Source of the DNA: Magnetospirillum sulfuroxidans
GTDB taxonomy: Bacteria > Pseudomonadota > Alphaproteobacteria > Rhodospirillales > Magnetospirillaceae
Reading direction: 5' to 3'
Length of the DNA: 64,000 nt
Assembly (NCBI RefSeq): GCF_018224925.1
Contig: NZ_JAGTUF010000008.1
Coordinates: forward strand, 62,001-126,000
The notes under the pieces are model-generated. The model did no database searches. It worked only from the letters and a program-made list of their open reading frames with translations, and was not told where the DNA came from. This document shows, one piece after another, positions 1-64,000 of the stretch; the first letter of the stretch is position 1; every line of letters starts with the position of its first letter. The position numbers and the translations under genes are program-made.

Positions 1-830
1 GCGCTATCCCAGCGACTTGACGGATGAGGAATGGGCGCTGGTGGAACCGCTGATCCCCCCGGCGAAACGTGGCGGCCGCCAGCGGACGGTGAACATCCGC
101 GAGGTGCTGAACGGCGTTTTCTATGTGCTGATGACCGGGTGCCAGTGGCGGGCGCTGCCGACAGACCTGCCGCCCAAGAGTACGGTGCATGAATATCTTG
201 GGCTGTGGGAGTGGGATGGCACCCTGGCCCGCCTCCATCACGCACTGTTCGTCGCGGTGCGGGAATTGGCTGGCAAGGAAGCCAGTCCGACGGCGGCAAT
301 CATCGACAGTCAGAGCGTTAAAAGCGCGGAAAAAGGGGGGCGCGGATCGACCCGTCGGGCTACGACGCGGGCAAGAAGGTCAAAGGCAAGAAACGGCACA
401 TCGTCGTCGACACGCTCGGCCTGATCCTGGCCGCCCACATCCAGCCCGCCGATGTCCAGGACCGCGACGGCGCGTTGCCGGTGCTCAAGGAGGTCCGCCG
501 CCTCTTTCCGTTCATCGTGCGGATATTCGCCGATGGCGGCTACCAGGGGGCCGCCACGGCAGCGGCGGTGCGCGAACTCGGCGCATGGCACCTGGAAATC
601 GTCAAACGCTCCGACACAGCCAAGGGCTTCGAGGTGCTGCCCAAACGCTGGATCGTCGAGCGCACCTTCGGGTGGCTCGGCCGCTGCCGACGCCTCGCCA
701 AGGACTTCGAGAACCTCGCCAGAATGGCGCTGGCGTTCCTGCGCCTCGCCATGATCCGCCTCATGCTGCGCAGAATCGCAAGGTACCGGAAATCATAGAA
801 AACTTTGCGGACGGACTCTGAGACATGACC
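1..830 (+). mobile_element. IS5-family insertion sequence, left end cut by the window
   Basis: The transposase reads from the first bases of the window, so the left terminal repeat and start codon lie outside it. The right boundary is approximate. After the transposase stop at 798 about 70 bases follow before the next IS3 element begins at 869, and I could not fix the terminal repeat or a target duplication. The two-frame transposase places it in the IS427-like part of the IS5 family. Confidence 0.75.
2..798 (+). CDS. IS5-family (IS427-like) transposase in two frames
   Basis: This is a DDE transposase. The N-terminal half runs in one frame to a stop at 424 and contains the typical LTDEEWALVEPLIPP opening. 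The C-terminal half runs in another frame, through KGKKRHIVVDTLGL and FADGGYQG, to ERTFGWLGRCRRLAKDFE at 798. The frames meet at a run of five A and six G (330-340), a classical slippery site in this IS group, so the shift may be programmed rather than damage. DDE residues would be D of IIDSQSV, D of ADGGY and E of VERTFGW. The true start lies upstream of the window; the TTG at 17 is internal. Confidence 0.8.
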
Positions 831-886
831 TCCGGATTCTTCTGGGCGTCATTCCGTTTCGGTAGGTCTGACCTGCCCTGGAAGTT

Positions 887-1813
887 TCATCCAGTCGTAA
901 GTAGAGCCTTGGGCGAAGTTACGCCGTGTGGCGCGGTCTGAGCAATGGGGCCGGGCTCGGAGCCCCGGAGGGGTGGAGAGACCGGCCCCATTGCTTTGAG
1001 TTTGGCGGCATGGGCCGCCGGTGTCTGGTAGCCCAGGGCCGAATGCGGCCTGGCGGTGTTGTAGTCGGCGACCCAGGCGGCGATGACGGCTCGGGCCTGG
1101 GCCATGCTGGTGAACACCGTCTCGTTGAGCAGCTCGTCGCGCATGCGGCCGTTGAAGCTCTCGACGAAGTCGTTCTGCATGGGCCTGCCGGGGGCGATGT
1201 AGTGCCATTGCATGCAATGGTCCTGCGCCCATTTCAGCACGGCGTTCGAAGTCAGCTCGGTGCCGTTGTCGGAGACGATCATGCCCGGCTTGCCGCGCTG
1301 GGCCACCAGCGCCGACAACTCGCGGACGACCCGTAGGTCGGAGATCGAGGTGTCGGGCACCGAGGCCAGGCATTCCCGCGTCACATCGTCGACGATGTTG
1401 AGCACGCGGAAGCGCCGCCCGTTGTCCAACTGGTCGTGGACGAAATCCAGCGACCAGCAGGCGTTGGGCTTGGCTTCCACCAGGATCGGCGCACGGGTGC
1501 CGATGGCCTTGCGCCGGGTGCGCCGCTTGCGCACCGCCAAGCCTTCCTCGCGGTAAAGCCGGTAGATGCGGGTAATCCCCGACGCCTCGCCGTCGCGCCG
1601 CAGCAGGATGAACAGCCGCCGATAGCCGAACCGGCGGCGCTCCTGGGCAAGCCCGCGCAGGCGGTCGCGCAAGGCGCTGTCGTCGGGCCGGACGGAGCGG
1701 TAGCGGATCGTCGTGCGATCCACGGCGATGACCGTGCAGGCCCGACGCTCGCTCATCTCGAAGGCACTCCGCAGATGGACGACAGCTTCTCGCTTGGCGG
1801 CGGGCCCTACCAT
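887..1813 (-). CDS. IS3-family transposase OrfB (integrase core), copy 1
   Basis: A DDE integrase of about 308 residues that is intact from its ATG, which lies immediately at the IS1111 insertion point. An N-terminal helical region ([19 protein letters not shown]) leads to the HTH_21-like part and the rve core. Catalytic residues are D in WSLDFVHD, D in VSDNGTE and E in FVESFNGR. The sequence has NDFVESF where the second copy in this window has NGFVESF. The C-terminus reads into the terminal repeat. OrfA is separated from it by inserted elements, so the normal OrfAB fusion cannot form. Confidence 0.85.
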   Translation of the reverse strand: MVGPAAKREAVVHLRSAFEMSERRACTVIAVDRTTIRYRSVRPDDSALRDRLRGLAQERRRFGYRRLFILLRRDGEASGITRIYRLYREEGLAVRKRRTRRKAIGTRAPILVEAKPNACWSLDFVHDQLDNGRRFRVLNIVDDVTRECLASVPDTSISDLRVVRELSALVAQRGKPGMIVSDNGTELTSNAVLKWAQDHCMQWHYIAPGRPMQNDFVESFNGRMRDELLNETVFTSMAQARAVIAAWVADYNTARPHSALGYQTPAAHAAKLKAMGPVSPPLRGSEPGPIAQTAPHGVTSPKALLTTG

Positions 1814-3171
1814 TAATGGGATGGTCCGCCCCGTCCAACCAACCGCACACTGGACGTCGGCAATCCAATCAGGGGAGACCGCCCTCATGATCCGCAACAA
1901 ACCCAAGGGAGCCGTGACCTACGGCATCGACATCGGCAAGAACCTGTGTTCCACGTTGTCGGCATAGATGCCGACGGCAAGCCGATCCAGAAGGTAAAAT
2001 TCCGCCGCGACACCGTGCTGCAATTCTTTGAGCGCGCCGAAGGTGCGACCGTTGGCATGGAAGCATGCCCTGGATCGCAGTGGCTGGCACGCAAACTCCA
2101 GGAACGTGGGCACACCGTCCGCATCATCCCGGCCCAATTCGTGAAGCCTTACGTCAAATCCAACAAGAACGACATCATCGACGCCGCCGCCATCGCTGAG
2201 GCAGTGACGCGACCGACGATGCGCTTCGTCGAGATCAAGACGCCCCAGCAGGTCGATCTTCAGGCTTTGCATCGCATCCGCGACCAAATGGTGCGCAACC
2301 GGACCCGGCTGATCTGCCAGATGCGCGCGTTCTGTCTGGAATATGGCGTGGCGATGCGACAGGGAGCCGGTGTCTTCAAACTGGATCTTCAACGGGTTCT
2401 GGCTGATGAAGGCAACGACCTTACGCCCACCATGCGCCGACTTCTGGGGGATCTGGCTGACGACCTCGCCCACCTGGAGCGACGCATCGCGGTGGTCAGT
2501 CGGGAGATCGACGCCCTGGCCGCGTGCAGCGATGTGGCTCGGCGCCTGACGACCATTCCGGGGATCGGTGCCTTGGGCGCTACGGCATTGCTCGCCGCTG
2601 TCGGCGCCGGTCAGCAGTTCACCAAAGCCAGGGACTTGGCAGCGTGGCTGGGACTGGTGCCGCGCCAGCATTCCACCGGCGGCAAGCAGACGTTGCTCGG
2701 CATCAGCAAGCGCGGCAATCCCTACATCCGGCGTCTACTCATCCATGGCGCCCGATCCTGCGTGCTGCATTTGGATAGGTCCCGTGATCGGCTGGGGCGT
2801 TGGATCGACCAGCTGCAACAGCGCATGCACCCCAACAAGGTGACGGTGGCGCTGGCCGCCAAGATCGCCCGCATCGCCTGGGTGGTGCTGACCAAACCCG
2901 GAGCCCTCTACGAACGCCGCGATCCGGCCATGGCGTAGGGCTCCAACAGACTGCGAGGTCGAGGACGTGATGACGAGGCAGTTGATCGCCGTGCCGTAAA
3001 CCCTGTCAAAAAAACGGGCACTGTGCCCGCACCATTATTTGGGAACGCACGAGCCGATCTCATCATGGCCTGGCTGCAACAGCAGCCCACTCGCGAGAGG
3101 CCGGATACATTTACGCAGACTGTTCCCGTCCATTCGCCCAAGACCCTTGCAGGGACGGGGCGGACCATACA
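1814..3171 (+). mobile_element. IS110-family (IS1111 group) element inserted in IS3 copy 1
   Basis: Subterminal inverted repeats ATGGTCCGCCCCGTCC occur at 1821-1836 and, inverted, at 3153-3168. They are preceded by 7 extra bases on the left and followed by 3 on the right, the arrangement known for the IS1111 group. Removing 1814-3171 restores the IS3 orfA/orfB junction exactly, without a target duplication, as expected for this group. This gives base-level boundaries. Confidence 0.88.
1887..2938 (+). pseudogene. IS110/IS1111 transposase with an early 2-bp frameshift
   Basis: This is a DEDD-type transposase with an N-terminal DEDD_Tnp_IS110 domain and a C-terminal transposase_20 domain (RLTTIPGIGALGATALLAAVG, GLVPRQHSTGGKQ, GISKRGNPYIRRLLIHGA). 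The first frame gives MIRNKPKGAVTYGIDIGKNL and stops at 1967. The rest continues in another frame from FHVVGIDADGKP. The break is an extra TG within CTGTGTTCC (about 1945-1949); without those two bases the protein reads through. The break is just after the first catalytic Asp (GIDIGKN), so the element is probably not autonomous. Translation from an internal start would lack that residue. Confidence 0.85.
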
Positions 3172-3320
3172 TTTTTTCCCAGAAGATCGCGGAGCGCGGC
3201 CTCGTTCAGCATGGATTCCGCCAGCAGCTTCTTCAGCCGGGCATTCTCATCCTCCAGCGCCTTCAGCCGCCGGGCCTCCGACACGTCAAGGCCGCCGTAC
3301 TTGGCCTTCCATTTGTAATA

Positions 3321-4481
3321 CCGGCCGCCGTTTGATGTGACTCGAAAGGGGATTCCCACAGGCGCGAAGTCGTGATTCGATGGCTCCACCAGCGAAGGGA
3401 GGAGCCATGCATCCCGGCCTCAAGATATCGGATTGCCTGTCGGCGTCGGAGCTTCGGACTTGGGCGCGTCATTGCGGCAATGGGCGGGCGGCGGCGCGGG
3501 CCTATGCCATCGCCAACGCCCTTGACGGATTGAGCCGGGCGGAAGCGGCGCGGCTGGCGGGGATGGAGCGCCAGGCGTTGCGGGATGCGGTAGTCCGCTA
3601 CAACGCCGAAGGCTTGGAAGGACTGCTCGACCGTCCGAAGGGACACCGCCAGGAGTGGCTGACGGAGGCCGAGCAGGCGACGCTGAAGGCCGCCATCTTC
3701 AAGGGGCCGAAGCCCGAGGTCGATGGCGTCTGCACCTGGACGTGCGAGGCGTTGGCGATCTGGATTTCGGAGAAATTCGGCAAGACCATCTATCCCGACA
3801 GCGTCGGCCGCATCCTGCGCCGCAACGGCCTGTCGCGGCAGAAGACCCGGCCCGTCCATCCCAAGACCGACGCCAAGGCGCAGGAGCGCTTTCAAAAAAG
3901 ACTTGCCTGAAGCCCTGACCGCCGCCGCCCAGGCGCATCCTGGCAAACGCATCCGGCTGTTCTTTCAGGACGAAGCCCGCGTCGGCCAGAAGGGGAGAAC
4001 CTGCCATCGCTGGTGGGTGAAAGGGCAGCGTCCGCCGGGCCTGTGCGACCAACGGTTCGACTGGACCTATATCTTCGCCGCCGTCGAACCCGCTACCGGG
4101 GCCGAATTCGCCCTCGTCCTGCCCACCGTGTCCACAGTAACCATGAGCCTGTTTCTAGCCGAATTCTCCAAGACCCTGGCCCCGGAGGATCATGCCGTCC
4201 TGGTCCTCGACGGTGCCGGATGGCACGGAAGCGCCGCTTTGGCAGTGCCCGCCAACATCACACTGGTCCCCCTGCCGCCCTATTTGCCGCAATGCAACCC
4301 GGTCGAACGCGTCTGGCTATACCTGCGCGAACGCTTCCTCTCGCTTCAGGTCTGGCCCGATCAGGACGCCATCATCCAGGCATGCTGCGATGCCTGGAAC
4401 GCCCTCGCCGCTGACGCCGCCCGCATCACAAGCCTCTGCCTCTATCCGTGGATCAAAGAAGTCATTTCATCGGGCGAACGG
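3321..4481 (+). mobile_element. IS630-family element inserted in IS3 orfA
   Basis: The element is flanked on both sides by TA, the target of this family. Its ends are imperfect inverted repeats: CCGGCCGCCGTTTGATGTGA on the left, and CCGTTCGCCCGATGAAATGA on the right when reverse complemented. The interrupted OrfA reading resumes across the insertion, apart from a couple of ambiguous extra TA bases at the right junction. Confidence 0.8.
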
Positions 4482-4568
4482 TATAAAACGTCGCGCTCGA
4501 TATGCCGTGCCTGCGGCACACATCCGCCGTCGCTGCCCCGGCCTCCTGCTCCTTCAGGATGCCGATGA
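3407..4568 (+). CDS. IS630-family transposase in two frames
   Basis: The start at 3407 follows a GGGAGGAG ribosome-binding site. The N-terminal HTH half (EAARLAGMERQALRDAVVRY...) runs to a stop at 3910. The catalytic half continues in the other frame from FKKDLPEAL, with D in FFQDEARVGQ, D in LVLDGAGWHGS and E in CNPVERVWLYLRERF. The switch lies at a C followed by six A (3892-3899) and needs a net +1 (or -2) shift. Programmed shifting is known in the family, but a mutation is equally possible. The C-terminus reads through the right inverted repeat into IS3 sequence and stops at 4568 instead of near KEVIS. Confidence 0.75.
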
Positions 4569-4771
4569 TCTGCTCTTCTGAAAACCTGCTGCGCTTCATG
4601 TCGTCCGTCCTCTGATGGGCCGGACTCTACTTCAAACTGGAGGAAATTTCTCAAGGCAGGTCATTGGTGACTTTCTCACGTCATTCCAAGGGGCTGAGTG
4701 GCGAGTATTGTGAGTAATAGTGTATTGTGCGCCAGATAGTTTCCCAAAAAGGTTTTGCAAGAGCCAATAGG

Positions 4772-7700
4772 TTAGCTCAGATCGAGCCCCACCACAGTGA
4801 TCCGCTCCCCCCGGCCACGGGCTTCGAGCAAGCGCTTGGCCTCCTGTTGCAGGCGGAGGCACAAGGCGGGGAAATCAAGATGCGGTTCGCCCGGTGGGAT
4901 CCATAAACGGGTGGCATTGACAGTGGCAAGGAAGTAGATGCCGTACCTTGAACGGTTCGACCTCATGTACTGGCCGATCAACTGTGTTTCCAGGGCTTCA
5001 AGCAATGTCGAGTAGGACCAATGCTCTTTATGTGCCCATTTGACCTCGAGAGTTACGGGATCAAGGCCAGGATAGCGAAGACGGAGGTCTGGTCTATCGG
5101 CGAAGAGAACCTCTGATTCGCGCTCAACCGTGTAGAATTTACGACTGGTTAGTTCGAGTTGACGGGCTAGCCATACCTGCAAAACTCGTTCGTGGTCGTA
5201 ACTGCCGAATGTACCCCGTAATGAGAAATCACCGTTTTCAGCGTCCTCGACGATGTCTTCCAGCCGCCAACAGACGATGTCGAACAATTCATCGGCGGTC
5301 GTCGGGGGTTTGGTGAAGCGCTGGGCGAAGTCCGCGACGTCCCTGACCGTCCAGTTACGCTCGGCTTCCCTCTTGGCGCGCTCGTTGGCAAGGTGGAGGA
5401 GACGGTCACGTTGGCACACGAAGACGGGATTCGCCGCGAGGTCGCGGAGTTCTTCGCTGGTCGCCTTGTCGATCAACAGGTTGAAAAGGCTGTCCCGCAA
5501 TTGTTGCGCCCGGTCGCGCGCGGTCGGCGAATAGGCCTTTCCGTCGGAGCGGTTGATGTCGTCGCCATATCGCACATGCCGGTTAAGCCGGGTGACAAAG
5601 GGGCGAAGGACGGAAGGTGCGTGGATGGACGGTCGGTGGGTGTCCGGCGGTCCTTCCATACGGTCCAGGAACGCCGCTGCAAGGGCCACCACCAGATCGT
5701 CCGCCTGCCCAGGATGCGCCGCTAGCGTCGCTTCCAGGAAGGCGAGGGCGGGTTTGGCGTCGGTCAGGAACCACATCACCAGCCAGGTCAGGAATTGCGG
5801 TTGCCCAAAGGAATGCGTGGGGCCGTAATGGGCGGCCAAAGCGGCGAGGGCGGCGGTATCCCCATCCCGGTACAGGGTGGCCACGGCATCGGCTAGAACT
5901 TTGGGATGCGCTGGTTCCGCGTTGGATAGCGCAGCCAGCAGTCCGGGGCCGCACAGAGCACGGGCCGCGCCGTCGTCCTCCCACAGCAGAGCGGAAATCA
6001 ACTCGCTGACATGCTGGACTTCGGCGGGAACTTGGAATTCGGCGCCAATCTGCCGGGCAAAGATTGTCCGCGCCGTCTGTGGGTGATGGGCAATCAAGGT
6101 GGGAAGCCATGATGGGAGGCCATTCAGCTCGTGCAAGGCGAGCCGGGCGGCAATCTCGGCGTGCTCGGGCGACAACGCGGCGAGGTCCAGGCCATCATCA
6201 ACGTCCAGCTTCAGCCCCAACAGGCTGACCTCGGCGGGCTTGTATCCAGTGTTCAGTTCTGGCGGCGGCGGTTGCCACCGTCGCCAATGGTTCTTGAAGC
6301 CCCGCCGGGCGATGGCCCTGATCATTCGCCCGAAAGTCTTCGCCATTGGTTCGAGAGTTTGATCTTCCCATTGATGGATGGTGCGGCTCTCGTCCTCGGA
6401 AAAGTGTAGGAGATTGTAGAGCGTCGCCCAATCTTCCCCGCGCATCAGACGGCGGAAACTCGTCACGCAATGCCAAGCGATGGTGGCGCGAATTCGGGCG
6501 GTCTGAAGCCGGTGACGTAGGACGTAGAAACTTGGCCGATCCTCGCGCCACCGCTGACGCCATCGTTCGGCCTGCTGCTTCAACCGCACGAGCGGGTTGT
6601 CCATGCATGACCAATAGGTGCGCCATAAAATCGGCCGGGCGATTGCGACAGACATGATCCTTGCTCGCACAGCAAGTCGACGACCGTGTTGTTGCCAAAG
6701 CTCGATGGCAAGTCTCAGAGCCAACCGGCGGTCGGCTGGCTCCAAAGTGGTGGTTGCCCGTTGCAGGAGCCAGGGGATGTCGCGGTTGGCCAAGTGCCAA
6801 AGGCCACAGTGGTATCCCGAAATGGCGAAGGTCCGGATGCGGTCGTCCGGCCCTTTTTCGCGCAATGCTGCGATCTGGCGGTCGGTAAGGGCTTGTATGA
6901 CCGTGGGGTGCGGCTCGAGCGCCGCCTGAAGGTCCTTGCCCTCTCCTCGAATGTCGCCCTGGAAATTTTTCAGGCGATCGACCAGTTCCGCTACATATTC
7001 GGGTGGACGCTCGACCAAGTCATGGGTTCCAAGCAGCCGATAGATTGCGGCTAGAAGCGGCCGGGCCGTCCAGCCGAAGGCGCGGGAAATGCGGTTGAGG
7101 CTTTGCCCTCGGCCTTCGTCCACCCACGGGGCGGAGAACGTCAAGGAAAACAACATGTCGGTTAGCGCCGGCAGGCGGTCCTCGGCCACGGAGGTTACGA
7201 CATCCTCGCAGGCGTGCGCCATGCGCCGTCCGCCGCTCCCTTCGACGTCTGTTCGCGCCAGCAAATTGCCTACATCATCCTCGCTCATGGTATTCGGATA
7301 CAGGAATTTGACGATCGTCGATGCCAGCGTGCTGGGGATGGTCGGCCCGTTCGTCAATTGGATCGCCAGGGCGGCGAGCCGGCGGCGGTCATCCATGGCG
7401 TGCAGGGCGGCAATGGCGTCATGGCGCAGATGCCATGGTTGATGACTGTCGGCGGCGATCATCAGGCACATGCGACCGCAGTCCCTCAGCCGCCCCTGCT
7501 GAACCAGGATCAGCAGCATCAGTTTGACGTCGGGGGCGACATCCGCACCACGCAGCAGCCGGTTAATCGTGGGCGCCAGCGTAGGATCTGCCAGACGGCC
7601 GAGTTGTTCTCGGTCTTCGGTATTTCGGAGGCGGTTGGTTTCGGCGATGCGCTGGAGTAACTGGATGCGCACTGGCGGGGGCAACAGGCTGGGGTCACCA

Positions 7701-9010
7701 AACCGTATGAGGATGTCGGGATCGACTTCCAGCAGTCGGGTTCTCACCTCCTTAATCCATCCTGCCAGCCAGCCGGCCACCGGTGCCAGGGACGTTGGCA
7801 CCACAGTGCTGCTGCTGGAGGTAGGGAAGAGTAGGCGCAAGATCTCGGCACGCGGGCAATTATAATCATCCACTAAACGTAGGAGCCATCGTGCTGACAG
7901 GTAATCAACGGAGCCACGATGGTGGAAGCGGATGCGGCCATAGGTGGCCTCGTCGAACATCGCCCGGCTGAGTAACGCCTGCCTGTCCTTGTCTGTCCAG
8001 TCGGGCAGCGCTGCCTGGGAGTCGAGGGCGTCTGGTGGCGAACGTGTCTCCTCGTCAGGAATTGCAAAGGTGAACCGCCGCGTAAATGTGACACACGCTG
8101 CCAGTGCTTCGGCGCCCTCGCGTGCTCTGGACAGTTCAAGCGGAACAAGCTTGATCCATTGGCGATTGATGTCTGTGAGCTTGCGGTTAACGTCGAATTC
8201 CAGCAATTCACTTAGCGAGCCCAGTCGCTTGTGCTCTTCCCAATACCCAATCAAATTCTCGACATCGCGGGGACGGCGCGCGAACTCCCAGGCATGGGCT
8301 TGATTCACTGCGTTGAGGAAGGCGGACGGGTTGTCCATGCGCCGGGAGGCAAAACGGTGGACGCGCTCATTGTCCAGTGGTGCAATTTGGACGATACGCA
8401 ATGGAGCTCTTTTTTCGTCGTCTGAATTGGAGAAAGGGGAGGGACCCAGCAGGTGCAGGACCATTTGTAGATCGGATAAGGGCTGCCATTCGCTGACACG
8501 ACAGGAAAGGACGATGGAAGAGTGGAGGAGTTTCGATTTCCTAATGTTCGCTGATTTGTTTATCGATGAAATATGGTGCTGATAATCTCCAATATGGTGG
8601 GTGAATTTCCTAAGTGCTCTTTCGAAGGCGTGATGGTCGATCAACTGCGCTTCGTCCTTGGCATCTAGCAGAAATATTCCGTGACCAAGCCTTGGCTGCC
8701 AATCCGCATACCTATTTCGATCTTTGGGGGCTAAGGCGCCTTCAAGGCCCCCCTCACCCAAAGCGTCGATCCGTACGAAGAAGGCATGCTTGCCTGCCCG
8801 CACCAGCCGCTCGGCCTGCGCCTCCATTTCCCACGTCTTGCCACTGCCAGCCTCGCCCAGCAGCACCACGCGTCCATGGGCGATCAGATCGTCCCACGTA
8901 AGGTTGCCATTGGCGTGAGTGACATAGCTGTCGAGGGCTACCTCCTCAGAGCCTGCGTCCAGTTGACAATCCAAAAACCTGCGGTCGAGATCAATGTGGG
9001 ATTTACGCAT
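4772..9010 (-). CDS. NACHT-type NTPase with a putative C-terminal PD-(D/E)xK nuclease
   Basis: A protein of about 1412 residues. Walker A is GEAGSGKT (52-59). Walker B is IFLLDAKDEA (112-121), the D-x-x-D-E form typical of NACHT/STAND ATPases. A sensor-like LSCRVSEW lies near 168-175. The middle is a long, Leu/Ala-rich, HEAT-like helical region without other motifs. The C-terminal 110 residues hold D1308 in DRPDLR and E1322-V-K1324 in LEVKWA, followed by a helix and a YGIYFLATV strand, which fits a restriction-endonuclease fold. By analogy with bacterial NACHT and Avs proteins I infer an antiphage sensor-effector, with the repeat region sensing and the nuclease acting. The start is ATG 9010; a TTG at 9046 would add 12 residues. 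It has no close partner gene except the XRE regulator upstream. Confidence 0.72.
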   Translation of the reverse strand: MRKSHIDLDRRFLDCQLDAGSEEVALDSYVTHANGNLTWDDLIAHGRVVLLGEAGSGKTWEMEAQAERLVRAGKHAFFVRIDALGEGGLEGALAPKDRNRYADWQPRLGHGIFLLDAKDEAQLIDHHAFERALRKFTHHIGDYQHHISSINKSANIRKSKLLHSSIVLSCRVSEWQPLSDLQMVLHLLGPSPFSNSDDEKRAPLRIVQIAPLDNERVHRFASRRMDNPSAFLNAVNQAHAWEFARRPRDVENLIGYWEEHKRLGSLSELLEFDVNRKLTDINRQWIKLVPLELSRAREGAEALAACVTFTRRFTFAIPDEETRSPPDALDSQAALPDWTDKDRQALLSRAMFDEATYGRIRFHHRGSVDYLSARWLLRLVDDYNCPRAEILRLLFPTSSSSTVVPTSLAPVAGWLAGWIKEVRTRLLEVDPDILIRFGDPSLLPPPVRIQLLQRIAETNRLRNTEDREQLGRLADPTLAPTINRLLRGADVAPDVKLMLLILVQQGRLRDCGRMCLMIAADSHQPWHLRHDAIAALHAMDDRRRLAALAIQLTNGPTIPSTLASTIVKFLYPNTMSEDDVGNLLARTDVEGSGGRRMAHACEDVVTSVAEDRLPALTDMLFSLTFSAPWVDEGRGQSLNRISRAFGWTARPLLAAIYRLLGTHDLVERPPEYVAELVDRLKNFQGDIRGEGKDLQAALEPHPTVIQALTDRQIAALREKGPDDRIRTFAISGYHCGLWHLANRDIPWLLQRATTTLEPADRRLALRLAIELWQQHGRRLAVRARIMSVAIARPILWRTYWSCMDNPLVRLKQQAERWRQRWREDRPSFYVLRHRLQTARIRATIAWHCVTSFRRLMRGEDWATLYNLLHFSEDESRTIHQWEDQTLEPMAKTFGRMIRAIARRGFKNHWRRWQPPPPELNTGYKPAEVSLLGLKLDVDDGLDLAALSPEHAEIAARLALHELNGLPSWLPTLIAHHPQTARTIFARQIGAEFQVPAEVQHVSELISALLWEDDGAARALCGPGLLAALSNAEPAHPKVLADAVATLYRDGDTAALAALAAHYGPTHSFGQPQFLTWLVMWFLTDAKPALAFLEATLAAHPGQADDLVVALAAAFLDRMEGPPDTHRPSIHAPSVLRPFVTRLNRHVRYGDDINRSDGKAYSPTARDRAQQLRDSLFNLLIDKATSEELRDLAANPVFVCQRDRLLHLANERAKREAERNWTVRDVADFAQRFTKPPTTADELFDIVCWRLEDIVEDAENGDFSLRGTFGSYDHERVLQVWLARQLELTSRKFYTVERESEVLFADRPDLRLRYPGLDPVTLEVKWAHKEHWSYSTLLEALETQLIGQYMRSNRSRYGIYFLATVNATRLWIPPGEPHLDFPALCLRLQQEAKRLLEARGRGERITVVGLDLS

Positions 9011-9261
9011 GAAGGGTAGTATGGCAGTTGGTCGTGGATGAGCCAATTAGGCAATCAGTGAAACGCTGTATAGTTGTCATTACACATAACTCGCAGGTCA
9101 CGCCTTGCTGTTATGGCGGGAGCCCGTTCAGTAACTCACCTCAGGTCTACAGCCTGAAGCCCTCAATGACATCACAGTGTTTGTCTCTCTGCCGCCTCAG
9201 GGCGAGTCAGGAAGTATTTTGACCGATCTCACTGGGAAGATCTGTGCCGCTAATTTCGTGA

Positions 9262-9474
9262 TCAGCTCTCGATCTCCAACAGCCTTGATGCGGATACTTC
9301 CAACGCATCCGCTATCTGCTGAAGAACGATCACTGTCGGATTCCTTTTTCCGCGCTCCACACCGCTGACATAAGTCCGATGGAGCCCTGAACGGAAAGCA
9401 AGCTCTTCCTGCGACCAGGCCTTTTCAAGCCTAATCCTCTTCACATTCCGACCAAGGTTCGAGCAGATATCCAC
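9262..9474 (-). CDS. small XRE-family regulator, restriction-controller (C protein) like
   Basis: A 70-residue protein that is almost entirely one HTH_3 domain (IRLEKAWSQEELAFRSGLHRTYVSGVERGKRNPTVIVLQQIADAL). Size and sequence style (SQEELA...GLHRTYVS.VERG.RNP) resemble C proteins of restriction-modification systems. Two GACT-N3-(A/G)GTC boxes (9497-9522) lie directly upstream, so it probably regulates itself and the divergent gene at 9538. It is transcribed towards the NACHT gene, 251 bases away. No restriction enzyme or methylase gene is in the window. Confidence 0.8.
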   Translation of the reverse strand: MDICSNLGRNVKRIRLEKAWSQEELAFRSGLHRTYVSGVERGKRNPTVIVLQQIADALEVSASRLLEIES

Positions 9475-9496
9475 CTTGCAAGCAAGGCGGTATGAC

Positions 9497-9522
9497 GACT
9501 ATAGGTCTACAGACTATGAGTC
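9497..9522. promoter_or_regulatory. tandem C-box-like operators
   Basis: GACTATAGGTC (9497-9507), spacer TACA, then GACTATGAGTC (9512-9522). The second is a perfect GACT-N3-AGTC palindrome. Two such boxes separated by four bases is the organisation of controller-protein operators in restriction-modification systems. They lie between the divergent XRE gene and the 9538 gene. A near copy occurs at 10755. Confidence 0.6.
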
Positions 9523-9537
9523 ACATGGGGGTCAGCC

Positions 9538-10074
9538 ATGAAGGTGCTTCACCAACAAACGCCTTTTTCGGTCATCCAATTCCAGGGACGTATCGAAGCA
9601 ATTAAAGTGGCACGCCAGTTCAGCGACGGAACTCATATTGCGTACCTACGCATCAATGAGGAGGGTGAGGGAGTGAACGTGCTGCAAAATATTTCCGTTG
9701 GGAACTCAGTCGGAAGTTATTTAAAAGAGGGTGAAAAATGCACTCTGTATGCAATTGCCTGGGATGGACGCGGGCACTTCCTTTACGCAGCCGAGACGCA
9801 AGGCCGTCAAGTCTATGATCGCGATGAACTGGAGCGATTTCGGAGGTCGCTGATTCGTCAAGTCGCGCTGACGTGGGGTTCCGTTGCGCTATTTGGGGTG
9901 CTAATGACGCTTTTAGTGCTTTTCCTATATTTTGGTATTCCGCTTGCCATTTGGGCTGGGTGGAAACTTAGACAAGGATTGCGAAGAGCTCGGTTTCCGC
10001 TAAATGAGATGCATAATGTGTTGATTGGACAAGGTTGGAAGCTTGATGCCTCCCGTTCGATCAACGTGTCTTAA
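9538..10074 (+). CDS. unknown membrane protein, divergent from the XRE regulator
   Basis: A 178-residue protein I do not recognise. The first ~105 residues are soluble and beta-rich. A strong hydrophobic segment follows (about 112-140, VALFGVLMTLLVLFLYFGIPLAIWAGW in two pieces), then a basic tail (KLRQGLRRARFP). Thus a soluble domain is anchored by one or two membrane helices. The start ATG follows GGGGGTCAGCC. The controller-like operators overlap its promoter region, so it is probably under control of the XRE protein. Codon and base use are AT-richer than the core genome. Confidence 0.6.
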   Translation: MKVLHQQTPFSVIQFQGRIEAIKVARQFSDGTHIAYLRINEEGEGVNVLQNISVGNSVGSYLKEGEKCTLYAIAWDGRGHFLYAAETQGRQVYDRDELERFRRSLIRQVALTWGSVALFGVLMTLLVLFLYFGIPLAIWAGWKLRQGLRRARFPLNEMHNVLIGQGWKLDASRSINVS

Positions 10075-10122
10075 TGTTACTATCGGCCTCTCTTTCTGGA
10101 CGGTTAATCTTGAGGGTATTTT

Positions 10123-10410
10123 ATGAGGCGCTTGCCAAACAGTACTGACAACTTGGTCTTAGGCACGGTTAACGCGCCCTGGAAGCGCGCCATTGATGCT
10201 GAGACCCTGGCGACACAAATCAAAGAGGGGAAAACTGATGAGTGGCTGTGTCACATAGCGACCTTCTTCACGGAAGTCAGTCCATCTCTCATCGATGATT
10301 TTGCGGAAGCCCACTCTATAGACCAGGAAAAACTTATGGTTACCTACAAAAAAATTAAAGAGGAAACCGGAGATAATAGTCTATACATGGATAAGTTATT
10401 AAATGGATAG
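10123..10410 (+). CDS. unknown small protein
   Basis: A 95-residue, acidic, probably helical protein (ETLATQIKEGKTDEWLCHIATFF...EKLMVTYKKIKEETGDNSL). It starts 49 bases after the membrane protein and is probably co-transcribed with it. No recognised domain. It converges on the gene at 10466. AT-rich composition suggests foreign origin. Confidence 0.5.
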   Translation: MRRLPNSTDNLVLGTVNAPWKRAIDAETLATQIKEGKTDEWLCHIATFFTEVSPSLIDDFAEAHSIDQEKLMVTYKKIKEETGDNSLYMDKLLNG

Positions 10411-10465
10411 TATCATTTTTCAATTAAATCCATTGTTTCATTGATGTATTATTAAAATAATGGAC

Positions 10466-10723
10466 CTACTTTAATGCGGAATCTGCGTCCAGCTTTTCAA
10501 TTCGAATGAGAATTGATTTCATTGCTTCTGCGATTCCTGGGATACAATTCATTGATGTTCCAGGCTTGGACATCGAAAATAGAACCAAGCTAAGGGCGCC
10601 GCATAAATGTGCGGCTGTTGCCTTAAGGTCTTCAGGATACTCCTGACTGACCAAAAGATGCGTCGAGCGAGCGATTTGCGCCGACAAATTAAGATCCACA
10701 GAAAGCTGATCTTCAATGTCCAT
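10466..10723 (-). CDS. unknown small helical protein with a controller box upstream
   Basis: An 85-residue protein (MDIEDQLSVDLNLSAQIARS...) that looks all-helical and matches no family I recognise. Its ATG lies 32 bases from a GACT-N3-CGTC box at 10755 that shares 17 of 18 positions with the operator at 9511-9528. This makes it a possible member of the same small regulon. Confidence 0.5.
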   Translation of the reverse strand: MDIEDQLSVDLNLSAQIARSTHLLVSQEYPEDLKATAAHLCGALSLVLFSMSKPGTSMNCIPGIAEAMKSILIRIEKLDADSALK

Positions 10724-10754
10724 GTTAACGCGCTCGTCGGCCGGCCCAAATGTA

Positions 10755-10765
10755 GACTATGCGTC
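10755..10765. promoter_or_regulatory. third C-box-like site
   Basis: GACTATGCGTC, embedded in AGACTATGCGTCACATGG. The operator at 9511-9528 reads AGACTATGAGTCACATGG. The extended identity beyond the palindrome suggests a true duplicated regulatory site in front of the 10723 gene. Confidence 0.5.
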
Positions 10766-11537
10766 ACATGGAAAGTCGTCAATCCATTGTGTTGCACTCG
10801 CTCGTCAGCGAAGTGAGTCGGCGCTGGCCGTGCCGTCTTGAACTTGGCAGCCGTCCGCGCTCTGGCTCAGAACGAAGACCATTTGCGCGTTCGTGAACTT
10901 CGCTGCCTTCATCTCTGACCATCTTTTCCTGGCCGAGAAATCTGGGCCGAAAACGCCAACTCAAAACGTGTGAAAATCACCAAAAGATCGGATTCTGCAA
11001 TCAATTATTGGACTCGATCAGCCAAAAATCGGATTCGTCCCATCCGTTGTCCAGGTGTCCGGGAGTTGTCGTGGCGCGGAACGAACGACGGCGTTGACGT
11101 CAGACACTGGAGGAGATTTTCCAAGGCAGGTCAGAGGGGGTGACGGACCAGCTGCCAGTTGCCAGCAGCCACAGACTCTTCAAGGACGCTCATATACAGA
11201 GGGAGTGGGGCGATCTCTGTATCTGTAAGATTTGAGGAGGGGAACGGTGAAGGGATGGCGTCCATGATGGGCCTCAGCTAGTGGCTCTTCCATCATCGAT
11301 CCGCAAATTAGATGGGCGTAAGGATCTCAGCGGGGCGCGGGTTCACTTTTTGCTTGCGCCGTGCAGTGGCATTTATATCCTACTGGCGCCGCCATTGGGC
11401 GGTTGGGGTGACGCCCAACCTGGCGCCTTCATCGGGTAAATTCGTCAAGTAGTATCAGATCTCCTTTACCCTCCAGGCCGCGGTGAGTATGGCGCCGCTC
11501 ACACTACGTGGACCTGGGCACGGGTGGAGTCTGTCCC
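10766..11537. other. 770-base stretch without a convincing gene
   Basis: No reading frame here looks like a protein. It holds two imperfect short repeats (CCAAAAGATCGGATTC near 10979 and CCAAAAATCGGATTC near 11020), a lone IS3 terminal repeat (11106-11133) and otherwise undistinguished sequence leading into the gene at 11538. It looks like a scar of past IS activity. Confidence 0.5.
11106..11133. repeat. solo IS3 terminal inverted repeat
   Basis: ACTGGAGGAGATTTTCCAAG followed by GCAGGTCA matches the right end of IS3 copy 1 (4636-4663) and is the inverted complement of the left ends at 869 and 19349. No transposase sequence accompanies it, so it is a footprint of a deleted element. Confidence 0.7.
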
Positions 11538-12374
11538 ATGACTATTTCCTTCCTACGCTACGAATCTGCTTTCAAGACGGCCAGCAAGGAATTGCTGGAC
11601 GCCGTCAATTCAGCTCGCCGGAATGGGCGCGTCGCTGCCGACGGACTCATGGTCTTCCTGCTCCGACAGGAGCGTCGGTGGTCTTCGTCGGAAGCCGTCC
11701 TATCCGGTGCGGAAGGGCTGGCCAATTACCTCAACAGGCTTGATGGCAAGCCATCACTCGGAAGGTGCCAGCAGGCGCTGGCGCATGTGTTCGCCGGATG
11801 CCAGTACCAGGACCTGATCGGATACTGGAATTCCGACATCGCACGGCTCCTTGCCGACCTCATTTTGCCCCCTCCGGATACCATTGAGGACGGGATTGAG
11901 GTCATCCACCCTTATCCCCTTGAGCTCCAGAGGGTGCCGCTGTTGGCCCCCCTCAAATCCCACTGGGAGGCGAATAACGTCTCCACCAGCCAGCGCGCCT
12001 TCCTGCCGCCGATGCCGCCGCCGGAAATTTTTGGCCTGAAGCGGTTCGGCCCGCATGAAATCTTTCGCTCGTGGCCACTTGGCAAGAAAGGGGAACTCTC
12101 CAACGCGCGCATGACCATCGTCCTCAAAGACGGCGCGGGAAAATATATCGGTGCCGTGCACTGGAATTGGTGGGGATATAGGCTCGCGGGCAGCGACTAC
12201 ACGATTTACGCCAAAGATGGCGATGCATGGCTGTACGTGACCATGGACATCCGTCCCAAAAAACCGCTGCCCGACCGAGGGCCGAAGGTCGAATGGATCT
12301 CGGAGGAAGAATTTATACGGCACATGGAGTTCCTCGTTCCCGAGGATTCCGCTGACGAAGAGGGCGGGCAATGA
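11538..12374 (+). CDS. unknown cytoplasmic protein
   Basis: A 278-residue protein from the ATG at 11538, chosen because GTGGAG lies 8 bases upstream. The N-terminal half is helical and Ala/Leu-rich (FKTASKELLDAVNSARRNGRV...). The C-terminal half has a Trp-rich beta stretch (GAVHWNWWGYRLAGSDYTIY) and an acidic end. No family recognised. Its stop overlaps the start of the membrane protein at 12371, so the two form an operon and may work together. Confidence 0.55.
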   Translation: MTISFLRYESAFKTASKELLDAVNSARRNGRVAADGLMVFLLRQERRWSSSEAVLSGAEGLANYLNRLDGKPSLGRCQQALAHVFAGCQYQDLIGYWNSDIARLLADLILPPPDTIEDGIEVIHPYPLELQRVPLLAPLKSHWEANNVSTSQRAFLPPMPPPEIFGLKRFGPHEIFRSWPLGKKGELSNARMTIVLKDGAGKYIGAVHWNWWGYRLAGSDYTIYAKDGDAWLYVTMDIRPKKPLPDRGPKVEWISEEEFIRHMEFLVPEDSADEEGGQ

Positions 12375-12826
12375 GCGACCGGAACGCATCTCCCGAGACG
12401 ACCATCGCGCTTGTCGTGGTCCTGGTGGTCGGTGGCGGCGTTCTCCGCCTTTCGATGGCGCTAGGCGCCGACTTCTTGCCAACACTCATGGCCGTGGGGT
12501 GGACGATCCTGGTCATCGTCGGCTTCGCCGTCTGGCTGTGGTTCCGCTTCTCCTACGATGAAGCCAACTGGTCCACGCGGATCAGCGGATTGGCGGCCCT
12601 GATCTGGCCGTCATGGTGGAAGGCGGTCGACAGCATCGCGGCCAACGCAGAAAAGCCACCCGGACGACGGTCTTTGTTGGCCTACGCCGACACAGTGCCC
12701 TGGTCAGACACGTTCCCTGTCGAGTTTCCCTGGTGGGCGAGCGGGTGGTTCTATGGGCTGACCGAGGTGGCGCTGGTGGCCACCTTCCTCTATGCCCTCA
12801 TCAACGCGGGTCGGGGCTATCGCTGA
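12371..12826 (+). CDS. unknown membrane protein
   Basis: A 151-residue protein with membrane helices at about 10-35 and 38-60 and another near the C-terminus (VALVATFLYALINAG). A Trp-rich loop lies between (WPSWWKAVDSI, FPWWASGWFYG). It overlaps the preceding gene by four bases (ATGA), so it is translationally coupled to it. Function unknown. Confidence 0.55.
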   Translation: MSDRNASPETTIALVVVLVVGGGVLRLSMALGADFLPTLMAVGWTILVIVGFAVWLWFRFSYDEANWSTRISGLAALIWPSWWKAVDSIAANAEKPPGRRSLLAYADTVPWSDTFPVEFPWWASGWFYGLTEVALVATFLYALINAGRGYR

Positions 12827-12835
12827 CCTATGGGA

Positions 12836-12872
12836 ATGGCCACGAGCGGAACGCGTCGCCGTTCGTGGCCAT
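12836..12872 (+). terminator. stem-loop after the 11538-12826 pair
   Basis: ATGGCCACGAGCGG pairs with CCGTTCGTGGCCAT, a 14-base stem with one wobble, 10 bases after the stop codon. There is no strong T run, so efficiency is uncertain. Confidence 0.5.
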
Positions 12873-13004
12873 CTTAGCTCCGTCATGATCCAGTCAGTCT
12901 ATGCTGGTTTAGCCCTTAGCATTCTCGGGGCCCAGGCAGAGGTGGCCCCGGAAATTCGGACAAGGTGTTAAGCTATCGCCCATTACGTGCAAGGACGTTT
13001 GAGA

Positions 13005-13292
13005 ATGGGCAAAGTTACGAGGAAGCGGTACACGGCTGACTTCAAGGCGAAGGTTGCGCTTGAAGCGATCAAGGGCGACCTGACGCTGGCGGAATTGTCC
13101 AGCAAGCACGGCATCCACCAGACGATGATCGCGGCGTGGAAGCGTCAGGCGATCGAAGGCATGGCCGGAACGTTCTCCGGCAAGGCGGAGGCTGCGCAGG
13201 TCTCGCGCGAGGACGAGATTTCCAGATTGCATGCAAAGATCGGCCAATTGCTGGTGGAGCGGGATTTTTTGGCGAAGGCCTCCGGTCGATGA
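13005..13292 (+). CDS. IS3-family transposase OrfA
   Basis: A 95-residue HTH_Tnp_1 protein (KRYTADFKAKVALEAIKGDLT...LAELSSKHGIHQTMIAAWK) followed by a leucine-zipper-like helix (EDEISRLHAKIGQLLVERDFL). It is complete. Its stop overlaps the orfB start (CGATGAGTG), and a run of six T (13265-13270) could serve frameshifting. Confidence 0.85.
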   Translation: MGKVTRKRYTADFKAKVALEAIKGDLTLAELSSKHGIHQTMIAAWKRQAIEGMAGTFSGKAEAAQVSREDEISRLHAKIGQLLVERDFLAKASGR

Positions 13293-14068
13293 GTGTCGAG
13301 CGGAGGCGGCAAAAGATCGATCCGGATCATCCCGATCTGCCGGTGAGGCGGCAATGTGCGCTGATTTCGCTCAGCCGGTCGGTGTTCTATTACCGCCCTC
13401 GGGGCGAGAGCGGCTTCACCCTGGAGCTGATGCGGCGGATCGACGAGACCTTCACCGAGCATCCCTATTTCGGAGCGCGGCAGATGATGTTTCATCTGCG
13501 CCGCCAGGGACACATAGCTGGGCGCAAGCGGGTGGCGCGTCTGATGGCGCTGATGGGCTTGTCGCCCATCTATCAGAAGCCCCGGACCAGCGATCCCCAT
13601 CCCCAGCACCCGGTCTATCCGTACCTGCTGAAGGACCTGGCGATCACCCGGCCCAACCAGGTGTGGTGCGCCGACATCACCTATATCCCCATGCGCAAGG
13701 GCTTCCTGTATCTGGTGGCGGTGATGGACTGGGCCACCCGCAAGGTGCTGGCCTGGAAGCTGTCAAACACCATGGAGGCCGATTTCTGCATCGAGGTGTT
13801 GCAAGACGCCCTGGCCCGGTTTGCTCCGCCGGAGATTTTCAACACCGACCAGGGCAGCCAGTTTACCAGCCCACGTTTCACCCAGGTGCTGAAGGACGCC
13901 AAGGTGCGCATCAGCATGGACGGGCGCGGCCGCTGGATGGACAACGTCTTCATCGAGCGCCTAGCTTTGGCTGGACGCACACCCGACGAGGCGTATCATC
14001 AAACCGCGCCAACACCCTGTCCGGCGCATGCCCCGGACAGGGTGTTGATCAGCGCACTGGCGGCATGA
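13289..14068 (+). pseudogene. IS3-family OrfB with an internal deletion
   Basis: The HTH_21 and rve parts are present (LMRRIDETFTEHPYFGARQM, CADITYIPMRKG with the first Asp, NTDQGSQFTSP with the second Asp, DNVFIERL with the Glu). After FIERL the protein jumps directly to ALAGRTPDEAY, which normally lies about 45 codons further on, so the segment after the catalytic Glu is missing. The frame stays open by chance to 14068, through the arms of a hairpin. It is probably inactive. Confidence 0.75.
14010..14047. repeat. perfect 15-bp inverted repeat at the IS3 3' end
   Basis: CAACACCCTGTCCGG, an 8-base loop, then CCGGACAGGGTGTTG. It sits inside the aberrant tail of the deleted OrfB. It could be a terminator lacking a T run or a recombination scar. 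Confidence 0.6.
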
Positions 14069-14139
14069 GCATCAACAAGGCAATAGTTTAACCAAGCCGC
14101 CAAATTGTCCAAACGGACGGGGCCACCTCTCCGTGGATG

Positions 14140-14301
14140 GTCCAGACCGGTTGCGCCGAAACCGTGCGAGAGACCCGGCAGGCCGTCCTTGATCACGCCT
14201 TCAGCCAAAATCCACAGCGCTTCGTCCGCAAACCGCCACGGACCCCAGCCCCGCCCAGCGCCGTCTCGATCAACTCGCCTGCGCACGAATGTGCTGCCTA
14301 A
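14140..14301 (+). pseudogene. C-terminal scrap of another IS3 OrfB
   Basis: One frame gives VRETRQAVLDHAF then NPQRFVRKPPRTPAPPSA and SINSP before a stop at 14301. This resembles the C-terminal tail of IS3-type transposases (...PERFVRKPP.PP.LP...WIN.P). There is no start or core. It lies directly against the deleted IS3 element and 113 bases before the ThiC-like gene. Confidence 0.5.
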
Positions 14302-14414
14302 ATTCCCCGACGAGGTGTCGCGGATTCATTGACACGTTGTGCTTGCGAGAGATGAGAGCTATCACTACTCTAACAGCCCTGTTTGTCAAGGAATCGCCGT
14401 GCGGCGTGTAGAAA

Positions 14415-15635
14415 ATGGATGACGAGGCACTCATGGAAATTGACGAAATAATACTTGGGTTAGATGACGTGCTTCGTGGCAACATTACGGCCGATTTGCT
14501 TCGCAACGCTGTGGAGGATGGTAGTGCTGTTTTAATTCGCGGTCGAGAAAGGTCAGTGGCAGTTGGTAGCAGCCTTCCTGTTAAGATCAATACCAACATT
14601 GGGATATCTGATAAATCAGACCCTAACGTCGAAGTGGAAAAATTAAAGCTATTAAGTAGTTTTTCATTTCGCCCCGACTTGATGATGGATCATACTATCG
14701 ATCGGGAGCACCGCGATTTTTGGAAGACTATGGTCCGTCATTTTGATGGGCCTGTTGGAACTCTTCCTCACTACACTATATATAGCCCACAACATGGCAT
14801 AGAAAAATCTGCGCTGATCGATAGGATCACAGAAATGCTAGAGGGCGGTGTAGCGTTTATGACGCTACATTTCACGTCAGATCCAGACATTTATGATGTT
14901 GCTCGCAAGACCAGACCAATACCCGTCACTTCTCGCGGCGGCGGCTTAGTCGTGAGAGACATGTTGAGGTCTGGCAGAAATGAAAATGTTTTTCGGGCAG
15001 CAATTGCTGATATTGCATCCGTATTTCGAAAATTTGATGCCACGATAAGCGTAGGAACGACGTACCGCCCGCCCGACATTTTTTCCGCGCTCGATGAAGC
15101 CCACACGCTCGAAACAAAAAGGCAGGTGCAGATTGTCAGGGAACTCAGAGAGGCAGGAGTAAGTGTGATTATGGAAGGTGTTGGTCATGTGCAATTGACC
15201 GACATACCAAGGTATATAGCAATTGCTTCTAAGGCCAAATGCCCGTTTATGCCGCTTGGTCCAACGACAACAGACAGCGCAATTGGCTTCGATCATGTGG
15301 TCAACGCAATAGGGGGTGTCACAATGGCACTTGCCGGGGGTGCGCACATTCTGAATTCAATCACTCGAGAAGAGCACACAGGTGGTGTCCCAAGCTTAGA
15401 ATCTGTGGTTGAAGGACTCAAGGCAGCTAAAGTTGCGGCACATTCGGTCAATGTGACTAGATTTGAGCGCATTAAAGCATTCGACAGGATGACTATAGAA
15501 CAAAGAGGCAAGCAAGTCAGTTGTGTCGTGGCGGGCGGATTGTTCAACGAGCGTGTTGACGATCCGAGAAAGGGCTGCAATCGCTGTAGCTTTGAATGCC
15601 CAATTGTTCTCGCACCCGCGTCACCGATTCACTAG
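14415..15635 (+). CDS. divergent ThiC-like radical SAM protein
   Basis: A 406-residue protein. ThiC makes hydroxymethylpyrimidine phosphate from aminoimidazole ribotide. ThiC landmarks, in order: KINTNIGIS (57-65), DGPVGTLPHYTIY (111-123), SRGGGL (173-178), VSVIMEGVGHVQ (249-260, the His of GPGHVP kept), CPFMPLGPTTTDSAIGFDH (276-294), REEHTGGVP (318-326) and VAAHSVNV. Differences from true ThiC: GDGLRPG has become GTTYRPP (214-220), TIHAGV has become TLHFTS, and the C-terminal cluster motif is C388-x2-C391-x3-C395 rather than Cx2Cx4C. The protein is shorter than ThiC, so a different substrate is likely (compare BzaF, a ThiC relative). No TPP riboswitch is seen upstream. A second start at 14433 has a better GAGG site. 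First gene of an AT-richer cluster. Confidence 0.75.
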   Translation: MDDEALMEIDEIILGLDDVLRGNITADLLRNAVEDGSAVLIRGRERSVAVGSSLPVKINTNIGISDKSDPNVEVEKLKLLSSFSFRPDLMMDHTIDREHRDFWKTMVRHFDGPVGTLPHYTIYSPQHGIEKSALIDRITEMLEGGVAFMTLHFTSDPDIYDVARKTRPIPVTSRGGGLVVRDMLRSGRNENVFRAAIADIASVFRKFDATISVGTTYRPPDIFSALDEAHTLETKRQVQIVRELREAGVSVIMEGVGHVQLTDIPRYIAIASKAKCPFMPLGPTTTDSAIGFDHVVNAIGGVTMALAGGAHILNSITREEHTGGVPSLESVVEGLKAAKVAAHSVNVTRFERIKAFDRMTIEQRGKQVSCVVAGGLFNERVDDPRKGCNRCSFECPIVLAPASPIH

Positions 15636-15646
15636 AGGCCGCATAA

Positions 15647-16783
15647 ATGGACATCTACTTTCCGACAAAGATCCACTTTGCCGACGATGCAGTTGAGAAG
15701 GTCGTTGGAGACATTTCCGAGAACTTCTCGTCTTGTCTGGTTATTACAGGTGGAGCGAGAACCCGAGGATCAAGTGTTTTCGTAGAAGCGCTACGTTCTC
15801 TGCGTACCAGACTGTCAAGTGTGCTTGTCATAGAGGGCATACATTCAAATCCACGCGAAGGAGAAATAATTCAGGCGGCGAAAGATGCCAGACAAAATAG
15901 GCCCGCATGCATTCTGAGCATAGGCGCTGGAAGCGTCCACGACGCTGCGAAGATTGTATCCGTGCTAATCAATGAGGACTTTTCAATTGAAGAATTAACA
16001 GTCGAGCGACAGGGATATAATAAGATCAAAAACAGAAATGTTCCGTTGTTCTGTATGCCGTCGATGGTTGGGACTGGAACAGAGATTTCCCCTGCAAGTC
16101 TAGTTCGTATTGGTCACCAAAAAAGGATTATATTCAGTCCGCATTTGTATCCTAAGGCAGCATATTATTCATTTAAGCATATCGGAAGTTCCGATATCGA
16201 GCTAGATGTACTAACGGCATTTGACTCCTTTGCTCAATCACTGGAAGCATTAACTTCGCAAAAGGCCAATTTGTGGGCGGAAATGTACGCCTTGGCTGGT
16301 ATCAAGAATTCTCTTGAGGGGATAAAAAGGCTCTCTGTTTCGGGCAGCAGTCCATCGGTATGGAAACAGCTTTCTCACGCTAGTGCCCAAAGTTTGCTTG
16401 CCGTAGCGAACTCTTCGGTTGGAGCAATTCATGCATTATCTGACCCATTGAGTGGAATTTACGACATTCACCATGGTCGCGCATTGGCGCTTGTTGCTCC
16501 CAAGGTTCTATTAGCTAACTATGAGGAGTGTGCTGAGCGCTATCACGTAGTCGAAGAACTCATTAGTGAGATACTCAACCTACCGAAATCAATGAAGCTT
16601 CCTGAAGCGGTTGAAGCGTTCCTCGATGGTGTTGCCCCTAACCGCAAAGTCGGAATTCCTGAAATTGATTTGTCGGATCAGGGAATGGCTAGGTTGATAG
16701 CAGAATCACGGAATCCAGATATGGAAGGGGCGCCAAAATTGCTTACCGACAATGAGATAGAGTCAGTATTTCGCAGCATGTAG
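15647..16783 (+). CDS. iron-containing alcohol dehydrogenase-like protein with an altered metal site
   Basis: A 378-residue Fe-ADH/dehydroquinate-synthase-fold protein. The NAD-binding motif is GAGSVHDAAK (about 88-97), and MPSMVGTGTEISPASLV matches the family. Of the four usual metal ligands the Asp is present (TAFDSFAQSLEA), the His four residues later is Gln, the next His is present (AIHALSDPLSG) and the last is present (DIHHGRALAL). The catalytic His of HxxAH is Asp. It may therefore have lost iron or changed chemistry. It starts 11 bases after the ThiC-like gene, so the two are surely co-transcribed. Its natural substrate cannot be read from sequence. Confidence 0.75.
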   Translation: MDIYFPTKIHFADDAVEKVVGDISENFSSCLVITGGARTRGSSVFVEALRSLRTRLSSVLVIEGIHSNPREGEIIQAAKDARQNRPACILSIGAGSVHDAAKIVSVLINEDFSIEELTVERQGYNKIKNRNVPLFCMPSMVGTGTEISPASLVRIGHQKRIIFSPHLYPKAAYYSFKHIGSSDIELDVLTAFDSFAQSLEALTSQKANLWAEMYALAGIKNSLEGIKRLSVSGSSPSVWKQLSHASAQSLLAVANSSVGAIHALSDPLSGIYDIHHGRALALVAPKVLLANYEECAERYHVVEELISEILNLPKSMKLPEAVEAFLDGVAPNRKVGIPEIDLSDQGMARLIAESRNPDMEGAPKLLTDNEIESVFRSM

Positions 16784-16912
16784 TTGTGGGTTAGATAGCG
16801 GGACCCCAAATCGAGTTGTCGTGTTTGTGGAGGGGCTTGATTAGGTGAGCAGCCCACAGGTGGTTTGAATACCATGCGCGAGTAAGCTCCGCATGATGTG
16901 AGGTGGGCAGCT

Positions 16913-18340
16913 ATGGATCAGTCAAGAATTTTCGGCATCAAGAGTTTGATTGAAAGTTCCTTAGGGTCTGCGCGTAGTATTCTTTCGACAAGTCAACAGG
17001 AATTCCATTTTCCGGGTGGCGACAAAGGCGTTCTTTGGCCATTATTTCTTACACCGGCCTCAATTGGGCCCAACGAAGCTTATGAGATTGACACTTGCGC
17101 CACATCTTTGGGCTTCATTGGGTTGCGTCAGAGCCTGCCTATTGCGGAAAGTGGAGATCCGCGCCTTGCGCAAAGTCCCCTGTCCACGCTTATTGGTCTT
17201 CGGAAGGCCGACGGTTCTTGGCCATCAATTCAATTGGCGCCTCGACTCGGCCGAGCCGATGAGATGGAGGGAATCGTCAATGACACAATATACGCGCTCA
17301 CAGCGTTGCTGGATGGCGGATTTCTTGAGAAAGAAATTTCTCCTAGATGGCCAGTTGTCTCAACCTCTTTCGAAAACCTCAATACATATCGAGCTCGTAT
17401 TGATTGGCTGTCACAAACGGTATCTTGGATTAAGTCCAATCGTCTGGACAGGGGTTGGTACTTCACCAGTTCCGACTATATGGCCGACAAAGCACAGTAT
17501 ATACCTGCCACGGGCCCAACGGCAGCCATGGTACTAGCAATTGATAGATTTCTAAAGGCAATTGCCGGTGACGAGGAATGCCCATATCGAGCAATTTTAG
17601 AAAAGCTAAAGCTAGACGGCATTGCATGGCTGAAGGAAATCCAACACGAAAGTGGCGGCTTTGGTCGCGACGGTCAGGATGTTCCGCGCATCGGCCATAC
17701 AGCTTGGGCGCTTCGAGTTCTATTGCTTTCAAATGATCAGGACACTGAGTTTGCAGCGATACGATCGGTGGATTGGCTATTAAAGAACGTTAAATCAAAA
17801 CAGCTTGGGCGAGCTAGCGAACAGGATGCCTTCGACAGATATGCGCAAGCGATCTTCACTAGGAATGAGATATTCAGGAAGAGAATAATCGCCCATGAGC
17901 ACCCTTTAGAAGCAACAGTACTAATAGCACTGTGTGAGGTGTACCAACACCGCGGCAGGCTTTCGCTTAGTACTGGAAGGCGCAAAGTGGTGTCGAAAGC
18001 TATTTTTAGTCTCACAAAACAATTGGTTGGACGTCAGCAAAAAGATGGACCTTTGCGAGGGGCTTTTCGCAGTAGACGCAACTCGCTCGGAGAAGAATAT
18101 CCGCTTTACTGGATTGCTCATTCCGTGCTGGCGCTTAGCCAAGTCCGGGATCTTGTTCTAGGTGGTCAAATTTCAGCATCACAAAATTTCTTTAATAGTT
18201 TTATTTTAAGAACGCTATTTGTTGCGTTTGCAATCGGCGTTTTTATTGCAATCAAAGGATTTGACTATCGAGAGTTGGCAATACTTCTAATTCTCGGAGT
18301 GGCAGTCAATGTCATCTCTATCTTTCTAACGAGGGAATGA
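16913..18340 (+). CDS. membrane-anchored terpene-cyclase/prenyltransferase-like alpha barrel
   Basis: A 475-residue protein; the start ATG has GAGGTGGG 5 bases upstream. Repeats typical of the squalene-hopene cyclase/prenyltransferase toroid are visible: LRKADGSWPS (about 98-107), HESGGFGRDG...IGHTAWALRVLL (about 245-270) and QQKDGPLRGAF...YPLYWIAHSVLAL (near 375-405). I see no DxDD protonation motif of squalene-hopene cyclases, so cyclase activity is doubtful. Two C-terminal membrane helices (ILRTLFVAFAIGVFIAI and ELAILLILGVAVNVISIFL) anchor it. It lies 130 bases after the ADH-like gene and overlaps the kinase gene by four bases. Alternatives are a polysaccharide- or peptide-acting toroid. 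Confidence 0.6.
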   Translation: MDQSRIFGIKSLIESSLGSARSILSTSQQEFHFPGGDKGVLWPLFLTPASIGPNEAYEIDTCATSLGFIGLRQSLPIAESGDPRLAQSPLSTLIGLRKADGSWPSIQLAPRLGRADEMEGIVNDTIYALTALLDGGFLEKEISPRWPVVSTSFENLNTYRARIDWLSQTVSWIKSNRLDRGWYFTSSDYMADKAQYIPATGPTAAMVLAIDRFLKAIAGDEECPYRAILEKLKLDGIAWLKEIQHESGGFGRDGQDVPRIGHTAWALRVLLLSNDQDTEFAAIRSVDWLLKNVKSKQLGRASEQDAFDRYAQAIFTRNEIFRKRIIAHEHPLEATVLIALCEVYQHRGRLSLSTGRRKVVSKAIFSLTKQLVGRQQKDGPLRGAFRSRRNSLGEEYPLYWIAHSVLALSQVRDLVLGGQISASQNFFNSFILRTLFVAFAIGVFIAIKGFDYRELAILLILGVAVNVISIFLTRE

Positions 18341-18936
18341 TGTTTTGGTCTGAACACAAGTTCATCGTGATTGAGGGAATTGATGGTGTTGGCAAGTCAA
18401 CAGTATGCAGAATGGTACAGAGTCTCATTCTAAAACAGGGAGGTTTGTGCGAGTTGTTGTATGGTGTACCAGAACCATATATTGAAATTGCCATGAAAGT
18501 GCCGCAAGTCAAGAGCGTATACAGTCGATATAATTTTTATCATGCAAGCAACCTCGCAACAGCAGACAAGGTGAGGGATATCCTGCACTATTCAAATGTG
18601 GTGCTTGATCGCTACTGTTACTCTACGTTTGCATACCACCGTGCGCGAGGCGCAAACATACCACCTCCGGTATTCACAGATAGCGGCCTTCTGAAGCCAC
18701 ACTTGAGTGTTTTATTAAAGGTGGGTGATGAAGCAATACGCCAAGATAGAATTGAACATAGAGATCAGGAAAAGTCTCTCGACGATCAAGAGAAAAATGG
18801 AGCCGGCTCATTTATTGATGAGCTGGAGAAATTATTTGGTCTATTGAGTATGGTCGAGGTAGATAATTCTGCAGACGATCCCGGCATTGCGGCACAAAGG
18901 ATACTGAATACATTATCGGATAGCGACGGTCGGTGA
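18337..18936 (+). CDS. thymidylate-kinase-like P-loop kinase
   Basis: A 199-residue protein. The P-loop GIDGVGKST (about 14-22) is preceded by the family's FIVIEG strand. VVLDRYCYSTFAYH matches the DR(Y/F)xxS nucleotide-binding motif of dTMP kinases, and RQDRIEHRDQEKSLDDQ is in the LID position. It overlaps the alpha-barrel gene (ATGATG at 18337). dTMP kinase itself is a housekeeping enzyme, so this low-GC paralogue more likely phosphorylates a nucleotide-like or pyrimidine product made by the cluster. That link is inference. Confidence 0.75.
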   Translation: MMFWSEHKFIVIEGIDGVGKSTVCRMVQSLILKQGGLCELLYGVPEPYIEIAMKVPQVKSVYSRYNFYHASNLATADKVRDILHYSNVVLDRYCYSTFAYHRARGANIPPPVFTDSGLLKPHLSVLLKVGDEAIRQDRIEHRDQEKSLDDQEKNGAGSFIDELEKLFGLLSMVEVDNSADDPGIAAQRILNTLSDSDGR

Positions 18937-18956
18937 CGTTTCAGTTGAGACGCCCG

Positions 18957-19348
18957 TCAATAACTAGGCAGGTCACGGAGTGACTCTTCTAAACCCTTGC
19001 GCAATGGATCGTCGAGCAGGTGGGCGTAGCGCTGGGTGGTCTGAACCTGTGTGTGGCCCAGAAGCTTGCCGATCATCGGCAGCGTCATGCCACCCGAAAC
19101 GAGCAGCGACGCGAAGGTATGGCGCAGATCATGGATGCGGACGGCGGGCAGATCGGCCTTCGCCCGGACATCTTCCCAGAACCGCTTGATGTCCTGAAGC
19201 GGCTTGCCTTCGGCATCGCCGGGAAATACCCATTCGCAATCTTCGGGCACGAGCAGCCGGATCGTGCGCAGCAAGGCGGCGGCGGAAGTGCTGATCGGCG
19301 CGCGATGCAGGCGGCGCTGCTTCGTGGTGGCGGCGGGCTTGATCCAGA
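18957..19348 (-). pseudogene. tyrosine recombinase (phage-type integrase), C-terminal fragment
   Basis: The catalytic C-terminal part only: RIHDLRHTFASLLVSGG (H-x-x-R), LLGHTQVQTTQRYAHL (with the nucleophile Tyr) and DDPLRKGLEESL to the end. The N-terminal DNA-binding domains and probably the first catalytic Arg are missing, because IS3 copy 2 begins at 19349. Its position at the edge of the ThiC-like cluster suggests that the cluster arrived on an integrative element that can no longer excise by itself. Confidence 0.8.
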
Positions 19349-19418
19349 TGACCTGCCCTGGAAGTTTCATCCAGTCGTAAGTAGAGCCTTGGGCGAAGTT
19401 ACGCCGTGTGGCGCGGTC

Positions 19419-19426
19419 TGAGCAAT
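19419..19426. repeat. 8-bp target duplication of IS66, left copy
   Basis: TGAGCAAT, repeated at 22503-22510. The same site occurs once, unoccupied, in IS3 copy 1 at about 940-947, so the duplication is proven inside the window. Confidence 0.92.
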
Positions 19427-19537
19427 GTATCCGTCCGGTGAAGGCCGCTGAAGCTGGCCTTGCCGGCCCCGTTTGGGGCTGCCAGCCTTGGTGATGGTGC
19501 AAGCATTGTGGTTTGCACCGATGCCAAGGGCGAGGCG

Positions 19538-19885
19538 ATGGGGCAGGTTCACGTTCTGACGGGTCCGGTGCGGCGGCGGATTTGGTTGCCGGAGGAGAAG
19601 GCGGCGCTGGTCGGCGCGGCGTTCGCGCCTGGGGCGGTGGTGGCCGATGTGGCGCGGCGGGCGGACGTCAATGCGAGCCTGCTGTATCGCTGGCGCCGCG
19701 AGTTGCGCGTTGGTTCGGCCGCTTTCACCGAGGTGGTTGTCGCGCCGGACATCGGCTCTGTCGTGGAGACCCCCGGTGGCGCGGCAATCGAGGTTCGGTT
19801 GGCCGACGGCGCCCAGCTCCGCATCCCGGTCTCGGCGTCGCCCGATCTGGCGGCGGCGGTGATCCAAGCGGCGGCCGGGCGATGA
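19538..19885 (+). CDS. tnpA: IS66 accessory protein TnpA
   Basis: A 115-residue protein of the IS66 Orf1 family, with an HTH (RRIWLPEEKAALVGAAFAPG...ADVNASLLYRWRREL) and a beta-rich C-terminal half (IEVRLADGAQLRIPVSAS). The start at 19538 is preceded by a GGGCGAGG site. It overlaps tnpB by four bases. Required for IS66 transposition by mechanisms not fully understood. Confidence 0.85.
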   Translation: MGQVHVLTGPVRRRIWLPEEKAALVGAAFAPGAVVADVARRADVNASLLYRWRRELRVGSAAFTEVVVAPDIGSVVETPGGAAIEVRLADGAQLRIPVSASPDLAAAVIQAAAGR

Positions 19886-20229
19886 TCCCGATTCCCAGTG
19901 GGGTTCGGGTGTGGCTGGCGACGGGGCACACCGACATGCGCAAGGGCTTCGACGGCCTGGCGCTGCTGGTGCAGGAGCGGCTGTCGCGCGATCCCCATTC
20001 AGGCCATCTGTTCGTCTTTCGCGGCCGGCGCGGCGATCTGGTCAAGGTGCTGTGGTACGACGGCCAGGGCTTCTGCCTGTTCTCCAAGCGGCTGGAGCGT
20101 GGCCGCTTCCTGTGGCCGTCGTCGGCGGATGGGGCGGTGACCATCACCCCGGCCCAGTTGGGTTATCTGCTGGAGGGGATCGACTGGCGGATGCCGCGGG
20201 AAACCTGGCGTCCCAGTGCCACCGGATAG
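19882..20229 (+). CDS. tnpB: IS66 Orf2 family protein TnpB
   Basis: A 115-residue protein with the hallmark HTDMRKGFDGLALLVQE, FVFRGRRGDLVKVLWYDGQG and F(C)LFSKRLERGRF of the IS66 Orf2 family. It is intact and coupled to tnpA through ATGA. It is not related to the RNA-guided TnpB nucleases of IS605. Confidence 0.92.
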   Translation: MIPIPSGVRVWLATGHTDMRKGFDGLALLVQERLSRDPHSGHLFVFRGRRGDLVKVLWYDGQGFCLFSKRLERGRFLWPSSADGAVTITPAQLGYLLEGIDWRMPRETWRPSATG

Positions 20230-20274
20230 CAGAAAACGATTCCCATCGGCGGCGGGATTTGATTCACTTTCGGG

Positions 20275-21816
20275 GTGACCGACGCCGCCGAAACCCTTCC
20301 TGCCGACCTTGCCGCCGCCCACGCGATGATCCTCGCCGAGCGGGCAGCACGGCTGTCGGCCGAGTCCGACCGGCGCGTGCTCGACATCGAGATCGAGCGG
20401 CTGAAACTGGAGATCGCCCGGCTCAAGCGCGAGCGCTACGGCCAGTCGGCCGAGCGGAGCGCCCGCATCGAGCAGCTGGAGCTGTCGCTGGAGGATCTGG
20501 AGGAGACCGCTGCCGCCTGCGAGGCTGCCGTCGAGATCGCCGCTCCCCAGCCCCGCCGCAAGCCGGCGCGCCGCCCGCTGCCGGATCATCTGCCCCGCCT
20601 CCGCGTGGTCGAGCCGGCACCCGAAGCCTGTCCCTGTTGCGGCGGCGAATTGTCCAAGCTGGGCGAGGACGTCACCGAGACGCTGGAGCGCATCCCGGCC
20701 CAGTGGCGGGTGATCCAACATGTGCGCGAGAAATTCTCCTGCCGCACCTGCCAGACCATCACCCAGCCGCCGTCGCCATTCCACGCCATCGCGCGCGGCC
20801 GCGCCGGTGCCGGGCTGTTGGCCGAGGTGGTGTTCAACAAATTCGGCCTGCATTTGCCGCTGCATCGCCAAAGCGAGCGTTTCGCGGCTGAAGGGGTGGA
20901 GATCGACGTTTCCGCCCTGGCCGACTGGGTCGGCGCCGTCAGCGTGGCGCTGCGGCCGCTGGTCGCCGCCATCGCTGACCACGCGCGGGCCGGTCCGCGC
21001 GTCCATGTGGACGATACCCCGGTGCCGGTGCTGGCGAAAGGCAAGACCCGAACCGGCCGCTTGTGGACCATGGTGCGCGACGATCGCCCCTTCGGCGGTG
21101 TTGATCCGCCGGTGGCTGCCTATGCCTATTCGCCCGACCGCGGCGGCGAGCATGCCGAAACCTTGCTCGCCGGCTTTTCCGGCATCATGCAGGCCGACGC
21201 CTTTGCCGGCTTCAACCGGCTGTACGAGAAGGGCGCCATCGTCGAGGCGGCGTGCTGGGCGCACGGCCGGCGGAAGTTCTACGAGTTGGCGCAGTTGAAG
21301 AAGGCGCCCATCGCCATCGAGGCGGTGGCCCGCATCGACGCGCTCTTCGCCATCGAGCGCGACATCGCCGGCCTGTCCCCCGAGGAACGCCAGGCCGCCC
21401 GCGCCGAGCGGTCCCGCCCGCTGATCGACGATCTGGCCCTGTGGCTGCACCACAAGCGGGCCGGGCTGTCGGGCAAATCGGACACCGCCAAGGCCATGGA
21501 CTATTTGCTGAAACGCTGGCCGGCCTTCACCCTGTTCCTGACGGACGGCCGCGTCGATCTGTCCAATAATGCGGCGGAGCGGGCGCTGCGCGGCATCGCC
21601 GTCGGGCGCAGGAACTGGACCTTCGCCGGCTCCGATGCCGGCGGACTGCGCGCCGCCGCGCTCTACACCCTGATCGAGACCTGCAAGATGAACTGCATCG
21701 ATCCGCGCGCCTGGCTGGCCGATGTGCTGGAGCGCCTGCCGGGACATCCCGCCAAACGCATCGACGAATTGTTGCCGTGGAACTGGAAAAGCGAATGCCA
21801 TGCCGACGCTGCATGA
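20275..21816 (+). CDS. tnpC: IS66 transposase TnpC
   Basis: A 513-residue DDE transposase. It has an N-terminal leucine-rich coiled coil ([20 protein letters not shown]), a zinc-binding domain ([15 protein letters not shown]...CRTCQ) and the catalytic core: D in [11 protein letters not shown] in MQADAFAGF and E in [15 protein letters not shown]-terminal extension (LETCKMN-type [22 protein letters not shown]) completes it. Start GTG at 20275. It overlaps the passenger gene by 17 bases. Confidence 0.92.
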
Positions 21817-22462
21817 CCTCGAGGCGGAGATCGAAGCGCTCGACCAGTTCCTGATGTCGGACCTCTCGCCAGAAAACTGCATGATGCTGTGCGATCTCGA
21901 CGGCTTTCTCACCGGCATCGCCATCGGGCCGGAACTGATCATGCCCAGCGAATGGCTGCCGGTCATCTGGGGCGGCGAGGAACCGGCCTTCGATGATGTC
22001 ACCCAGGCCCAGGCCATCATCGGTACCATCATGGCCCGCTACAACGAGATCCTCAGCCAGGTCGCCGACGGAACCGTCGCCCCCATCATCATGGAAACTC
22101 CGGGCGGCGAGGTCATCGCCGCCGATTGGGCCGAAGGCTTCATGCAAGCCGTCACCCTGCGCCCCGCCGCCTGGAAGCCGCTGCTCACGTCCGACAAGAA
22201 CGTGGAACTGATGCTGCCCATCCTAGCCCTGTGCTGCGACGACGATGGTGAACCACTGCTCGATCTGCCGCAGGACGTGGAGGACCGCCTCTTCGCCGAG
22301 GCCGGAGACATCATTCCCGAAACCGTCCTCGCCATCGCCGATTACTGGCGCGCCACCCAAACCGCGCCAGTGCGCCAATCCTCAGGCCCCAAGGTCGGCC
22401 GAAACGACCCGTGTCCTTGCGGGTCGGGCAAGAAATTCAAGAGGTGTTGCGGGGCAAACTGA
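21800..22462 (+). CDS. UPF0149 (YgfB/YecA) family protein, IS66 passenger
   Basis: A 220-residue protein. The N-terminal UPF0149 helical domain contains [29 protein letters not shown]-type zinc motif ends the protein ([19 protein letters not shown]). Genes of this type are recurrent passengers of IS66 elements; a role in transposition is unproven. It is inside the terminal repeats and overlaps tnpC. Confidence 0.88.
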
Positions 22463-22465
22463 CCG

Positions 22466-23352
22466 TCAACCGCTGCTCCCACGGTCCTCACCGGACGGAT
22501 ACTGAGCAATGGGGCCGGGCTCGGAGCCCCGGAGGGGTGGAGAGACCGGCCCCATTGCTTTGAGTTTGGCGGCATGGGCCGCCGGTGTCTGGTAGCCCAG
22601 GGCCGAATGCGGCCTGGCGGTGTTGTAGTCGGCGACCCAGGCGGCGATGACGGCTCGGGCCTGGGCCATGCTGGTGAACACCGTCTCGTTGAGCAGCTCG
22701 TCGCGCATGCGGCCGTTGAAGCTCTCGACGAAGCCGTTCTGCATGGGCCTGCCGGGGGCGATGTAGTGCCATTGCATGCAATGGTCCTGCGCCCATTTCA
22801 GCACGGCGTTCGAAGTCAGCTCGGTGCCGTTGTCGGAGACGATCATGCCCGGCTTGCCGCGCTGGGCCACCAGCGCCGACAACTCGCGGACGACCCGTAG
22901 GTCGGAGATCGAGGTGTCGGGCACCGAGGCCAGGCATTCCCGCGTCACATCGTCGACGATGTTGAGCACGCGGAAGCGCCGTCCGCCCTCCATCTGGTCG
23001 TGCACGAAATCCAGCGACCAGCGGGCATTGGAAACTGCCTCTACCAGGATCGGCGCCCGACTGCCGACGGCCTTGCGCCGGTTCCGCCGTTTGCGCACGG
23101 CCAAGCCTTCCTCGCGGTAGAGCCGGTAGATGCGAGTGATGCCCGACGGCTCGCCGTCCCGCCGCAGCAGGATGAACAGCCGTCGATAGCCGAAACGGCG
23201 CCGCTGCTGGGCGAGGCCGCGCAGCCGCTCGCGCAGATCTGTGTCGTCTGGACGAACCGACCGGTAGCGGATCGTGGTGCGGTCCACCGCGATGACTGCG
23301 CAGGCCCGACGCTCGCTCATCTCGAACAGGCTCCGCAGATGGGCGACAGCTT
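22466..23352 (-). pseudogene. IS3-family transposase OrfB, copy 2, truncated
   Basis: It retains RTTIRYRS, the DDE motifs ([23 protein letters not shown]) and the C-terminal region. It lacks the first ~15 residues (the truncation at 23352 follows [10 protein letters not shown]), and its last residues are replaced by the IS66 end. From 22503 to about 22980 it matches copy 1 almost perfectly, but from there to the 5' end it differs at many positions, so the gene is a mosaic. Confidence 0.8.
22503..22510. repeat. 8-bp target duplication of IS66, right copy
   Basis: TGAGCAAT, directly after the IS66 right terminal repeat. Identical to 19419-19426. Confidence 0.92.
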
Positions 23353-23757
23353 AGGATGCCACCCGTTTCGACCTTGGGATAGCGTGCGACCTCGGCGGCG
23401 ATGGCTCCATCGACCTCGGCACCGATCCGAATTGCCCATGGCTTGCCGTCCTCAGCCCTGACGATCTTGAACGGTGGCACCTGGATATTGCGCCATCTGA
23501 CTTGGAAGCCTTCGCGGAGGCCCAGAAGCAAGCGCCCACCGTCAATTGGCAGGCCGTTGCGCCGGAAGTCGGCGGTCGCCAACGTCATAGAAGAGGCAAA
23601 CAGTGAAACCACGGCATCGGGCAGCGCCATGGTCTGGGAGCCACAGCCTTGGCCGATGTCCCAGCGTTGGTGAGCCGGACGCTCAGGGAACAGAGCGTCC
23701 TTCAGGCGGGCGTTATGGCGCACCATTTCGTAGGTCGCCCCCACCAGGTCGCCGATG
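23353..23757 (-). pseudogene. fragment of a ThiF/JAB-type (E1-like and Mov34/MPN) protein
   Basis: Minus-strand coding sequence continues upstream of the IS3 break: VRHNARLKDALFPERPAHQR, then GCGSQTMALPDAVVSLFASS, FQVRWRNIQVPPFKIVRAED and finally AEVARYPKVETGGIL. The last motif matches the start of a JAB/MPN isopeptidase domain (the Glu of ETGG). The IS3 element removes the catalytic HxH...D part. The 5' side is cut by the Fic-like fragment. I infer a bacterial ubiquitin-like-pathway protein of the sort found in defence islands; the family call is tentative. Confidence 0.4.
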
Positions 23758-23759
23758 GA

Positions 23760-24041
23760 GGGGTTAACCGGTTGCTTGATGGTGGCTTTGAAGGAACTCT
23801 CACGGCCAAAAAGTGGGCCGCTCTGGGAACGTGCTCGGTCGATACCGCGCAGCGGGACATCAACGACCTGCTGCAGCGTGAGATGCTGGTGAAAGGTTCC
23901 GGCGGAAGCAAAAACACTTGCTATTGGCCCATGAGCTACCAACCGGAGGCAGCAATGTTGGAGACGGAACATGAGACACAGGTCAGGAATGAAGGTCGCC
24001 GATCCCGGTCAGGAGGATCGTTCCCTCTCCAGGCAGGCTGA
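23760..24041 (+). pseudogene. Fic-family protein, C-terminal winged-helix fragment
   Basis: VNRLLDGGFEGTLTAKKWAA then CSVDTAQRDINDLLQREMLV and GSGGSKNTCYW match the C-terminal DNA-binding tail of Fic/DUF4172 proteins. The Fic core (HPFxxGNGR) is absent. The 3' end reads into the antitoxin gene on the opposite strand. Confidence 0.55.
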
Positions 24042-24303
24042 CCCGAAGCTCCAGGGTGCCGCCTGCTGCTTCGACGAAGCGGCGCAGCGTGGACAGGTAG
24101 AGATCGGCTTGTCGTTCAATCTTGTGCACGGAAGGTTGCTTGATGCCGAGGCCATCGGCGATCTGTTCCTGGCTGCGCTCGGCCAAGACACGGAGCGCCC
24201 GCAGACCTTCCACCTCGTGCAACAACTCTTCCGCCTTGGCCTTGACGGCCTGGCGGCGCTCCGCCGGCAGACCGGCCATCACTTCGTCAAGGGTCCGTCC
24301 CAT
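23983..24303 (-). CDS. XRE-family antitoxin (HigA-like), without toxin
   Basis: A 106-residue protein. A helical N-terminus (MGRTLDEVMAGLPAERRQAV) leads to an HTH_3 (EQIADGLGIKQPSVHKIERQADLYLSTLRRFVEAAGG) and a beta tail (TLELRVSLPG...ILLTGIGDL). This resembles HigA-type antitoxins that follow a RelE/HigB toxin. Here the upstream position is occupied by an IS3 remnant, so the antitoxin appears to be an orphan. Confidence 0.75.
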   Translation of the reverse strand: MGRTLDEVMAGLPAERRQAVKAKAEELLHEVEGLRALRVLAERSQEQIADGLGIKQPSVHKIERQADLYLSTLRRFVEAAGGTLELRVSLPGEGTILLTGIGDLHS

Positions 24304-24329
24304 GTCACTTCTCCTTCTTGCGCAAGGTG

Positions 24330-24798
24330 ACCTGCCTGATGTGCCCCCCGGACTTTGGATCGCCGGAGGCTAGAGTTTCCGGCGTTCTATCACGGTGGTT
24401 GGGTTTGCGCCCGTTCCAGGCGTAATAGCCGTGGGGCTCACACCGAACAGGGCACATGTCCGGGCCAAGCACAAATCGGCCTTCTTCGCTGCGTCGATGT
24501 GCCGAAAGATCATCGACTAGTCTCCTTGGCGAAGAAGGCCGCAGTTTTTTTAGCAATTCCCCCTCGGCCCGCAGAATCTCGTTTTCCTTGTGCAGCCGAG
24601 CTAGTTCCTTGGCAGTGTCTTCGTGCGGACCCGACAGCAAATCTGCATCACGTGCTTGGCAAGCCACTTGCCCAACGTCGAACGCCCGATCCCAAGAGCG
24701 TCCGCCACCTGCTCGATGGTCCGGCCGCGGGTTTGCACCAGACGCACTGCCTCGCGCTTGAAATCCTCGGTGAATTTCCTCATCCCGAAACCTGTCAT
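24330..24798 (-). pseudogene. IS3-family remnant: frameshifted OrfA and an OrfB scrap
   Basis: OrfA starts MTGFGMRKFTEDFKREAVRL and continues to GRSTLGKWLAKH. One base is missing near 24655, and the rest (DADLLSGPHEDTAKELARLH, KENEILRAEGELLKK) is in another frame. A short OrfB start (FRHIDAAKKADLCLARTC) follows, and the remainder is deleted. The left flank joins directly to the orphan antitoxin. Confidence 0.75.
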
Positions 24799-25168
24799 CT
24801 GACTGTCCTTCGTGCAAGGTGAGCATGCACGCTCTCCACTCTTTCCGGGCAAATCAAGATGACTATAAGTAACATTGGTTGGGCGCAAATCCCATCGTTC
24901 GGTGGAATCTCATGCTGACAAATTGCTTGCCCCCCAAGGGGCCTTGCCCCTCTCGGCCCCCCTGGGGCCGTTCACCCCGCGCACTCACCCAGGTTCACCT
25001 CAGATCCACGAAAGGCCCTTTATGCCCCAAGCCTGCTCATGGGCAAGGGGCGCTACGCTCAAGCCCTTGCCCACTGCGCGGGCCCGGGGCAAGCGGTCCT
25101 TGCGCGGCTCCGAGGTTCACAAAGATGTTTGCGATACAGATTCGGAAGGGGTAGAATCACAGGTAGAT
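24799..25168. other. non-coding stretch after the IS3 remnant
   Basis: C-rich sequence (around 24925-25060) with no convincing gene. An open frame exists from 24875 but its composition (Pro/Arg/Ser-rich) does not look coding before 25169. Confidence 0.45.
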
Positions 25169-25342
25169 ATGAACACGGTTCGGGTTAATTCTGTGGATGG
25201 AATACAAATGGTGACGGGGGGATTAGGCTTCGATGTGAAAATTTTGCGGAAAATCATTTCCCTTAGGAAAATGGAAGACCAAGAGCGAGAGGAAGTTGAT
25301 CAGCTGCTTGAGCTTTATAAGGCTGCTCTTGGCATGGTCTGA
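25169..25342 (+). CDS. unknown small protein
   Basis: A 57-residue protein (MNTVRVNSVDGIQMVTGG...), charged and helical at the end (LRKMEDQEREEVDQLLELYKAAL). The ATG at 25169 follows AGGTAG. It is AT-richer than the sequence before it and is followed by a good terminator hairpin, which supports a real transcript. Function unknown. Confidence 0.45.
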   Translation: MNTVRVNSVDGIQMVTGGLGFDVKILRKIISLRKMEDQEREEVDQLLELYKAALGMV

Positions 25343-25376
25343 TCATTTCAGGCGTTAATTTGATGTGTGGATCTGA

Positions 25377-25402
25377 CAGGCGGCCCCATTGTGGGCCGCC
25401 TG
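25377..25402. terminator. terminator between convergent genes
   Basis: CAGGCGGCCC, loop CATTGT, GGGCCGCCTG, followed by ATTTTATT. Serves the small plus-strand gene and may also act on the minus-strand kinase gene. Confidence 0.7.
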
Positions 25403-25487
25403 ATTTTATTCATAGGGGGGGCAATTTCGAGCGGGCTGCCGATCGGTTGCTTGATCTGTGTCGGGTTGCCCAGGACATGGCGCGGGA

Positions 25488-27620
25488 TTATTCCGCGCCT
25501 TTTTGGCTCTGCCTTTCGACGGGCAGGCTGAAGCAGAAGGTCGCCCCCTGATCGGGACCGTCGCTTCGGCCCCAGATGGCGCCGCCATGGGCAGTGATGA
25601 TGGAACGGCATAGCGCCAGCCCGACGCCGGAGCCGTCAATGCCGCTGTTGGGGTGCAGGCGCTGAAATATCTGGAACAGCCGTTCACTCTCGCTCGGATC
25701 GAAGCCGCGGCCGTTGTCGACGATGCAGATGTTCCAAAAGCCGCCGTCGCGTGTGGCGCTGACGGTGACCTGTGGCGGCCGATCGGGGGAACGGTATTTC
25801 AGTGCGTTGCCCATCAGGTTTTGCAGCACGCGCATGATTTGGCCGGAATCGGCGGCGACGGTGGGCATCGGGCCGATGTCAATTTGAGCTTGGCTGTCTT
25901 GGATGCTGGCCACCAAGTTGGCGCGGGCGTCGGCGGCGACAGCGTTCAGGTCGGAGGTTTGAAAGTCCCAAGTCTGACGCCGGACCCGCGAATATTCAAG
26001 CAGATCGGAAATCATCCGCGACATCCGCTTGGCGCCATCGACGGCAAAGCCGATGAAGTCGCGCCCTTCCTGATCCAGTTTTTCGCCATAGCGGCGATCG
26101 ACCAGCGCCAGATAGCTGGCCACCATGCGCAAAGGCTCTTGCAGATCATGGGAGATGGCATAGGAAAAGCGCTGGTGCTCGGCGTTGGAACGGGCCAGTT
26201 CCTGTTCCAGATACTTGCGTTCGCTGATATCCATGACGCTGACCAAAACCATGGCCTCGCCTTGCAGATGGCCGAAAGCAGCAGAGAGTAAGGCGGTGAA
26301 GCGCTGGCCATCGGCCCGCTTCAGCACCGTTTCCATATTACGGATGCAGCCGTCCTTGGCCAGGGCTTCAACCATGCGGGTGCGGTCAAGCGGGTTTTCC
26401 CAGAAATTGGGCGCAATCTTACCCTTGGCGTCGGCTTGCGGAACCTGGAAGGCTTCCGCCGCCTGGGTGTTGATATAGACCACCACGCTGTCGGAACGCC
26501 GTGTCACCACCAGCGGCAATGGCGAGATATCGGCGATCAGGCGGAAGCGTTCTTCGCTTTCCTGCAAGGCCGCCAGGGAATGCTGCAATTGGGCGGTCTG
26601 ACTTTCCACCTCACGCGATAAGGTGTCGATATGCTCACGCTCGGTGGCCCGCAGTTTTTCCGAGGCGCTCAGGTGCTTGCGTTCCGCCCGAACCATCCCC
26701 CAAGCCAGCAGAAAGATGCCTAAGGTCAAGGCAAGCTGAATGCCGCCATGGATCTGCGCTTCGCGCCACCACTGGCGCAACAGGCGTTCATGGCTGATGC
26801 CGACGTTGACGACCAGGGAATAACCAGGAACCTGGGTAAAGCCGACGGTGCGCGTCTTCTCGTCGGCCGTACTGACGATTTCGGCGACACTGCCGCTTTC
26901 CCCCAATTCGCTATAGGCCTGAAACACCGACGAACCGGTGATGGGACGGCCGATGCTTTGCGGCACATAGGGGTGACGGGCAAAGAGGACGCCCTCGGTC
27001 GAAAAAATGCCGGCGGCGTCGCCGTCACCAGGGGTCCCGGCTCGCAAGGGGGCGGCGAGCAATTCCGGGTCGATGGCCATTCCAGCCATGCCGAGAAAGC
27101 GTCCGTCAGGGCTGATCACCGGGCGCGAGGCGAACCAGGCCATGCTTTCGGTCAAATAATCGATGGCCGGTGGCGACACCGCCATGCGGTCTTCGCTCCA
27201 ATGACGCCGCTGAAACTGATAATGCAAACGATCGGAAACATCCACCGACAGGATCTGCGGCGGTATTTCCGCTTGGCGGCGCACGACTTGGCGTAAAATG
27301 CCATCGCCATCGATGAAGGACAGCGCCTGGATTTCGTTGGCGGTGGCCAGTTTCGGCCGCAAGGGTTCTAAAATTCCGGGGGGAACGGGGCCTTGCGAGG
27401 GGATACGACTGACCGCTTCTTGCAGTAATCGGTCAAGCAATTGCATGCTGGCCAGAACCCGTTGGGCTGCGGCATTGGACAGGGCGAGCGCCAGTTCGCG
27501 ACCGGAATCAAGGTGGCGTTGGCGCGAATAAGCCAGTTGCGCCGCCGACATGACAGAGGTGGTCAATGCCAAAAGAGCGGCAGCGCCCCAGATGCGAAGA
27601 CTACGCCGACGAAAATCCAT
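25488..27620 (-). CDS. membrane sensor histidine kinase with an extracytoplasmic sensor and PAS domain
   Basis: A 710-residue protein from the ATG at 27620 (MDFRRRSLRIWG). TM helix at about 10-28, a large periplasmic Cache-like sensor (about 30-285), TM near 290-312, a coiled coil, PAS (about 345-460), HisKA with phospho-acceptor His in YAISHDLQEPLRM, and HATPase with N box (NLMGNALKY), G1 (DNGRGFDP) and G2 (GSGVGLAL). The HisKA resembles bacteriophytochrome-type kinases. No response regulator is adjacent; the LuxR-type regulator at 28729 lies two genes upstream on the same strand. The ligand is unknown. Confidence 0.88.
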   Translation of the reverse strand: MDFRRRSLRIWGAAALLALTTSVMSAAQLAYSRQRHLDSGRELALALSNAAAQRVLASMQLLDRLLQEAVSRIPSQGPVPPGILEPLRPKLATANEIQALSFIDGDGILRQVVRRQAEIPPQILSVDVSDRLHYQFQRRHWSEDRMAVSPPAIDYLTESMAWFASRPVISPDGRFLGMAGMAIDPELLAAPLRAGTPGDGDAAGIFSTEGVLFARHPYVPQSIGRPITGSSVFQAYSELGESGSVAEIVSTADEKTRTVGFTQVPGYSLVVNVGISHERLLRQWWREAQIHGGIQLALTLGIFLLAWGMVRAERKHLSASEKLRATEREHIDTLSREVESQTAQLQHSLAALQESEERFRLIADISPLPLVVTRRSDSVVVYINTQAAEAFQVPQADAKGKIAPNFWENPLDRTRMVEALAKDGCIRNMETVLKRADGQRFTALLSAAFGHLQGEAMVLVSVMDISERKYLEQELARSNAEHQRFSYAISHDLQEPLRMVASYLALVDRRYGEKLDQEGRDFIGFAVDGAKRMSRMISDLLEYSRVRRQTWDFQTSDLNAVAADARANLVASIQDSQAQIDIGPMPTVAADSGQIMRVLQNLMGNALKYRSPDRPPQVTVSATRDGGFWNICIVDNGRGFDPSESERLFQIFQRLHPNSGIDGSGVGLALCRSIITAHGGAIWGRSDGPDQGATFCFSLPVERQSQKGAE

Positions 27621-27760
27621 GAGCTTGGACTGCCATCCCCATTCATTACGCCCAGAAGACGTATTGTGGGGGGCCGTTCTAGGCGTGGCAAGCGCGCAAT
27701 CTAAAGGTTGACGGATCAATGCTTATGGGTGTGTGCATATCTCGCCGTTGTCGGCCAGGG

Positions 27761-28141
27761 CTATTCGCGACGGCGTTCAATTTCGATGCCGACCGAGGCG
27801 GCTTCGGCGTAGACGTCGAGCTTTTCCGCCCGGATGCGGACCGAGCGGACGCGTGGATCGACCAGGCACAGGGCGGCGATGTTTTCCGCCAAGGTTTCCA
27901 CCAGATTGATGTGACCTTCCGCCAGCATACGCTTGATGCCCTCGATGACGTCTTCGTATGACACCACATTGGCGATATCGTCGGACAGAGGACCGGCTTG
28001 TTCCAGAACCGCCATCTCGACATTGATGCGGACACGTTGCGGCGCCAGAAGTTCGTGGGCATGAATGCCAATCAGGCATTTCAGCACCAGATCGCGAACC
28101 AGGATGCGGTAGATTCTGGCGTCGCCGGACTGTGCGAACAT
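27761..28141 (-). CDS. folB: dihydroneopterin aldolase
   Basis: A 126-residue protein of the FolB family. It converts dihydroneopterin to 6-hydroxymethyl-dihydropterin in tetrahydrofolate synthesis. Visible family features are RILVRDLVLKCLIGIHAHE near the N-terminus, NVVSYEDVIEGIK (the Tyr and Asp region) and LVETLAENIAALCL with the substrate Glu. It lies 13 bases after folK, the next enzyme of the pathway, in the same transcription unit. Confidence 0.92.
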   Translation of the reverse strand: MFAQSGDARIYRILVRDLVLKCLIGIHAHELLAPQRVRINVEMAVLEQAGPLSDDIANVVSYEDVIEGIKRMLAEGHINLVETLAENIAALCLVDPRVRSVRIRAEKLDVYAEAASVGIEIERRRE

Positions 28142-28154
28142 GACGTATCCTCTT

Positions 28155-28652
28155 TCAGATCAGGGCGTTGTCGACCACGATCACCTGATCGTCGTCATCG
28201 GCGGGCAGGGCCGCCAGCAATTGGGCGATGGTCAGCCCGGCCACCGGGTGAATAACGTCCGCCGCCAAATCCGCCAGCGGTGCCAGGGCGAAGCGGCGTT
28301 CGGTCAGGCGCGGGTGGGGGATGCTCAGCTGCGGCAGATCGACGATATTGTCGCCGTGCAGCAAGATATCCAGGTCGATCAGCCGCGGGCCGTAACGGCG
28401 CGACGCCACCCGTCCTAATTCATCTTCCAGGACTTTCAACCGACCCAGCAGAGCCTGGGGCGCAAGGGCGGTTTCCAGGCAGGCCGCCATGTTGAGGAAG
28501 GCTGGTTGGTCGGTGACGTAAAGCGGCGCGGTTTCATAAACCCGCGAGAGCCGGGCGACCTGTCCCAATTGGGACAGGGCGGCGAGGGCGGTGCGTAAAT
28601 TGGCGGCACGGTCGCCCAGATTGGTGCCCAATCCCAGATAAACGCTTGCCAT
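28155..28652 (-). CDS. folK: 2-amino-4-hydroxy-6-hydroxymethyldihydropteridine pyrophosphokinase
   Basis: A 165-residue HPPK. It transfers pyrophosphate from ATP to hydroxymethyl-dihydropterin. GLGTNLGDRAANL, VYETAPLYVTDQPAFLNMA and the signature RYGPRLIDLDILLHGD (two Asp binding Mg) are all present. The ATG at 28652 begins MASVYLGLGTNLGD, the usual family start. First gene of folK-folB. Confidence 0.93.
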   Translation of the reverse strand: MASVYLGLGTNLGDRAANLRTALAALSQLGQVARLSRVYETAPLYVTDQPAFLNMAACLETALAPQALLGRLKVLEDELGRVASRRYGPRLIDLDILLHGDNIVDLPQLSIPHPRLTERRFALAPLADLAADVIHPVAGLTIAQLLAALPADDDDQVIVVDNALI

Positions 28653-28728
28653 TGCTCCTGCCCTTGGCCTTGGAAGGGCGCAACAATCCTCCGAAACGGC
28701 GGTTAAGGCAAGCGGTGTGTGCGTGGGG

Positions 28729-29412
28729 TCAGTTGGAAGCCAGATCCAACGGCGCCGCCCAGCCCGAAGACATGGCGATGCGAACCGCCTGCGCCCGGTT
28801 GGCGGCGCCAATCTTGCGGTAAACGTTGCGCAGATGCACCTTGATGGTGATTTCCTGCAATTCCAGAACGATGGCGATTTCCTTGTTGGTGCGGCCTTCC
28901 ACCAGCAGCGCCAGGATTTCCGATTCGCGTCGCGACAATTTGTCGAAAGGGGCGGGGATTTCGCCGGTGCGGGTCGGGGTCGGCTGGCGCGGCATCATCG
29001 GCGCCTGCACCGGATCTTCGAAGAAAGTGGAGGAGGGCAGGTACTTTTCCCCCGACAGCACCAAGCGCAACGCGTTGACCATGGCGGCGCCGCTGACGGT
29101 TTTGGGAATGAACCCGGCGGCTCCGGCCTGGACGGCGGCGACCACGTGGTCACGGGTGGAAAATCCGGAAACGATGACCACCGGCACGTCCGGGCATTGC
29201 TTGCGCACGCTCTCCAGCCCCTTGAGGCCATCCATGCCCGGCATCATCAGGTCAAGCAAGATCAATCCCAAGGTGGGGGCGTTGCTTGCGGCGGCCAGAG
29301 CCTCGGACAGGTTCGAGGCGTCCAGAATTTCCGCCGAAGAATCGAGTTCGTGCAAAAAGGGCTTCAGCCCGTCACGCACAAGTTTGTGGTCATCTGCGAC
29401 CAATATCTGCAT
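28729..29412 (-). CDS. NarL/LuxR-type response regulator
   Basis: A 227-residue protein. The receiver domain is MQILVADDHKLVRDG with the phospho-accepting Asp in LILLDLMMPGMDG and Lys in GFIPKTVSG. A linker leads to a LuxR HTH (LSRRESEILALLVEGRTNKEIA...ITIKVHLRNVYRKIGAANRAQA). It lies 84 bases downstream of the hybrid kinase gene on the same strand, so the two probably form a signalling pair. Targets are unknown. Confidence 0.9.
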   Translation of the reverse strand: MQILVADDHKLVRDGLKPFLHELDSSAEILDASNLSEALAAASNAPTLGLILLDLMMPGMDGLKGLESVRKQCPDVPVVIVSGFSTRDHVVAAVQAGAAGFIPKTVSGAAMVNALRLVLSGEKYLPSSTFFEDPVQAPMMPRQPTPTRTGEIPAPFDKLSRRESEILALLVEGRTNKEIAIVLELQEITIKVHLRNVYRKIGAANRAQAVRIAMSSGWAAPLDLASN

Positions 29413-29496
29413 ATCACGCTCCTTCGCCCCGACCGACGGACCGGATTGATAGTACGAAAGCATAGAGGGACAAATCGCCATGAACAATGGCAACCA

Positions 29497-31584
29497 TCAC
29501 GATGGGGTAAATTCTTCATCACCGGGGGGTAACAAGAAGGTGGCGATGATCTCGCCCAGCTTGCCCAGGGCCACCGGCTTCTTCAAAACGGCGCAGCGGT
29601 CGTCTTGCAGATTTTCCGCCAGTCTTTCCGTCGCCCCCAGATGGCCGGTGACGATGACGATGGGTTGCAGCGGGTCATATTCGCGCAATTGTTCCACCAA
29701 TTGTTCGCCGCCGCCCGAAGGCATGCGCAAATCGGTGATGACCACATCGGCGGGGTCGGCCTTGAAACGGGCCAGGGCTTCGGAGCCGCAACCGCACAAG
29801 GTGACCCGGTATCCCATTTCGGTCAGATAGCGGCCCAGCGTCTCCACTGCTGTCTTTTCGTCATCGACGACCATGATATGGGCATCAATGGGGCAGAGCT
29901 GCGGGCTTGGCGCGACGATCGTTTCCGGCTCGGCCGTATCGTCGGTGGGCAGGGAAATGACGAAGCAGGCGCCTTTGGCGCTGCTTTCCAGCTCCAGTCG
30001 CCCGCCCATGGCATTGATGATGCCGAAACTGACCGATAATCCCAATCCGGTGCCGCGACCGGCTTCCTTGGTGGTGAAAAACGGCTCGAAGATGCGGGCG
30101 CGGACGGCGGCGGGCACGCCTGGACCATTGTCGGTCACCCGGATGATCAGCCGGTCGGCGGTGCGGCGGCCGGTGACCGTGATTTCGGCCGGCCAACCAT
30201 TGCCTTCGCGCTCGCGCTTTTCCTTCAGCGCATGATGGGCGTTGGACAGCAGGTTCATCACCACTTGCTCAAGTTGGACGCGCCGTCCGCGGACCGGAAT
30301 GGCGTTGCCGGGCAGGTGGGTGATCAAGGTGATTTCGTCGGGGCGCAACTGGCCTTCCAGGACAGCCATGGCCGATTTGGTCGCCGCCACGGCATCGAAA
30401 ACCTGAACCGGAGAATTGTCGCGGCGCGAGAAAATACGGATGTCGTCGATGATCTCGGCCGTGCGTTGCGATTGTTCGGCCACCAACTGGAATTGTTGCG
30501 CCTGCCATTCCGGGGTGGCCTTGCCGCGTTCAATGAACAGCAAAGCCCCTTCGGCGGTCAGCCGGATGATGTTCAGCGGCTGTGACAATTCATGCACCAG
30601 CCCGGCGGCCATTTCCCCCAAGGTGGCCAGCTTGGCCGTCTGCACCAGCTGTTCTTGCACCTCAAGCCGATCGGAAACGTCGCGGATCACCAACAGGCGG
30701 GCCGGTCGACCATGAAAGGTGATGGTGGTGCCGACCACTTCGGCATCAAAGACGCTGCCGTCCAAGCGGATCATCTTGTGTTCGGCCCGGACTTTGCCCG
30801 GCGGCGGCTGGGCAAAGCGCTGGACGATGTCCGGTTGTTCTGCTGCGGGGATCAGGGTCAGGATGGAATTGCCGATCAGTTCCGGCAGGCCGGCGCCAAA
30901 GACCTGATTTGCCGCCGGATTGGCAAACATCACCTCACCCATGGAATGGACCAAGATGGCGTCCGGAGTCAGTTCGATCAGCGAACGGTAGCGTTCCTCG
31001 CTTTCGGCCAATTCGCGCACGGCCCGATCATGTTCGACGCGCATGCGCAGCGTGCCGATGCCATAGCTGAGATTCCGGGCCAAATCCTCCAGCAGGCGGA
31101 CGATGTCGGCATCGAAGGCATCGGGTTCTCCGGCATAGATGACCAAGGCGCCGATGCGCTCGGCGACCTGAGACAAGGGCAAGGCGATGCACGAGCGGAA
31201 ACCGTGCTTCTTGATCACATCGCGCCAGGGGGCGAAGCGGGAATCGGTTTGGGTGTCGGCGGTGATCTGGGTGAGGCCGGTGCGGATAGCGCTGCCGATC
31301 GGGCCTTGACCCAAGCAATCTTCCCCCCAAGAGACCTTGATCTCGTCAAGATAGCTGGCCCCCCTGCCAGACACCGCCACCGGCAGGATTGACCGATCGT
31401 CGTCGGATTGGGCATAGCCAACCCAGGCGAGCTTGAAACCGGCCACCTCGACGGCAATGCGACAGATGTGTTCCAACAAGGTGGTTTCGTCGGTCGCTCT
31501 GAGCAATGCCTCGGTCGAGCGGGTCAGGGTGGTGACGGCGCGGTCGATCTGGCGCAATTGATCGGCGACGGAATGAGCGATCAT
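29497..31584 (-). CDS. soluble hybrid histidine kinase (GAF-PAS-HisKA-HATPase-receiver)
   Basis: A 695-residue protein without membrane helices. GAF domain (about 30-185, HICRIAVEVAGFKLAWVGYA...), PAS (about 195-310), HisKA with His in GLVHELSQPLNIIRL, HATPase (NLLSNAHHAL; DNGPGVP; GTGLGLSV) and a C-terminal receiver with Asp in VVITDLRMPSGGG and Lys in AVLKKPVAL. The sensor input is probably a small molecule or redox cofactor, but no diagnostic residue is visible. Upstream of and likely coupled to the LuxR-type regulator. Confidence 0.9.
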   Translation of the reverse strand: MIAHSVADQLRQIDRAVTTLTRSTEALLRATDETTLLEHICRIAVEVAGFKLAWVGYAQSDDDRSILPVAVSGRGASYLDEIKVSWGEDCLGQGPIGSAIRTGLTQITADTQTDSRFAPWRDVIKKHGFRSCIALPLSQVAERIGALVIYAGEPDAFDADIVRLLEDLARNLSYGIGTLRMRVEHDRAVRELAESEERYRSLIELTPDAILVHSMGEVMFANPAANQVFGAGLPELIGNSILTLIPAAEQPDIVQRFAQPPPGKVRAEHKMIRLDGSVFDAEVVGTTITFHGRPARLLVIRDVSDRLEVQEQLVQTAKLATLGEMAAGLVHELSQPLNIIRLTAEGALLFIERGKATPEWQAQQFQLVAEQSQRTAEIIDDIRIFSRRDNSPVQVFDAVAATKSAMAVLEGQLRPDEITLITHLPGNAIPVRGRRVQLEQVVMNLLSNAHHALKEKREREGNGWPAEITVTGRRTADRLIIRVTDNGPGVPAAVRARIFEPFFTTKEAGRGTGLGLSVSFGIINAMGGRLELESSAKGACFVISLPTDDTAEPETIVAPSPQLCPIDAHIMVVDDEKTAVETLGRYLTEMGYRVTLCGCGSEALARFKADPADVVITDLRMPSGGGEQLVEQLREYDPLQPIVIVTGHLGATERLAENLQDDRCAVLKKPVALGKLGEIIATFLLPPGDEEFTPS

Positions 31585-31693
31585 TGAGGCGGAGGGCCTT
31601 TCCCTGTCGGCAGGTTGGAGTTACATGCTAGCCTGAGGCGTGACGGGGCGATAGGGTTTCCTAGGATTAAGCCCCAGGCAAAAAGGGTGTGGC

Positions 31694-32371
31694 ATGCGGA
31701 TCGGGTCCTACTTCGTCGGATTAGTCTTGAATGTGGTGATGGTCCTGCCAAGCATGGCGGCGGAACGGGCCATGGACCTGCTGGACCCGGCGGTTTCATT
31801 CACGGCCGACTTTCAGGTCAGTGGCGATAAGGGGAATTATCACGGCACGGTGTGGCATGCGCCGGGACGGGAACGCCGTGATTTCGGCACCAAGGACGGT
31901 GGCCAGGCTGTCATCTTGCGCCGCGATAGCGACAGCGCCTATTTGCTCAAGCCCAGCGGTCATTGGTATGTGGGACTGGGCTTTGCCGCCGTCGCCACTC
32001 TGGCCGGTGGTCTGGATAGCTTGACCGTCGAGCGCAGCCGGGTCGGCACCGACACCGTCGCCGGTCTCAAGGCGACACGCTTCAAGGTCAGCGGCTCTGG
32101 CCCCAAGGGCAGCCGTTTCGACGGCCATGCCTGGTTCTCGGCCGAAGGGATTATGTTGAAGGCGGCCGGTACCCTCAGCAGCGGCGACGGCCGCAGGTCC
32201 GAGGTGGAGACGACATTGTCAAATGTCAGGATCGGCCGGGTCGAGGAACGGATGTTTGAATTGCCGGCCGGTTGGTTCGGCATGGACCTGCGCTCGGTGC
32301 CGCCGGAACGGCTTGCGCTGGCGCTTGAATCGCTGCGTCCCTTGCTCGAAGGCCGCGGCGCTCACCAATAG
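31694..32371 (+). CDS. unknown secreted protein
   Basis: A 225-residue protein with a signal peptide (MRIGSYFVGLVLNVVMVLPSM, cleavage after AA). The mature part is beta-rich (FTADFQVSGDKGNYHGTVWH, LRRDSDSAYLLKPSGHWYVG, AGLKATRFKVSG) and suggests a lipoprotein-localisation or DUF4412-type half-barrel in the periplasm. Its 3' end overlaps that of the DUF882 gene by 10 bases. Confidence 0.65.
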   Translation: MRIGSYFVGLVLNVVMVLPSMAAERAMDLLDPAVSFTADFQVSGDKGNYHGTVWHAPGRERRDFGTKDGGQAVILRRDSDSAYLLKPSGHWYVGLGFAAVATLAGGLDSLTVERSRVGTDTVAGLKATRFKVSGSGPKGSRFDGHAWFSAEGIMLKAAGTLSSGDGRRSEVETTLSNVRIGRVEERMFELPAGWFGMDLRSVPPERLALALESLRPLLEGRGAHQ

Positions 32372-32925
32372 CGAATGCGGCCGGTATCGACGTGGACGAA
32401 TTTTGAGTTCAGGTAGGTGCCGACGCCGCCGCCGCGAAGCGACTTGGCCGCCCGGCCAACGGTGCGGATGGTAGTGCCGGGAATGCGGATATCCACCGCC
32501 TTGCCGCTCATGTGCAGGCTGCCTTGGGCGACGCCATCGGTGGCGGCGGCCAGCAGGGCGTTGGTGGCGGGCGAGCGATAGCCGGAAATGATATGGATGG
32601 CCCCCTTCGAGCCGAGGCGGCGATGGGTGGCGGCGATCAGGTCCAAAAGGCGCGGATCCATGGGATGGTCATCGTCGGAACGGTGGTCGCGCAGCAAGTG
32701 GCTGACTTGGGCCAACGATTTGGCGATGTAACGGCCATCGGCCCAATAGACCGTCTTCAGCCATTCACCGGTATGGATATTGTAAAGATTGAGGGCGCGT
32801 TCCGGCATGGCGCGAACCGCCGCCTCGAGGGGCGAGGTCAAGGTCATCGTCGCGGCGGCACCGATGCCGGCGCCAAGAAAGAGGCGGCGCGACAAGGTGC
32901 GGTCGCCAGTGTGATCCTGGTTCAT
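32362..32925 (-). CDS. DUF882/YcbK-family putative peptidoglycan peptidase, Tat-exported
   Basis: A 187-residue protein with a twin-arginine signal (LSRRLFLGAGIGAAATM). The peptidase M15-like domain has the zinc-type motifs SGYRSPATNALL, SLHMSGKAVDIRIPG and FVHVDTGRIRYW, with His and Asp residues in family positions. It likely trims cell wall. Neighbour of an L,D-transpeptidase on the same strand, consistent with shared murein work. Confidence 0.85.
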   Translation of the reverse strand: MNQDHTGDRTLSRRLFLGAGIGAAATMTLTSPLEAAVRAMPERALNLYNIHTGEWLKTVYWADGRYIAKSLAQVSHLLRDHRSDDDHPMDPRLLDLIAATHRRLGSKGAIHIISGYRSPATNALLAAATDGVAQGSLHMSGKAVDIRIPGTTIRTVGRAAKSLRGGGVGTYLNSKFVHVDTGRIRYW

Positions 32926-33008
32926 ACGGTATTCCCCTGATGACGGGGAGAGTCATACCATCGCCGGGGGGGATGGAGTCAACCCGCAATGAAAGGCGTA
33001 ACGCACAG

Positions 33009-34610
33009 CTATCTTTTGGCGGGTTCTTGGCTGACTTGGGGCTGTTGCGGGTGCTGTCGCCGCTTCAGCGCGGTCTTGAGCCGGGCATCGTGACCGTAGA
33101 GATCCTCGCGGAAATGCACGGTGCCATCCTCGTCGGCCCAGGCGGTCATGTACATCAGATAGACGGTCAGCGGCTTATCCAGCTTGAGGGTGCGGGTGGT
33201 GTCGTCCTTGACCCATTCCTCCAGCTTGTCGCTCTGCGTCGGCACCAGCATCTTGGCCAACTCGACCGGGCGTTCCAGCCGCACGCAGCCATGGGACAGG
33301 GCGCGGAAGATATGGCCGAAATACTGGCGCTTGGGGGTGTCATGCAGATAGATGTCGTCGCCATTGTCCAAGTTGAACTTGACCTGTCCCAACGCATTGT
33401 CGGCGCCGGGTTTTTGGCGCAGGCGATAGGGGAATTTGGAATAGCGCGACCAGTCGATGCCCAGTCCTTGCGCCTTTTCGAAATCCGTATCGAAGGCGTC
33501 AAGGATGCGCATGTTGTTGCTGGCCAGATAGCTGGGATCCTTGCGCAGTTTGGGCAGGATTTCCCTGGTCGCGATCGAGGGCGGGACCGTCCAGGTCGGG
33601 TTGATGACCACCGAGGTCATGGTCGTGGCCATGGTCGGCGTCTGGTGTGAGACATCGCCAACCACCACCCGCATGGCCATGTCGATATGGCCGTCGCGCA
33701 CCAGCTCGAAATGGGCGGCAGGCAGGTTGACGGCGATATGGGTGCCGTCCAGCCGTCGCGGCATCCAGCGCCAGCGTTCCAGATTGGCGGCAACCTGGCG
33801 CAGCCGTTCCTCGGCGCTGACGTTGAGCGCGGCCAGCGTCTGCTTGCCGATGGCGCCATCGGGGTCGATGCCGTGGCGGGCTTGGAAGCGTTTGATCGCT
33901 TCGACCAGCGGCGCGTCCAGGGTCTTGCCCTGAGCCTGATTGGCAGCCAGCTCGCCGGTCATCATCAGGCGCTTACGCACAGCCGGCAGGCGGGCATCTT
34001 CCATTCCCGGCTTGATCGAGGCGCCGTCGGCGATGGCGGTCCAACCGCCGGCTTCGGTCAGTTTTTCGTAAAGGGACAGCGCCACTTTCAGCCGGTGATA
34101 GCCGGCATAGGCAGGCTGTACCGGAATCAGGGTGGCGAACAGGTCGCGGCCGGCGGCCAGGTCGCGCAGCACGGTGGCACTGTCGATCTTGGCGCGGATT
34201 TCCGTTCCCATGCCGCCCACTTGCCGCGACGGCGTAACCCGGCCGATGGACAGGTCGCGGGCAAAACGGGCCAGGGTTTCCGAAATCAGCAGGTCGCGGT
34301 CGTCGGCGCCGGCGGCTTCGGGAACCGTATAGGATTGCGCCCGCAATCCCTCGGTCGGGGCGATGGCGCGAATCTGATCAAGCAGATGCTCGCCCCGTTG
34401 TCTGGAATTGCCATCCCATGCCGGCTTGAAGGCGCGTTCACTATAGAACTCGCGGATCAAGTCGGCTTCCAGCGGATGCTCGCCGATCTGGATGACGGCG
34501 CTGTCTTCGGCCAGCCGCGAGGCGATGGATGTCGCCCAGGCGGCCGGACAGAACGGCACGGGCAACAAAACCAGAGCCGCGACGACATAGAGCGGACGAA
34601 CAAAGGACAC
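33009..34610 (-). CDS. L,D-transpeptidase (YcbB/LdtD-like)
   Basis: A 533-residue protein. N-terminal signal or anchor (VVAALVLLPVPFCPAAWA), a peptidoglycan-binding region (IKRFQARHGIDPDGAIGKQTLAAL, about 270-295) and a YkuD catalytic domain with HIFRALSHGCVRLERP, where the Cys is the nucleophile and the Hxx14-17SHGC spacing is kept. Forms 3-3 crosslinks in murein or attaches proteins to it. Full-length for the YcbB type. Confidence 0.9.
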   Translation of the reverse strand: MSFVRPLYVVAALVLLPVPFCPAAWATSIASRLAEDSAVIQIGEHPLEADLIREFYSERAFKPAWDGNSRQRGEHLLDQIRAIAPTEGLRAQSYTVPEAAGADDRDLLISETLARFARDLSIGRVTPSRQVGGMGTEIRAKIDSATVLRDLAAGRDLFATLIPVQPAYAGYHRLKVALSLYEKLTEAGGWTAIADGASIKPGMEDARLPAVRKRLMMTGELAANQAQGKTLDAPLVEAIKRFQARHGIDPDGAIGKQTLAALNVSAEERLRQVAANLERWRWMPRRLDGTHIAVNLPAAHFELVRDGHIDMAMRVVVGDVSHQTPTMATTMTSVVINPTWTVPPSIATREILPKLRKDPSYLASNNMRILDAFDTDFEKAQGLGIDWSRYSKFPYRLRQKPGADNALGQVKFNLDNGDDIYLHDTPKRQYFGHIFRALSHGCVRLERPVELAKMLVPTQSDKLEEWVKDDTTRTLKLDKPLTVYLMYMTAWADEDGTVHFREDLYGHDARLKTALKRRQHPQQPQVSQEPAKR

Positions 34611-34678
34611 GGTTTTCTACCTGGACAGGATTCTATCTGGCATTGGATATCATCCCTGTAGCCGGGGAAGTCAACTTT

Positions 34679-34710
34679 TGTCGCGACACCATGGTGATGG
34701 TGCCGCGACA
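34679..34710. other. long imperfect hairpin between rhodanese and transpeptidase genes
   Basis: TGTCGCG-A-CACCAT, loop, ATGGTG-C-CGCGACA gives a 14-base stem with one mismatch. It lies 35 bases past the rhodanese stop. No T run follows on either strand, so it is either a weak terminator or an operator upstream of the transpeptidase gene. Confidence 0.45.
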
Positions 34711-34744
34711 CTGCGTCCGTTGTGCAACACTATTGATTGGGGGG

Positions 34745-35164
34745 TCAGCCTTGCAGCCAGGGCAGGGCTTGCGCCTTCCAGCCGGCTTGATCGCCGCGAT
34801 GGCGGCTATCGTCCAGCGGCCCCTCGAAGCCGTCGCTGATATTCCAGCATTGGCTATAGCCCAGGCTGGTCATCAGTTCGGCGGCGGCCTTGGAGCGGAC
34901 CCCCGAACGGCACAAGAACAGTAACGGCGTGTCCTTGTCGATGCCCTGAGCGGCCAGTTGTTGGGCGAAAGCCTCGTTGCGGGCCATGGTCGGGAACACC
35001 TGCCAGGACACCAAAACAGGCTGTTTTTCCAGCGCCGACAGGTCGGGCAGGCCGACATATTGCCATTCAGCCTGGGTGCGAACATCGATCAAGCGAGCCT
35101 CGGGATCGGATTGCAGTTTATCCCAGGTATCGCGGGGCGAGATATCGCCGGCATAAGAGCTCAT
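34745..35164 (-). CDS. rhodanese-domain sulfurtransferase
   Basis: A 139-residue single rhodanese domain with the active-site loop FLCRSGVRSKAAAEL (Cys nucleophile) and RLIDVRTQAEWQYVG. ATG at 35164 (MSSYAGD). It faces the sulfate-assimilation operon across a 143-base AT-rich promoter region, suggesting co-regulation in sulfur metabolism. Soluble; handles sulfane sulfur. Confidence 0.88.
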   Translation of the reverse strand: MSSYAGDISPRDTWDKLQSDPEARLIDVRTQAEWQYVGLPDLSALEKQPVLVSWQVFPTMARNEAFAQQLAAQGIDKDTPLLFLCRSGVRSKAAAELMTSLGYSQCWNISDGFEGPLDDSRHRGDQAGWKAQALPWLQG

Positions 35165-35307
35165 GGCTTTCCTTTCTACATATAGTCTAGTGGTAAATGG
35201 GATTAATATACACAAAAAACTGTTGTTTTGTAGATTGTGTCGTGATATTTCGTAAATCACAGTATGACATACACCTTCAAGGGTGTGAATAAGAAAGGGT
35301 GCCTGCA
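35165..35307. promoter_or_regulatory. divergent promoter region of the rhodanese gene and cys operon
   Basis: Strongly AT-rich against its surroundings. It contains two palindromic segments: ACAAAAAACTGTTGTTTTGT (35211-35230) and ACACC-TTCAA-GGGTGT (35271-35286). Either could be an operator for a CysB-like or other sulfur regulator. I cannot assign -35/-10 boxes confidently. Confidence 0.45.
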
Positions 35308-37374
35308 ATGTTGGATGCCATCCACGTCGATCCGGTTTTGGCCGAGCCTTTGGTGCGCGACAGCGACCTGGCGGAGTATCGTCGCGGCTTGGAGCGCCAC
35401 CGGCTGGGCGAATGGGACGGCGAACGCTTTACCGCTTTCCGTTTGCGCTTTGGCGTCTATGGGCAAAAGCAGCCGGGGGTGCAGATGGTTCGCATCAAGA
35501 TCCCCGGCGGCCGGCTGTCGCCGTCCTGGCTGCGCACCATCGGCGCCGCCAATCGTCGTTTCGCCCAAGGTGACGCCCATCTGACCACCCGCCAGGATGT
35601 GCAGATTTATTCGGTGCCGCTGGACCAAAGCGCTGAATTGCTGGAATTGCTCTACGGCAACGGCATCACCACCCGCGAGGCGTGCGGCAACACCATCCGC
35701 AATTTGACCGCTTGCGCCCTGGCCGGCGCCTGCCCGCGTGAGCTGGTCGATGCCGGCAAGGTCGCCGATCAATTGGCGCGGGCGTGGATCCGCCATCCGT
35801 TAGTGCAGAACATGCCGCGCAAACTGAAATTCTCGGTGTCTGGCTGCGCCACCGATTGCGGCCATTCCACCATCCACGATCTTGGGCTGATCGCGGTGGA
35901 AAAGGACGGGGCCAAGGGCTTTCGCATTGTCGCCGGCGGCGGGCTGGGCTCGTTGCCGCGCCCGGCGGTGGAGGTGCTGCCTTTCGTCGCCGAGACCGAT
36001 CTGCCGGCGGTGATCGAGGCCTTGGCCCGTCTGCATCAACGTTATTCCGATCGCCGTAACCGCAATGCGTCGCGGGTCAAATTCGTGGTCAAGCGTTTCG
36101 GCGAGGAAAAGTTCCGCACTTTGTTCGTTGAGGAATTCGACCGTGTCCGCGCCTTGCCGCAGCGTCCCTGGGTTGGGCTGGAATGGCGCGACGCTTTGGA
36201 AGCCCCGGTTTCCCGCGCTCCGGTCGGTTTGATCACCGCCCATGACGGCAGCGTCGCGCTGTCGGTGTTGGTGCCCCTGGGGATCTTGTCGTCGGATCAG
36301 TTGGACCGTTTGGCGGAGATCGCCGAACAGGCCGGCGTTTCCGATCTGCGGGCAACGCGGGAGCAAAATCTGGTGTTCCTGGGCGTCGCCGCCGATAAGG
36401 TGGATGCTCTGGTTGCCGGCGTGCGCGCCATCGGCTTGCAGGTTCCTGCTTCGGCCGAGGACGCGCCCAGCGTGATTTCCTGCCCCGGCACCACCACCTG
36501 CCGCATCGGCATCACCAATTCGCAGAATTTCGCCCGTCAGGCTTTTGCCTCGGCCCAATTGGACCCGTTGGCCAAGGGGATCAGCGTCCATGTTTCCGGG
36601 TGCCAGAATTCCTGCGGCCTGCATCATATCGCCGATTTCGGTCTGCACGGCGCTGCCAAAAAGGTCGATGGCCGCTCGGCTCCGCATTACCAACTCCATA
36701 TCGGCGGCGAGGCCAATAGCGGTGCGATCGGCCTGTCGGGTCCGACCATTCCGGCCAAGTTGGCCGATCAGGCCCTGAGCTTGCTGCGCCAAGCCCTGGC
36801 CGCCGGCCGCCAGCCCGGCGAAAGCGTGCGCGGTTGGGCCGAACGTCTGGGCAAGGACGGTATCGAGGCGATCCTGGCGCCGCTGGACATGGCGCAGGCC
36901 GATGGGCTGTTCGTCGATTGGGGCGATGCGGTGGATTTTCCCGGCGCGCCGCAGGCAAAGGGCGAGTGCGCCGCTCCCTTCGCCATGGATCTGTGCTACG
37001 CTGATCTGGCCGACGATGCGCTGATCGCCGCCGATCGCAACCTGATCGTCGGCCAGTCCGAGCAAGCCCGCGCCGAAGCCAGCCAAGCCTTAGTCTTTGC
37101 CTTGCGGCGGCTGCTGCATGCCCGTGGCGTTACCAGCGAAGACGGTGTGGCGTTGGAAGCCGTCGAGTCGCAGGTGGCTCAAACTTGGGGGGATGTTGCC
37201 GCGGTGGTGGAAGCCTTGGTGGCGGTGCGGGTGGCGGGTGGACAAACCGCCGACCTTTATCGCGAAGCGGTGGCCTATCTTCTCGACACCGTGACCGAGG
37301 CGGTCACTGCGCCGCCGCCGCCGGTGGTGGCCGAAATCGGCGACATCACTGCCCTGTTGGGAGCCGCGCAATGA
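35308..37374 (+). CDS. cysI: sulfite (nitrite/sulfite) reductase hemoprotein with a C-terminal extension
   Basis: A 688-residue sirohaem/4Fe-4S protein reducing sulfite to sulfide. It has the two ferredoxin-like half domains and sirohaem-binding repeats (LTTRQDVQIYSVP, GNTIRNLTACALAGACP, LKFSVSGCATDCGH). The cluster ligands are SCPGTTTC and SGCQNSC (Cx5C...Cx3C). After about residue 560 a roughly 120-residue helical domain follows (MDLCYADLADDALIAADRNL...) that ordinary CysI lacks. ATG at 35308 is chosen for its AAGAAAGGG site; a GTG at 35299 would add 3 residues. Overlaps cysH by ATGA. The electron donor is not encoded here. Confidence 0.85.
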   Translation: MLDAIHVDPVLAEPLVRDSDLAEYRRGLERHRLGEWDGERFTAFRLRFGVYGQKQPGVQMVRIKIPGGRLSPSWLRTIGAANRRFAQGDAHLTTRQDVQIYSVPLDQSAELLELLYGNGITTREACGNTIRNLTACALAGACPRELVDAGKVADQLARAWIRHPLVQNMPRKLKFSVSGCATDCGHSTIHDLGLIAVEKDGAKGFRIVAGGGLGSLPRPAVEVLPFVAETDLPAVIEALARLHQRYSDRRNRNASRVKFVVKRFGEEKFRTLFVEEFDRVRALPQRPWVGLEWRDALEAPVSRAPVGLITAHDGSVALSVLVPLGILSSDQLDRLAEIAEQAGVSDLRATREQNLVFLGVAADKVDALVAGVRAIGLQVPASAEDAPSVISCPGTTTCRIGITNSQNFARQAFASAQLDPLAKGISVHVSGCQNSCGLHHIADFGLHGAAKKVDGRSAPHYQLHIGGEANSGAIGLSGPTIPAKLADQALSLLRQALAAGRQPGESVRGWAERLGKDGIEAILAPLDMAQADGLFVDWGDAVDFPGAPQAKGECAAPFAMDLCYADLADDALIAADRNLIVGQSEQARAEASQALVFALRRLLHARGVTSEDGVALEAVESQVAQTWGDVAAVVEALVAVRVAGGQTADLYREAVAYLLDTVTEAVTAPPPPVVAEIGDITALLGAAQ

Positions 37375-38066
37375 ACTCCGTCGATTACAGCGCCACCTAT
37401 GGGCATCTGTCGGGAGCTGAACTTATCACGGTCATGACCCGCCAGGTGTTTCCCGGCCGCATCGCCGTGACCTCGTCGTTCGGAGCCGAATCGGCGGTAT
37501 TGCTGGATCTGGTGGCCCAGGTCGATCCCTCGGTGCCGGTGATCTTCCTTGACACCGGTGAATTATTCGACGAGACGCTGGAATATCGCTATCGGCTGGA
37601 GCGCCAGTTGGGCCTGACCGATGTGCGAGTGGTTCGTCCGGCCTCCGAGGATTTAGCCGAAGCCGAGGATTTGTGGCGCACCGATCACGACCGTTGTTGC
37701 CACCTGCGCAAGGTGCTGCCGCTGGCGCGGGCGGTGGAAGGCTTCGACGCCCTGATCGACGGCCGCAAGCAGGCCCACGGTTTCGAGCGCGAAGCCTTAT
37801 CGACGGTCGCGTTTGCCGGCGGCGTGGTCAAGGTCAGCCCATTGGCCAATTGGGACGAGGACGCGGTGCGCAAGACCTTTGTCGCCCGTCGGCTGCCCAG
37901 CCATCCATTGGTGGAGCAGGGCTATCGCTCCATCGGCTGCTGGCCGTGCACGCGGCCGACCAAGCCGGGCGAATCCGCCCGTGCCGGGCGTTGGGCCGGC
38001 AGCGCCAAGACTGAATGCGGAATCCATACCTCTCTTGTCCTTGGCCGCGATGGCGCCGGGATCTGA
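37371..38066 (+). CDS. cysH: adenylyl/phosphoadenylyl-sulfate reductase
   Basis: A 231-residue CysH. The PP-loop motif ([17 protein letters not shown]), a pair of double cysteines CC...CxxC (DRCCHLRK and GCWPCTRP) that bind a 4Fe-4S cluster in APS-type reductases, and the catalytic ECGIH near the C-terminus. The cluster cysteines favour APS as substrate, although an APS kinase domain is encoded two genes on. Coupled to cysI. Confidence 0.9.
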
Positions 38067-38076
38067 CGGAAAGAAG

Positions 38077-38880
38077 ATGATGAACGACCTCGATCAACTG
38101 GAAGCGCAATCCATCTACATCCTGCGCGAAGCCTTCAACCGCCTGGACAAGATCGCCATGCTGTGGTCCATCGGCAAGGACAGCAACGTCATGCTGTGGC
38201 TGGCCCGCAAGGCGTTTTTCGGTCATGTGCCGTTTCCGGTGCTGCATGTGGATACCAGCTACAAGATTCCCGAAATGATCGAGTTCCGCGATCGCGTCGC
38301 CACGGAATGGAATCTGCCGCTGATCATCGGTCAGAACAAGGCCGCCCTGGCGGCGGGCATGAGCCCCGAGCAAGGCCGCGTCACCTGCTGTTCGGCCTTG
38401 AAGACCGAAGGCTTGAAGGCGTTGTTGGCCGAGCACGGCTATACCGGCGTCATCGCCGGCATCCGCCGCGACGAGGAAGGGACTCGGGCCAAGGAACGGG
38501 TGTTTTCTCCCCGCAACGACACCAACGAATGGGACGTGCGCGACCAGCCGCCGGAATTCTGGGACCAGTTCAAGACCGATTTCGCCCCCGGCACCCATCT
38601 GCGCATCCATCCGCTGCTGGCCTGGACCGAATTGGACGTGTGGCGTTACATCGCCCGCGAAGGCATCCCGGTGGTCGATCTGTACTTCGCCAAGAATGGC
38701 CGGCGCTATCGCAGCTTGGGCTGCGCCCCGTGCACCGGTTCCATCGCCTCGACCGCGTCCACTGTGGACGAGATCGTCGAGGAACTGGAGACCACCAAGA
38801 CGTCCGAACGCGCCGGCCGCGCCCAGGACCGTGAATCCGAAGATGCCTTCGAGCGGCTGCGCGCCGCCGGCTACATGTAA
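38077..38880 (+). CDS. cysD: sulfate adenylyltransferase small subunit
   Basis: A 267-residue PAPS-reductase-fold ATP sulfurylase subunit. [21 protein letters not shown] carries the PP-loop, and [29 protein letters not shown] and [11 protein letters not shown] match CysD. It works with the CysN GTPase to make APS from sulfate and ATP. ATG ATG at 38077/38080 after GGAAAGAAG. Confidence 0.93.
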
Positions 38881-38898
38881 GCAAGGGACGCCCTGATC

Positions 38899-40752
38899 AT
38901 GTCCAACACTTCCCCGCTGAAAATCGTTGTCGTCGGTCACGTCGATCACGGCAAATCCACCCTGGTCGGCCGCGTGCTGCACGAAACCGGCGCGCTTCCC
39001 GAAGGCAAGGTCGAATACCTGAAAGAAGTTTGCGACAAGCGCGGCATGCCGTTCGAATGGGCATTCGTCATGGACGCGCTTCAGGCCGAACGCGATCAAG
39101 GCATCACCATCGACACCTCGCAATTGCGCTTCCACACCGGCAACCGGCCGGTGCTGATCATCGACGCCCCCGGTCACAAGGAATTCCTGAAGAACATGAT
39201 CACCGGCGCCGCCTCGGCCGAGGCGGCATTGTTGGTCATCGACGCCGACGAAGGGGTGCAGGAACAATCGCGCCGCCATGGCTATCTGCTGCATCTTCTG
39301 GGCCTGACCCAGATCGCGGTGGCCGTCAACAAGATGGATCTGGTCGAGTGGTCGGAAAGCCGTTTCCACGAAGTCGAAGCCGAAATCCGCGCCTATCTGG
39401 GCGGCATCGGCGTGATCCCGACCCATGTGGTGCCGGTGTCGGCCCGTGGCGGCGATAATATCGCCACCGCCTCGACAAAGTCGCCCTGGTATCAGGGGCC
39501 ATCGGTGATCGGCGCGCTTGATGGTTTTTCCGCCGCCGCCTCGGTCACCGATCTGGGCCTGCGTCTGCCGGTGCAAGATGTCTATAAATTCGATCATCGC
39601 CGCATCATCGCCGGCCGCATCGAAAGCGGCCGGATCAAGGTCGGCGACCGATTGGTGTTCTCGCCCTCGGGCAAATCGGCGCGCATCGCCTCGATCGAAG
39701 GTTGGGCGGGCAGCGACATCAGCGTGGTGACCGCCCATGCCGGCCAGTCGGTGGGCGTCACCCTGGACGAGCCGATTTTCGTCGAACGCGGCCAAGTCGC
39801 CCATCTGGCCGAAGGCGCCCCCGCCTTGGCCCATGAAATCCGCGCCCGCGTATTCTGGTTGGGCCGCGATCCGCTGGCTTTGGGTGACCGCTTAAAGTTA
39901 AAGCTGGCCACCGCTGAATATCATGTCGAGGTCGCCGCCATCGAGCGGGTCATCGACGTCGAGGATTTGGGCAGCCATCAAGGCGCCCAGGTCGGCCGCA
40001 ATGCCGTGGCCGAAGTGGTGCTGCGCTCACGTGGGGCGATGGCTTTCGACAGCTTTGGCGACAATGCCCGGCTGGGTCGTTTCGTTCTGGTTCATGGTTA
40101 TGACATTGTCGGCGGCGGTATCATCGCCCAGGCGCTGGACAACCGGAACATCTTCCAGGTTGACCATCAGGTGACCACCGAATCCCGTGCCCGTGCCAAT
40201 GGCCACAAGGGCGGGGTGCTGTGGCTGACCGGTCTGTCGGGGGCCGGCAAGTCGACCATTGCCATGGAACTGGAAAAGCGTCTGTTCCAAAAGGGCTGGC
40301 AGATCAATGTGCTGGACGGCGACAATGTCCGTCACGGGTTGTGCTCGGATCTGGGCTTCTCGCACGAAGACCGTACCGAGAATATCCGCCGGGTGGGCGA
40401 GGCGGCGCATCTGTTCGCCCGCGCCGGGATGCTGGTGATCACGGCATTCATCAGCCCCTATCGCGCCGATCGCGACCGGGTGCGGTCCATTGATCCCCAG
40501 GCGTTTCACGAAATCCACATCGCCACCGATCTGGAAGAATGCGAACGCCGCGATCCCAAGGGGCTGTACCGCAAGGCACGCAAGGGCGAGATCGCCGATT
40601 TCACCGGCATTTCCGCCCCCTACGAGGCTCCGGAAAATCCAGAATTGGCGCTTAATACCGACGGCAAATCGGTAGAGGAAACGGTGTCGGAACTGGTCGC
40701 CTATGTGGAAGCCGAATTCGGCCGCAATGCGGTTGAATCCCGCAGCGCTTAA
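38899..40752 (+). CDS. cysNC: bifunctional sulfate adenylyltransferase large subunit / APS kinase
   Basis: A 617-residue fusion. The N-terminal GTPase (CysN) has GHVDHGKST (13-21), DAPGHKEF and NKMD, followed by EF-Tu-like beta barrels. The C-terminal APS kinase (CysC, from about 435) has [18 protein letters not shown] and the [13 protein letters not shown] region. GTP hydrolysis drives APS formation by CysD, and the kinase makes PAPS. Starts 18 bases after cysD; last gene before a terminator. Confidence 0.95.
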
Positions 40753-40783
40753 TCAATAAGGATGAGGTCTGGGTTAAAGTATT

Positions 40784-40806
40784 GGGGCGAAGCATACCTT
40801 CGCCCC
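40784..40806 (+). terminator. terminator of the cys operon
   Basis: GGGGCGAA-GCATACC-TTCGCCCC followed by CCTTGTTCTT. Lies 32 bases after the cysNC stop. Confidence 0.7.
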
Positions 40807-40877
40807 CCTTGTTCTTATCCTCTTGCGACCTCACACTGATTGAAAGGTAATACCAATAAAAATTGCGGGGAGATGGC

Positions 40878-42578
40878 GTGGGGACAAACCGGCTCCGGAT
40901 TAAATCGACAATCATGGTCGGGCCATTCCGCCGCCGCGCGGTCGTCTCGCGGCTGCGCTCGCGCATCAGCGAATTGGAACTGGCGCAAAAGGAAGCCAAT
41001 TCCGCCCGCGATGCCCTGATGGCCACCACCAAGGCGTTGCGCGAAAGCGAGGAGCGTTACGCCCTTGCCATGCGCGGCCCCAATGAAGGGTTGTGGGATT
41101 GGAACCCGATCAGCAAGGAATTGTACCTGTCGGCCCGACTGCTGGCGATCTTGGGTTTTTCCGGCGAAACCGTGCGCACCAATTCGCATGAATGGCTGAA
41201 GATGGTGCATCCCGATGACCGCGGTTATTACCAAGAGACCTTGATCCGTTACCTCAAGGGCGGCAGCGATTACTTTGAAAGCGAATACCGGGTGCGGGAC
41301 CGCAATGGCGAGTACCGCTGGATTTTATCGCGCGGATTGGCGGTGCGCGATGAGCAAGGCATCGCCACCCGCATGGTCGGATCGTTGGGGGACATCACTG
41401 ACCGCAAACGGCGCGAAGCGATCTTGCGCGCCAGCGAATCCCGTTTCCGCTCGCTGGTCGAGGTCGCCGCCAGCATCATCGTCGTCGTCGGCGGTGATGG
41501 CCGGGTGCAGGAATTCAACCGCGAGGCCGAGCGCATGTTCGGCCTGACCGCCGCTGTCGCCATCGGCAAGTTGTGGGGGGAGATCTTGGGGCGCGATCAT
41601 GTGGGCGCCGATGGGGGGGTGTTCGACCAATGGCTTGCCCATGTGCGCGAAGGACAGGAAATCCGCGACCACGAAACCGTTTTGGGGCAATACATCATTT
41701 CGTGGAACCTGGCGCCGCTGGATAGCGACGATGACGGCGTCGTCATCGTCGGCCAGGACATCACCGACCGCCGACGGGCGGAAACGGCGTTGCGTCAGGC
41801 CAACGACCTGCTGGAATATCGCGTTGCCGCCCGCACCGAGGAAGCCGAATCGGCGCGGCGGCAGGCCGAGGCCGCCAATCACTACAAAAGCGAGTTCCTG
41901 GCCAATATGAGCCACGAATTGCGCACCCCCCTTAACGCCATCATCGGCTTTTCCGACGCCATGCGGTTGGAAGTGATGGGGAAGATGGAAAATCCGCTTT
42001 ATAAGGAATACGTCCAAGCCATCTGGGAATCCGGCACTCATTTATTGTCCATCATCAACGAGGTGTTGGACCTGTCCAAGGTCGAGGCCGGTCATTTCGA
42101 CCTGACGCCCGAATGGTTGCCGCTGGTGCCGCTGGCCGAACAGGTGATCCGGTTGATGGCGGAAAAAGCCATGCGCCATCGTCTGGATCTGCGCTTGCAC
42201 ACGGAATGCGACCCCGGCCAGGCCTTGGTTGACCCCTTGCGCTTCAAGCAGGTGCTTTTCAATCTGTTGGCCAATTCCGTCAAGTTCACCCCGGCTGGCG
42301 GTCATGTCATCTTGGCCCTGGGCCGAGATGGCCTGGGGGTATGGATCAAGGTCACCGATTCCGGTATCGGCATGCACGCCAAGGATATCGACCGGGTGCT
42401 GGAACCTTATGTGCAGGTCGAGTGCGACCTTAGCCGCCAGTTCGCCGGAACCGGTCTGGGATTGCCGCTGGCCAAGCGCTTCATCGAATTGCATGGCGGC
42501 ACCCTGACCTTGGACAGCCAGCCGGGGCAGGGCACCACGGTGACCATCCGGCTTTCTTCTCCGCCCTTGGATTGCTAG
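40878..42578 (+). CDS. PAS-domain sensor histidine kinase
   Basis: A cytoplasmic kinase of about 566 residues. A coiled coil (RLRSRISELELAQKEANSAR) leads to PAS 1 (PAS_3/PAC, LWDWNPISKELYLSARLLAI...GEYRWILSRG), PAS 2, HisKA (FLANMSHELRTPLNAIIGFSD, His acceptor) and HATPase (NLLANSVKF; DSGIGM; GTGLGLPL). GTG 40878 is chosen because GGGGAG lies 5 bases upstream; ATG 40914 is the alternative. No partner regulator is adjacent. Confidence 0.88.
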   Translation: MGTNRLRIKSTIMVGPFRRRAVVSRLRSRISELELAQKEANSARDALMATTKALRESEERYALAMRGPNEGLWDWNPISKELYLSARLLAILGFSGETVRTNSHEWLKMVHPDDRGYYQETLIRYLKGGSDYFESEYRVRDRNGEYRWILSRGLAVRDEQGIATRMVGSLGDITDRKRREAILRASESRFRSLVEVAASIIVVVGGDGRVQEFNREAERMFGLTAAVAIGKLWGEILGRDHVGADGGVFDQWLAHVREGQEIRDHETVLGQYIISWNLAPLDSDDDGVVIVGQDITDRRRAETALRQANDLLEYRVAARTEEAESARRQAEAANHYKSEFLANMSHELRTPLNAIIGFSDAMRLEVMGKMENPLYKEYVQAIWESGTHLLSIINEVLDLSKVEAGHFDLTPEWLPLVPLAEQVIRLMAEKAMRHRLDLRLHTECDPGQALVDPLRFKQVLFNLLANSVKFTPAGGHVILALGRDGLGVWIKVTDSGIGMHAKDIDRVLEPYVQVECDLSRQFAGTGLGLPLAKRFIELHGGTLTLDSQPGQGTTVTIRLSSPPLDC

Positions 42579-42609
42579 TCTGTGGGCGCAGCAGTCAAGG
42601 AGTGTTCCC

Positions 42610-43989
42610 ATGTCCGGTTTTGATTTCGACCTTGTCACCATCGGCGCCGGTTCCGGCGGCGTGCGCGCTTCGCGCATGGCCGCGCGGTTGGGCAAAAGGG
42701 TGGCGGTGGCCGAGGAAAGCCGGGTCGGCGGCACCTGCGTCATGCGCGGTTGCGTGCCGAAAAAGCTGCTGGTCATGGGCGCTCATATGGCCGAGGAAAT
42801 CGAGGACGCCGCCGGCTTTGGCTGGGATATCGGCGATGTTTCGTTCGATTGGGGCCGTCTGGTCAGCGCCAAGAACGCCGAATTGAACCGGTTGGAAGGC
42901 GTCTATCACCGCCTTTTGCGCGATTCCGGCGTCACCGTGCTGGAAGGGCGCGGCACCGTCATTGATGCCCATACCATCGCCGCCGGCGGGAAACCTTATT
43001 CGGCCGAACACATCCTGATCGCCACCGGCGGCCGGCCATCCTTGCCCAATATCCCCGGCATCGAACATGCCATCACCTCGAACGAGGCGTTGGACCTGCT
43101 GCAATTGCCCAAATCCATCGCCATCGTCGGCGGCGGCTATATCGCGGTGGAATTCGCCGGCATCTTCAATGCGCTGGGGGTGGCGGTGACGCAAATCCTG
43201 CGCGGCGAGGCGACCTTGCGTGGCTTCGATCAAGATATCCGCGCCGCCTTGGACGAGGCTTTGGTCGCCAAGGGCGTCGATCTGCGTTGCGATACTCGGG
43301 TTCTGTCCATTGAAAAGGTCGCCGGCGGTTACGATCTGCGGCTGTCGGGCGACGAATCGTTGCGTGTCGATCTGGTCATGTACGCTACCGGCCGCGCCCC
43401 CAATACCGCCGGTCTGGGGCTGGTGGAAGCCGGGGTGCGGCTGGACGCCAACGGCGCCGTGGTGGTGGACGAATATTCGCGCAGCTCGGCGCCATCCATC
43501 TATGCCATCGGCGACGTCACCGACCGCATGAACCTGACCCCGGTGGCCATCGCCGAGGCCATGGCCCTGGTCAGCAGCCTCTATCTCGGCGCCCCGCGCA
43601 CGGTCGATTACGACAACGTCCCCACCGCCGTCTTCTCCATGCCGACCATCTCCACCGTCGGCCTGACCGAGGAACAGGCCCGCGCCAAGCTGGGCTGCGC
43701 CATCGACGTCTATGTGTCGCGCTTCAAGCCGATGAAGAACACCCTGTCCGGCCGCGACGAACGTTCGCTGATGAAGATGATCGTCGATCGCGCCACCGAC
43801 AAGGTCCTGGGCATCCACGTGCTTGGCCCCGACGCCGCCGAAATGGTCCAAGGCTTCGCCGTGGCGCTGAAATGCGGCGCCACCAAGGCCCAAATCGACG
43901 CCACCATCGGCATCCACCCGACGGCGGCGGAAGAACTGGTGACCATGCGCGACAAACGCCCCGACCCCAGCCCGGAATGCCAGGAATAA
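42610..43989 (+). CDS. gor: glutathione-disulfide reductase
   Basis: A 459-residue FAD/NADPH disulfide oxidoreductase. GAGSGGVRASR near the N-terminus binds FAD. The redox pair is in GGTCVMRGCVPKKL (Cx4C). A second Rossmann motif (IVGGGYIAVEFAG), YAIGDVTDRMNLTPVAI and the C-terminal catalytic HPTAAEELVTM complete it. GCVPKK with RAS near the N-terminus fits glutathione reductase rather than lipoamide dehydrogenase. Keeps glutathione reduced; follows the kinase gene by 31 bases. Confidence 0.9.
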   Translation: MSGFDFDLVTIGAGSGGVRASRMAARLGKRVAVAEESRVGGTCVMRGCVPKKLLVMGAHMAEEIEDAAGFGWDIGDVSFDWGRLVSAKNAELNRLEGVYHRLLRDSGVTVLEGRGTVIDAHTIAAGGKPYSAEHILIATGGRPSLPNIPGIEHAITSNEALDLLQLPKSIAIVGGGYIAVEFAGIFNALGVAVTQILRGEATLRGFDQDIRAALDEALVAKGVDLRCDTRVLSIEKVAGGYDLRLSGDESLRVDLVMYATGRAPNTAGLGLVEAGVRLDANGAVVVDEYSRSSAPSIYAIGDVTDRMNLTPVAIAEAMALVSSLYLGAPRTVDYDNVPTAVFSMPTISTVGLTEEQARAKLGCAIDVYVSRFKPMKNTLSGRDERSLMKMIVDRATDKVLGIHVLGPDAAEMVQGFAVALKCGATKAQIDATIGIHPTAAEELVTMRDKRPDPSPECQE

Positions 43990-44220
43990 GGAGATGGGCG
44001 CGGGAATGGTGTTCCGGCTTATTGCCGGCCGCTCCGCTGAAGGTAGTTCAGTTGTCCGCTTTGCGCCCAAAGGGGGCGTTCTCGGATCTAATCGTGGTGC
44101 CCGAATGCGGACATAGCGGCATCCAAAATTGATGCCGGGAGTTTGTTATGGCATCCACTGAATTGCGGCACTGAGATCACCGCTTCAATGAAAAAACAAA
44201 TATCATGTGAACAATCGGTC

Positions 44221-44650
44221 AAGCAGCGCCCTTGCGCTGCTTCAGTTCGTCGTTGCATGTATTTATGGCGGCAAGGGAGATGTCTATCAGTTCATCCGCA
44301 AGCGTAAGCATTGGCACAGGCGGGCGATCCGGCGGTGAAGCTGGTCGATGGCGGGTGAGGACATGGCAGCGAGAGTCAAGCCGGTCATGTCGACGGCGTC
44401 GATCACCGATCGTGGATTGGAATTCCCCAACGCTGGCATGTCGGCTCTTCCAGATCGCTGTCATTGGGGGGAGATGGCAATTGCGCAGCAGCTTGTGCCC
44501 CTCGGCGATGCGGGCCAGCAGGTATTTTCCTCCATGGATAGGCCCATGGACTGGGCGACCGTGTTGGCGCGGTCGAAGGCGAGGCCGCTGTCTTTGAAGC
44601 TGAGGGGGGGGATTTCCTCACTGACACGGGAAATATGGCCTTTGTCGCAA
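44221..44650 (-). pseudogene. decayed gene of unknown family
   Basis: Protein-like stretches on the minus strand are split over frames: GHISRVSEEIPPLSFKDSGL then FDRANTVAQSMGLSMEEN; LLARIAEGHKLLRNC; VDMTGLTLAAMSSPAIDQLH then RRIARLCQ; and MLTLADELIDISLAAINTCN followed by DELKQRKGAA. At least three frameshifts are needed to join them. The segments read as a helical, possibly phasin-like protein. The family assignment is a guess; the decay is clear. The surrounding 43990-44220 and 44650-44920 hold no other gene. Confidence 0.5.
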
Positions 44651-44923
44651 GCTTTTGCCGACCCGTCACGGGGGATTGGTGGGCTGTGGCAACGGATGCG
44701 GATGCAGTCGCAATCCAGCGAGGGTGGATTGGGCAAAAGTCGCAAGCCCCCTGCGCGAGGCGACCCGATACCCGCAGAATTTCACGACTTATGAATCCAG
44801 CAGAAAAAAAGAGGCGAGGGAGAAGCTACTGTGACAGCCGCCCGGCGCCGATCAGGCGCCACCCTCGTCCACTACGTCGAACACCTCAAGCGGATCACTT
44901 GCGCCTGATCGGACAAGACAGCG

Positions 44924-45325
44924 TCAGGAGGCGCGGCGCAACCGGACGATAACGTCGATTCCGGCGACTTCCATCCCTTCGGGCGCATCCGGCAAGCCGA
45001 GAACCTGGGGCTGGCACCCCGGGATGTCTTCGATGCGGCCGGTGGCTTCGTGGTAGAAATGGTGGTGTTCGGCGGTGTTGGTGCAAAACCAGCTGCGCTC
45101 GCCCATGGGAACCCGCTTGACCAGACCGGCGGCGGCGAATTCGTTCAAGGTGTTGTAGACGGTGGCCAGCGACAAGCGCATGCCCTGGGAAAGCGCTTCC
45201 TGGTGCAGGCTATCGGGGGTCAGGTGGCGGCTGCCGCCATCCTCGATCAGTCGGCCGATGGTAAGGCGCTGGCGGGTGGGGCGGATTTCGACGCTTCTTA
45301 GCGTCGCTTCGTCGATGCGCAGCAC
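44924..45325 (-). CDS. Fur-family regulator, Irr-like
   Basis: A 133-residue Fur-superfamily protein with the winged-helix part (RPTRQRLTIGRLI...LSLATVYNTLNEFAAAGLVKRV) and the metal- or haem-sensing region NTAEHHHFYHEATGRIEDI. The HHH motif and lack of CxxC zinc motifs are typical of Irr. It starts with GTG at 45325. The next minus-strand gene upstream is headed by a Fur-like box. Confidence 0.82.
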   Translation of the reverse strand: MLRIDEATLRSVEIRPTRQRLTIGRLIEDGGSRHLTPDSLHQEALSQGMRLSLATVYNTLNEFAAAGLVKRVPMGERSWFCTNTAEHHHFYHEATGRIEDIPGCQPQVLGLPDAPEGMEVAGIDVIVRLRRAS

Positions 45326-45345
45326 GTCTTATTCTCCAAATAACC

Positions 45346-45978
45346 TTAATTTGAGATGCAGTTTAGGCGCAATCCATGAGCGGAACAACCATCTCCTCGG
45401 GTAGAATCGCGGGTATCGTTCATCTCACGCATCCGTTGCAACAATTCAAGGTCTCGGCGCAGGGTCTCGGTGTGATGGGTGCTCCACATGCGGCCAAAGC
45501 AGCCGGGGGCGTGACAATCGGCGCACGAATCGGGCCGGCGGTCCAATTCCTCTTGGTGGGCGGCGATCAGATCGGTCAGATGCAGGCGGCGTTCGTCGGC
45601 GGCGGCAAGATCGAGGAAGGCCAGTTTCAGCCGGGTCCCCACCTGCCCCAGCGGGGTGGTCGGCCGCTCGATCGGCAAGGCCAGCATCATGGCCAGAATG
45701 CCGCTCCCCTGGGGGGTGATGGTGAACAGGTTGTAATTGCCGTCATGGCAAAAGCTGAGATGTCGCGCCCGCGCCATTTCATCCAGGCAATCGCAGACCA
45801 GTTGCGCCGACGGCGACCATTGTCCGGCGGCGATGGTGTCGATGCAGGCGCAGATTGCCGCCGCCGTCGTGGCGCCACGGCTGGCGCTGCCCAACGCCGC
45901 CAGCCAAATAAAATCACCCGGCCCCATGGGACGGCTGGAGCCGGTGAAGGTAAAGGCAGTGACGCGGGAATGGCTCAT
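45346..45978 (-). CDS. probable PadR-like winged-helix protein under iron control
   Basis: A 210-residue protein. The central part (CDCLDEMARARHLSFCHDGN, YNLFTITPQGSGILAMML) fits a PadR/MarR-type winged helix, and the C-terminus is helical with a Cys cluster (CADCHAPGCFGRMW) that might bind metal. The family assignment is moderate. A 19-bp Fur-type palindrome begins 17 bases upstream of its ATG, and an Irr-like gene follows 20 bases downstream, so it is likely part of iron regulation. Confidence 0.6.
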   Translation of the reverse strand: MSHSRVTAFTFTGSSRPMGPGDFIWLAALGSASRGATTAAAICACIDTIAAGQWSPSAQLVCDCLDEMARARHLSFCHDGNYNLFTITPQGSGILAMMLALPIERPTTPLGQVGTRLKLAFLDLAAADERRLHLTDLIAAHQEELDRRPDSCADCHAPGCFGRMWSTHHTETLRRDLELLQRMREMNDTRDSTRGDGCSAHGLRLNCISN

Positions 45979-45994
45979 GACGGCCTCTCATTAT

Positions 45995-46013
45995 GCAAAT
46001 GAAAATCATTCGC
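45995..46013. promoter_or_regulatory. Fur-type box
   Basis: GCAAATGAAAATCATTCGC is a 19-bp near-perfect inverted repeat (AATGA...TCATT) close to the Fur consensus. It lies between the divergent 45978 gene and the hemerythrin gene, nearer to the former. Confidence 0.7.
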
Positions 46014-46160
46014 AAAATAAAGCGCGGGCGGCGCCCCTGTCAACCCGGAATATGGGTAAAAAACAGCACAAATGCTGTGTATTAAACCGTTGCTGTTGCA
46101 CCGCCCACTGCCGTACCGTCAGTTCAATCATAAATAATACGGTTTCGCGGGGAGCGTCCG

Positions 46161-46586
46161 ATGCCCATCGCCGGACATACGTCATTGAGCACGGGAGTAC
46201 GCGAGATCGATCGCGGCACCGAGGGCTTGTGCTATGTCATGGGGCGGTTGTTCGAGCCGCTGGTGGAATGTCGCCGCCAGCATGGCCGTTGCGACCGCAC
46301 CGAATGCACGCGTCTTACCGCCTTGCTGAAATACATGGGGCGGAATTTCGCCCTGCAGGAACAGCTCATGGTCGAAGCCGGCTATCCGCATGAAGATCAT
46401 CATCGGCGGGATCATTGGCGCATCATCGAGCAATTGCGCCATATGCGCGCCGCCAATGTCTGTGCCGATATCGATCGCGTGGTGGTGTCCGAAGTGGTGG
46501 CGCGCTGGATGTTGGAACATTCCCATGAATGCGACCGCCGTCTGGGCAATTGGGCCTTGACGCGACGGGTGCGCGATCCCAGCTGA
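46161..46586 (+). CDS. hemerythrin-like protein
   Basis: A 141-residue four-helix protein. His, Glu and Asp ligands of a di-iron site can be placed: the N-terminal H6 (MPIAGH), FALQEQLMVEAGYPHEDHHR, and the C-terminal HSHECD. Bacterial hemerythrins bind or sense O2 or NO. Its position 620 bases before norC suggests a role at low oxygen. Extra Cys residues (CRRQHGRCDRTEC) are unusual and may bind metal. Confidence 0.75.
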   Translation: MPIAGHTSLSTGVREIDRGTEGLCYVMGRLFEPLVECRRQHGRCDRTECTRLTALLKYMGRNFALQEQLMVEAGYPHEDHHRRDHWRIIEQLRHMRAANVCADIDRVVVSEVVARWMLEHSHECDRRLGNWALTRRVRDPS

Positions 46587-46606
46587 CAGCGCATCCTTGA
46601 TTTTTC

Positions 46607-47005
46607 CTAACTCAAGGCGATGACGCAGATCAGCCCGCCGACCAGCCAAAGCGGCAGGGGCGCCGCCAGCACGGGAAAATACCAGCCGCATTCGCGAAAG
46701 GTCAGGCGATCGACCAGCGAGGCGGGGGTGATGGTGATGCCGCCAGCCGGATTGACCCAACGGTAATGGGTGGTGCGCAGGCGGCGCAGCAGATCAATCC
46801 CGCCGATCACTCCGGGGCCGATATTGGCGGCATCGCATGCCGGTTGCCAGCCGATGGTCTCGGCCATGGCTCCCAGGCCCAGGACCACCGCCAGATAAAG
46901 CAGAGCCAAGGGCAGCCAGCGAGGAATGCCGAACCCTATTGGTCCAAGCATCAGCGGGATCACGCTGTCGTCGTCGCCGATTCTGATTTTCGCAGGCTTG
47001 GTCAT
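46607..47005 (-). CDS. unknown small membrane protein
   Basis: A 132-residue protein from the ATG at 47005. Two hydrophobic segments: WLPLALLYLAVVLGLGAMAE and, at the C-terminus, VLAAPLPLWLVGGLICVIAL. A soluble loop with an ITITPASLVDRLTF beta stretch lies between and resembles a small PH-like domain. It lies between hemerythrin and norC, convergent with the former. Function unknown. Confidence 0.6.
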   Translation of the reverse strand: MTKPAKIRIGDDDSVIPLMLGPIGFGIPRWLPLALLYLAVVLGLGAMAETIGWQPACDAANIGPGVIGGIDLLRRLRTTHYRWVNPAGGITITPASLVDRLTFRECGWYFPVLAAPLPLWLVGGLICVIALS

Positions 47006-47057
47006 GCCGACATTCTTCCCGGATCGCCGGCGTTTGTCCCGTTCTTTCACCACCAGC

Positions 47058-47071
47058 TTGACCAATGTTAA
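47058..47071. promoter_or_regulatory. FNR/NNR-type box upstream of norC
   Basis: TTGACCAATGTTAA, a 14-bp dyad with one mismatch per half to TTGAN(6)TCAA. It lies 138 bases before the norC start, rather far, but it is the only such site seen. Crp/FNR-family regulators (NNR, DNR) control nor genes in denitrifiers. Confidence 0.45.
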
Positions 47072-47208
47072 AGCTGCCGCCTTGTCGGTCTCATAGGTTG
47101 GTCCCGACGTGGGGTGTGCGCCCCGCGTGTGAGTTCAGGGTGCGACCATCGGCGGGGGGAGTTCCGCGATGGGTTGTGTGAAAACCCTCGAGACCCTTAG
47201 GAGCGACC

Positions 47209-47658
47209 ATGTCCGAGACACTGACGAAAGCCGCTGCCCGCAATATTTTCTATGGCGGGACGGCCTTTTTCTTCGCGGTGTTCGTTGCCTTGACCGTGCA
47301 TAGCGTCACCAAGGCCAACGCCATCGCCGCAGCCAATCCGATCACCCCAGGGGTGGCGGCTGGCAAGCATGTGTGGGAAAAACATTCCTGCGTCAATTGC
47401 CACACCATTATGGGTGAAGGCGCTTATTTCGCCCCGGAACTGGGCAATGTCTGGATTCGCTTTGGCGGTCGGGAAGATCCCGATGGCGCCCGCGAAACGC
47501 TTAAGGCATGGATGAAAAGCCAACCGTCCGGCGTCGAAGGCCGCCGGCAGATGCCGCAATTCAACCTGAGCGAAAGCGAGTTGGACAGCCTGGCCGACTT
47601 CTTCAAGTGGACCAGCGAAGTCGACACCCAGAACTGGCCGCCCAAGGTCAGCGGCTAA
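47209..47658 (+). CDS. norC: nitric oxide reductase cytochrome c subunit
   Basis: A 149-residue membrane-anchored cytochrome c. A TM helix (FYGGTAFFFAVFVALTVHS) is followed by the haem motif CVNCH (about residue 61) and a distal Met region (RRQMPQFNLSESE). Delivers electrons to NorB in the cytochrome-c-type NO reductase. The start follows AGGAGCG. norB begins 15 bases later. Confidence 0.95.
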   Translation: MSETLTKAAARNIFYGGTAFFFAVFVALTVHSVTKANAIAAANPITPGVAAGKHVWEKHSCVNCHTIMGEGAYFAPELGNVWIRFGGREDPDGARETLKAWMKSQPSGVEGRRQMPQFNLSESELDSLADFFKWTSEVDTQNWPPKVSG

Positions 47659-47673
47659 CCGGGAGGTGACATC

Positions 47674-49011
47674 ATGAAATATCAATCGCAAAAGGTGGCG
47701 CTGTATTATTTCGCCGGCGCCTTGGCCTTGTTCGTCGCCCAGGTGCTGTTCGGCACCTTACTCGGCACTGTGGTGGTCGCGCCCAATTTCCTGGCCGATC
47801 TGGTTCCCTTCAACATCTTGCGCATGATCCACACCAACGCCTTGATCGTTTGGCTGTTGATGGGATTTTTCGGTTGCGCCTATTACCTTATTCCAGAAGA
47901 GGCGGAAACCGAGCTGCACAGCCCTAAGCTGGCGGTGATCCAATTCTGGCTGTTCCTGTTCGGGGCCGCCGCCGCCGTGGTCGGTTATCTGTTCAAGATT
48001 CACGAAGGCCGTGAATTTTTGGAACAGCCCCTGTGGATCAAGCTGGCCATTGTCGTCGTCGCCTTGATGTTCTTGTACAACGTCACCATGACGGTGTTGA
48101 AGGGCCGCAAGACCGCCATCACCAACATCTTGTTGTTGGGGTTGTGGGGCATCGCCATCTTCTTCCTGTTCTCGCTCTATAACCCGAATAATCTGGTTCT
48201 CGACAAGATGTTCTGGTGGTGGGTCGTGCATCTGTGGGTGGAAGGCGTGTGGGAATTGGTCATGGCCTCGGTGCTGGCCTTCCTGATGATCAAGCTGACC
48301 GGCGTCGATCGTGAAATCGTCGAAAAGTGGCTGTACGTCATCGTCGCCATGGCCTTGTTCTCGGGGATCTTGGGCACGGGGCACCATTATTACTGGATCG
48401 GCACCCCGGCCTATTGGCAGTGGATCGGTTCCGTCTTCTCGACCCTGGAAGTCCTGCCGTTCTTCGCCATGGTGGTGTTCACCTTCTACATGGTGTGGAA
48501 AGGGGGGCGCAGCCATCCCAACAAGGCGGCGCTGCTGTGGGCCTTGGGCTGTTCGGCTTTCGCCTTCTTCGGCGCCGGTGTGTGGGGTTTCTTGCACACG
48601 CTTGCTCCCATCAACTATTACACCCACGGCACCCAGGTTACCGCCGCCCATGGTCATCTGGCCTTCTACGGCGCCTATGTCATGCTGAACATCGCCATGT
48701 TCACCTATGCCATGCCGTTGATCCTGAAGCGTGAGCCCTATAACCAATTGCTCAATATGTGGGGCTTTTGGATCACTTCGGGCGCGGTGTCGTTCATGAC
48801 CTTTGCCCTGACCTTCGCCGGTGTGGTGCAAACCCATCTGCAACGCGTCATGGGCATGAGCTTCATGGATGTTCAGGACCAGTTGCAGTTGTTCTACCAG
48901 TTCCGTCTTGGCGCCGGTCTGTTCACTCTGCTGGGTGTGCTGCTGATCGTCTGGTCGCTGGTGGTTCCGGGCAAGGCCAAGCAGGCCGCCGGCTATCAAG
49001 CCGCCGAGTAA
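47674..49011 (+). CDS. norB: nitric oxide reductase large subunit
   Basis: A 445-residue haem-copper oxidase superfamily protein with about 12 helices. Reduces 2 NO to N2O at a haem b3/FeB centre. Conserved His and Glu are visible: RMIHTNALIVWL, HLWVEGVWELVMAS, GTGHHYYWIG and AAHGHLAFYGAY. Length is standard for cNOR. A terminator follows it, before norQ. Confidence 0.95.
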   Translation: MKYQSQKVALYYFAGALALFVAQVLFGTLLGTVVVAPNFLADLVPFNILRMIHTNALIVWLLMGFFGCAYYLIPEEAETELHSPKLAVIQFWLFLFGAAAAVVGYLFKIHEGREFLEQPLWIKLAIVVVALMFLYNVTMTVLKGRKTAITNILLLGLWGIAIFFLFSLYNPNNLVLDKMFWWWVVHLWVEGVWELVMASVLAFLMIKLTGVDREIVEKWLYVIVAMALFSGILGTGHHYYWIGTPAYWQWIGSVFSTLEVLPFFAMVVFTFYMVWKGGRSHPNKAALLWALGCSAFAFFGAGVWGFLHTLAPINYYTHGTQVTAAHGHLAFYGAYVMLNIAMFTYAMPLILKREPYNQLLNMWGFWITSGAVSFMTFALTFAGVVQTHLQRVMGMSFMDVQDQLQLFYQFRLGAGLFTLLGVLLIVWSLVVPGKAKQAAGYQAAE

Positions 49012-49030
49012 GCTTTTAGCCTCGTCAAAG

Positions 49031-49068
49031 GGGGTGGCCGCCGCATCGTCGGCCACCCCTGTTTTTTT
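49031..49068 (+). terminator. terminator between norB and norQ
   Basis: GGGGTGGCCG-loop-CGGCCACCCC followed by a run of seven T, a textbook rho-independent terminator 20 bases after norB. It should make norCB transcripts more abundant than norQD. Confidence 0.85.
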
Positions 49069-49080
49069 GGAGTTGCGGTG

Positions 49081-49857
49081 ATGGATATCCCGTTTTATCT
49101 GCCGGTGGGCAATGAATGCACCGTGTTCGAGCTGGCTTTCCGCCACAAGTTGCCCTTGTTGTTGAAGGGGCCGACCGGCTGCGGCAAGACCCGTTTCGTT
49201 GCTCATATGGCGGCGAAACTGCAAAAGAGCCTGCATACGGTATCGTGCCATGACGACCTGACCGCCGCCGATTTGACCGGGCGTTATCTGCTGAAGGGCG
49301 GCGACACGGTGTGGACCGATGGACCGCTGACCAATGCCGTGCGTCATGGCGGCATCTGCTATCTGGACGAAGTGGTGGAAGCGCGCAAGGACGTCACCGT
49401 GGTGCTGCATCCGCTGACCGATGACCGCCGATTGTTGCCGCTTGACCGCACCGGTGAATTGCTGGAAGCCCCCGATGATTTCATGCTGGTGGTGTCCTAT
49501 AACCCCGGCTACCAGAATGTGTTGAAGCAGTTAAAGCCATCGACCCGGCAACGTTTTGTCGCCATCGAGTTCGACTTTCCGCCGGCGGAGGTGGAATGCG
49601 CGGTGGTGGTCGAGGAAACCGGCCTGGATGCCGACCGGGTGGGCCAATTGGTGCGTCTGGCCGGGCGCTTGCGGGCGATGAAGGGCCACGATCTGGAAGA
49701 AGGGGTTTCCACCCGTCTGCTGGTCTATTGCGCCACCTTGATCAAGGCCGGCCTCGGCCTGCGCGAAGCGGTGCAAGCGGCGATGATCGAGCCGTTGACC
49801 GATGATCTGGATGTGAAAAAGGGGCTGGACGAAGTGGTTCTGGCGGTCTTCGGATAA
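49081..49857 (+). CDS. norQ: NorQ AAA+ ATPase for NO reductase activation
   Basis: A 258-residue MoxR-type AAA+ protein. Walker A is GPTGCGKTR (about 29-37) and Walker B is ICYLDEVVEA; VVSYNPGYQ and STRLLVYCA follow. With NorD it inserts the non-haem iron (FeB) in NorB. ATG at 49081 has GGAG 9 bases upstream; GTG at 49078 is an alternative. Confidence 0.93.
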   Translation: MDIPFYLPVGNECTVFELAFRHKLPLLLKGPTGCGKTRFVAHMAAKLQKSLHTVSCHDDLTAADLTGRYLLKGGDTVWTDGPLTNAVRHGGICYLDEVVEARKDVTVVLHPLTDDRRLLPLDRTGELLEAPDDFMLVVSYNPGYQNVLKQLKPSTRQRFVAIEFDFPPAEVECAVVVEETGLDADRVGQLVRLAGRLRAMKGHDLEEGVSTRLLVYCATLIKAGLGLREAVQAAMIEPLTDDLDVKKGLDEVVLAVFG

Positions 49858-49863
49858 CCGGCC

Positions 49864-51759
49864 ATGTCCGTTCTGCAAGGCCTGGAACTGGAAGAAAAAG
49901 TCGGCCGCCTGTGGCATCGGCTGGTGGGGGAAAAGCATTCCTGGCCCCGCTATCCCGAAGCTGGCGTCCCGCTTGATCACGTGCGCGGTCAATTGGCGGT
50001 GTTCTTTCGCGGTCTGGGCGGCGATGGCGGCATCAGCATCACCTCGTCCAGTCTGAAGACTTCGACCCACCGGCTAAGCTGGAAACAGCGTGTCGGCATG
50101 GATGACGAGCGTCTGGCGGTGTCCAGCCGCGACGAGGTGTCGCTGTCGCTGCCCGATTGCATCGAATTTTTCGCGGACCCGGAACTGAACCGCGCCTTGT
50201 ATTTCTGGCTGGCGGCGTTCTTCGCCGTGCTGCCGCCGGCTGCGGCGACTGAGACCGACCCGTTGGCCGCCGACCTGGCTTTTCTGAGCCGTGCGGCCGA
50301 GGCCTCGGCTGTGGTTCTGGCGCAATTCCCCGGTTTGCGGCCCCGCCATGCCGCCTTGTGCGCCGCCTTGCTGGCGGCGCGGCCGCTGCGCCGGTTGAAT
50401 GGGGTCGAGGCCGAGGTCGAGGCTTTGGTCGTCGCCATGCTGCGCGGCCAGCCTTTGCCGGTCTGGCCGGCCCTTGCCGCCGCCGCCGGCTATAAGCCGT
50501 TCCTGCCGGTGCCGCTATGGGGCGAGGCGCTGCATCGTCCGCCGGAAGCCCGGCCCGAGGATGCCGAGGATTCCCAGCCCGGCGGCAAAAAAGAGGAACA
50601 AGATGATCAGAACAAGCGGCGTCGGGCCGAACGCAAACGGCAAGATAACGCCGACCGCAAGGACCCGCTGATCCTTAATCGCTTCGAGAAGATTCTGGCC
50701 TTTGCCGACATGGTCAACGTCAATCGCGGCGCCGATGACCCGGACGAGGAAGAGGCCAAGAAAGCCGCCGACGAGATGGATAAGATCACCATCTCCAGCC
50801 ACGGCAAGAAGGCGGCGACCAAGCTGAAATTCGACCTTGACCTGCCACCCGAGGCCACCGACGTCACTCGCCTGACCGGCACCCATCTATACCCGGAATG
50901 GGATCATCGCGCCGCTTGCTACCACAAGGATCATTGCCAGGTGCATGTGGGAGTGGCGGCCGATGACAGCGATGATGTCTGGCGGCCCGATGCCCAGGCC
51001 AAGCGCCGGATCCGTCAGGTCAAACGCCAGTTCGAGGCGCTGCGGACCAAGGCCCAGGTTTTACGGGCCCAGGTCGATGGCGGCGAGTTGGACATGGAGG
51101 CGCTGGTCCGCGCCCGCTCGGATTTGATCGCCTCGGGTCAAGGCTCGGATCGGGTTTACATGCAGCGCCGGCCGATGGAGCGGGACCTCGCCGTCGCCGT
51201 GCTGGTCGATGCCAGCTTGTCCACCGATGCCTGGATCGAGAACCGCCGGGTGCTGGACGTGGAAAAGGAAGCTTTGGCGGTGTTCAGTCACGGTCTGGCC
51301 GCCTGTGACGACAGCTTCGCCATCCATACCTTTACCTCGCGCAAACGCGGCTGGGTCAAAATCGACACGATCAAGGATTTTGACGAGGAATTCGGGGATC
51401 GGGTCATGCGCCGCATCGGCGCCATCAAGCCGGGCTATTACACCCGCATCGGGACAGCGATCCGCCATGTCACCGCCGAATTGGATAAACGGCCCAACCG
51501 GCATCGCTTGCTGTTGGTCATCACCGACGGCAAACCCAACGACATCGATCATTACGAAGGTCGTTACGGCATCGAGGACACCGCAAAAGCCATCCACGAG
51601 GCCAGGGCCAAGGGCATGGCGGTATTCGGCGTCACCATTGACAAGAAGGCCCAGGCCTATTTCCCCCGCCTGTTCGGACGCGGCTCCTACGCCATTGTCC
51701 ACCATCTGGCCCAATTGACGGCGGCTTTGCCGCGGATTTACCGGCATCTGGTCGGGTAG
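49864..51759 (+). CDS. norD: NorD, VWA-domain partner of NorQ
   Basis: A 631-residue protein. A long N-terminal region and a charged linker (EEQDDQNKRRRAERKRQDN) precede a C-terminal von Willebrand factor A domain with the MIDAS start VAVLVDASLSTD and later LLLVITDGKPNDI. It acts with NorQ as a chaperone for NO reductase. Starts 6 bases after norQ. Confidence 0.93.
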   Translation: MSVLQGLELEEKVGRLWHRLVGEKHSWPRYPEAGVPLDHVRGQLAVFFRGLGGDGGISITSSSLKTSTHRLSWKQRVGMDDERLAVSSRDEVSLSLPDCIEFFADPELNRALYFWLAAFFAVLPPAAATETDPLAADLAFLSRAAEASAVVLAQFPGLRPRHAALCAALLAARPLRRLNGVEAEVEALVVAMLRGQPLPVWPALAAAAGYKPFLPVPLWGEALHRPPEARPEDAEDSQPGGKKEEQDDQNKRRRAERKRQDNADRKDPLILNRFEKILAFADMVNVNRGADDPDEEEAKKAADEMDKITISSHGKKAATKLKFDLDLPPEATDVTRLTGTHLYPEWDHRAACYHKDHCQVHVGVAADDSDDVWRPDAQAKRRIRQVKRQFEALRTKAQVLRAQVDGGELDMEALVRARSDLIASGQGSDRVYMQRRPMERDLAVAVLVDASLSTDAWIENRRVLDVEKEALAVFSHGLAACDDSFAIHTFTSRKRGWVKIDTIKDFDEEFGDRVMRRIGAIKPGYYTRIGTAIRHVTAELDKRPNRHRLLLVITDGKPNDIDHYEGRYGIEDTAKAIHEARAKGMAVFGVTIDKKAQAYFPRLFGRGSYAIVHHLAQLTAALPRIYRHLVG

Positions 51760-51781
51760 GACACGATTTCGTGATTTTGCC

Positions 51782-51817
51782 GGCTGCCTCAGACAGACGT
51801 TTCTGTCTGAGGCAGCC
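51782..51817. terminator. perfect 16-bp hairpin after norD
   Basis: GGCTGCCTCAGACAGA, loop CGTT, TCTGTCTGAGGCAGCC. It starts 22 bases after norD. No T run follows on the plus strand (CACCAAGAAAAA), so it may act as an RNA-stabilising 3' stem or a roadblock. Confidence 0.6.
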
Positions 51818-51829
51818 CACCAAGAAAAA

Positions 51830-51854
51830 GGCCGCATCCCCAAGGAATGCGGCC
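51830..51854 (-). terminator. terminator of the sulfurtransferase gene
   Basis: Read on the minus strand: GGCCGCAT-loop-ATGCGGCC followed by TTTTTCTT. Lies 20 bases past the sseA stop. Confidence 0.75.
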
Positions 51855-51873
51855 CGAATGCAGCATTATGGGG

Positions 51874-52731
51874 TCAGCCGGCCTCGACTGGGGCACCGTC
51901 CTTGTTGCCCCATTCCGACCACGAGCCGTCATAGACGGCGACGTCCTTATGGCCCATCAGGTACAGGCCCAAGGCGACGACGCAGGCGGTGACGCCTGAG
52001 CCGCAGGTGGTGGTGATCGGCTTGGACATGTCGATGCCGGCCTCGGCGAAGATGGCCTGCAACTCGCTCGCCGGCTTCATGGTCCGCTCGCGTTCGTCGA
52101 TCAGACTTTGCACCGGCACGTTCAGCGCGCCGGGCATGTGGCCGACCTGTTTGACCGGCCACGGCTCGCCATCAACGCCTTGAAAGCGTCCGGTGGCGCG
52201 GGCATCGACGATCTGTTCGCGCTTGCTGTCGACATTGGCCAGCATGTGGTCGTAATCGCGCACCAGCGTCTGGTTGACGTGAGGGATGAAGTGGCGGTCA
52301 CGCGGGATCGGCGGCAAATCCTCGGTGGCGCGTTGCTCACGCAGCCATTTGGGCAGGCCGCCATCCAGCACGCAAACGTCGCGGTGGCCGAAGACGCGGA
52401 ACATCCACCACACGCGGGCGGCGGCGCTGCCGAACCCGGTGCTGTCATAGATGACGACCTTGTTGCCGTTGCCCAGGCCCATCTTGCGGACCTTGCTGGC
52501 GAATTTTTCCGGCGCCGGCAGCATGTGCGGCAGTGAGGCGCCGCTGTCGGCCACGTCGTCGATGTCGAAGAATACGGCGCCGGGGATGTGTTCGGCGTCG
52601 TATTCCTCGCGGCCGTTGCGGTTGGCGCTGGGCGGATACCAGCTGGCATCGACGATGCGGACATCCGGAGCCTTTAAATGGTCAGCAAGCCATTGGGTGG
52701 AAACAAGGGCATCCGGATTGACATAATTCAT
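51874..52731 (-). CDS. sseA: 3-mercaptopyruvate/thiosulfate sulfurtransferase
   Basis: A 285-residue tandem rhodanese. The inactive N-terminal domain (VRIVDASWYPP...HIPGAVFFDIDD) is followed by the active C-terminal domain with catalytic loop TTTCGSGVTACV; CGSGVTA is typical of 3-mercaptopyruvate sulfurtransferases. ATG at 52731 (MNYVNPDALVS). Directly downstream of cysK on the same strand; links cysteine breakdown with sulfur transfer. Confidence 0.9.
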   Translation of the reverse strand: MNYVNPDALVSTQWLADHLKAPDVRIVDASWYPPSANRNGREEYDAEHIPGAVFFDIDDVADSGASLPHMLPAPEKFASKVRKMGLGNGNKVVIYDSTGFGSAAARVWWMFRVFGHRDVCVLDGGLPKWLREQRATEDLPPIPRDRHFIPHVNQTLVRDYDHMLANVDSKREQIVDARATGRFQGVDGEPWPVKQVGHMPGALNVPVQSLIDERERTMKPASELQAIFAEAGIDMSKPITTTCGSGVTACVVALGLYLMGHKDVAVYDGSWSEWGNKDGAPVEAG

Positions 52732-52751
52732 GGCGGCGTTTTTCCCATCGG

Positions 52752-53756
52752 TTATGCCAGCCATTCCGGAACGGGCAGGTTCTTTTCCCGCAGGAAGGCC
52801 GGGTTGAATAATTTGCTTTGATAGCGCGTACCATAATCGCACAACACTGTCACCACCGTATGGCCCGGACCCAGATCGCGGGCGACCTTGATGGCGGCCA
52901 TGATGTTGATGCCGCTGGATCCGCCAACCACCAATCCCTCTTCGCGGATCAGGTCGAAGATCACCGGCAAGGCTTCCTCGTCGCTGACTTGGACTTGGCC
53001 GTCAATGGGGGCGCCGACCAGATTTTGGGTGATGCGGCCCTGGCCGATACCTTCGGTGATCGAGCTGCCCTCGGCCTTCAATTCGCCATGGGCATAGAAA
53101 TTGTACAGGGCCGAGCCCATGGGATCGGCCAGGACGATGCGGATATCCTTGTTCCGCTCTTTCAGCGCCAAGCCGATCCCCGCCAGGGTGCCGCCAGTGC
53201 CCACGGCACAGGTGAAGGCATCGACGCGGCCGTCGGTTTGCTCCCAGATTTCCGGGCCGGTGCTGCGGTAATGACCCTGGCGGTTGGCGACATTGTCGAA
53301 TTGGTTGGCCCACAGCACGCCGGCCGATTCGGTCGCCGCCAGTTCTTGGGCCAGGGTTTCCGAATAGCGCACGTAATTGCCGGGATTGGCGTAAGGCACG
53401 GCCGGCACCAATCGCAGATCGGCGCCGACCAGCCGCAGCATGTCCTTTTTCTCTTGGCTTTGCGTTTCCGGCATGACGATGACGGTGCGATAGCCGCGGG
53501 CATTGGCGACCAAGGCCAGGCCGATGCCGGTATTGCCGGCGGTGCCCTCGACGATGATCCCGCCGGGGGACAGCAAGCCTTTTTCCTCGGCGTCGGTGAT
53601 GATGGCGAGGGCGGCGCGATCCTTGACCGAACCACCGGGATTAAGGAATTCGGCCTTGGCCAGGATGGTGCAGCCGGTGATTTCCGAAGCGCGCTTGAGC
53701 TTGATCAGCGGGGTGTTGCCAATGGTGTCGGTAAAGCCTGCGCGTATCTGGGCCAT
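52752..53756 (-). CDS. cysK: cysteine synthase (O-acetylserine sulfhydrylase)
   Basis: A 334-residue PLP enzyme. The PLP lysine is in NPGGSVKDRAA, EGTAGNTGIGLALV is the substrate loop, and GTGGTLAGIG binds phosphate. Joins sulfide to O-acetylserine. The C-terminal SGINIMAAIKVARDLGPGHT is family-typical. An AT-rich promoter lies upstream (53757-53830). Co-directional with sseA, 20 bases apart. Confidence 0.92.
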   Translation of the reverse strand: MAQIRAGFTDTIGNTPLIKLKRASEITGCTILAKAEFLNPGGSVKDRAALAIITDAEEKGLLSPGGIIVEGTAGNTGIGLALVANARGYRTVIVMPETQSQEKKDMLRLVGADLRLVPAVPYANPGNYVRYSETLAQELAATESAGVLWANQFDNVANRQGHYRSTGPEIWEQTDGRVDAFTCAVGTGGTLAGIGLALKERNKDIRIVLADPMGSALYNFYAHGELKAEGSSITEGIGQGRITQNLVGAPIDGQVQVSDEEALPVIFDLIREEGLVVGGSSGINIMAAIKVARDLGPGHTVVTVLCDYGTRYQSKLFNPAFLREKNLPVPEWLA

Positions 53757-53850
53757 TTGCTTGCATCCTGAATTAAATAACATTTCTAAAAACGATATAT
53801 GATCTATTTGGCTTTAATCAATCCATTTTTGATGTGAAATGTGGGCAAAA

Positions 53851-53877
53851 AACACCCCGCCATGGTGGCGGGGTGTT
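53851..53877 (-). terminator. terminator of the NUDIX gene
   Basis: AACACCCCGCC-ATGGT-GGCGGGGTGTT. On the minus strand it is followed by TTTTTTGCCC. Lies just past the stop at 53882. Confidence 0.8.
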
Positions 53878-53881
53878 GAAC

Positions 53882-54493
53882 TCAGTCCAGCCAGCGGGCG
53901 CGGATGGTCTGCTTTTCCAGCATCAGCCACTGGACGGCGAGTACCGCCATGGAATTGCAGATACGTCCATCCTTGGTCATTTCATAGGCTTCATCCGTCG
54001 GCAGGGTGAAGACGCGGATATCCTCCCCCTCATGCGCCAATCCGTGCAGGCCGTCGATGGTCGAAGCATCGACACGGGCGCAGAACAAGGCGCAGCTTTC
54101 CGACGAACCGCCGGCGGTGACCAGATATTTGCCGACCTCAATCATGTCGGTGGGCTCGGCCCCGGCTTCCTCGGCGCTTTCGCGCCGCGCCACGCCTTCG
54201 GGGGTTTCGCCCTCTTCGATGATGCCGGCGACGCATTCGACCAGCCACGGATACCAGCCCGCCGCCAGGGCGCCGGGGCGGAATTGTTCGATCATGGCGA
54301 CGCGGTCGCGTTCGGGATCGTACAGCAACACCACCGAGGCATGGCCGCGCTCGAAAATCTCGCGCACGATTTCCTGGGTCCAGCCGCCGTCAAAGCGGCG
54401 ATGGCGCAGGCGATAGCGGTCGATCTGGAAATAGCCCTTGAACACCGTGTCCTTGGCGATCAGCTCGACGTCGGCATCGGTGAAGCGGGTCAT
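53882..54493 (-). CDS. nudF: NUDIX hydrolase, ADP-ribose pyrophosphatase type
   Basis: A 203-residue protein. The Nudix box runs from GIIEEGETPEGV to ARRESAEEAG (Gx5Ex7REUxEExG), with the preceding EQFRPGAL and YPWLVECVAG and the following YLVTAGGSSESCALF region of ADPRases. Hydrolyses ADP-ribose to AMP and ribose-5-phosphate. Overlaps no gene but is 1 base from the CopD-like gene upstream, so it is co-transcribed. Confidence 0.88.
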   Translation of the reverse strand: MTRFTDADVELIAKDTVFKGYFQIDRYRLRHRRFDGGWTQEIVREIFERGHASVVLLYDPERDRVAMIEQFRPGALAAGWYPWLVECVAGIIEEGETPEGVARRESAEEAGAEPTDMIEVGKYLVTAGGSSESCALFCARVDASTIDGLHGLAHEGEDIRVFTLPTDEAYEMTKDGRICNSMAVLAVQWLMLEKQTIRARWLD

Positions 54494-54494
54494 G

Positions 54495-54965
54495 TCAATA
54501 GGCCCACAAGGTGCCGGTGGCGCCAATGGCGGTGGTGAACAGGCCCAGCACCAAATTGATGACGACGACGTGGCGGATGCGGTTGAGCGAGCCGGCGGCC
54601 TTGGTGTGTTCTTCGGTATCGACGCGGCGTTTGAATGCCTGGAACGGGCCAAAATACAGATAGACGAAATTGGCGACCATGATCAGGCCGGTGATCTGCA
54701 TGATGTCGATATGAATGGCGCCGCCGGTAAAGCCGCCGCGATACCCCAGGAACAATACGCCATAGCCGGTGGCCAGCAGGGCGATGATGGATAGCCACAC
54801 CAAGGCGAAGAAGCGCGGCAGCACCCGCCGCCACAAGGCCAGACGCAAAGGCAGGGCCATGTCGGCCATGGCCGGGCGCAAAATGAAGTGTGCGAACAAC
54901 ATGCCGCCGACCCAAGCCAGGGAGGCGAGGGCATGGACGGCCAGGGCGAAAGCGTATGACAACAT
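54495..54965 (-). CDS. CopD-like membrane protein
   Basis: A 156-residue protein with four membrane helices (FALAVHALASLAWVGGMLFA; FFALVWLSIIALLATGYGVL; MQITGLIMVANFVYLYFGP; VVINLVLGLFTTAIGATG). Conserved His (HALASLAWVGGMLFAHF) are compatible with haem or copper binding. CopD/DUF2269-type families have this layout. Function unproven. Confidence 0.65.
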   Translation of the reverse strand: MLSYAFALAVHALASLAWVGGMLFAHFILRPAMADMALPLRLALWRRVLPRFFALVWLSIIALLATGYGVLFLGYRGGFTGGAIHIDIMQITGLIMVANFVYLYFGPFQAFKRRVDTEEHTKAAGSLNRIRHVVVINLVLGLFTTAIGATGTLWAY

Positions 54966-54977
54966 GGAGCGTTCCCT

Positions 54978-55619
54978 TTAAAGACCGAGCTTGGCGCCGA
55001 TTTCAGCGGCCAGGGCCTTGATTTCCTTGGTTGCGGTATGGCGCGGATTGCTTTCCGCCACGCCTTTGCCTTCCATCATCGAAGCGGCGAAGGCGACGCG
55101 GTTGCCAAGAACGGTTTCCGCCACCGGCATTTCGGCTTGCAAGATCTTGGCTTTGACCGCGTCCACCAGCTTACCCTTGGGCGGCGTACGATTAAAGACG
55201 ACGATGGCCGTGCTCTTTTCCTTTTTCGCCAGATCCAGCGTCGGTTGCGTCGCCCACAAATCCAACGGCGTCGGCTGCATGGGAACCAAGATCAGGTCGG
55301 CGGCGCGGACGGCGATACGGACGTCGGTTTCGGCATGGGGCGGGCTGTCGATCAAGATCAGGTCAAGATCACGTTTCATGCGGTCCAATTCGGTGGCCAG
55401 ACGCCAGCCCGAGGCCTGCAAGAAGGTGATGCCGCCGCCGGCTTCATCCACCAGCATCTTGCGCACCTCGAACCACATGGCCAACGATCCTTGCGGATCA
55501 ATGTCGACCACCCCGACCCGTTTGCCGGCCAGGGCGAAGGTCACGGCCAATTGGGCGGTGATGGTGCTTTTGCCGGCTCCGCCCTTTTGCTGGGCGACGG
55601 TAATAGCCTTGGCCGACAT
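54978..55619 (-). CDS. ParA-family ATPase
   Basis: A 213-residue deviant Walker A ATPase: QQKGGAGKST (about 10-19), DIDPQGSLAMW and LILIDSPPHAET. No ParB or parS is nearby, so it is probably an orphan ParA/MinD-like protein positioning some cargo rather than the chromosomal partition ATPase. ATG 55619 is chosen for its spacing from AAGGGG; ATG 55625 is an alternative. Confidence 0.85.
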   Translation of the reverse strand: MSAKAITVAQQKGGAGKSTITAQLAVTFALAGKRVGVVDIDPQGSLAMWFEVRKMLVDEAGGGITFLQASGWRLATELDRMKRDLDLILIDSPPHAETDVRIAVRAADLILVPMQPTPLDLWATQPTLDLAKKEKSTAIVVFNRTPPKGKLVDAVKAKILQAEMPVAETVLGNRVAFAASMMEGKGVAESNPRHTATKEIKALAAEIGAKLGL

Positions 55620-55712
55620 GCGCATGATCCCCTTGAAATTCACTTTGCCGATCAGGCTATCGGGTTTAGGCCATTTTGCAAGGGCGAGAACGTTTCAGCC
55701 CGGTTGCAGCGG

Positions 55713-56615
55713 TCATCGCGTCAACTCGGCGACCTGAAGCCACAGCGCCGGCGCGGTGGCCGTCACCAGCGCCAACGCCAGCCAACGCCAAGCCCGCTGA
55801 TGCCCGTGCGGCGTCGAGGCCTGTGCGGTGATATGCCATGACGCCGCCAAGGTGGGGCCGGTCAGCAGCAGGGCAAGGGTCAGGCCGTGGGGATACGCCT
55901 GCCCGGCGGCGAGAAAAAGTGCGGCGATTTGGGCCAAGATCATTCCCGCCGCCAACCGGGCCAAGGCGTTGGCGGCTAAAAGCCCGCGTCGCCGCATGCG
56001 GAAATAGCCCACCAGCACCACCAGCGTGGCGATCAAAGCCAGGGTGAAGATGATTCGGCTGAACAAAATCCGCAACAGCGCCTGCGAATAGGATTGGTGC
56101 ACGGCGCTGGACAAAAATTGCCCTTCCTCCGCCGGGAACAGTGGCGGGGCGCTGACCATCAGGACGGCGATGAAGGCGGCGATTGATCCGGCCACCAGCA
56201 GCCGGCGGCGGTCAAGCAGCAGGATCGGCAGCAAGCCAAGCACGGCGGCAGACGGTGTAACCCACAGGCTTAACCCGATGATGATCCCCACTAAGACACC
56301 GTGCCGATCCCGAGGCATGTCCGCTTGCGCCGCCGCCAAGGCGACGGCCAACACCAAGGCGGTGGCGACGATCAGCAGCGGCTCCGGCAGGGGGGGAAGG
56401 GGGAATTGCAGGGCGATCAGGGACAGGAAGGGCGCGGCCTGGGCCAAAAATGCGGGCAACGATCCGCTGATCCGGTGAAAGGCCCGCCCCAGCAGGAACA
56501 GGGCGACACCGACCAGCGGATAGACCCCAAGCCATGACGGCGGGCGGGCGGCCAGCAAGGCGGCGAAAGCCAACGGCAAAATCCACAGGGAAAGGCTGGT
56601 CTGGCGGTTGGTCAT
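55713..56615 (-). CDS. unknown polytopic membrane protein
   Basis: A 300-residue protein with 8-9 hydrophobic helices (SLWILPLAFAALLAARPPSW, LLIVATALVLAVALAAA, IFTLALIATLVVLVGYF and others). It lacks recognisable catalytic motifs. Divergent from uppP. Could be a transporter or glycolipid-related protein; no evidence to decide. Confidence 0.6.
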   Translation of the reverse strand: MTNRQTSLSLWILPLAFAALLAARPPSWLGVYPLVGVALFLLGRAFHRISGSLPAFLAQAAPFLSLIALQFPLPPLPEPLLIVATALVLAVALAAAQADMPRDRHGVLVGIIIGLSLWVTPSAAVLGLLPILLLDRRRLLVAGSIAAFIAVLMVSAPPLFPAEEGQFLSSAVHQSYSQALLRILFSRIIFTLALIATLVVLVGYFRMRRRGLLAANALARLAAGMILAQIAALFLAAGQAYPHGLTLALLLTGPTLAASWHITAQASTPHGHQRAWRWLALALVTATAPALWLQVAELTR

Positions 56616-56726
56616 GGTGTCGGTGTAGCGCAGCTTTGCCCGCGGAAGCAAGGCGGCCAAGGCAATCCTTGCCAGCGGGGGGCGGGGGAGGGCATGATCC
56701 GCCCGCCTTCATTGCCGGTGGATGAG

Positions 56727-57524
56727 ATGGAAACCATTCTGCAAGCCTTGCTGTTGGGAATTGTCGAGGGATTGACCGAATTCCTGCCGGTTTCCTCGAC
56801 CGGTCATTTGATTTTGCTGGGTGATTTGCTGGGATTCCAAGGTCCGCCGGGCAAGAGCTTCGAGATCGTCATCCAGCTTGGCGCCATCTTGGCCGTCTGC
56901 GTGGTCTATTGGCAGCGCCTGTGGGGGGCGGCGGCCGGCGCGATGACGGATGCCCGTTCCCGTGCCTTCATCCGCAATATCTTGGTCGGCTTTCTGCCGG
57001 CCATGGTGGTCGGTGTCCTGGCCTATAAGCACATCCGCGCCTTGCTTGATTCCCCCATCGTGGTGGCGGTGGCGCTGGTGGTCGGCGGTGTGCTGATCTT
57101 GGTGCTGGAGCGGGTCAACAAGCACCCGCGCTTTCATGCGGTCGAGGATTTCCCGACGTCCTTGTCGTTGAAGGTCGGGATCTTCCAGTGCTTGGCCATG
57201 GTGCCGGGGGTGTCGCGTTCGGGGGCCACCATCATGGGGGCGTTGCTGGTCGGTGTCGATCGCAAGGCGGCGGCTGAATTTTCATTCTTCCTGGCCATCC
57301 CCACCATGTTGGGGGCGACGGTTTATTCGCTTTATAAGAATTGGGCCGATCTGTCGTTCGACAATGCCGGGCTGATCGCCATCGGCTTTGTCGCCGCTTT
57401 CATCGCCGCCTTATTGGTGGTGCGCACCGCCATCGGCCTGATCATCCGTCACGGCTTCGCCCCCTTCGCCTGGTACCGGATCGCTTTCGGCGGCGTCATG
57501 CTGGCCGTACTGCTGAGCCGCTAA
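56727..57524 (+). CDS. uppP: undecaprenyl-diphosphatase
   Basis: A 265-residue BacA/UppP membrane phosphatase that recycles the lipid carrier for peptidoglycan. Signatures EGLTEFLPVSSTGHLIL (about 13-29) and PGVSRSGATIMGALL (about 160-174) are intact, with about 8 TM helices. ATG at 56727 gives the standard METILQALLLGIVEGLTE start. Confidence 0.94.
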   Translation: METILQALLLGIVEGLTEFLPVSSTGHLILLGDLLGFQGPPGKSFEIVIQLGAILAVCVVYWQRLWGAAAGAMTDARSRAFIRNILVGFLPAMVVGVLAYKHIRALLDSPIVVAVALVVGGVLILVLERVNKHPRFHAVEDFPTSLSLKVGIFQCLAMVPGVSRSGATIMGALLVGVDRKAAAEFSFFLAIPTMLGATVYSLYKNWADLSFDNAGLIAIGFVAAFIAALLVVRTAIGLIIRHGFAPFAWYRIAFGGVMLAVLLSR

Positions 57525-57590
57525 ACCGTGATGCCTCAAATGTGCATCATGGTTTAGCCTTCATCATTTTCCCTCGCCGGGCGCGCCGCT

Positions 57591-58196
57591 CTAAATCAGA
57601 TCCACCACCTTGCCGCCGATGTGGATTTGCGCCCGCAAGGCCGGGCCGGCATTGGCGATGGCGACGCTGTCGACCAAGCCCAACGGGGTCAGTTCTGTGC
57701 GCAGGCGGTGGGCGTCGTCATGGGCCAGGGTCAGACGTTTCAGCCGTAAGCCATGATCGGGCAGGCGGTTGCATGGATGACCGCCCTCTTGCCATTGGAT
57801 CAAGGCGGGGATGGTGCCGTTCAAAGGCGGTATTCCATCGACGGGGCCGGCGAAACGCCAGCGAAAATCCGCGCGCTCCATGCTCAGCACCCGGTAATCA
57901 TCGGGGCACAGCCGCTCGATGGATTGGGTGCGGACCACCCAATGAACCAACCGGGGAACGCCGCTGAACTGATCCAGTCCGAACCAGCGCGGCTGTGGCG
58001 GTGGCGGCGCCTGGGGATCAATGCTGATCACTTCCAGATAGCAATCCGGGCCAAGCGATAAAACGGCGTTGTGAGTCCCCATGCGGGGATGCTGGCCGCC
58101 CAGGGTCGGGGCCGTTCCCAGGCGTTGGCTAATGTGGCTGATGCCTTCCGACAAGGTGCGGGCGGCGACCACCAGATGGTCCAATTGGCAAGTCAT
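57591..58196 (-). CDS. VOC-superfamily (glyoxalase-like) protein
   Basis: A 201-residue protein. LDHLVVAARTLSEGISHISQ at the start, GTHNAVLSLGPDCYLEVISI and the later LKRLTLAHDDAHRLRTEL fit glyoxalase-like domain PF13468. The substrate is unknown. It is downstream of actP on the same strand, separated by a terminator. Confidence 0.8.
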   Translation of the reverse strand: MTCQLDHLVVAARTLSEGISHISQRLGTAPTLGGQHPRMGTHNAVLSLGPDCYLEVISIDPQAPPPPQPRWFGLDQFSGVPRLVHWVVRTQSIERLCPDDYRVLSMERADFRWRFAGPVDGIPPLNGTIPALIQWQEGGHPCNRLPDHGLRLKRLTLAHDDAHRLRTELTPLGLVDSVAIANAGPALRAQIHIGGKVVDLI

Positions 58197-58216
58197 GCGT
58201 CAGCTTAAAAGAAAAA

Positions 58217-58240
58217 GGCCGCCGGGGATACCCGGCGGCC
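58217..58240 (-). terminator. terminator of the actP gene
   Basis: On the minus strand: GGCCGCCGGG-TATC-CCCGGCGGCC followed by TTTTTCTTTT. A strong intrinsic terminator. Confidence 0.85.
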
Positions 58241-58268
58241 AAGTTTTTGAACGCGTGTGGCGCAGCCC

Positions 58269-59950
58269 TTAGTGGGCGGCGGCACCTTCGGCGCCCAGAC
58301 CGGTTTCGGACCGGATCGCCATGGCGTCGTACTGAGCCCGCTCGGCATCAGCCTGCGCGCTGGTATCCAGCTTGGAGAACAACCAGCAACCGAAGAAAGC
58401 GGCCGGCATGGTGAACAAGGTCGGATACACGAACGGGAAGATGGGTTCGGCGAAGTGGAAGCTCGACACCCAGACAACCTTGGACAAGATCACGCAGCCC
58501 ACCGAGCCGACGAGGCCGATGTAACCGCCGATGACGGCGCCCTTGGTGGTCAAGCTCTTCGAGAACATGGCCATCACCAGCACCGGGAAGGTGGCGGAGG
58601 CGGCAATGGAGAAGGTCAAGGCGACGATGAACGCCACGTTCTGCTTTTCGAAGATGATGCCCAAGATCACGGCGATGACGCCCAGACCCAAGGAAGCGAT
58701 CTTCGAAACCATGACTTCGCTGCCTTCGGTGGTGCGCCCACGGGCGATCACGTTGGCATAAAGGTCATGCGAGATAGCCGAGGCGCCGGCCAGGGTCAGA
58801 CCCGACACCACCGCCAGGATGGTGGCGAAGGCCACGGCCGAGATGAAGCCCAGGAACAGATCGCCGCCGATGGCGTGCGCCAGCCAGATGGCGGGCATGT
58901 TGCCGCCGCCCTTAAGGGCCAGACCGCCCTTGGCAACGTCCAGGTACTGCGGATCGGTGGCCACCAGGGTGATGGCGCCGAAACCGATGATGAAGGTCAG
59001 GATGTAGAAGTAACCGATGAAACCGGTGGCGTAGAAGACCGACTTGCGGGCTTCCTTGGCGTTCGGCACGGTGAAGAAGCGCATGAGGATATGCGGCAGG
59101 CCGGCGGTGCCGAACATCAGGGTCAGACCCAGCGAGATGGCGTCGACCGGATTGGTCACCAACGAGCCGGGAGCCATGATGGCCAGCTTCTTCGGGTGAA
59201 TTTCAACCGCCTTGGCGAACAGGGCCTCGAACGAGAAGCCGAAATGCGACATCACGCCCAAAGCGATGAAGGTGGCGCCGCCCAACAGCAGGCAGGCCTT
59301 GATGATCTGCACCCAGGTGGTCGCGGTCATGCCGCCGAAGGTCACATAGACCATCATCAGCGCGCCGACGACAATCACGGCGATGATGTAGTCGAGGCCA
59401 AACAACAGCTTGATCAGCTGGCCGGCGCCGACCATCTGGCCGATCAGGTAGAAGATGACGACGATCAGCGCGCCGGAAGCGGCGAAAACGCGGACCGGGC
59501 CCTGCGCCAGACGATAGCTGGCAACGTCGGCGAAGGTGAACTTGCCCAGGTTGCGCAGACGTTCGGCGATCAGGAACAAGATGATCGGCCAGCCGACCAG
59601 CCAACCCACCGAGAAGATCAGGCCGTCAAAGCCCGAGCCGTAAACCAGGGCGGAAATACCCAGGAACGACGCCGCCGACATGTAGTCGCCAGCGATGGCC
59701 ATACCATTTTGGAAGCCGGTGATGCCGCCGCCGGCAGTGTAGAAATCGGCGGCGGTCTGTTCCGCTTGGAGGCCCAATAGGTGATGCCCAGGGTCATGCC
59801 GACGAAGATCGCGAACATGACGACGGCGTGCCAGTTGGTGGCTTGCTTTTCCACATTGCCGAGATCGGCGCCTGCGGCGTAAGCGGCGGTTGCGGCCAAG
59901 GTCCCGCCAATGGCGAGAGCGGCCGCGAGAGCGAACTTAGTGATGTTCAT
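58269..59950 (-). pseudogene. actP: cation/acetate symporter with an apparent frameshift
   Basis: Sodium:solute symporter family (SLC5). The N-terminus ([16 protein letters not shown]..., signal-like, then [19 protein letters not shown]) starts at 59950. The main part ([20 protein letters not shown] to the C-terminus) is in another frame. They meet near 59755-59770, where one base appears missing in AAGCGGAACAGACC: KR should run into [10 protein letters not shown]. All other regions are intact over about 500 residues, so it is either a very recent mutation or a sequencing error. It overlaps the DUF485 gene by one base, the usual yjcH-actP arrangement. Confidence 0.8.
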
Positions 59951-60279
59951 CAGCGGGCTTCCTCGAGAATCTGGCGGTTCAGTTCGTCGAACTCGGTATT
60001 GGCGCGGCGGACATAGATGCCGGTCAGCACGATGGCCGACAGGATCACGCCCACGCCGATGGGGAAGCCGACGGTGGTGACGCCGCCCGACAGCGAAGTG
60101 CCCAAAAAGGCCTTGCCATAGGCGATGAGCAAGATGAAGCCGGCATAGATGCTCAGCATAATGGCCGACAACAGCCACGCAAACGCACGGCGCTTGCTGA
60201 CCAATTCCTTGAACTTAGGATTATTGGCGATTTTCACATGCGCAGCGGCATGAATGTTCACATTCGGTGCTTGTGCCAC
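59950..60279 (-). CDS. DUF485 family membrane protein (YjcH-like)
   Basis: A 109-residue protein with two membrane helices ([20 protein letters not shown] and [20 protein letters not shown]) and [13 protein letters not shown] at the C-terminus. This family always accompanies acetate/cation symporters and is presumed to support them. It overlaps actP at 59950. Confidence 0.9.
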
Positions 60280-60761
60280 TTTGACCCTCCGCTATTTTAC
60301 CGCCCCGTTTGGGGTCGGTTTGTTGTTTTGTGGGCCGTTGTTCGACCCGCTTTTTGTTCCCCTGCATCTGGCTGTGGGCACCCATGCGAACATGGTATGA
60401 CCCCAACGCTTGCGGGAAGGTTCCGACGTCATTAACATCCGACTACATTGCCGTCAACTGCGCTTGCGTAGCAGGGTTGAATTATTTGCATAGCGGCAGG
60501 GGGTGGGAAAGCTGCGCTAGTTTAGCATTTTCGTTGTTTGCCAGACGGTAAGTGCATCCATCTTTCATTTTCAAATAAGACATCAGGTGTTGCGTTGTCA
60601 TCTTATGGTGGACGATGCCTATGCTTTTATATTTTACTATTATTCGTTAGTCAGTTTTCTCCTGCGACACTTTCGGGTAGGCTTTGGTGCCGCGCTCTGA
60701 CCTTTATCCCGACATGGTTGTTATAGAGATCGCGCTTGTTTGCAATTTGGATGAATTTGCA
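60280..60761. other. intergenic promoter region
   Basis: A 480-base divergent region between the DUF485 gene and the CBS/DUF294 gene. From about 60540 to 60670 it is AT-rich and likely holds the promoter of the plus-strand gene. No convincing operator motif was found. In-frame codons exist from 60684, so the exact start of the next gene is uncertain. Confidence 0.5.
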
Positions 60762-62201
60762 ATGAATGATGTCGCCGCTTTGGCTCGAATCGACAGCTTT
60801 CCCTATCGCCATCGCCTGCACGAGGTCATGAGCACGCCAGTCCTGACCGGTCCCGAGGACCTGTCGCTGACCGATGCCATTCACCGCATGTACGAATCGC
60901 GGGTTTCGTCGATCATCGGCGTCGATGCGCTTGGACGGGCCTTGGGCATCTTGACCGAACGCGACTTGCTGCGGATCTTGTCCAATGATGGCGCCGCCGG
61001 GTTGAACGCCACCTTGGGGCAGATCATGACCCGACCGGTGGCGGCGGTGCCCAGCGACGCCTTTGTCTATGTGGCGTTGGGCAAGATGACCCGCTTGGGC
61101 TTGCGGCATTTGGTGGTGGTCGATCGCGACCGTCGGCCCATCGGCATGGTGACCGGCCGCGCTTTGTTGAAGGTGCGGGCCAACGATGCCCTGGTCATCG
61201 GCGATTCGGTCCATGAAGCCCGTGGTCCCGAGGACATGGCCGCCGCCATGGCGGCGTTGCCCGGCCTGGCCCGCTCGCTGTTGGCCGAAGGGGTGTCGGC
61301 GCGGGGGATTTCCTCGGTCATCGCCTTGGTCATCCGCGATTTGACCGCGCGCGCCACCGAACTGGCCGAAATTTCCATGGCCGAAGATGGCTGGGGCAAG
61401 GCGCCGGCCGCTTACGCCATGTTGGTGTTGGGATCGGGTGGACGCGGCGAAAGCTTGCTGGTGTTCGATCAGGACAATGCCATCGTCCATCGCGGGACCA
61501 CCGCCGATGACGTCTGGTTCGCCGAATTGGGCAAGCGCGTCAACGAGACGCTTAATCAGGCCGGCATTCCGTTTTGTGACGGCGGCGTCATGGCGCGCGA
61601 GCCGAAATGGCGGAAAAGCCTGGAGGAATGGAAGGACGAGGTTCACCAATGGGTGTTCTCGCTGGAAAACCAGACGGTGATGTATTGCGATATCTTTTTT
61701 GACTTCCAGCCGGTCTGGGGCGACGGCGAACTGGCCGAGGAACTGCGGAGCTGGGCCATCGACAAGGCCTCGCAATCGGCTTTCTTCATGCAATACCTGG
61801 CCCAGCACGTGGCCAAGATGGAGGTGTCGCTGACGCTGTGGGGCGGCTTCATCACCAAGAACGGTCGCCTGAACGCCAAGAAGTTCGGGCTGTTGCCGCT
61901 GGTTTCGGCGGCGCGCTTCCGCGCCATCCGCGCCCATGTTCTGGCCACCGGCACCGACGAGCGTTATACCGCCGTCAAGGACATGGAATTGATGCACGAG
62001 GATGATTGGCGTGATTTTCTGGAAATCCGCGAAATCGTCTTCCGCGTCATGCTGGACCAGCAATTGGCCGATCTCGCCGCCGGTATCGCCCCTTCGGCCA
62101 GTATTGACCCCAAGCGTCTTCCCAAGCAAATGCGTGAACGCTTGCGCTGGGCTTTCAAGCGCCTGCGCACGCTGAAATACATTTGCGGCGTCGCCGGCTG
62201 A
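60762..62201 (+). CDS. CBS-domain and DUF294 nucleotidyltransferase-like protein
   Basis: A 479-residue protein from the ATG at 60762 (earlier in-frame starts at 60714 and 60684 are possible). Two CBS domains (EVMSTPVLTGPEDLSLTDAI and QIMTRPVAAVPSDAFVYVAL) precede the DUF294 GlnD-like nucleotidyltransferase with GSGGRGESLLVFDQDNAIV and a helical substrate-binding domain. Genes of this type are often next to acetate permease genes; a regulatory role by nucleotide sensing is inferred. Confidence 0.85.
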   Translation: MNDVAALARIDSFPYRHRLHEVMSTPVLTGPEDLSLTDAIHRMYESRVSSIIGVDALGRALGILTERDLLRILSNDGAAGLNATLGQIMTRPVAAVPSDAFVYVALGKMTRLGLRHLVVVDRDRRPIGMVTGRALLKVRANDALVIGDSVHEARGPEDMAAAMAALPGLARSLLAEGVSARGISSVIALVIRDLTARATELAEISMAEDGWGKAPAAYAMLVLGSGGRGESLLVFDQDNAIVHRGTTADDVWFAELGKRVNETLNQAGIPFCDGGVMAREPKWRKSLEEWKDEVHQWVFSLENQTVMYCDIFFDFQPVWGDGELAEELRSWAIDKASQSAFFMQYLAQHVAKMEVSLTLWGGFITKNGRLNAKKFGLLPLVSAARFRAIRAHVLATGTDERYTAVKDMELMHEDDWRDFLEIREIVFRVMLDQQLADLAAGIAPSASIDPKRLPKQMRERLRWAFKRLRTLKYICGVAG

Positions 62202-62203
62202 CC

Positions 62204-63007
62204 ATGAAGGGCCGCGTTCTCATCGTCGCCGGCTCCGATTCCGGTGGGGGAGCTGGCATTCAGGCGGATATCAAGGCGGTTTCCGCCTTGGGGGGCTACG
62301 CCGCCACCGCCATTTCCGCCCTGACGGCGCAAAACACCCAAGGGGTGTTCGCCATCCATGCGGTGCCGCCGGCCTTTGTCCGTCAACAGATGGAACTGGT
62401 GCTTGATGATATCGGCGCCGATTGCGTCAAAACCGGCATGCTGGCCAGTGTTGCCATCATCGAGGCGGTGGCCGCCAGCCTGGACAGCCATGCCACGGGC
62501 GTGAAGCTGGTGGTCGATCCGGTGATGGTGGCCAAGGGGGGGGCGTCGCTTTTGGCCGATGATGCGGCACGGGCCATGATTGATCTGCTGGTGTGCCGTG
62601 CCGCCCTTATCACCCCCAACATCCCCGAGGCCGAAGTGTTGCTGGGCCGCCCCATCGCCGGGGTGGCGGCGATGGAGGCGGCGGCGCGCGACCTGCTGGC
62701 CCTGGGCTGTGGCGCCGTGTTGCTGAAGGGCGGTCATCTGGAAGGTGACGATCTGGTGGATGTTCTGGTTCAGCCCCAGGGGGTGACACGCTTTGCCAGT
62801 CGCCGCATCGCCACCACCTCGACCCATGGCACCGGCTGCACCTTGGCCTCGGCCATTGCCTGCGGCCTCGCCCAAGGCATGGATCTGGCGGCGGCGGTGG
62901 GGCGTGGCCGCGTTTACGTGCGCCGCGCCATTGAAACCGCCCCCGGCCTGGGGCGAGGCCATGGCCCGCTCAATCATCTGCATGCCATCGGCGCGTACGA
63001 ATGGTGA
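62204..63007 (+). CDS. thiD: hydroxymethylpyrimidine/phosphomethylpyrimidine kinase
   Basis: A 267-residue ribokinase-fold enzyme that phosphorylates HMP and HMP-P in thiamine synthesis. GSDSGGGAGIQADIKA at the N-terminus, LVVDPVMVAKGG, TPNIPEAEVLLG and the catalytic STHGTGCTLASAIA are present. Starts 2 bases after the CBS/DUF294 stop and overlaps the glycosyltransferase gene by 7 bases. Confidence 0.93.
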   Translation: MKGRVLIVAGSDSGGGAGIQADIKAVSALGGYAATAISALTAQNTQGVFAIHAVPPAFVRQQMELVLDDIGADCVKTGMLASVAIIEAVAASLDSHATGVKLVVDPVMVAKGGASLLADDAARAMIDLLVCRAALITPNIPEAEVLLGRPIAGVAAMEAAARDLLALGCGAVLLKGGHLEGDDLVDVLVQPQGVTRFASRRIATTSTHGTGCTLASAIACGLAQGMDLAAAVGRGRVYVRRAIETAPGLGRGHGPLNHLHAIGAYEW

Positions 63008-63753
63008 GGTCCCGGCTTACCGCCCATGTCATTCATCTCCGTCGGCGGGAGGACCGGAAAGAGCGTTTCTTGCGCTGGAATGCCGGTCATGCGGTGGAGT
63101 GGCATTGGCATGATGCGGTCGAAGCCGCCGCCGTGGATCGTCAGGATGGCGAATTGTTGTCCTCGCCTGATCTGGCGGTCGACGACGCCGTCATCGCCAC
63201 CGCGATGTCCCACCGCCGGCAATGGCGGCAATGCGTGGCCGACGACGCGCCGCGCCTGATCTTCGAGGATGACGCCTGCGCCCGCCATGGTTTCGAGCCG
63301 TTGCTAAGCCGGGGGCTGGCCGGCTTGTCCGCCGCCGATCTGATCTTTTTTGGCTGCAATACGGATGCGGAGCTGATGCTGGAATTGCCGGATCGGCTGT
63401 TTTCGTATGTGGTCTTCGGCAATGCCGCCCATGCCAGCCCCGGCTATTTCGACGCCTTCGCCAAGACCGCGCCGCCATGTTCGCCGCCGATTCTTTATCA
63501 GGCCTATCTGACCTGGGGCTTGCTGGCCTATGCGGTGTCGCCGGCGGGGGCGGCCAAGCTGCTCCGGGAATGCTTTCCCCTGCGTCCGGTCACCGTCGAT
63601 TTGTTTCAGCACGGCCGCAAGGTGGAAAGCATGGCCATTGACGCTATGCTGAACGCGGCCATGCAACGGGGGGCGGTGCGGGCGCTGACATGCTTTCCGC
63701 CCTTGGTCATCGGCCCCAATGCCGATTCCGATCTGGATGCGCGCAAGGGATAG
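63001..63753 (+). CDS. glycosyltransferase family 25 protein
   Basis: A 250-residue protein. HVIHLRRREDRKERFLRW is the family's N-terminal signature (IxLxRRxDR), a DxD-like motif is in RLIFEDDACAR, and SPAGAAKLL follows. It probably adds a sugar to lipopolysaccharide or a protein. Coupled by overlap to thiD, which is functionally unrelated. Confidence 0.82.
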   Translation: MVRSRLTAHVIHLRRREDRKERFLRWNAGHAVEWHWHDAVEAAAVDRQDGELLSSPDLAVDDAVIATAMSHRRQWRQCVADDAPRLIFEDDACARHGFEPLLSRGLAGLSAADLIFFGCNTDAELMLELPDRLFSYVVFGNAAHASPGYFDAFAKTAPPCSPPILYQAYLTWGLLAYAVSPAGAAKLLRECFPLRPVTVDLFQHGRKVESMAIDAMLNAAMQRGAVRALTCFPPLVIGPNADSDLDARKG

Positions 63754-63767
63754 CAAGGGGAGAGGTG

Positions 63768-64000
63768 ATGAAAGCTGCGTTCTGGCAGGTGGATGCGTTT
63801 GCCGAGAAACGGTTTGCCGGCAATCCGGCGGCGGTGATGCTGTTGCCCCATTGGCCCGAGGACGGGCTGATGCAGCAGGTGGCGGCGGAAAACAACCTGT
63901 CGGAAACCGCTTTTATTGTCCGCGAACCCGCAGGCTGGCGCATTCGCTGGTTTACCCCCAAGGTCGAAGTTGACCTGTGCGGTCACGCCACCCTGGCCGC
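63768..64000 (+). CDS. PhzF-family isomerase/epimerase, cut by the window end
   Basis: The first 77 residues of a PhzF-like protein: FWQVDAFAEKRFAGNPAAVM (DxFxxxxFxGNPAAV), AAENNLSETAFIV with the catalytic Glu, and the WFTPKVEVDLCGHAT motif. ATG at 63768 follows GGGGAGAGG. The rest lies beyond 64000. The product is probably a general epimerase-type enzyme rather than phenazine-related. Confidence 0.9.
   Translation, partial: MKAAFWQVDAFAEKRFAGNPAAVMLLPHWPEDGLMQQVAAENNLSETAFIVREPAGWRIRWFTPKVEVDLCGHATLA

Follow-up and report, generated by a model that had tools for sequence, protein, structure and literature searches.

Organization of the locus

The window, the whole stretch of 64,000 nucleotides that was analyzed, carries four intact and tightly spaced ORFs on the plus strand. 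Gene 1 (14415..15635) encodes P0001 (406 aa), a divergent lineage of ThiC-superfamily radical SAM enzymes, and gene 2 (15647..16783) encodes P0002 (378 aa), an Fe-ADH-like oxidoreductase. Gene 3 (16913..18340) encodes P0003, a putative alpha/alpha-toroid with two C-terminal membrane helices, and gene 4 (18337..18936) encodes P0004 (199 aa), a TMP-kinase-like nucleotide or phosphate kinase. Genes 1 and 2 are separated by 11 bases, genes 2 and 3 by 129 (counted to the ATG at 16913), and genes 3 and 4 overlap by 4. A GTG at 16898 is also possible as the start of gene 3; a GAGGTGG stretch read just upstream of the ATG fits the ATG start.

The GC content of the cluster is 0.469, as compared to a minimum of 0.533 and a mean of 0.612 (sd 0.024) in 502 other segments of equal length, taken in 100-base steps. 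A second AT-rich stretch was seen elsewhere in the window at 9001-11000 (GC 0.507 and 0.458 per kb). Outside the operon, a C-terminal integrase fragment lies on the minus strand at 18957..19502 (PF00589, 7.9e-18, profile positions 49-169 of 172), and upstream on the plus strand, at about 12987..14068, are transposase remains which we take to be of the IS3 type. The close spacing and AT-richness given in the preliminary description are confirmed by these data; as for the borders it gave, the broken integrase is borne out, and the insertion-sequence debris is a reading of the ORFs. Scans for promoters and terminators found sites no commoner than in shuffled sequences, Rfam gave no match within the window, and the PHROGs matches were uninformative.

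Gene 1 encodes a ThiC-fold protein with altered catalytic residues

P0001 matches Pfam PF01964 (ThiC_Rad_SAM) with 210 bits (cut-off 25), and its AF2 model matched 13 ThiC chains with E values of about 1e-22 to 1e-21. The scores against the NCBIfam ThiC equivalogs (208, 186 and 152 bits) reach none of the respective cut-offs of 410, 460 and 650, and the score of 145 bits against NCBIfam BzaB lies below its cut-off of 700. No PADLOC family matched P0001 at E ≤ 1, and the protein did not qualify as a viperin. P0001 thus has the ThiC fold but is classed neither as ThiC nor as BzaB or BzaF.

The residues that bind ribose, metal and the Fe-S cluster are kept (N61, M91, Y120, H152, S173-R174-G175, R218, E254, H258, H321 and C388/C391/C395). 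In contrast, both catalytic positions are changed. The catalytic Asp (D383 in Arabidopsis ThiC) is replaced by T215, with Asp in 43 and Asn in 2 of the 45 family rows, and the catalytic Cys (C474 in Caulobacter ThiC), present in 45 of 45 rows, is replaced by N314. The branch of P0001 is very long and its sequence departs from the family at 41 of 106 conserved columns, hence AIR may not be used as a substrate at all. The CX2CX3C spacing was considered as an unusual Fe-S motif and rejected, being common to the short ThiC and BzaF rows.

In a study of ThiC mutants (PMC11117688), Arabidopsis ThiC (AtThiC) D383A gives no HMP-P and only an aldehyde ribose fragment, while Caulobacter ThiC (CcThiC) C474S gives neither HMP-P nor CO, forming an aldehyde-bearing product instead; both mutants release aldehyde phosphates. 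There, the Asp is proposed to let the ribose fragment rejoin the imidazole, with a role in CO loss for the Cys, within a radical cascade described as more complex than any other enzyme-catalysed one identified so far. AtThiC D383N partly keeps the native activity, and the mutants reported at the two sites in the sections consulted include neither an Asp-to-Thr nor a Cys-to-Asn exchange, so that some HMP-P activity of P0001 is possible (PMC11117688). Nevertheless, both replacements speak against the ordinary ThiC product, and the gene 1 enzyme probably no longer makes the vitamin B1 precursor. The pyrimidine product, the lipid attachment and the toroid chemistry considered in the preliminary description are hypothetical. 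A natural ThiC relative without the two residues whose mutation halts the cascade part-way would also be a natural experiment on the mechanism.

In an unrooted tree of the family, built by a quick method without bootstrap, P0001 falls outside a clade of 36 rows that includes the host's own ThiC (SH-aLRT 99), and lies by a long branch on the side of nine rows, two BzaF-type and seven short ThiC. Whether the protein groups within ordinary ThiC had been raised in the preliminary description; such a grouping is disfavoured mainly by the residues and the NCBIfam scores, because the unrooted tree leaves the place beside the nine rows unsettled. The host genome has a separate, ordinary ThiC (617 bits), the gene for which lies behind a TPP riboswitch. 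No such riboswitch was found in the window or in the Hoeflea contig LADQ01000260.1 described below, and not every thiC gene has one.

Genes 2, 3 and 4

P0002 exceeds the cut-offs of both PF00465 (96.1 bits, cut-off 31.3) and PF25137 (60.9 bits, cut-off 27). The metal ligands of Fe-ADH enzymes, taken from lactaldehyde reductase, are Asp, His, His and His; P0002 has D193, H262 and H276 at the expected positions and Q197 at the fourth, where the Hoeflea protein has His.

P0003 gave sub-cut-off Pfam matches to Prenyltrans (E 0.006; 16.4 bits, cut-off 26.1) and SQHop_cyclase_C (E 0.005; 16.5 bits, cut-off 26.5), and its 480-aa form has C-terminal hydrophobic stretches at residues 431-457 and 455-480. 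The toroid fold is unproven: an AF2 model from two sequences was unusable (pLDDT 33.6), the self-alignment score of 33 was at shuffle level (mean 33.1, with 89 of 200 shuffles as high), hhalign against 11 squalene-hopene cyclases gave no match, and the best PDB sequence match had an E value of 0.89. No DxDD motif was seen by eye; six helix-like repeats were, and serve as a lead only. A weak match to gene 3 in another genome, G1182 (E 5.6e-4), was rejected since it lies on the opposite strand to another ORF, presumably an isopropylmalate-type dehydrogenase.

P0004 exceeds the cut-off of PF02223 (Thymidylate_kin; 46.8 bits, cut-off 27) but not that of the NCBIfam dTMP kinase equivalog (53.8 bits, cut-off 83.25). 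Hence, of the four families named in the preliminary description, the ThiC-like, Fe-ADH and Thymidylate_kin assignments stand above Pfam cut-offs, whereas the toroid falls below every threshold. Four of the seven plasmid relatives of P0004 at E<1e-5 lie next to genes for viperins or further radical SAM enzymes, and the best two of nine matches in genomes other than its own lie next to radical SAM genes. In the PADLOC set, P0004 scored 40.5 bits against VakA (ordinary Tmk, n=3, 26-41.5; viperin-side kinases, n=5, 182-246), and its best match was PDC-M51B at 75 bits (ordinary Tmk, n=3, 50-58). Membership of either family was rejected after this control with ordinary Tmk, and the matches are kept as kinship. 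A kinase tree places P0004 on the side of the radical SAM partners with support of 98/97, although the AU test keeps the alternative (p=0.177). The kinship of P0004 to viperin partners suggests a small molecule with antiviral action, an idea absent from the preliminary description.

A second copy of the operon in Hoeflea

Hoeflea sp. BRH_c9 carries the four genes in identical order, with protein identities of 79-91%, near-equal spacing and the 4-base overlap kept; its gene 3 has the ATG in common with the window and a GTG directly before it. By blastn, window positions 14343..18903 correspond to 7175-11732 of contig LADQ01000260.1 (85.6% over 4563 columns), with no match between the window and this contig beyond the operon block, and the block holds these four genes and nothing else. 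The dN/dS values of 0.089, 0.128, 0.091 and 0.194 for the four genes indicate that all are under purifying selection. The intergenic stretch that separates genes 2 and 3 aligns over 130 columns, 85 of them identical, and no reading frame is open in both copies. Gene 3 was not found in the 98 other relatives searched.

Given the shared order, the identities and the low dN/dS, the four genes form a conserved, transferred operon that is rare and mobile. The horizontal acquisition and common pathway suggested in the preliminary description are supported by the conserved block, the purifying selection, the flanks with no DNA match between the two genomes and the failure to find gene 3 in those relatives. 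The co-occurrence it looked for is likewise seen, but in one other genome only, as further searches beyond Hoeflea gave no second case. Ten phage records have a match to gene 1 at 28-33% identity. In viral contigs, queries with single proteins or fragments gave no relative and a mixed-alignment query gave six loci at 27-32% identity; the four of these with ORFs listed are all ThiC- or BzaF-type.

Near the Hoeflea operon are a DRT6 reverse transcriptase (4e-129), at a distance of about 4 kb, and a Type ISP restriction enzyme (restriction-modification), at 6 kb; a PDC-S08 nucleotidase is also among its neighbours. A PADLOC scan of 11 proteins from the window and 5 from the left flank gave no convincing family. 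Since only two genomes are known with the operon, the neighbourhood evidence for defence is a single case (n=1, Hoeflea). The Hoeflea MAG (completeness not stated) has no ThiC besides the operon copy, and none of 17 other genomes of the genus has one.

Proposed pathway and alternative explanations

Collectively, we tentatively favour, at somewhat less than even confidence, the view that the four genes are a mobile operon encoding a small-molecule pathway, which would proceed by radical SAM chemistry and act in defence or competition. In the proposed scheme, P0001 would open the ribose in AIR or a similar ribonucleotide by radical chemistry. Because P0001 is without the Asp and Cys to which ThiC is proposed to owe ribose-imidazole rejoining and CO loss, the product would not be HMP-P but either a phosphorylated aldehyde or a ring compound that bears an aldehyde. 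The Fe-ADH-like enzyme would then reduce or oxidise this aldehyde and the TMP-kinase-like enzyme would turn the monophosphate into a diphosphate. Finally, in the most uncertain step, the membrane-anchored gene 3 protein may use the product or place it at the membrane. The pathway perhaps serves phage defence, and its role in defence or competition would follow the logic of prokaryotic viperins, a radical SAM enzyme with a kinase, as its neighbours suggest. If the dehydrogenase and kinase use the gene 1 product, the operon would reveal a new metabolite derived from a broken nucleotide.

A more specific form of this proposal, which we consider unlikely as it stands, is a viperin-like immunity on a ThiC fold, in which a radical SAM enzyme not belonging to the classical superfamily breaks a nucleotide ribose and its dehydrogenase, kinase and membrane partners convert the fragment to an antiviral or growth-arresting compound. 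If true, radical-SAM small-molecule immunity would have arisen a second time, independently. A rather unlikely alternative is that the operon makes a secreted or membrane-bound antimetabolite, such as an antagonist of the thiamin pathway or of nucleotides, for competition between bacteria and not for phage defence. The four enzyme-like genes include neither sensor nor nuclease, the gene 3 protein is membrane-anchored, the distribution is rare and mobile, and bacimethrin, an HMP-like antivitamin, is discussed in the ThiC paper (PMC11117688). However, the conserved block of four genes encodes neither an exporter nor a self-resistance function, known defence genes occur close to the Hoeflea copy, and several of the nearest P0004 relatives are paired with viperins or with other proteins of the radical SAM type.

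That P0001 is an ordinary or diverging ThiC still making the thiamin pyrimidine, useful in hosts without thiC such as Hoeflea, with no other ThiC in the MAG and none in the 17 other genomes of the genus, appears improbable. The PF01964 match, the partial activity of D383N and a place beside the short ThiC rows would be compatible with it, but D383A and C474S abolish HMP-P formation in the mutants described (PMC11117688) and P0001 has both residues replaced, its NCBIfam scores are far below the ThiC cut-offs, neither copy has a TPP riboswitch on its window or contig, and a thiC gene is already present in the window host. An enzyme of the BzaF or BzaA/B type, producing the benzimidazole lower ligand of cobamides, is quite improbable. 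P0001 shares its superfamily, a Trichlorobacter plasmid carries a BzaF, so such enzymes can move, and in the tree the cluster pair and the BzaF-type pair are joined at their long branches, so a sister relation is possible. Against this, the BzaB model is missed by a wide margin, P0001 does not have the BzaF key-site pattern (S, K, N and a kept Cys), and the four-gene block has no cobamide-family match. Finally, unrelated transferred genes brought together by chance and partly decayed would fit the insertion-sequence and integrase debris on two sides and the Gln at one Fe-ADH metal position, found in the window copy only; with the order, spacing and overlap conserved in Hoeflea and dN/dS of 0.09-0.19 in all four genes, this is very improbable.

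Comparison with known systems

P0001 resembles ThiC, the phosphomethylpyrimidine synthase, in fold, Pfam family and the residues for ribose, metal and Fe-S binding. It differs in having only 25-32% identity to the aligned members, in the replacement of the catalytic Asp by Thr, of Cys-Tyr by Asn-Ser and of an invariant Tyr by Met, and in an operon lacking the TPP riboswitch. With BzaF, the hydroxybenzimidazole synthase, it shares the superfamily and the short CX2CX3C C-terminus; its residues N61, R174, T215, M279 and N314 are not those of BzaF, as given by one annotated BzaF (L006) and one row labelled BzaF-type in this analysis (L010), and its operon lacks cobamide genes. The resemblance of gene 3 to the toroids of squalene-hopene cyclases and protein prenyltransferases is local and weak, extending over some 60 residues and staying below all cut-offs, and gene 3 differs in its two C-terminal membrane helices.

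The PADLOC phage-defence candidate PDC-M51 is comparable in its kinase, M51B, whose gene in genome G669 shares one base with a radical SAM gene, although P0004 scores 75 bits compared to 242 for the G669 kinase. The prokaryotic viperin pVip with VakA likewise combines a radical SAM gene and a TMP-kinase-like gene in one operon; the kinases are related, and in Hoeflea the operon has a neighbourhood of the defence type. The present operon has two extra genes and a kinase scoring far below the VakA kinases, and its radical SAM enzyme belongs to the ThiC family and not to the viperins; if it protects against phage, the viperin principle would extend to a second enzyme family.

A conserved and mobile four-gene operon

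The operon at 14415-18936 on the plus strand comprises four intact open reading frames arranged head to tail (gene 1, ThiC-like; gene 2, Fe-ADH-like; gene 3; gene 4, TMP-kinase-like), and its gene spacing (gaps of 11 and 130 bases, then a 4-base overlap) is that of the preliminary description. The AT-richness reported there is borne out, the GC content of 0.469 lying below that of every one of 502 other segments of the same length sampled in the window (minimum 0.533, mean 0.612). The insertion sequence debris and broken integrase described at the borders were also recovered outside the block, namely an integrase fragment downstream and, from our reading of the open reading frames, probable transposase remains upstream. 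Just left of the window edge, three minus-strand genes side by side, encoding 266, 1143 and 489 amino acids, occupy 6126-11741 of L021, a stretch of the host contig; since the two larger match integrase families they point to an island integration module, and together with the border debris they make the operon region look like an integrated island.

A second AT-rich stretch at 9001-11000 (GC 0.507 and 0.458 per kb) contains small open reading frames, two of which were scanned with a family match in neither. At 4772-9046 on the minus strand, a 1424-residue open reading frame with a P-loop (GEAGSGKT) reads like a large NTPase; neither Pfam nor PADLOC gave it a match at E ≤ 0.01.

A 48-residue piece of gene 1 was scanned against genome_contigs (84,980 species), a procedure that picks up a sequence only if it matches one of six 8-residue tiles exactly and could therefore miss more distant relatives. 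It returned 85 candidate stretches containing one true relative, on the 34 kb contig LADQ01000260.1 of Hoeflea sp. BRH_c9, which carries all four genes in the order seen in the window. Protein identities for genes 1 to 4 are 90.6, 86.2, 90.7 and 79.4%, and the operon forms one DNA block of 85.6% identity, beyond which blastn of the window against this contig matched nothing else. Pairwise dN/dS values from our own Nei-Gojobori script (0.089, 0.128, 0.091 and 0.194) indicate that purifying selection acts on all four proteins. The operon is real, conserved and mobile, and carries a divergent lineage of the ThiC superfamily. The earlier proposal of horizontal acquisition agrees with this mobility and with the unmatched flanks, and the expectation that the families would co-occur elsewhere held for the same four genes in the same order, but in one other genome found.

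The combination is rare. A search of 99 relatives for gene 3, and searches for gene 1 in 385 genomes of the class (E ≤ 1e-50) and in 398 of the phylum (E ≤ 1e-45; the two samples overlap), each recovered the source genome and no other. A gene 3 profile run on 347 genomes from the order to which the Hoeflea genome belongs returned that genome and one spurious match. Among 72,556 plasmids gene 3 was unmatched, and genes 1 and 2 matched 378 and 791 records, all below 60% identity; the 60 gene 1 matches listed of the 378 show 27-33% identity and carry the annotation ThiC or BzaF, or none. Relatives of gene 1 also occur in viral contigs (6 loci, 27-32% identity) and phages (10 records, 28-33%).

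Gene 1 and the altered ThiC active site

An AF2 model of gene 1 (6-row alignment, mean pLDDT 70, residues 285-292 and 351-406 below 50) matched 13 ThiC chains with E values around 1e-22 to 1e-21; the match ranked after them reaches 5e-7. Gene 1 and its Hoeflea copy were then aligned with 45 family members; 46 had been given, of which one row (L048) was dropped as no segment passed the filter, and a short viral locus (L013) was left out. At least 43 of the 45 members agree in 106 columns, and at 41 of these both operon proteins differ. With Arabidopsis (AtThiC) numbering carried over through a further alignment, the ribose-holding residues are kept (N61 and E254, corresponding to N228 and E422), as are M91, Y120, H152, S173-R174-G175, R218, H258, H321 and three cysteines; we take H258 and H321 to be the two metal histidines. 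T215 replaces the Asp of AtThiC position 383 (D in 43 and N in 2 of the 45 others), N314 replaces the Cys of Caulobacter ThiC (CcThiC) position 474 (C in 45/45) with the adjacent Tyr likewise lost, and position 279 is Met instead of a Tyr present in all 45.

According to PMC11117688, Asp383 hydrogen-bonds to N3 of AIR, and its presumed task is to make the heterocycle reactive so that the ribose fragment can add back. AtThiC D383A consumes AIR and yields no HMP-P, the thiamin pyrimidine; an aldehyde fragment of four carbons is its only product, whereas part of the native activity returns in D383N. Cys474 is the proposed agent of late hydrogen transfers leading to CO loss, and CcThiC C474S gives neither HMP-P nor CO and forms an aldehyde-bearing product (PMC11117688). 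These mutants carry Ala or Asn at 383 and Ser at 474, whereas gene 1 has Thr and Asn there. Given the D383A and C474S outcomes, gene 1, with both sites changed, is by analogy unlikely to synthesize HMP-P; an aldehyde phosphate could be what it releases. The 41 changed columns would also allow a substrate other than AIR, such as another nucleotide.

In a quick unrooted tree (SH-aLRT support only), gene 1 and its Hoeflea copy fall outside a 36-row clade holding the host's own ThiC (SH-aLRT 99), on the side of two BzaF-type and seven short ThiC rows. A grouping within ordinary ThiC, which the preliminary description had named as grounds for refutation, is disfavoured, mainly by the residues and scores of gene 1; the tree sets the pair apart from the host-ThiC clade but would allow a place among the short ThiC rows. 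The pair's long branch meets the long branches of the BzaF-type rows, and such an unrooted tree permits either a BzaF sister or a short-ThiC origin. That gene 1 is itself a BzaF-type enzyme is compatible with the sister relation; its separation from BzaB and BzaF by score and by residues makes this very improbable. Gene 1 is a ThiC relative that does not qualify as a ThiC by the features tested.

A second ThiC of the host, an ordinary one scoring 617 bits, stands immediately downstream of a TPP riboswitch (73 bits), and this speaks against a thiamine role for gene 1; a riboswitch search of the window and of the Hoeflea operon piece (L014) found none. Among 70 genomes of the phylum, 60 carry a ThiC-family gene, and two copies occur in the source genome only. 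On the other side, no ThiC other than gene 1 was found in the Hoeflea MAG (completeness not stated), nor any ThiC-family gene in the 17 other genomes of the genus. For that MAG we leave a small chance that gene 1 still serves thiamine synthesis; there is good support for its being something other than an ordinary thiamine gene. With 0/17, the genus may have to obtain thiamin pyrimidine or thiamin from outside.

Companion genes

Gene 2, first described as Fe-ADH-like, matches both Fe-ADH domains. Of the four metal ligand positions known from lactaldehyde reductase, three are occupied by D193, H262 and H276; at the fourth the window copy has Gln where the Hoeflea protein has His. For gene 3, proposed as a membrane toroid, two hydrophobic C-terminal stretches were found, and similarity to toroids stayed below threshold in every search made. 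We hypothesize that gene 1 would perform ThiC-type radical chemistry on a ribonucleotide and release an aldehyde phosphate; the aldehyde would then be acted on by gene 2, an alcohol/aldehyde oxidoreductase, a fit suggested by gene order.

Gene 4 is TMP-kinase-like as proposed (Pfam 46.8 bits), though under the NCBIfam dTMP kinase cut-off. Seven plasmid records matched at E < 1e-5 and 11 at E < 0.01. Three of the seven are cyanobacterial kinases each followed by a viperin-annotated gene, one is an Acinetobacter kinase whose gene overlaps that of a radical SAM protein with a weak pVip match, and three are Tmk genes of Enterococcus and Lactococcus, with pyrF next in both of the two examined. The four further records comprise a Sphaerospermopsis kinase with a radical SAM gene after it, two unannotated records among whose neighbours no radical SAM gene was found, and a third Lactococcus. 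Against 299 genomes there were nine non-self matches at E ≤ 0.001; among four neighbourhoods examined, the best two matches adjoin radical SAM genes, one a viperin relative, and two weaker ones lie in ordinary-Tmk-looking loci.

On the Acinetobacter sp. WCHA55 plasmid (L005, 6143-8977) the reading frames of a kinase and a weakly pVip-like radical SAM protein share 4 bases, and the pair adjoins genes whose annotations are AAA ATPase, PIN domain and 4Fe-4S proteins. In another kinase locus (L090 of genome G669, 4312-6134) a 415-residue radical SAM gene and the gene of a PDC-M51B kinase (242 bits) have a one-base overlap; this pair is perhaps the candidate system PDC-M51.

A 20-row kinase tree, whose rows were all recruited as gene 4 relatives except the host's own Tmk, separated the operon kinases and seven radical-SAM partners from ten Tmk-labelled rows (the host's own and five others labelled on the strength of sequence alone) and a single Neorhizobium row, the support being 98/97. 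The split persisted (100/99) when one or the other set of partners was omitted, the Neorhizobium row also removed; an AU test did not reject the alternative (p 0.177). PADLOC scored gene 4 at 75 bits for PDC-M51B and 40.5 bits for VakA. As three ordinary Tmk proteins also match (50-58 and 26-41.5 bits), these scores show kinship at most.

Genomic surroundings in Hoeflea

In Hoeflea, a DRT6 reverse transcriptase (4e-129) is encoded about 4 kb away from the operon and a Type ISP restriction-modification enzyme 6 kb away; a weakly TmtA-like NOV_C protein and a PDC-S08 5'-nucleotidase (a candidate family) are found at a distance of 11-12 kb. The contig also carries a relaxase and two resolvase-type recombinases. 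In this single instance the surroundings read as a mobile defence island. For the window copy, PADLOC on 11 window and 5 left-flank proteins gave nothing convincing, and the weak matches of 29500-31584 map to its own response-regulator domain. A defence role of the operon is hypothesized.

The PDC-S08 5'-nucleotidase (7210-8169 of L020, another piece of this contig) sits beside the NOV_C protein and the Type ISP enzyme. The operon itself lies between two direct, diverged copies (L014, about 6362-6874 and 12394-12908; 72.7% identity over 520 columns) of a segment from a gene that Pfam does not match.

Comparison with known systems

A literature search, with most subscription journals outside its reach, did not find a description of this four-gene combination. 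The operon would share with ThiC a radical chemistry on a ribonucleotide; by the features tested gene 1 is not an ordinary ThiC, and by score and residues it also stands apart from BzaB and BzaF of benzimidazole synthesis. Prokaryotic viperins, according to a review (PMC12926258), make ddh-nucleotides that inhibit viral RNA polymerase. Viperin operons likewise pair a radical SAM gene with a nucleotide-type kinase, but by the features tested the present operon is not a viperin system.
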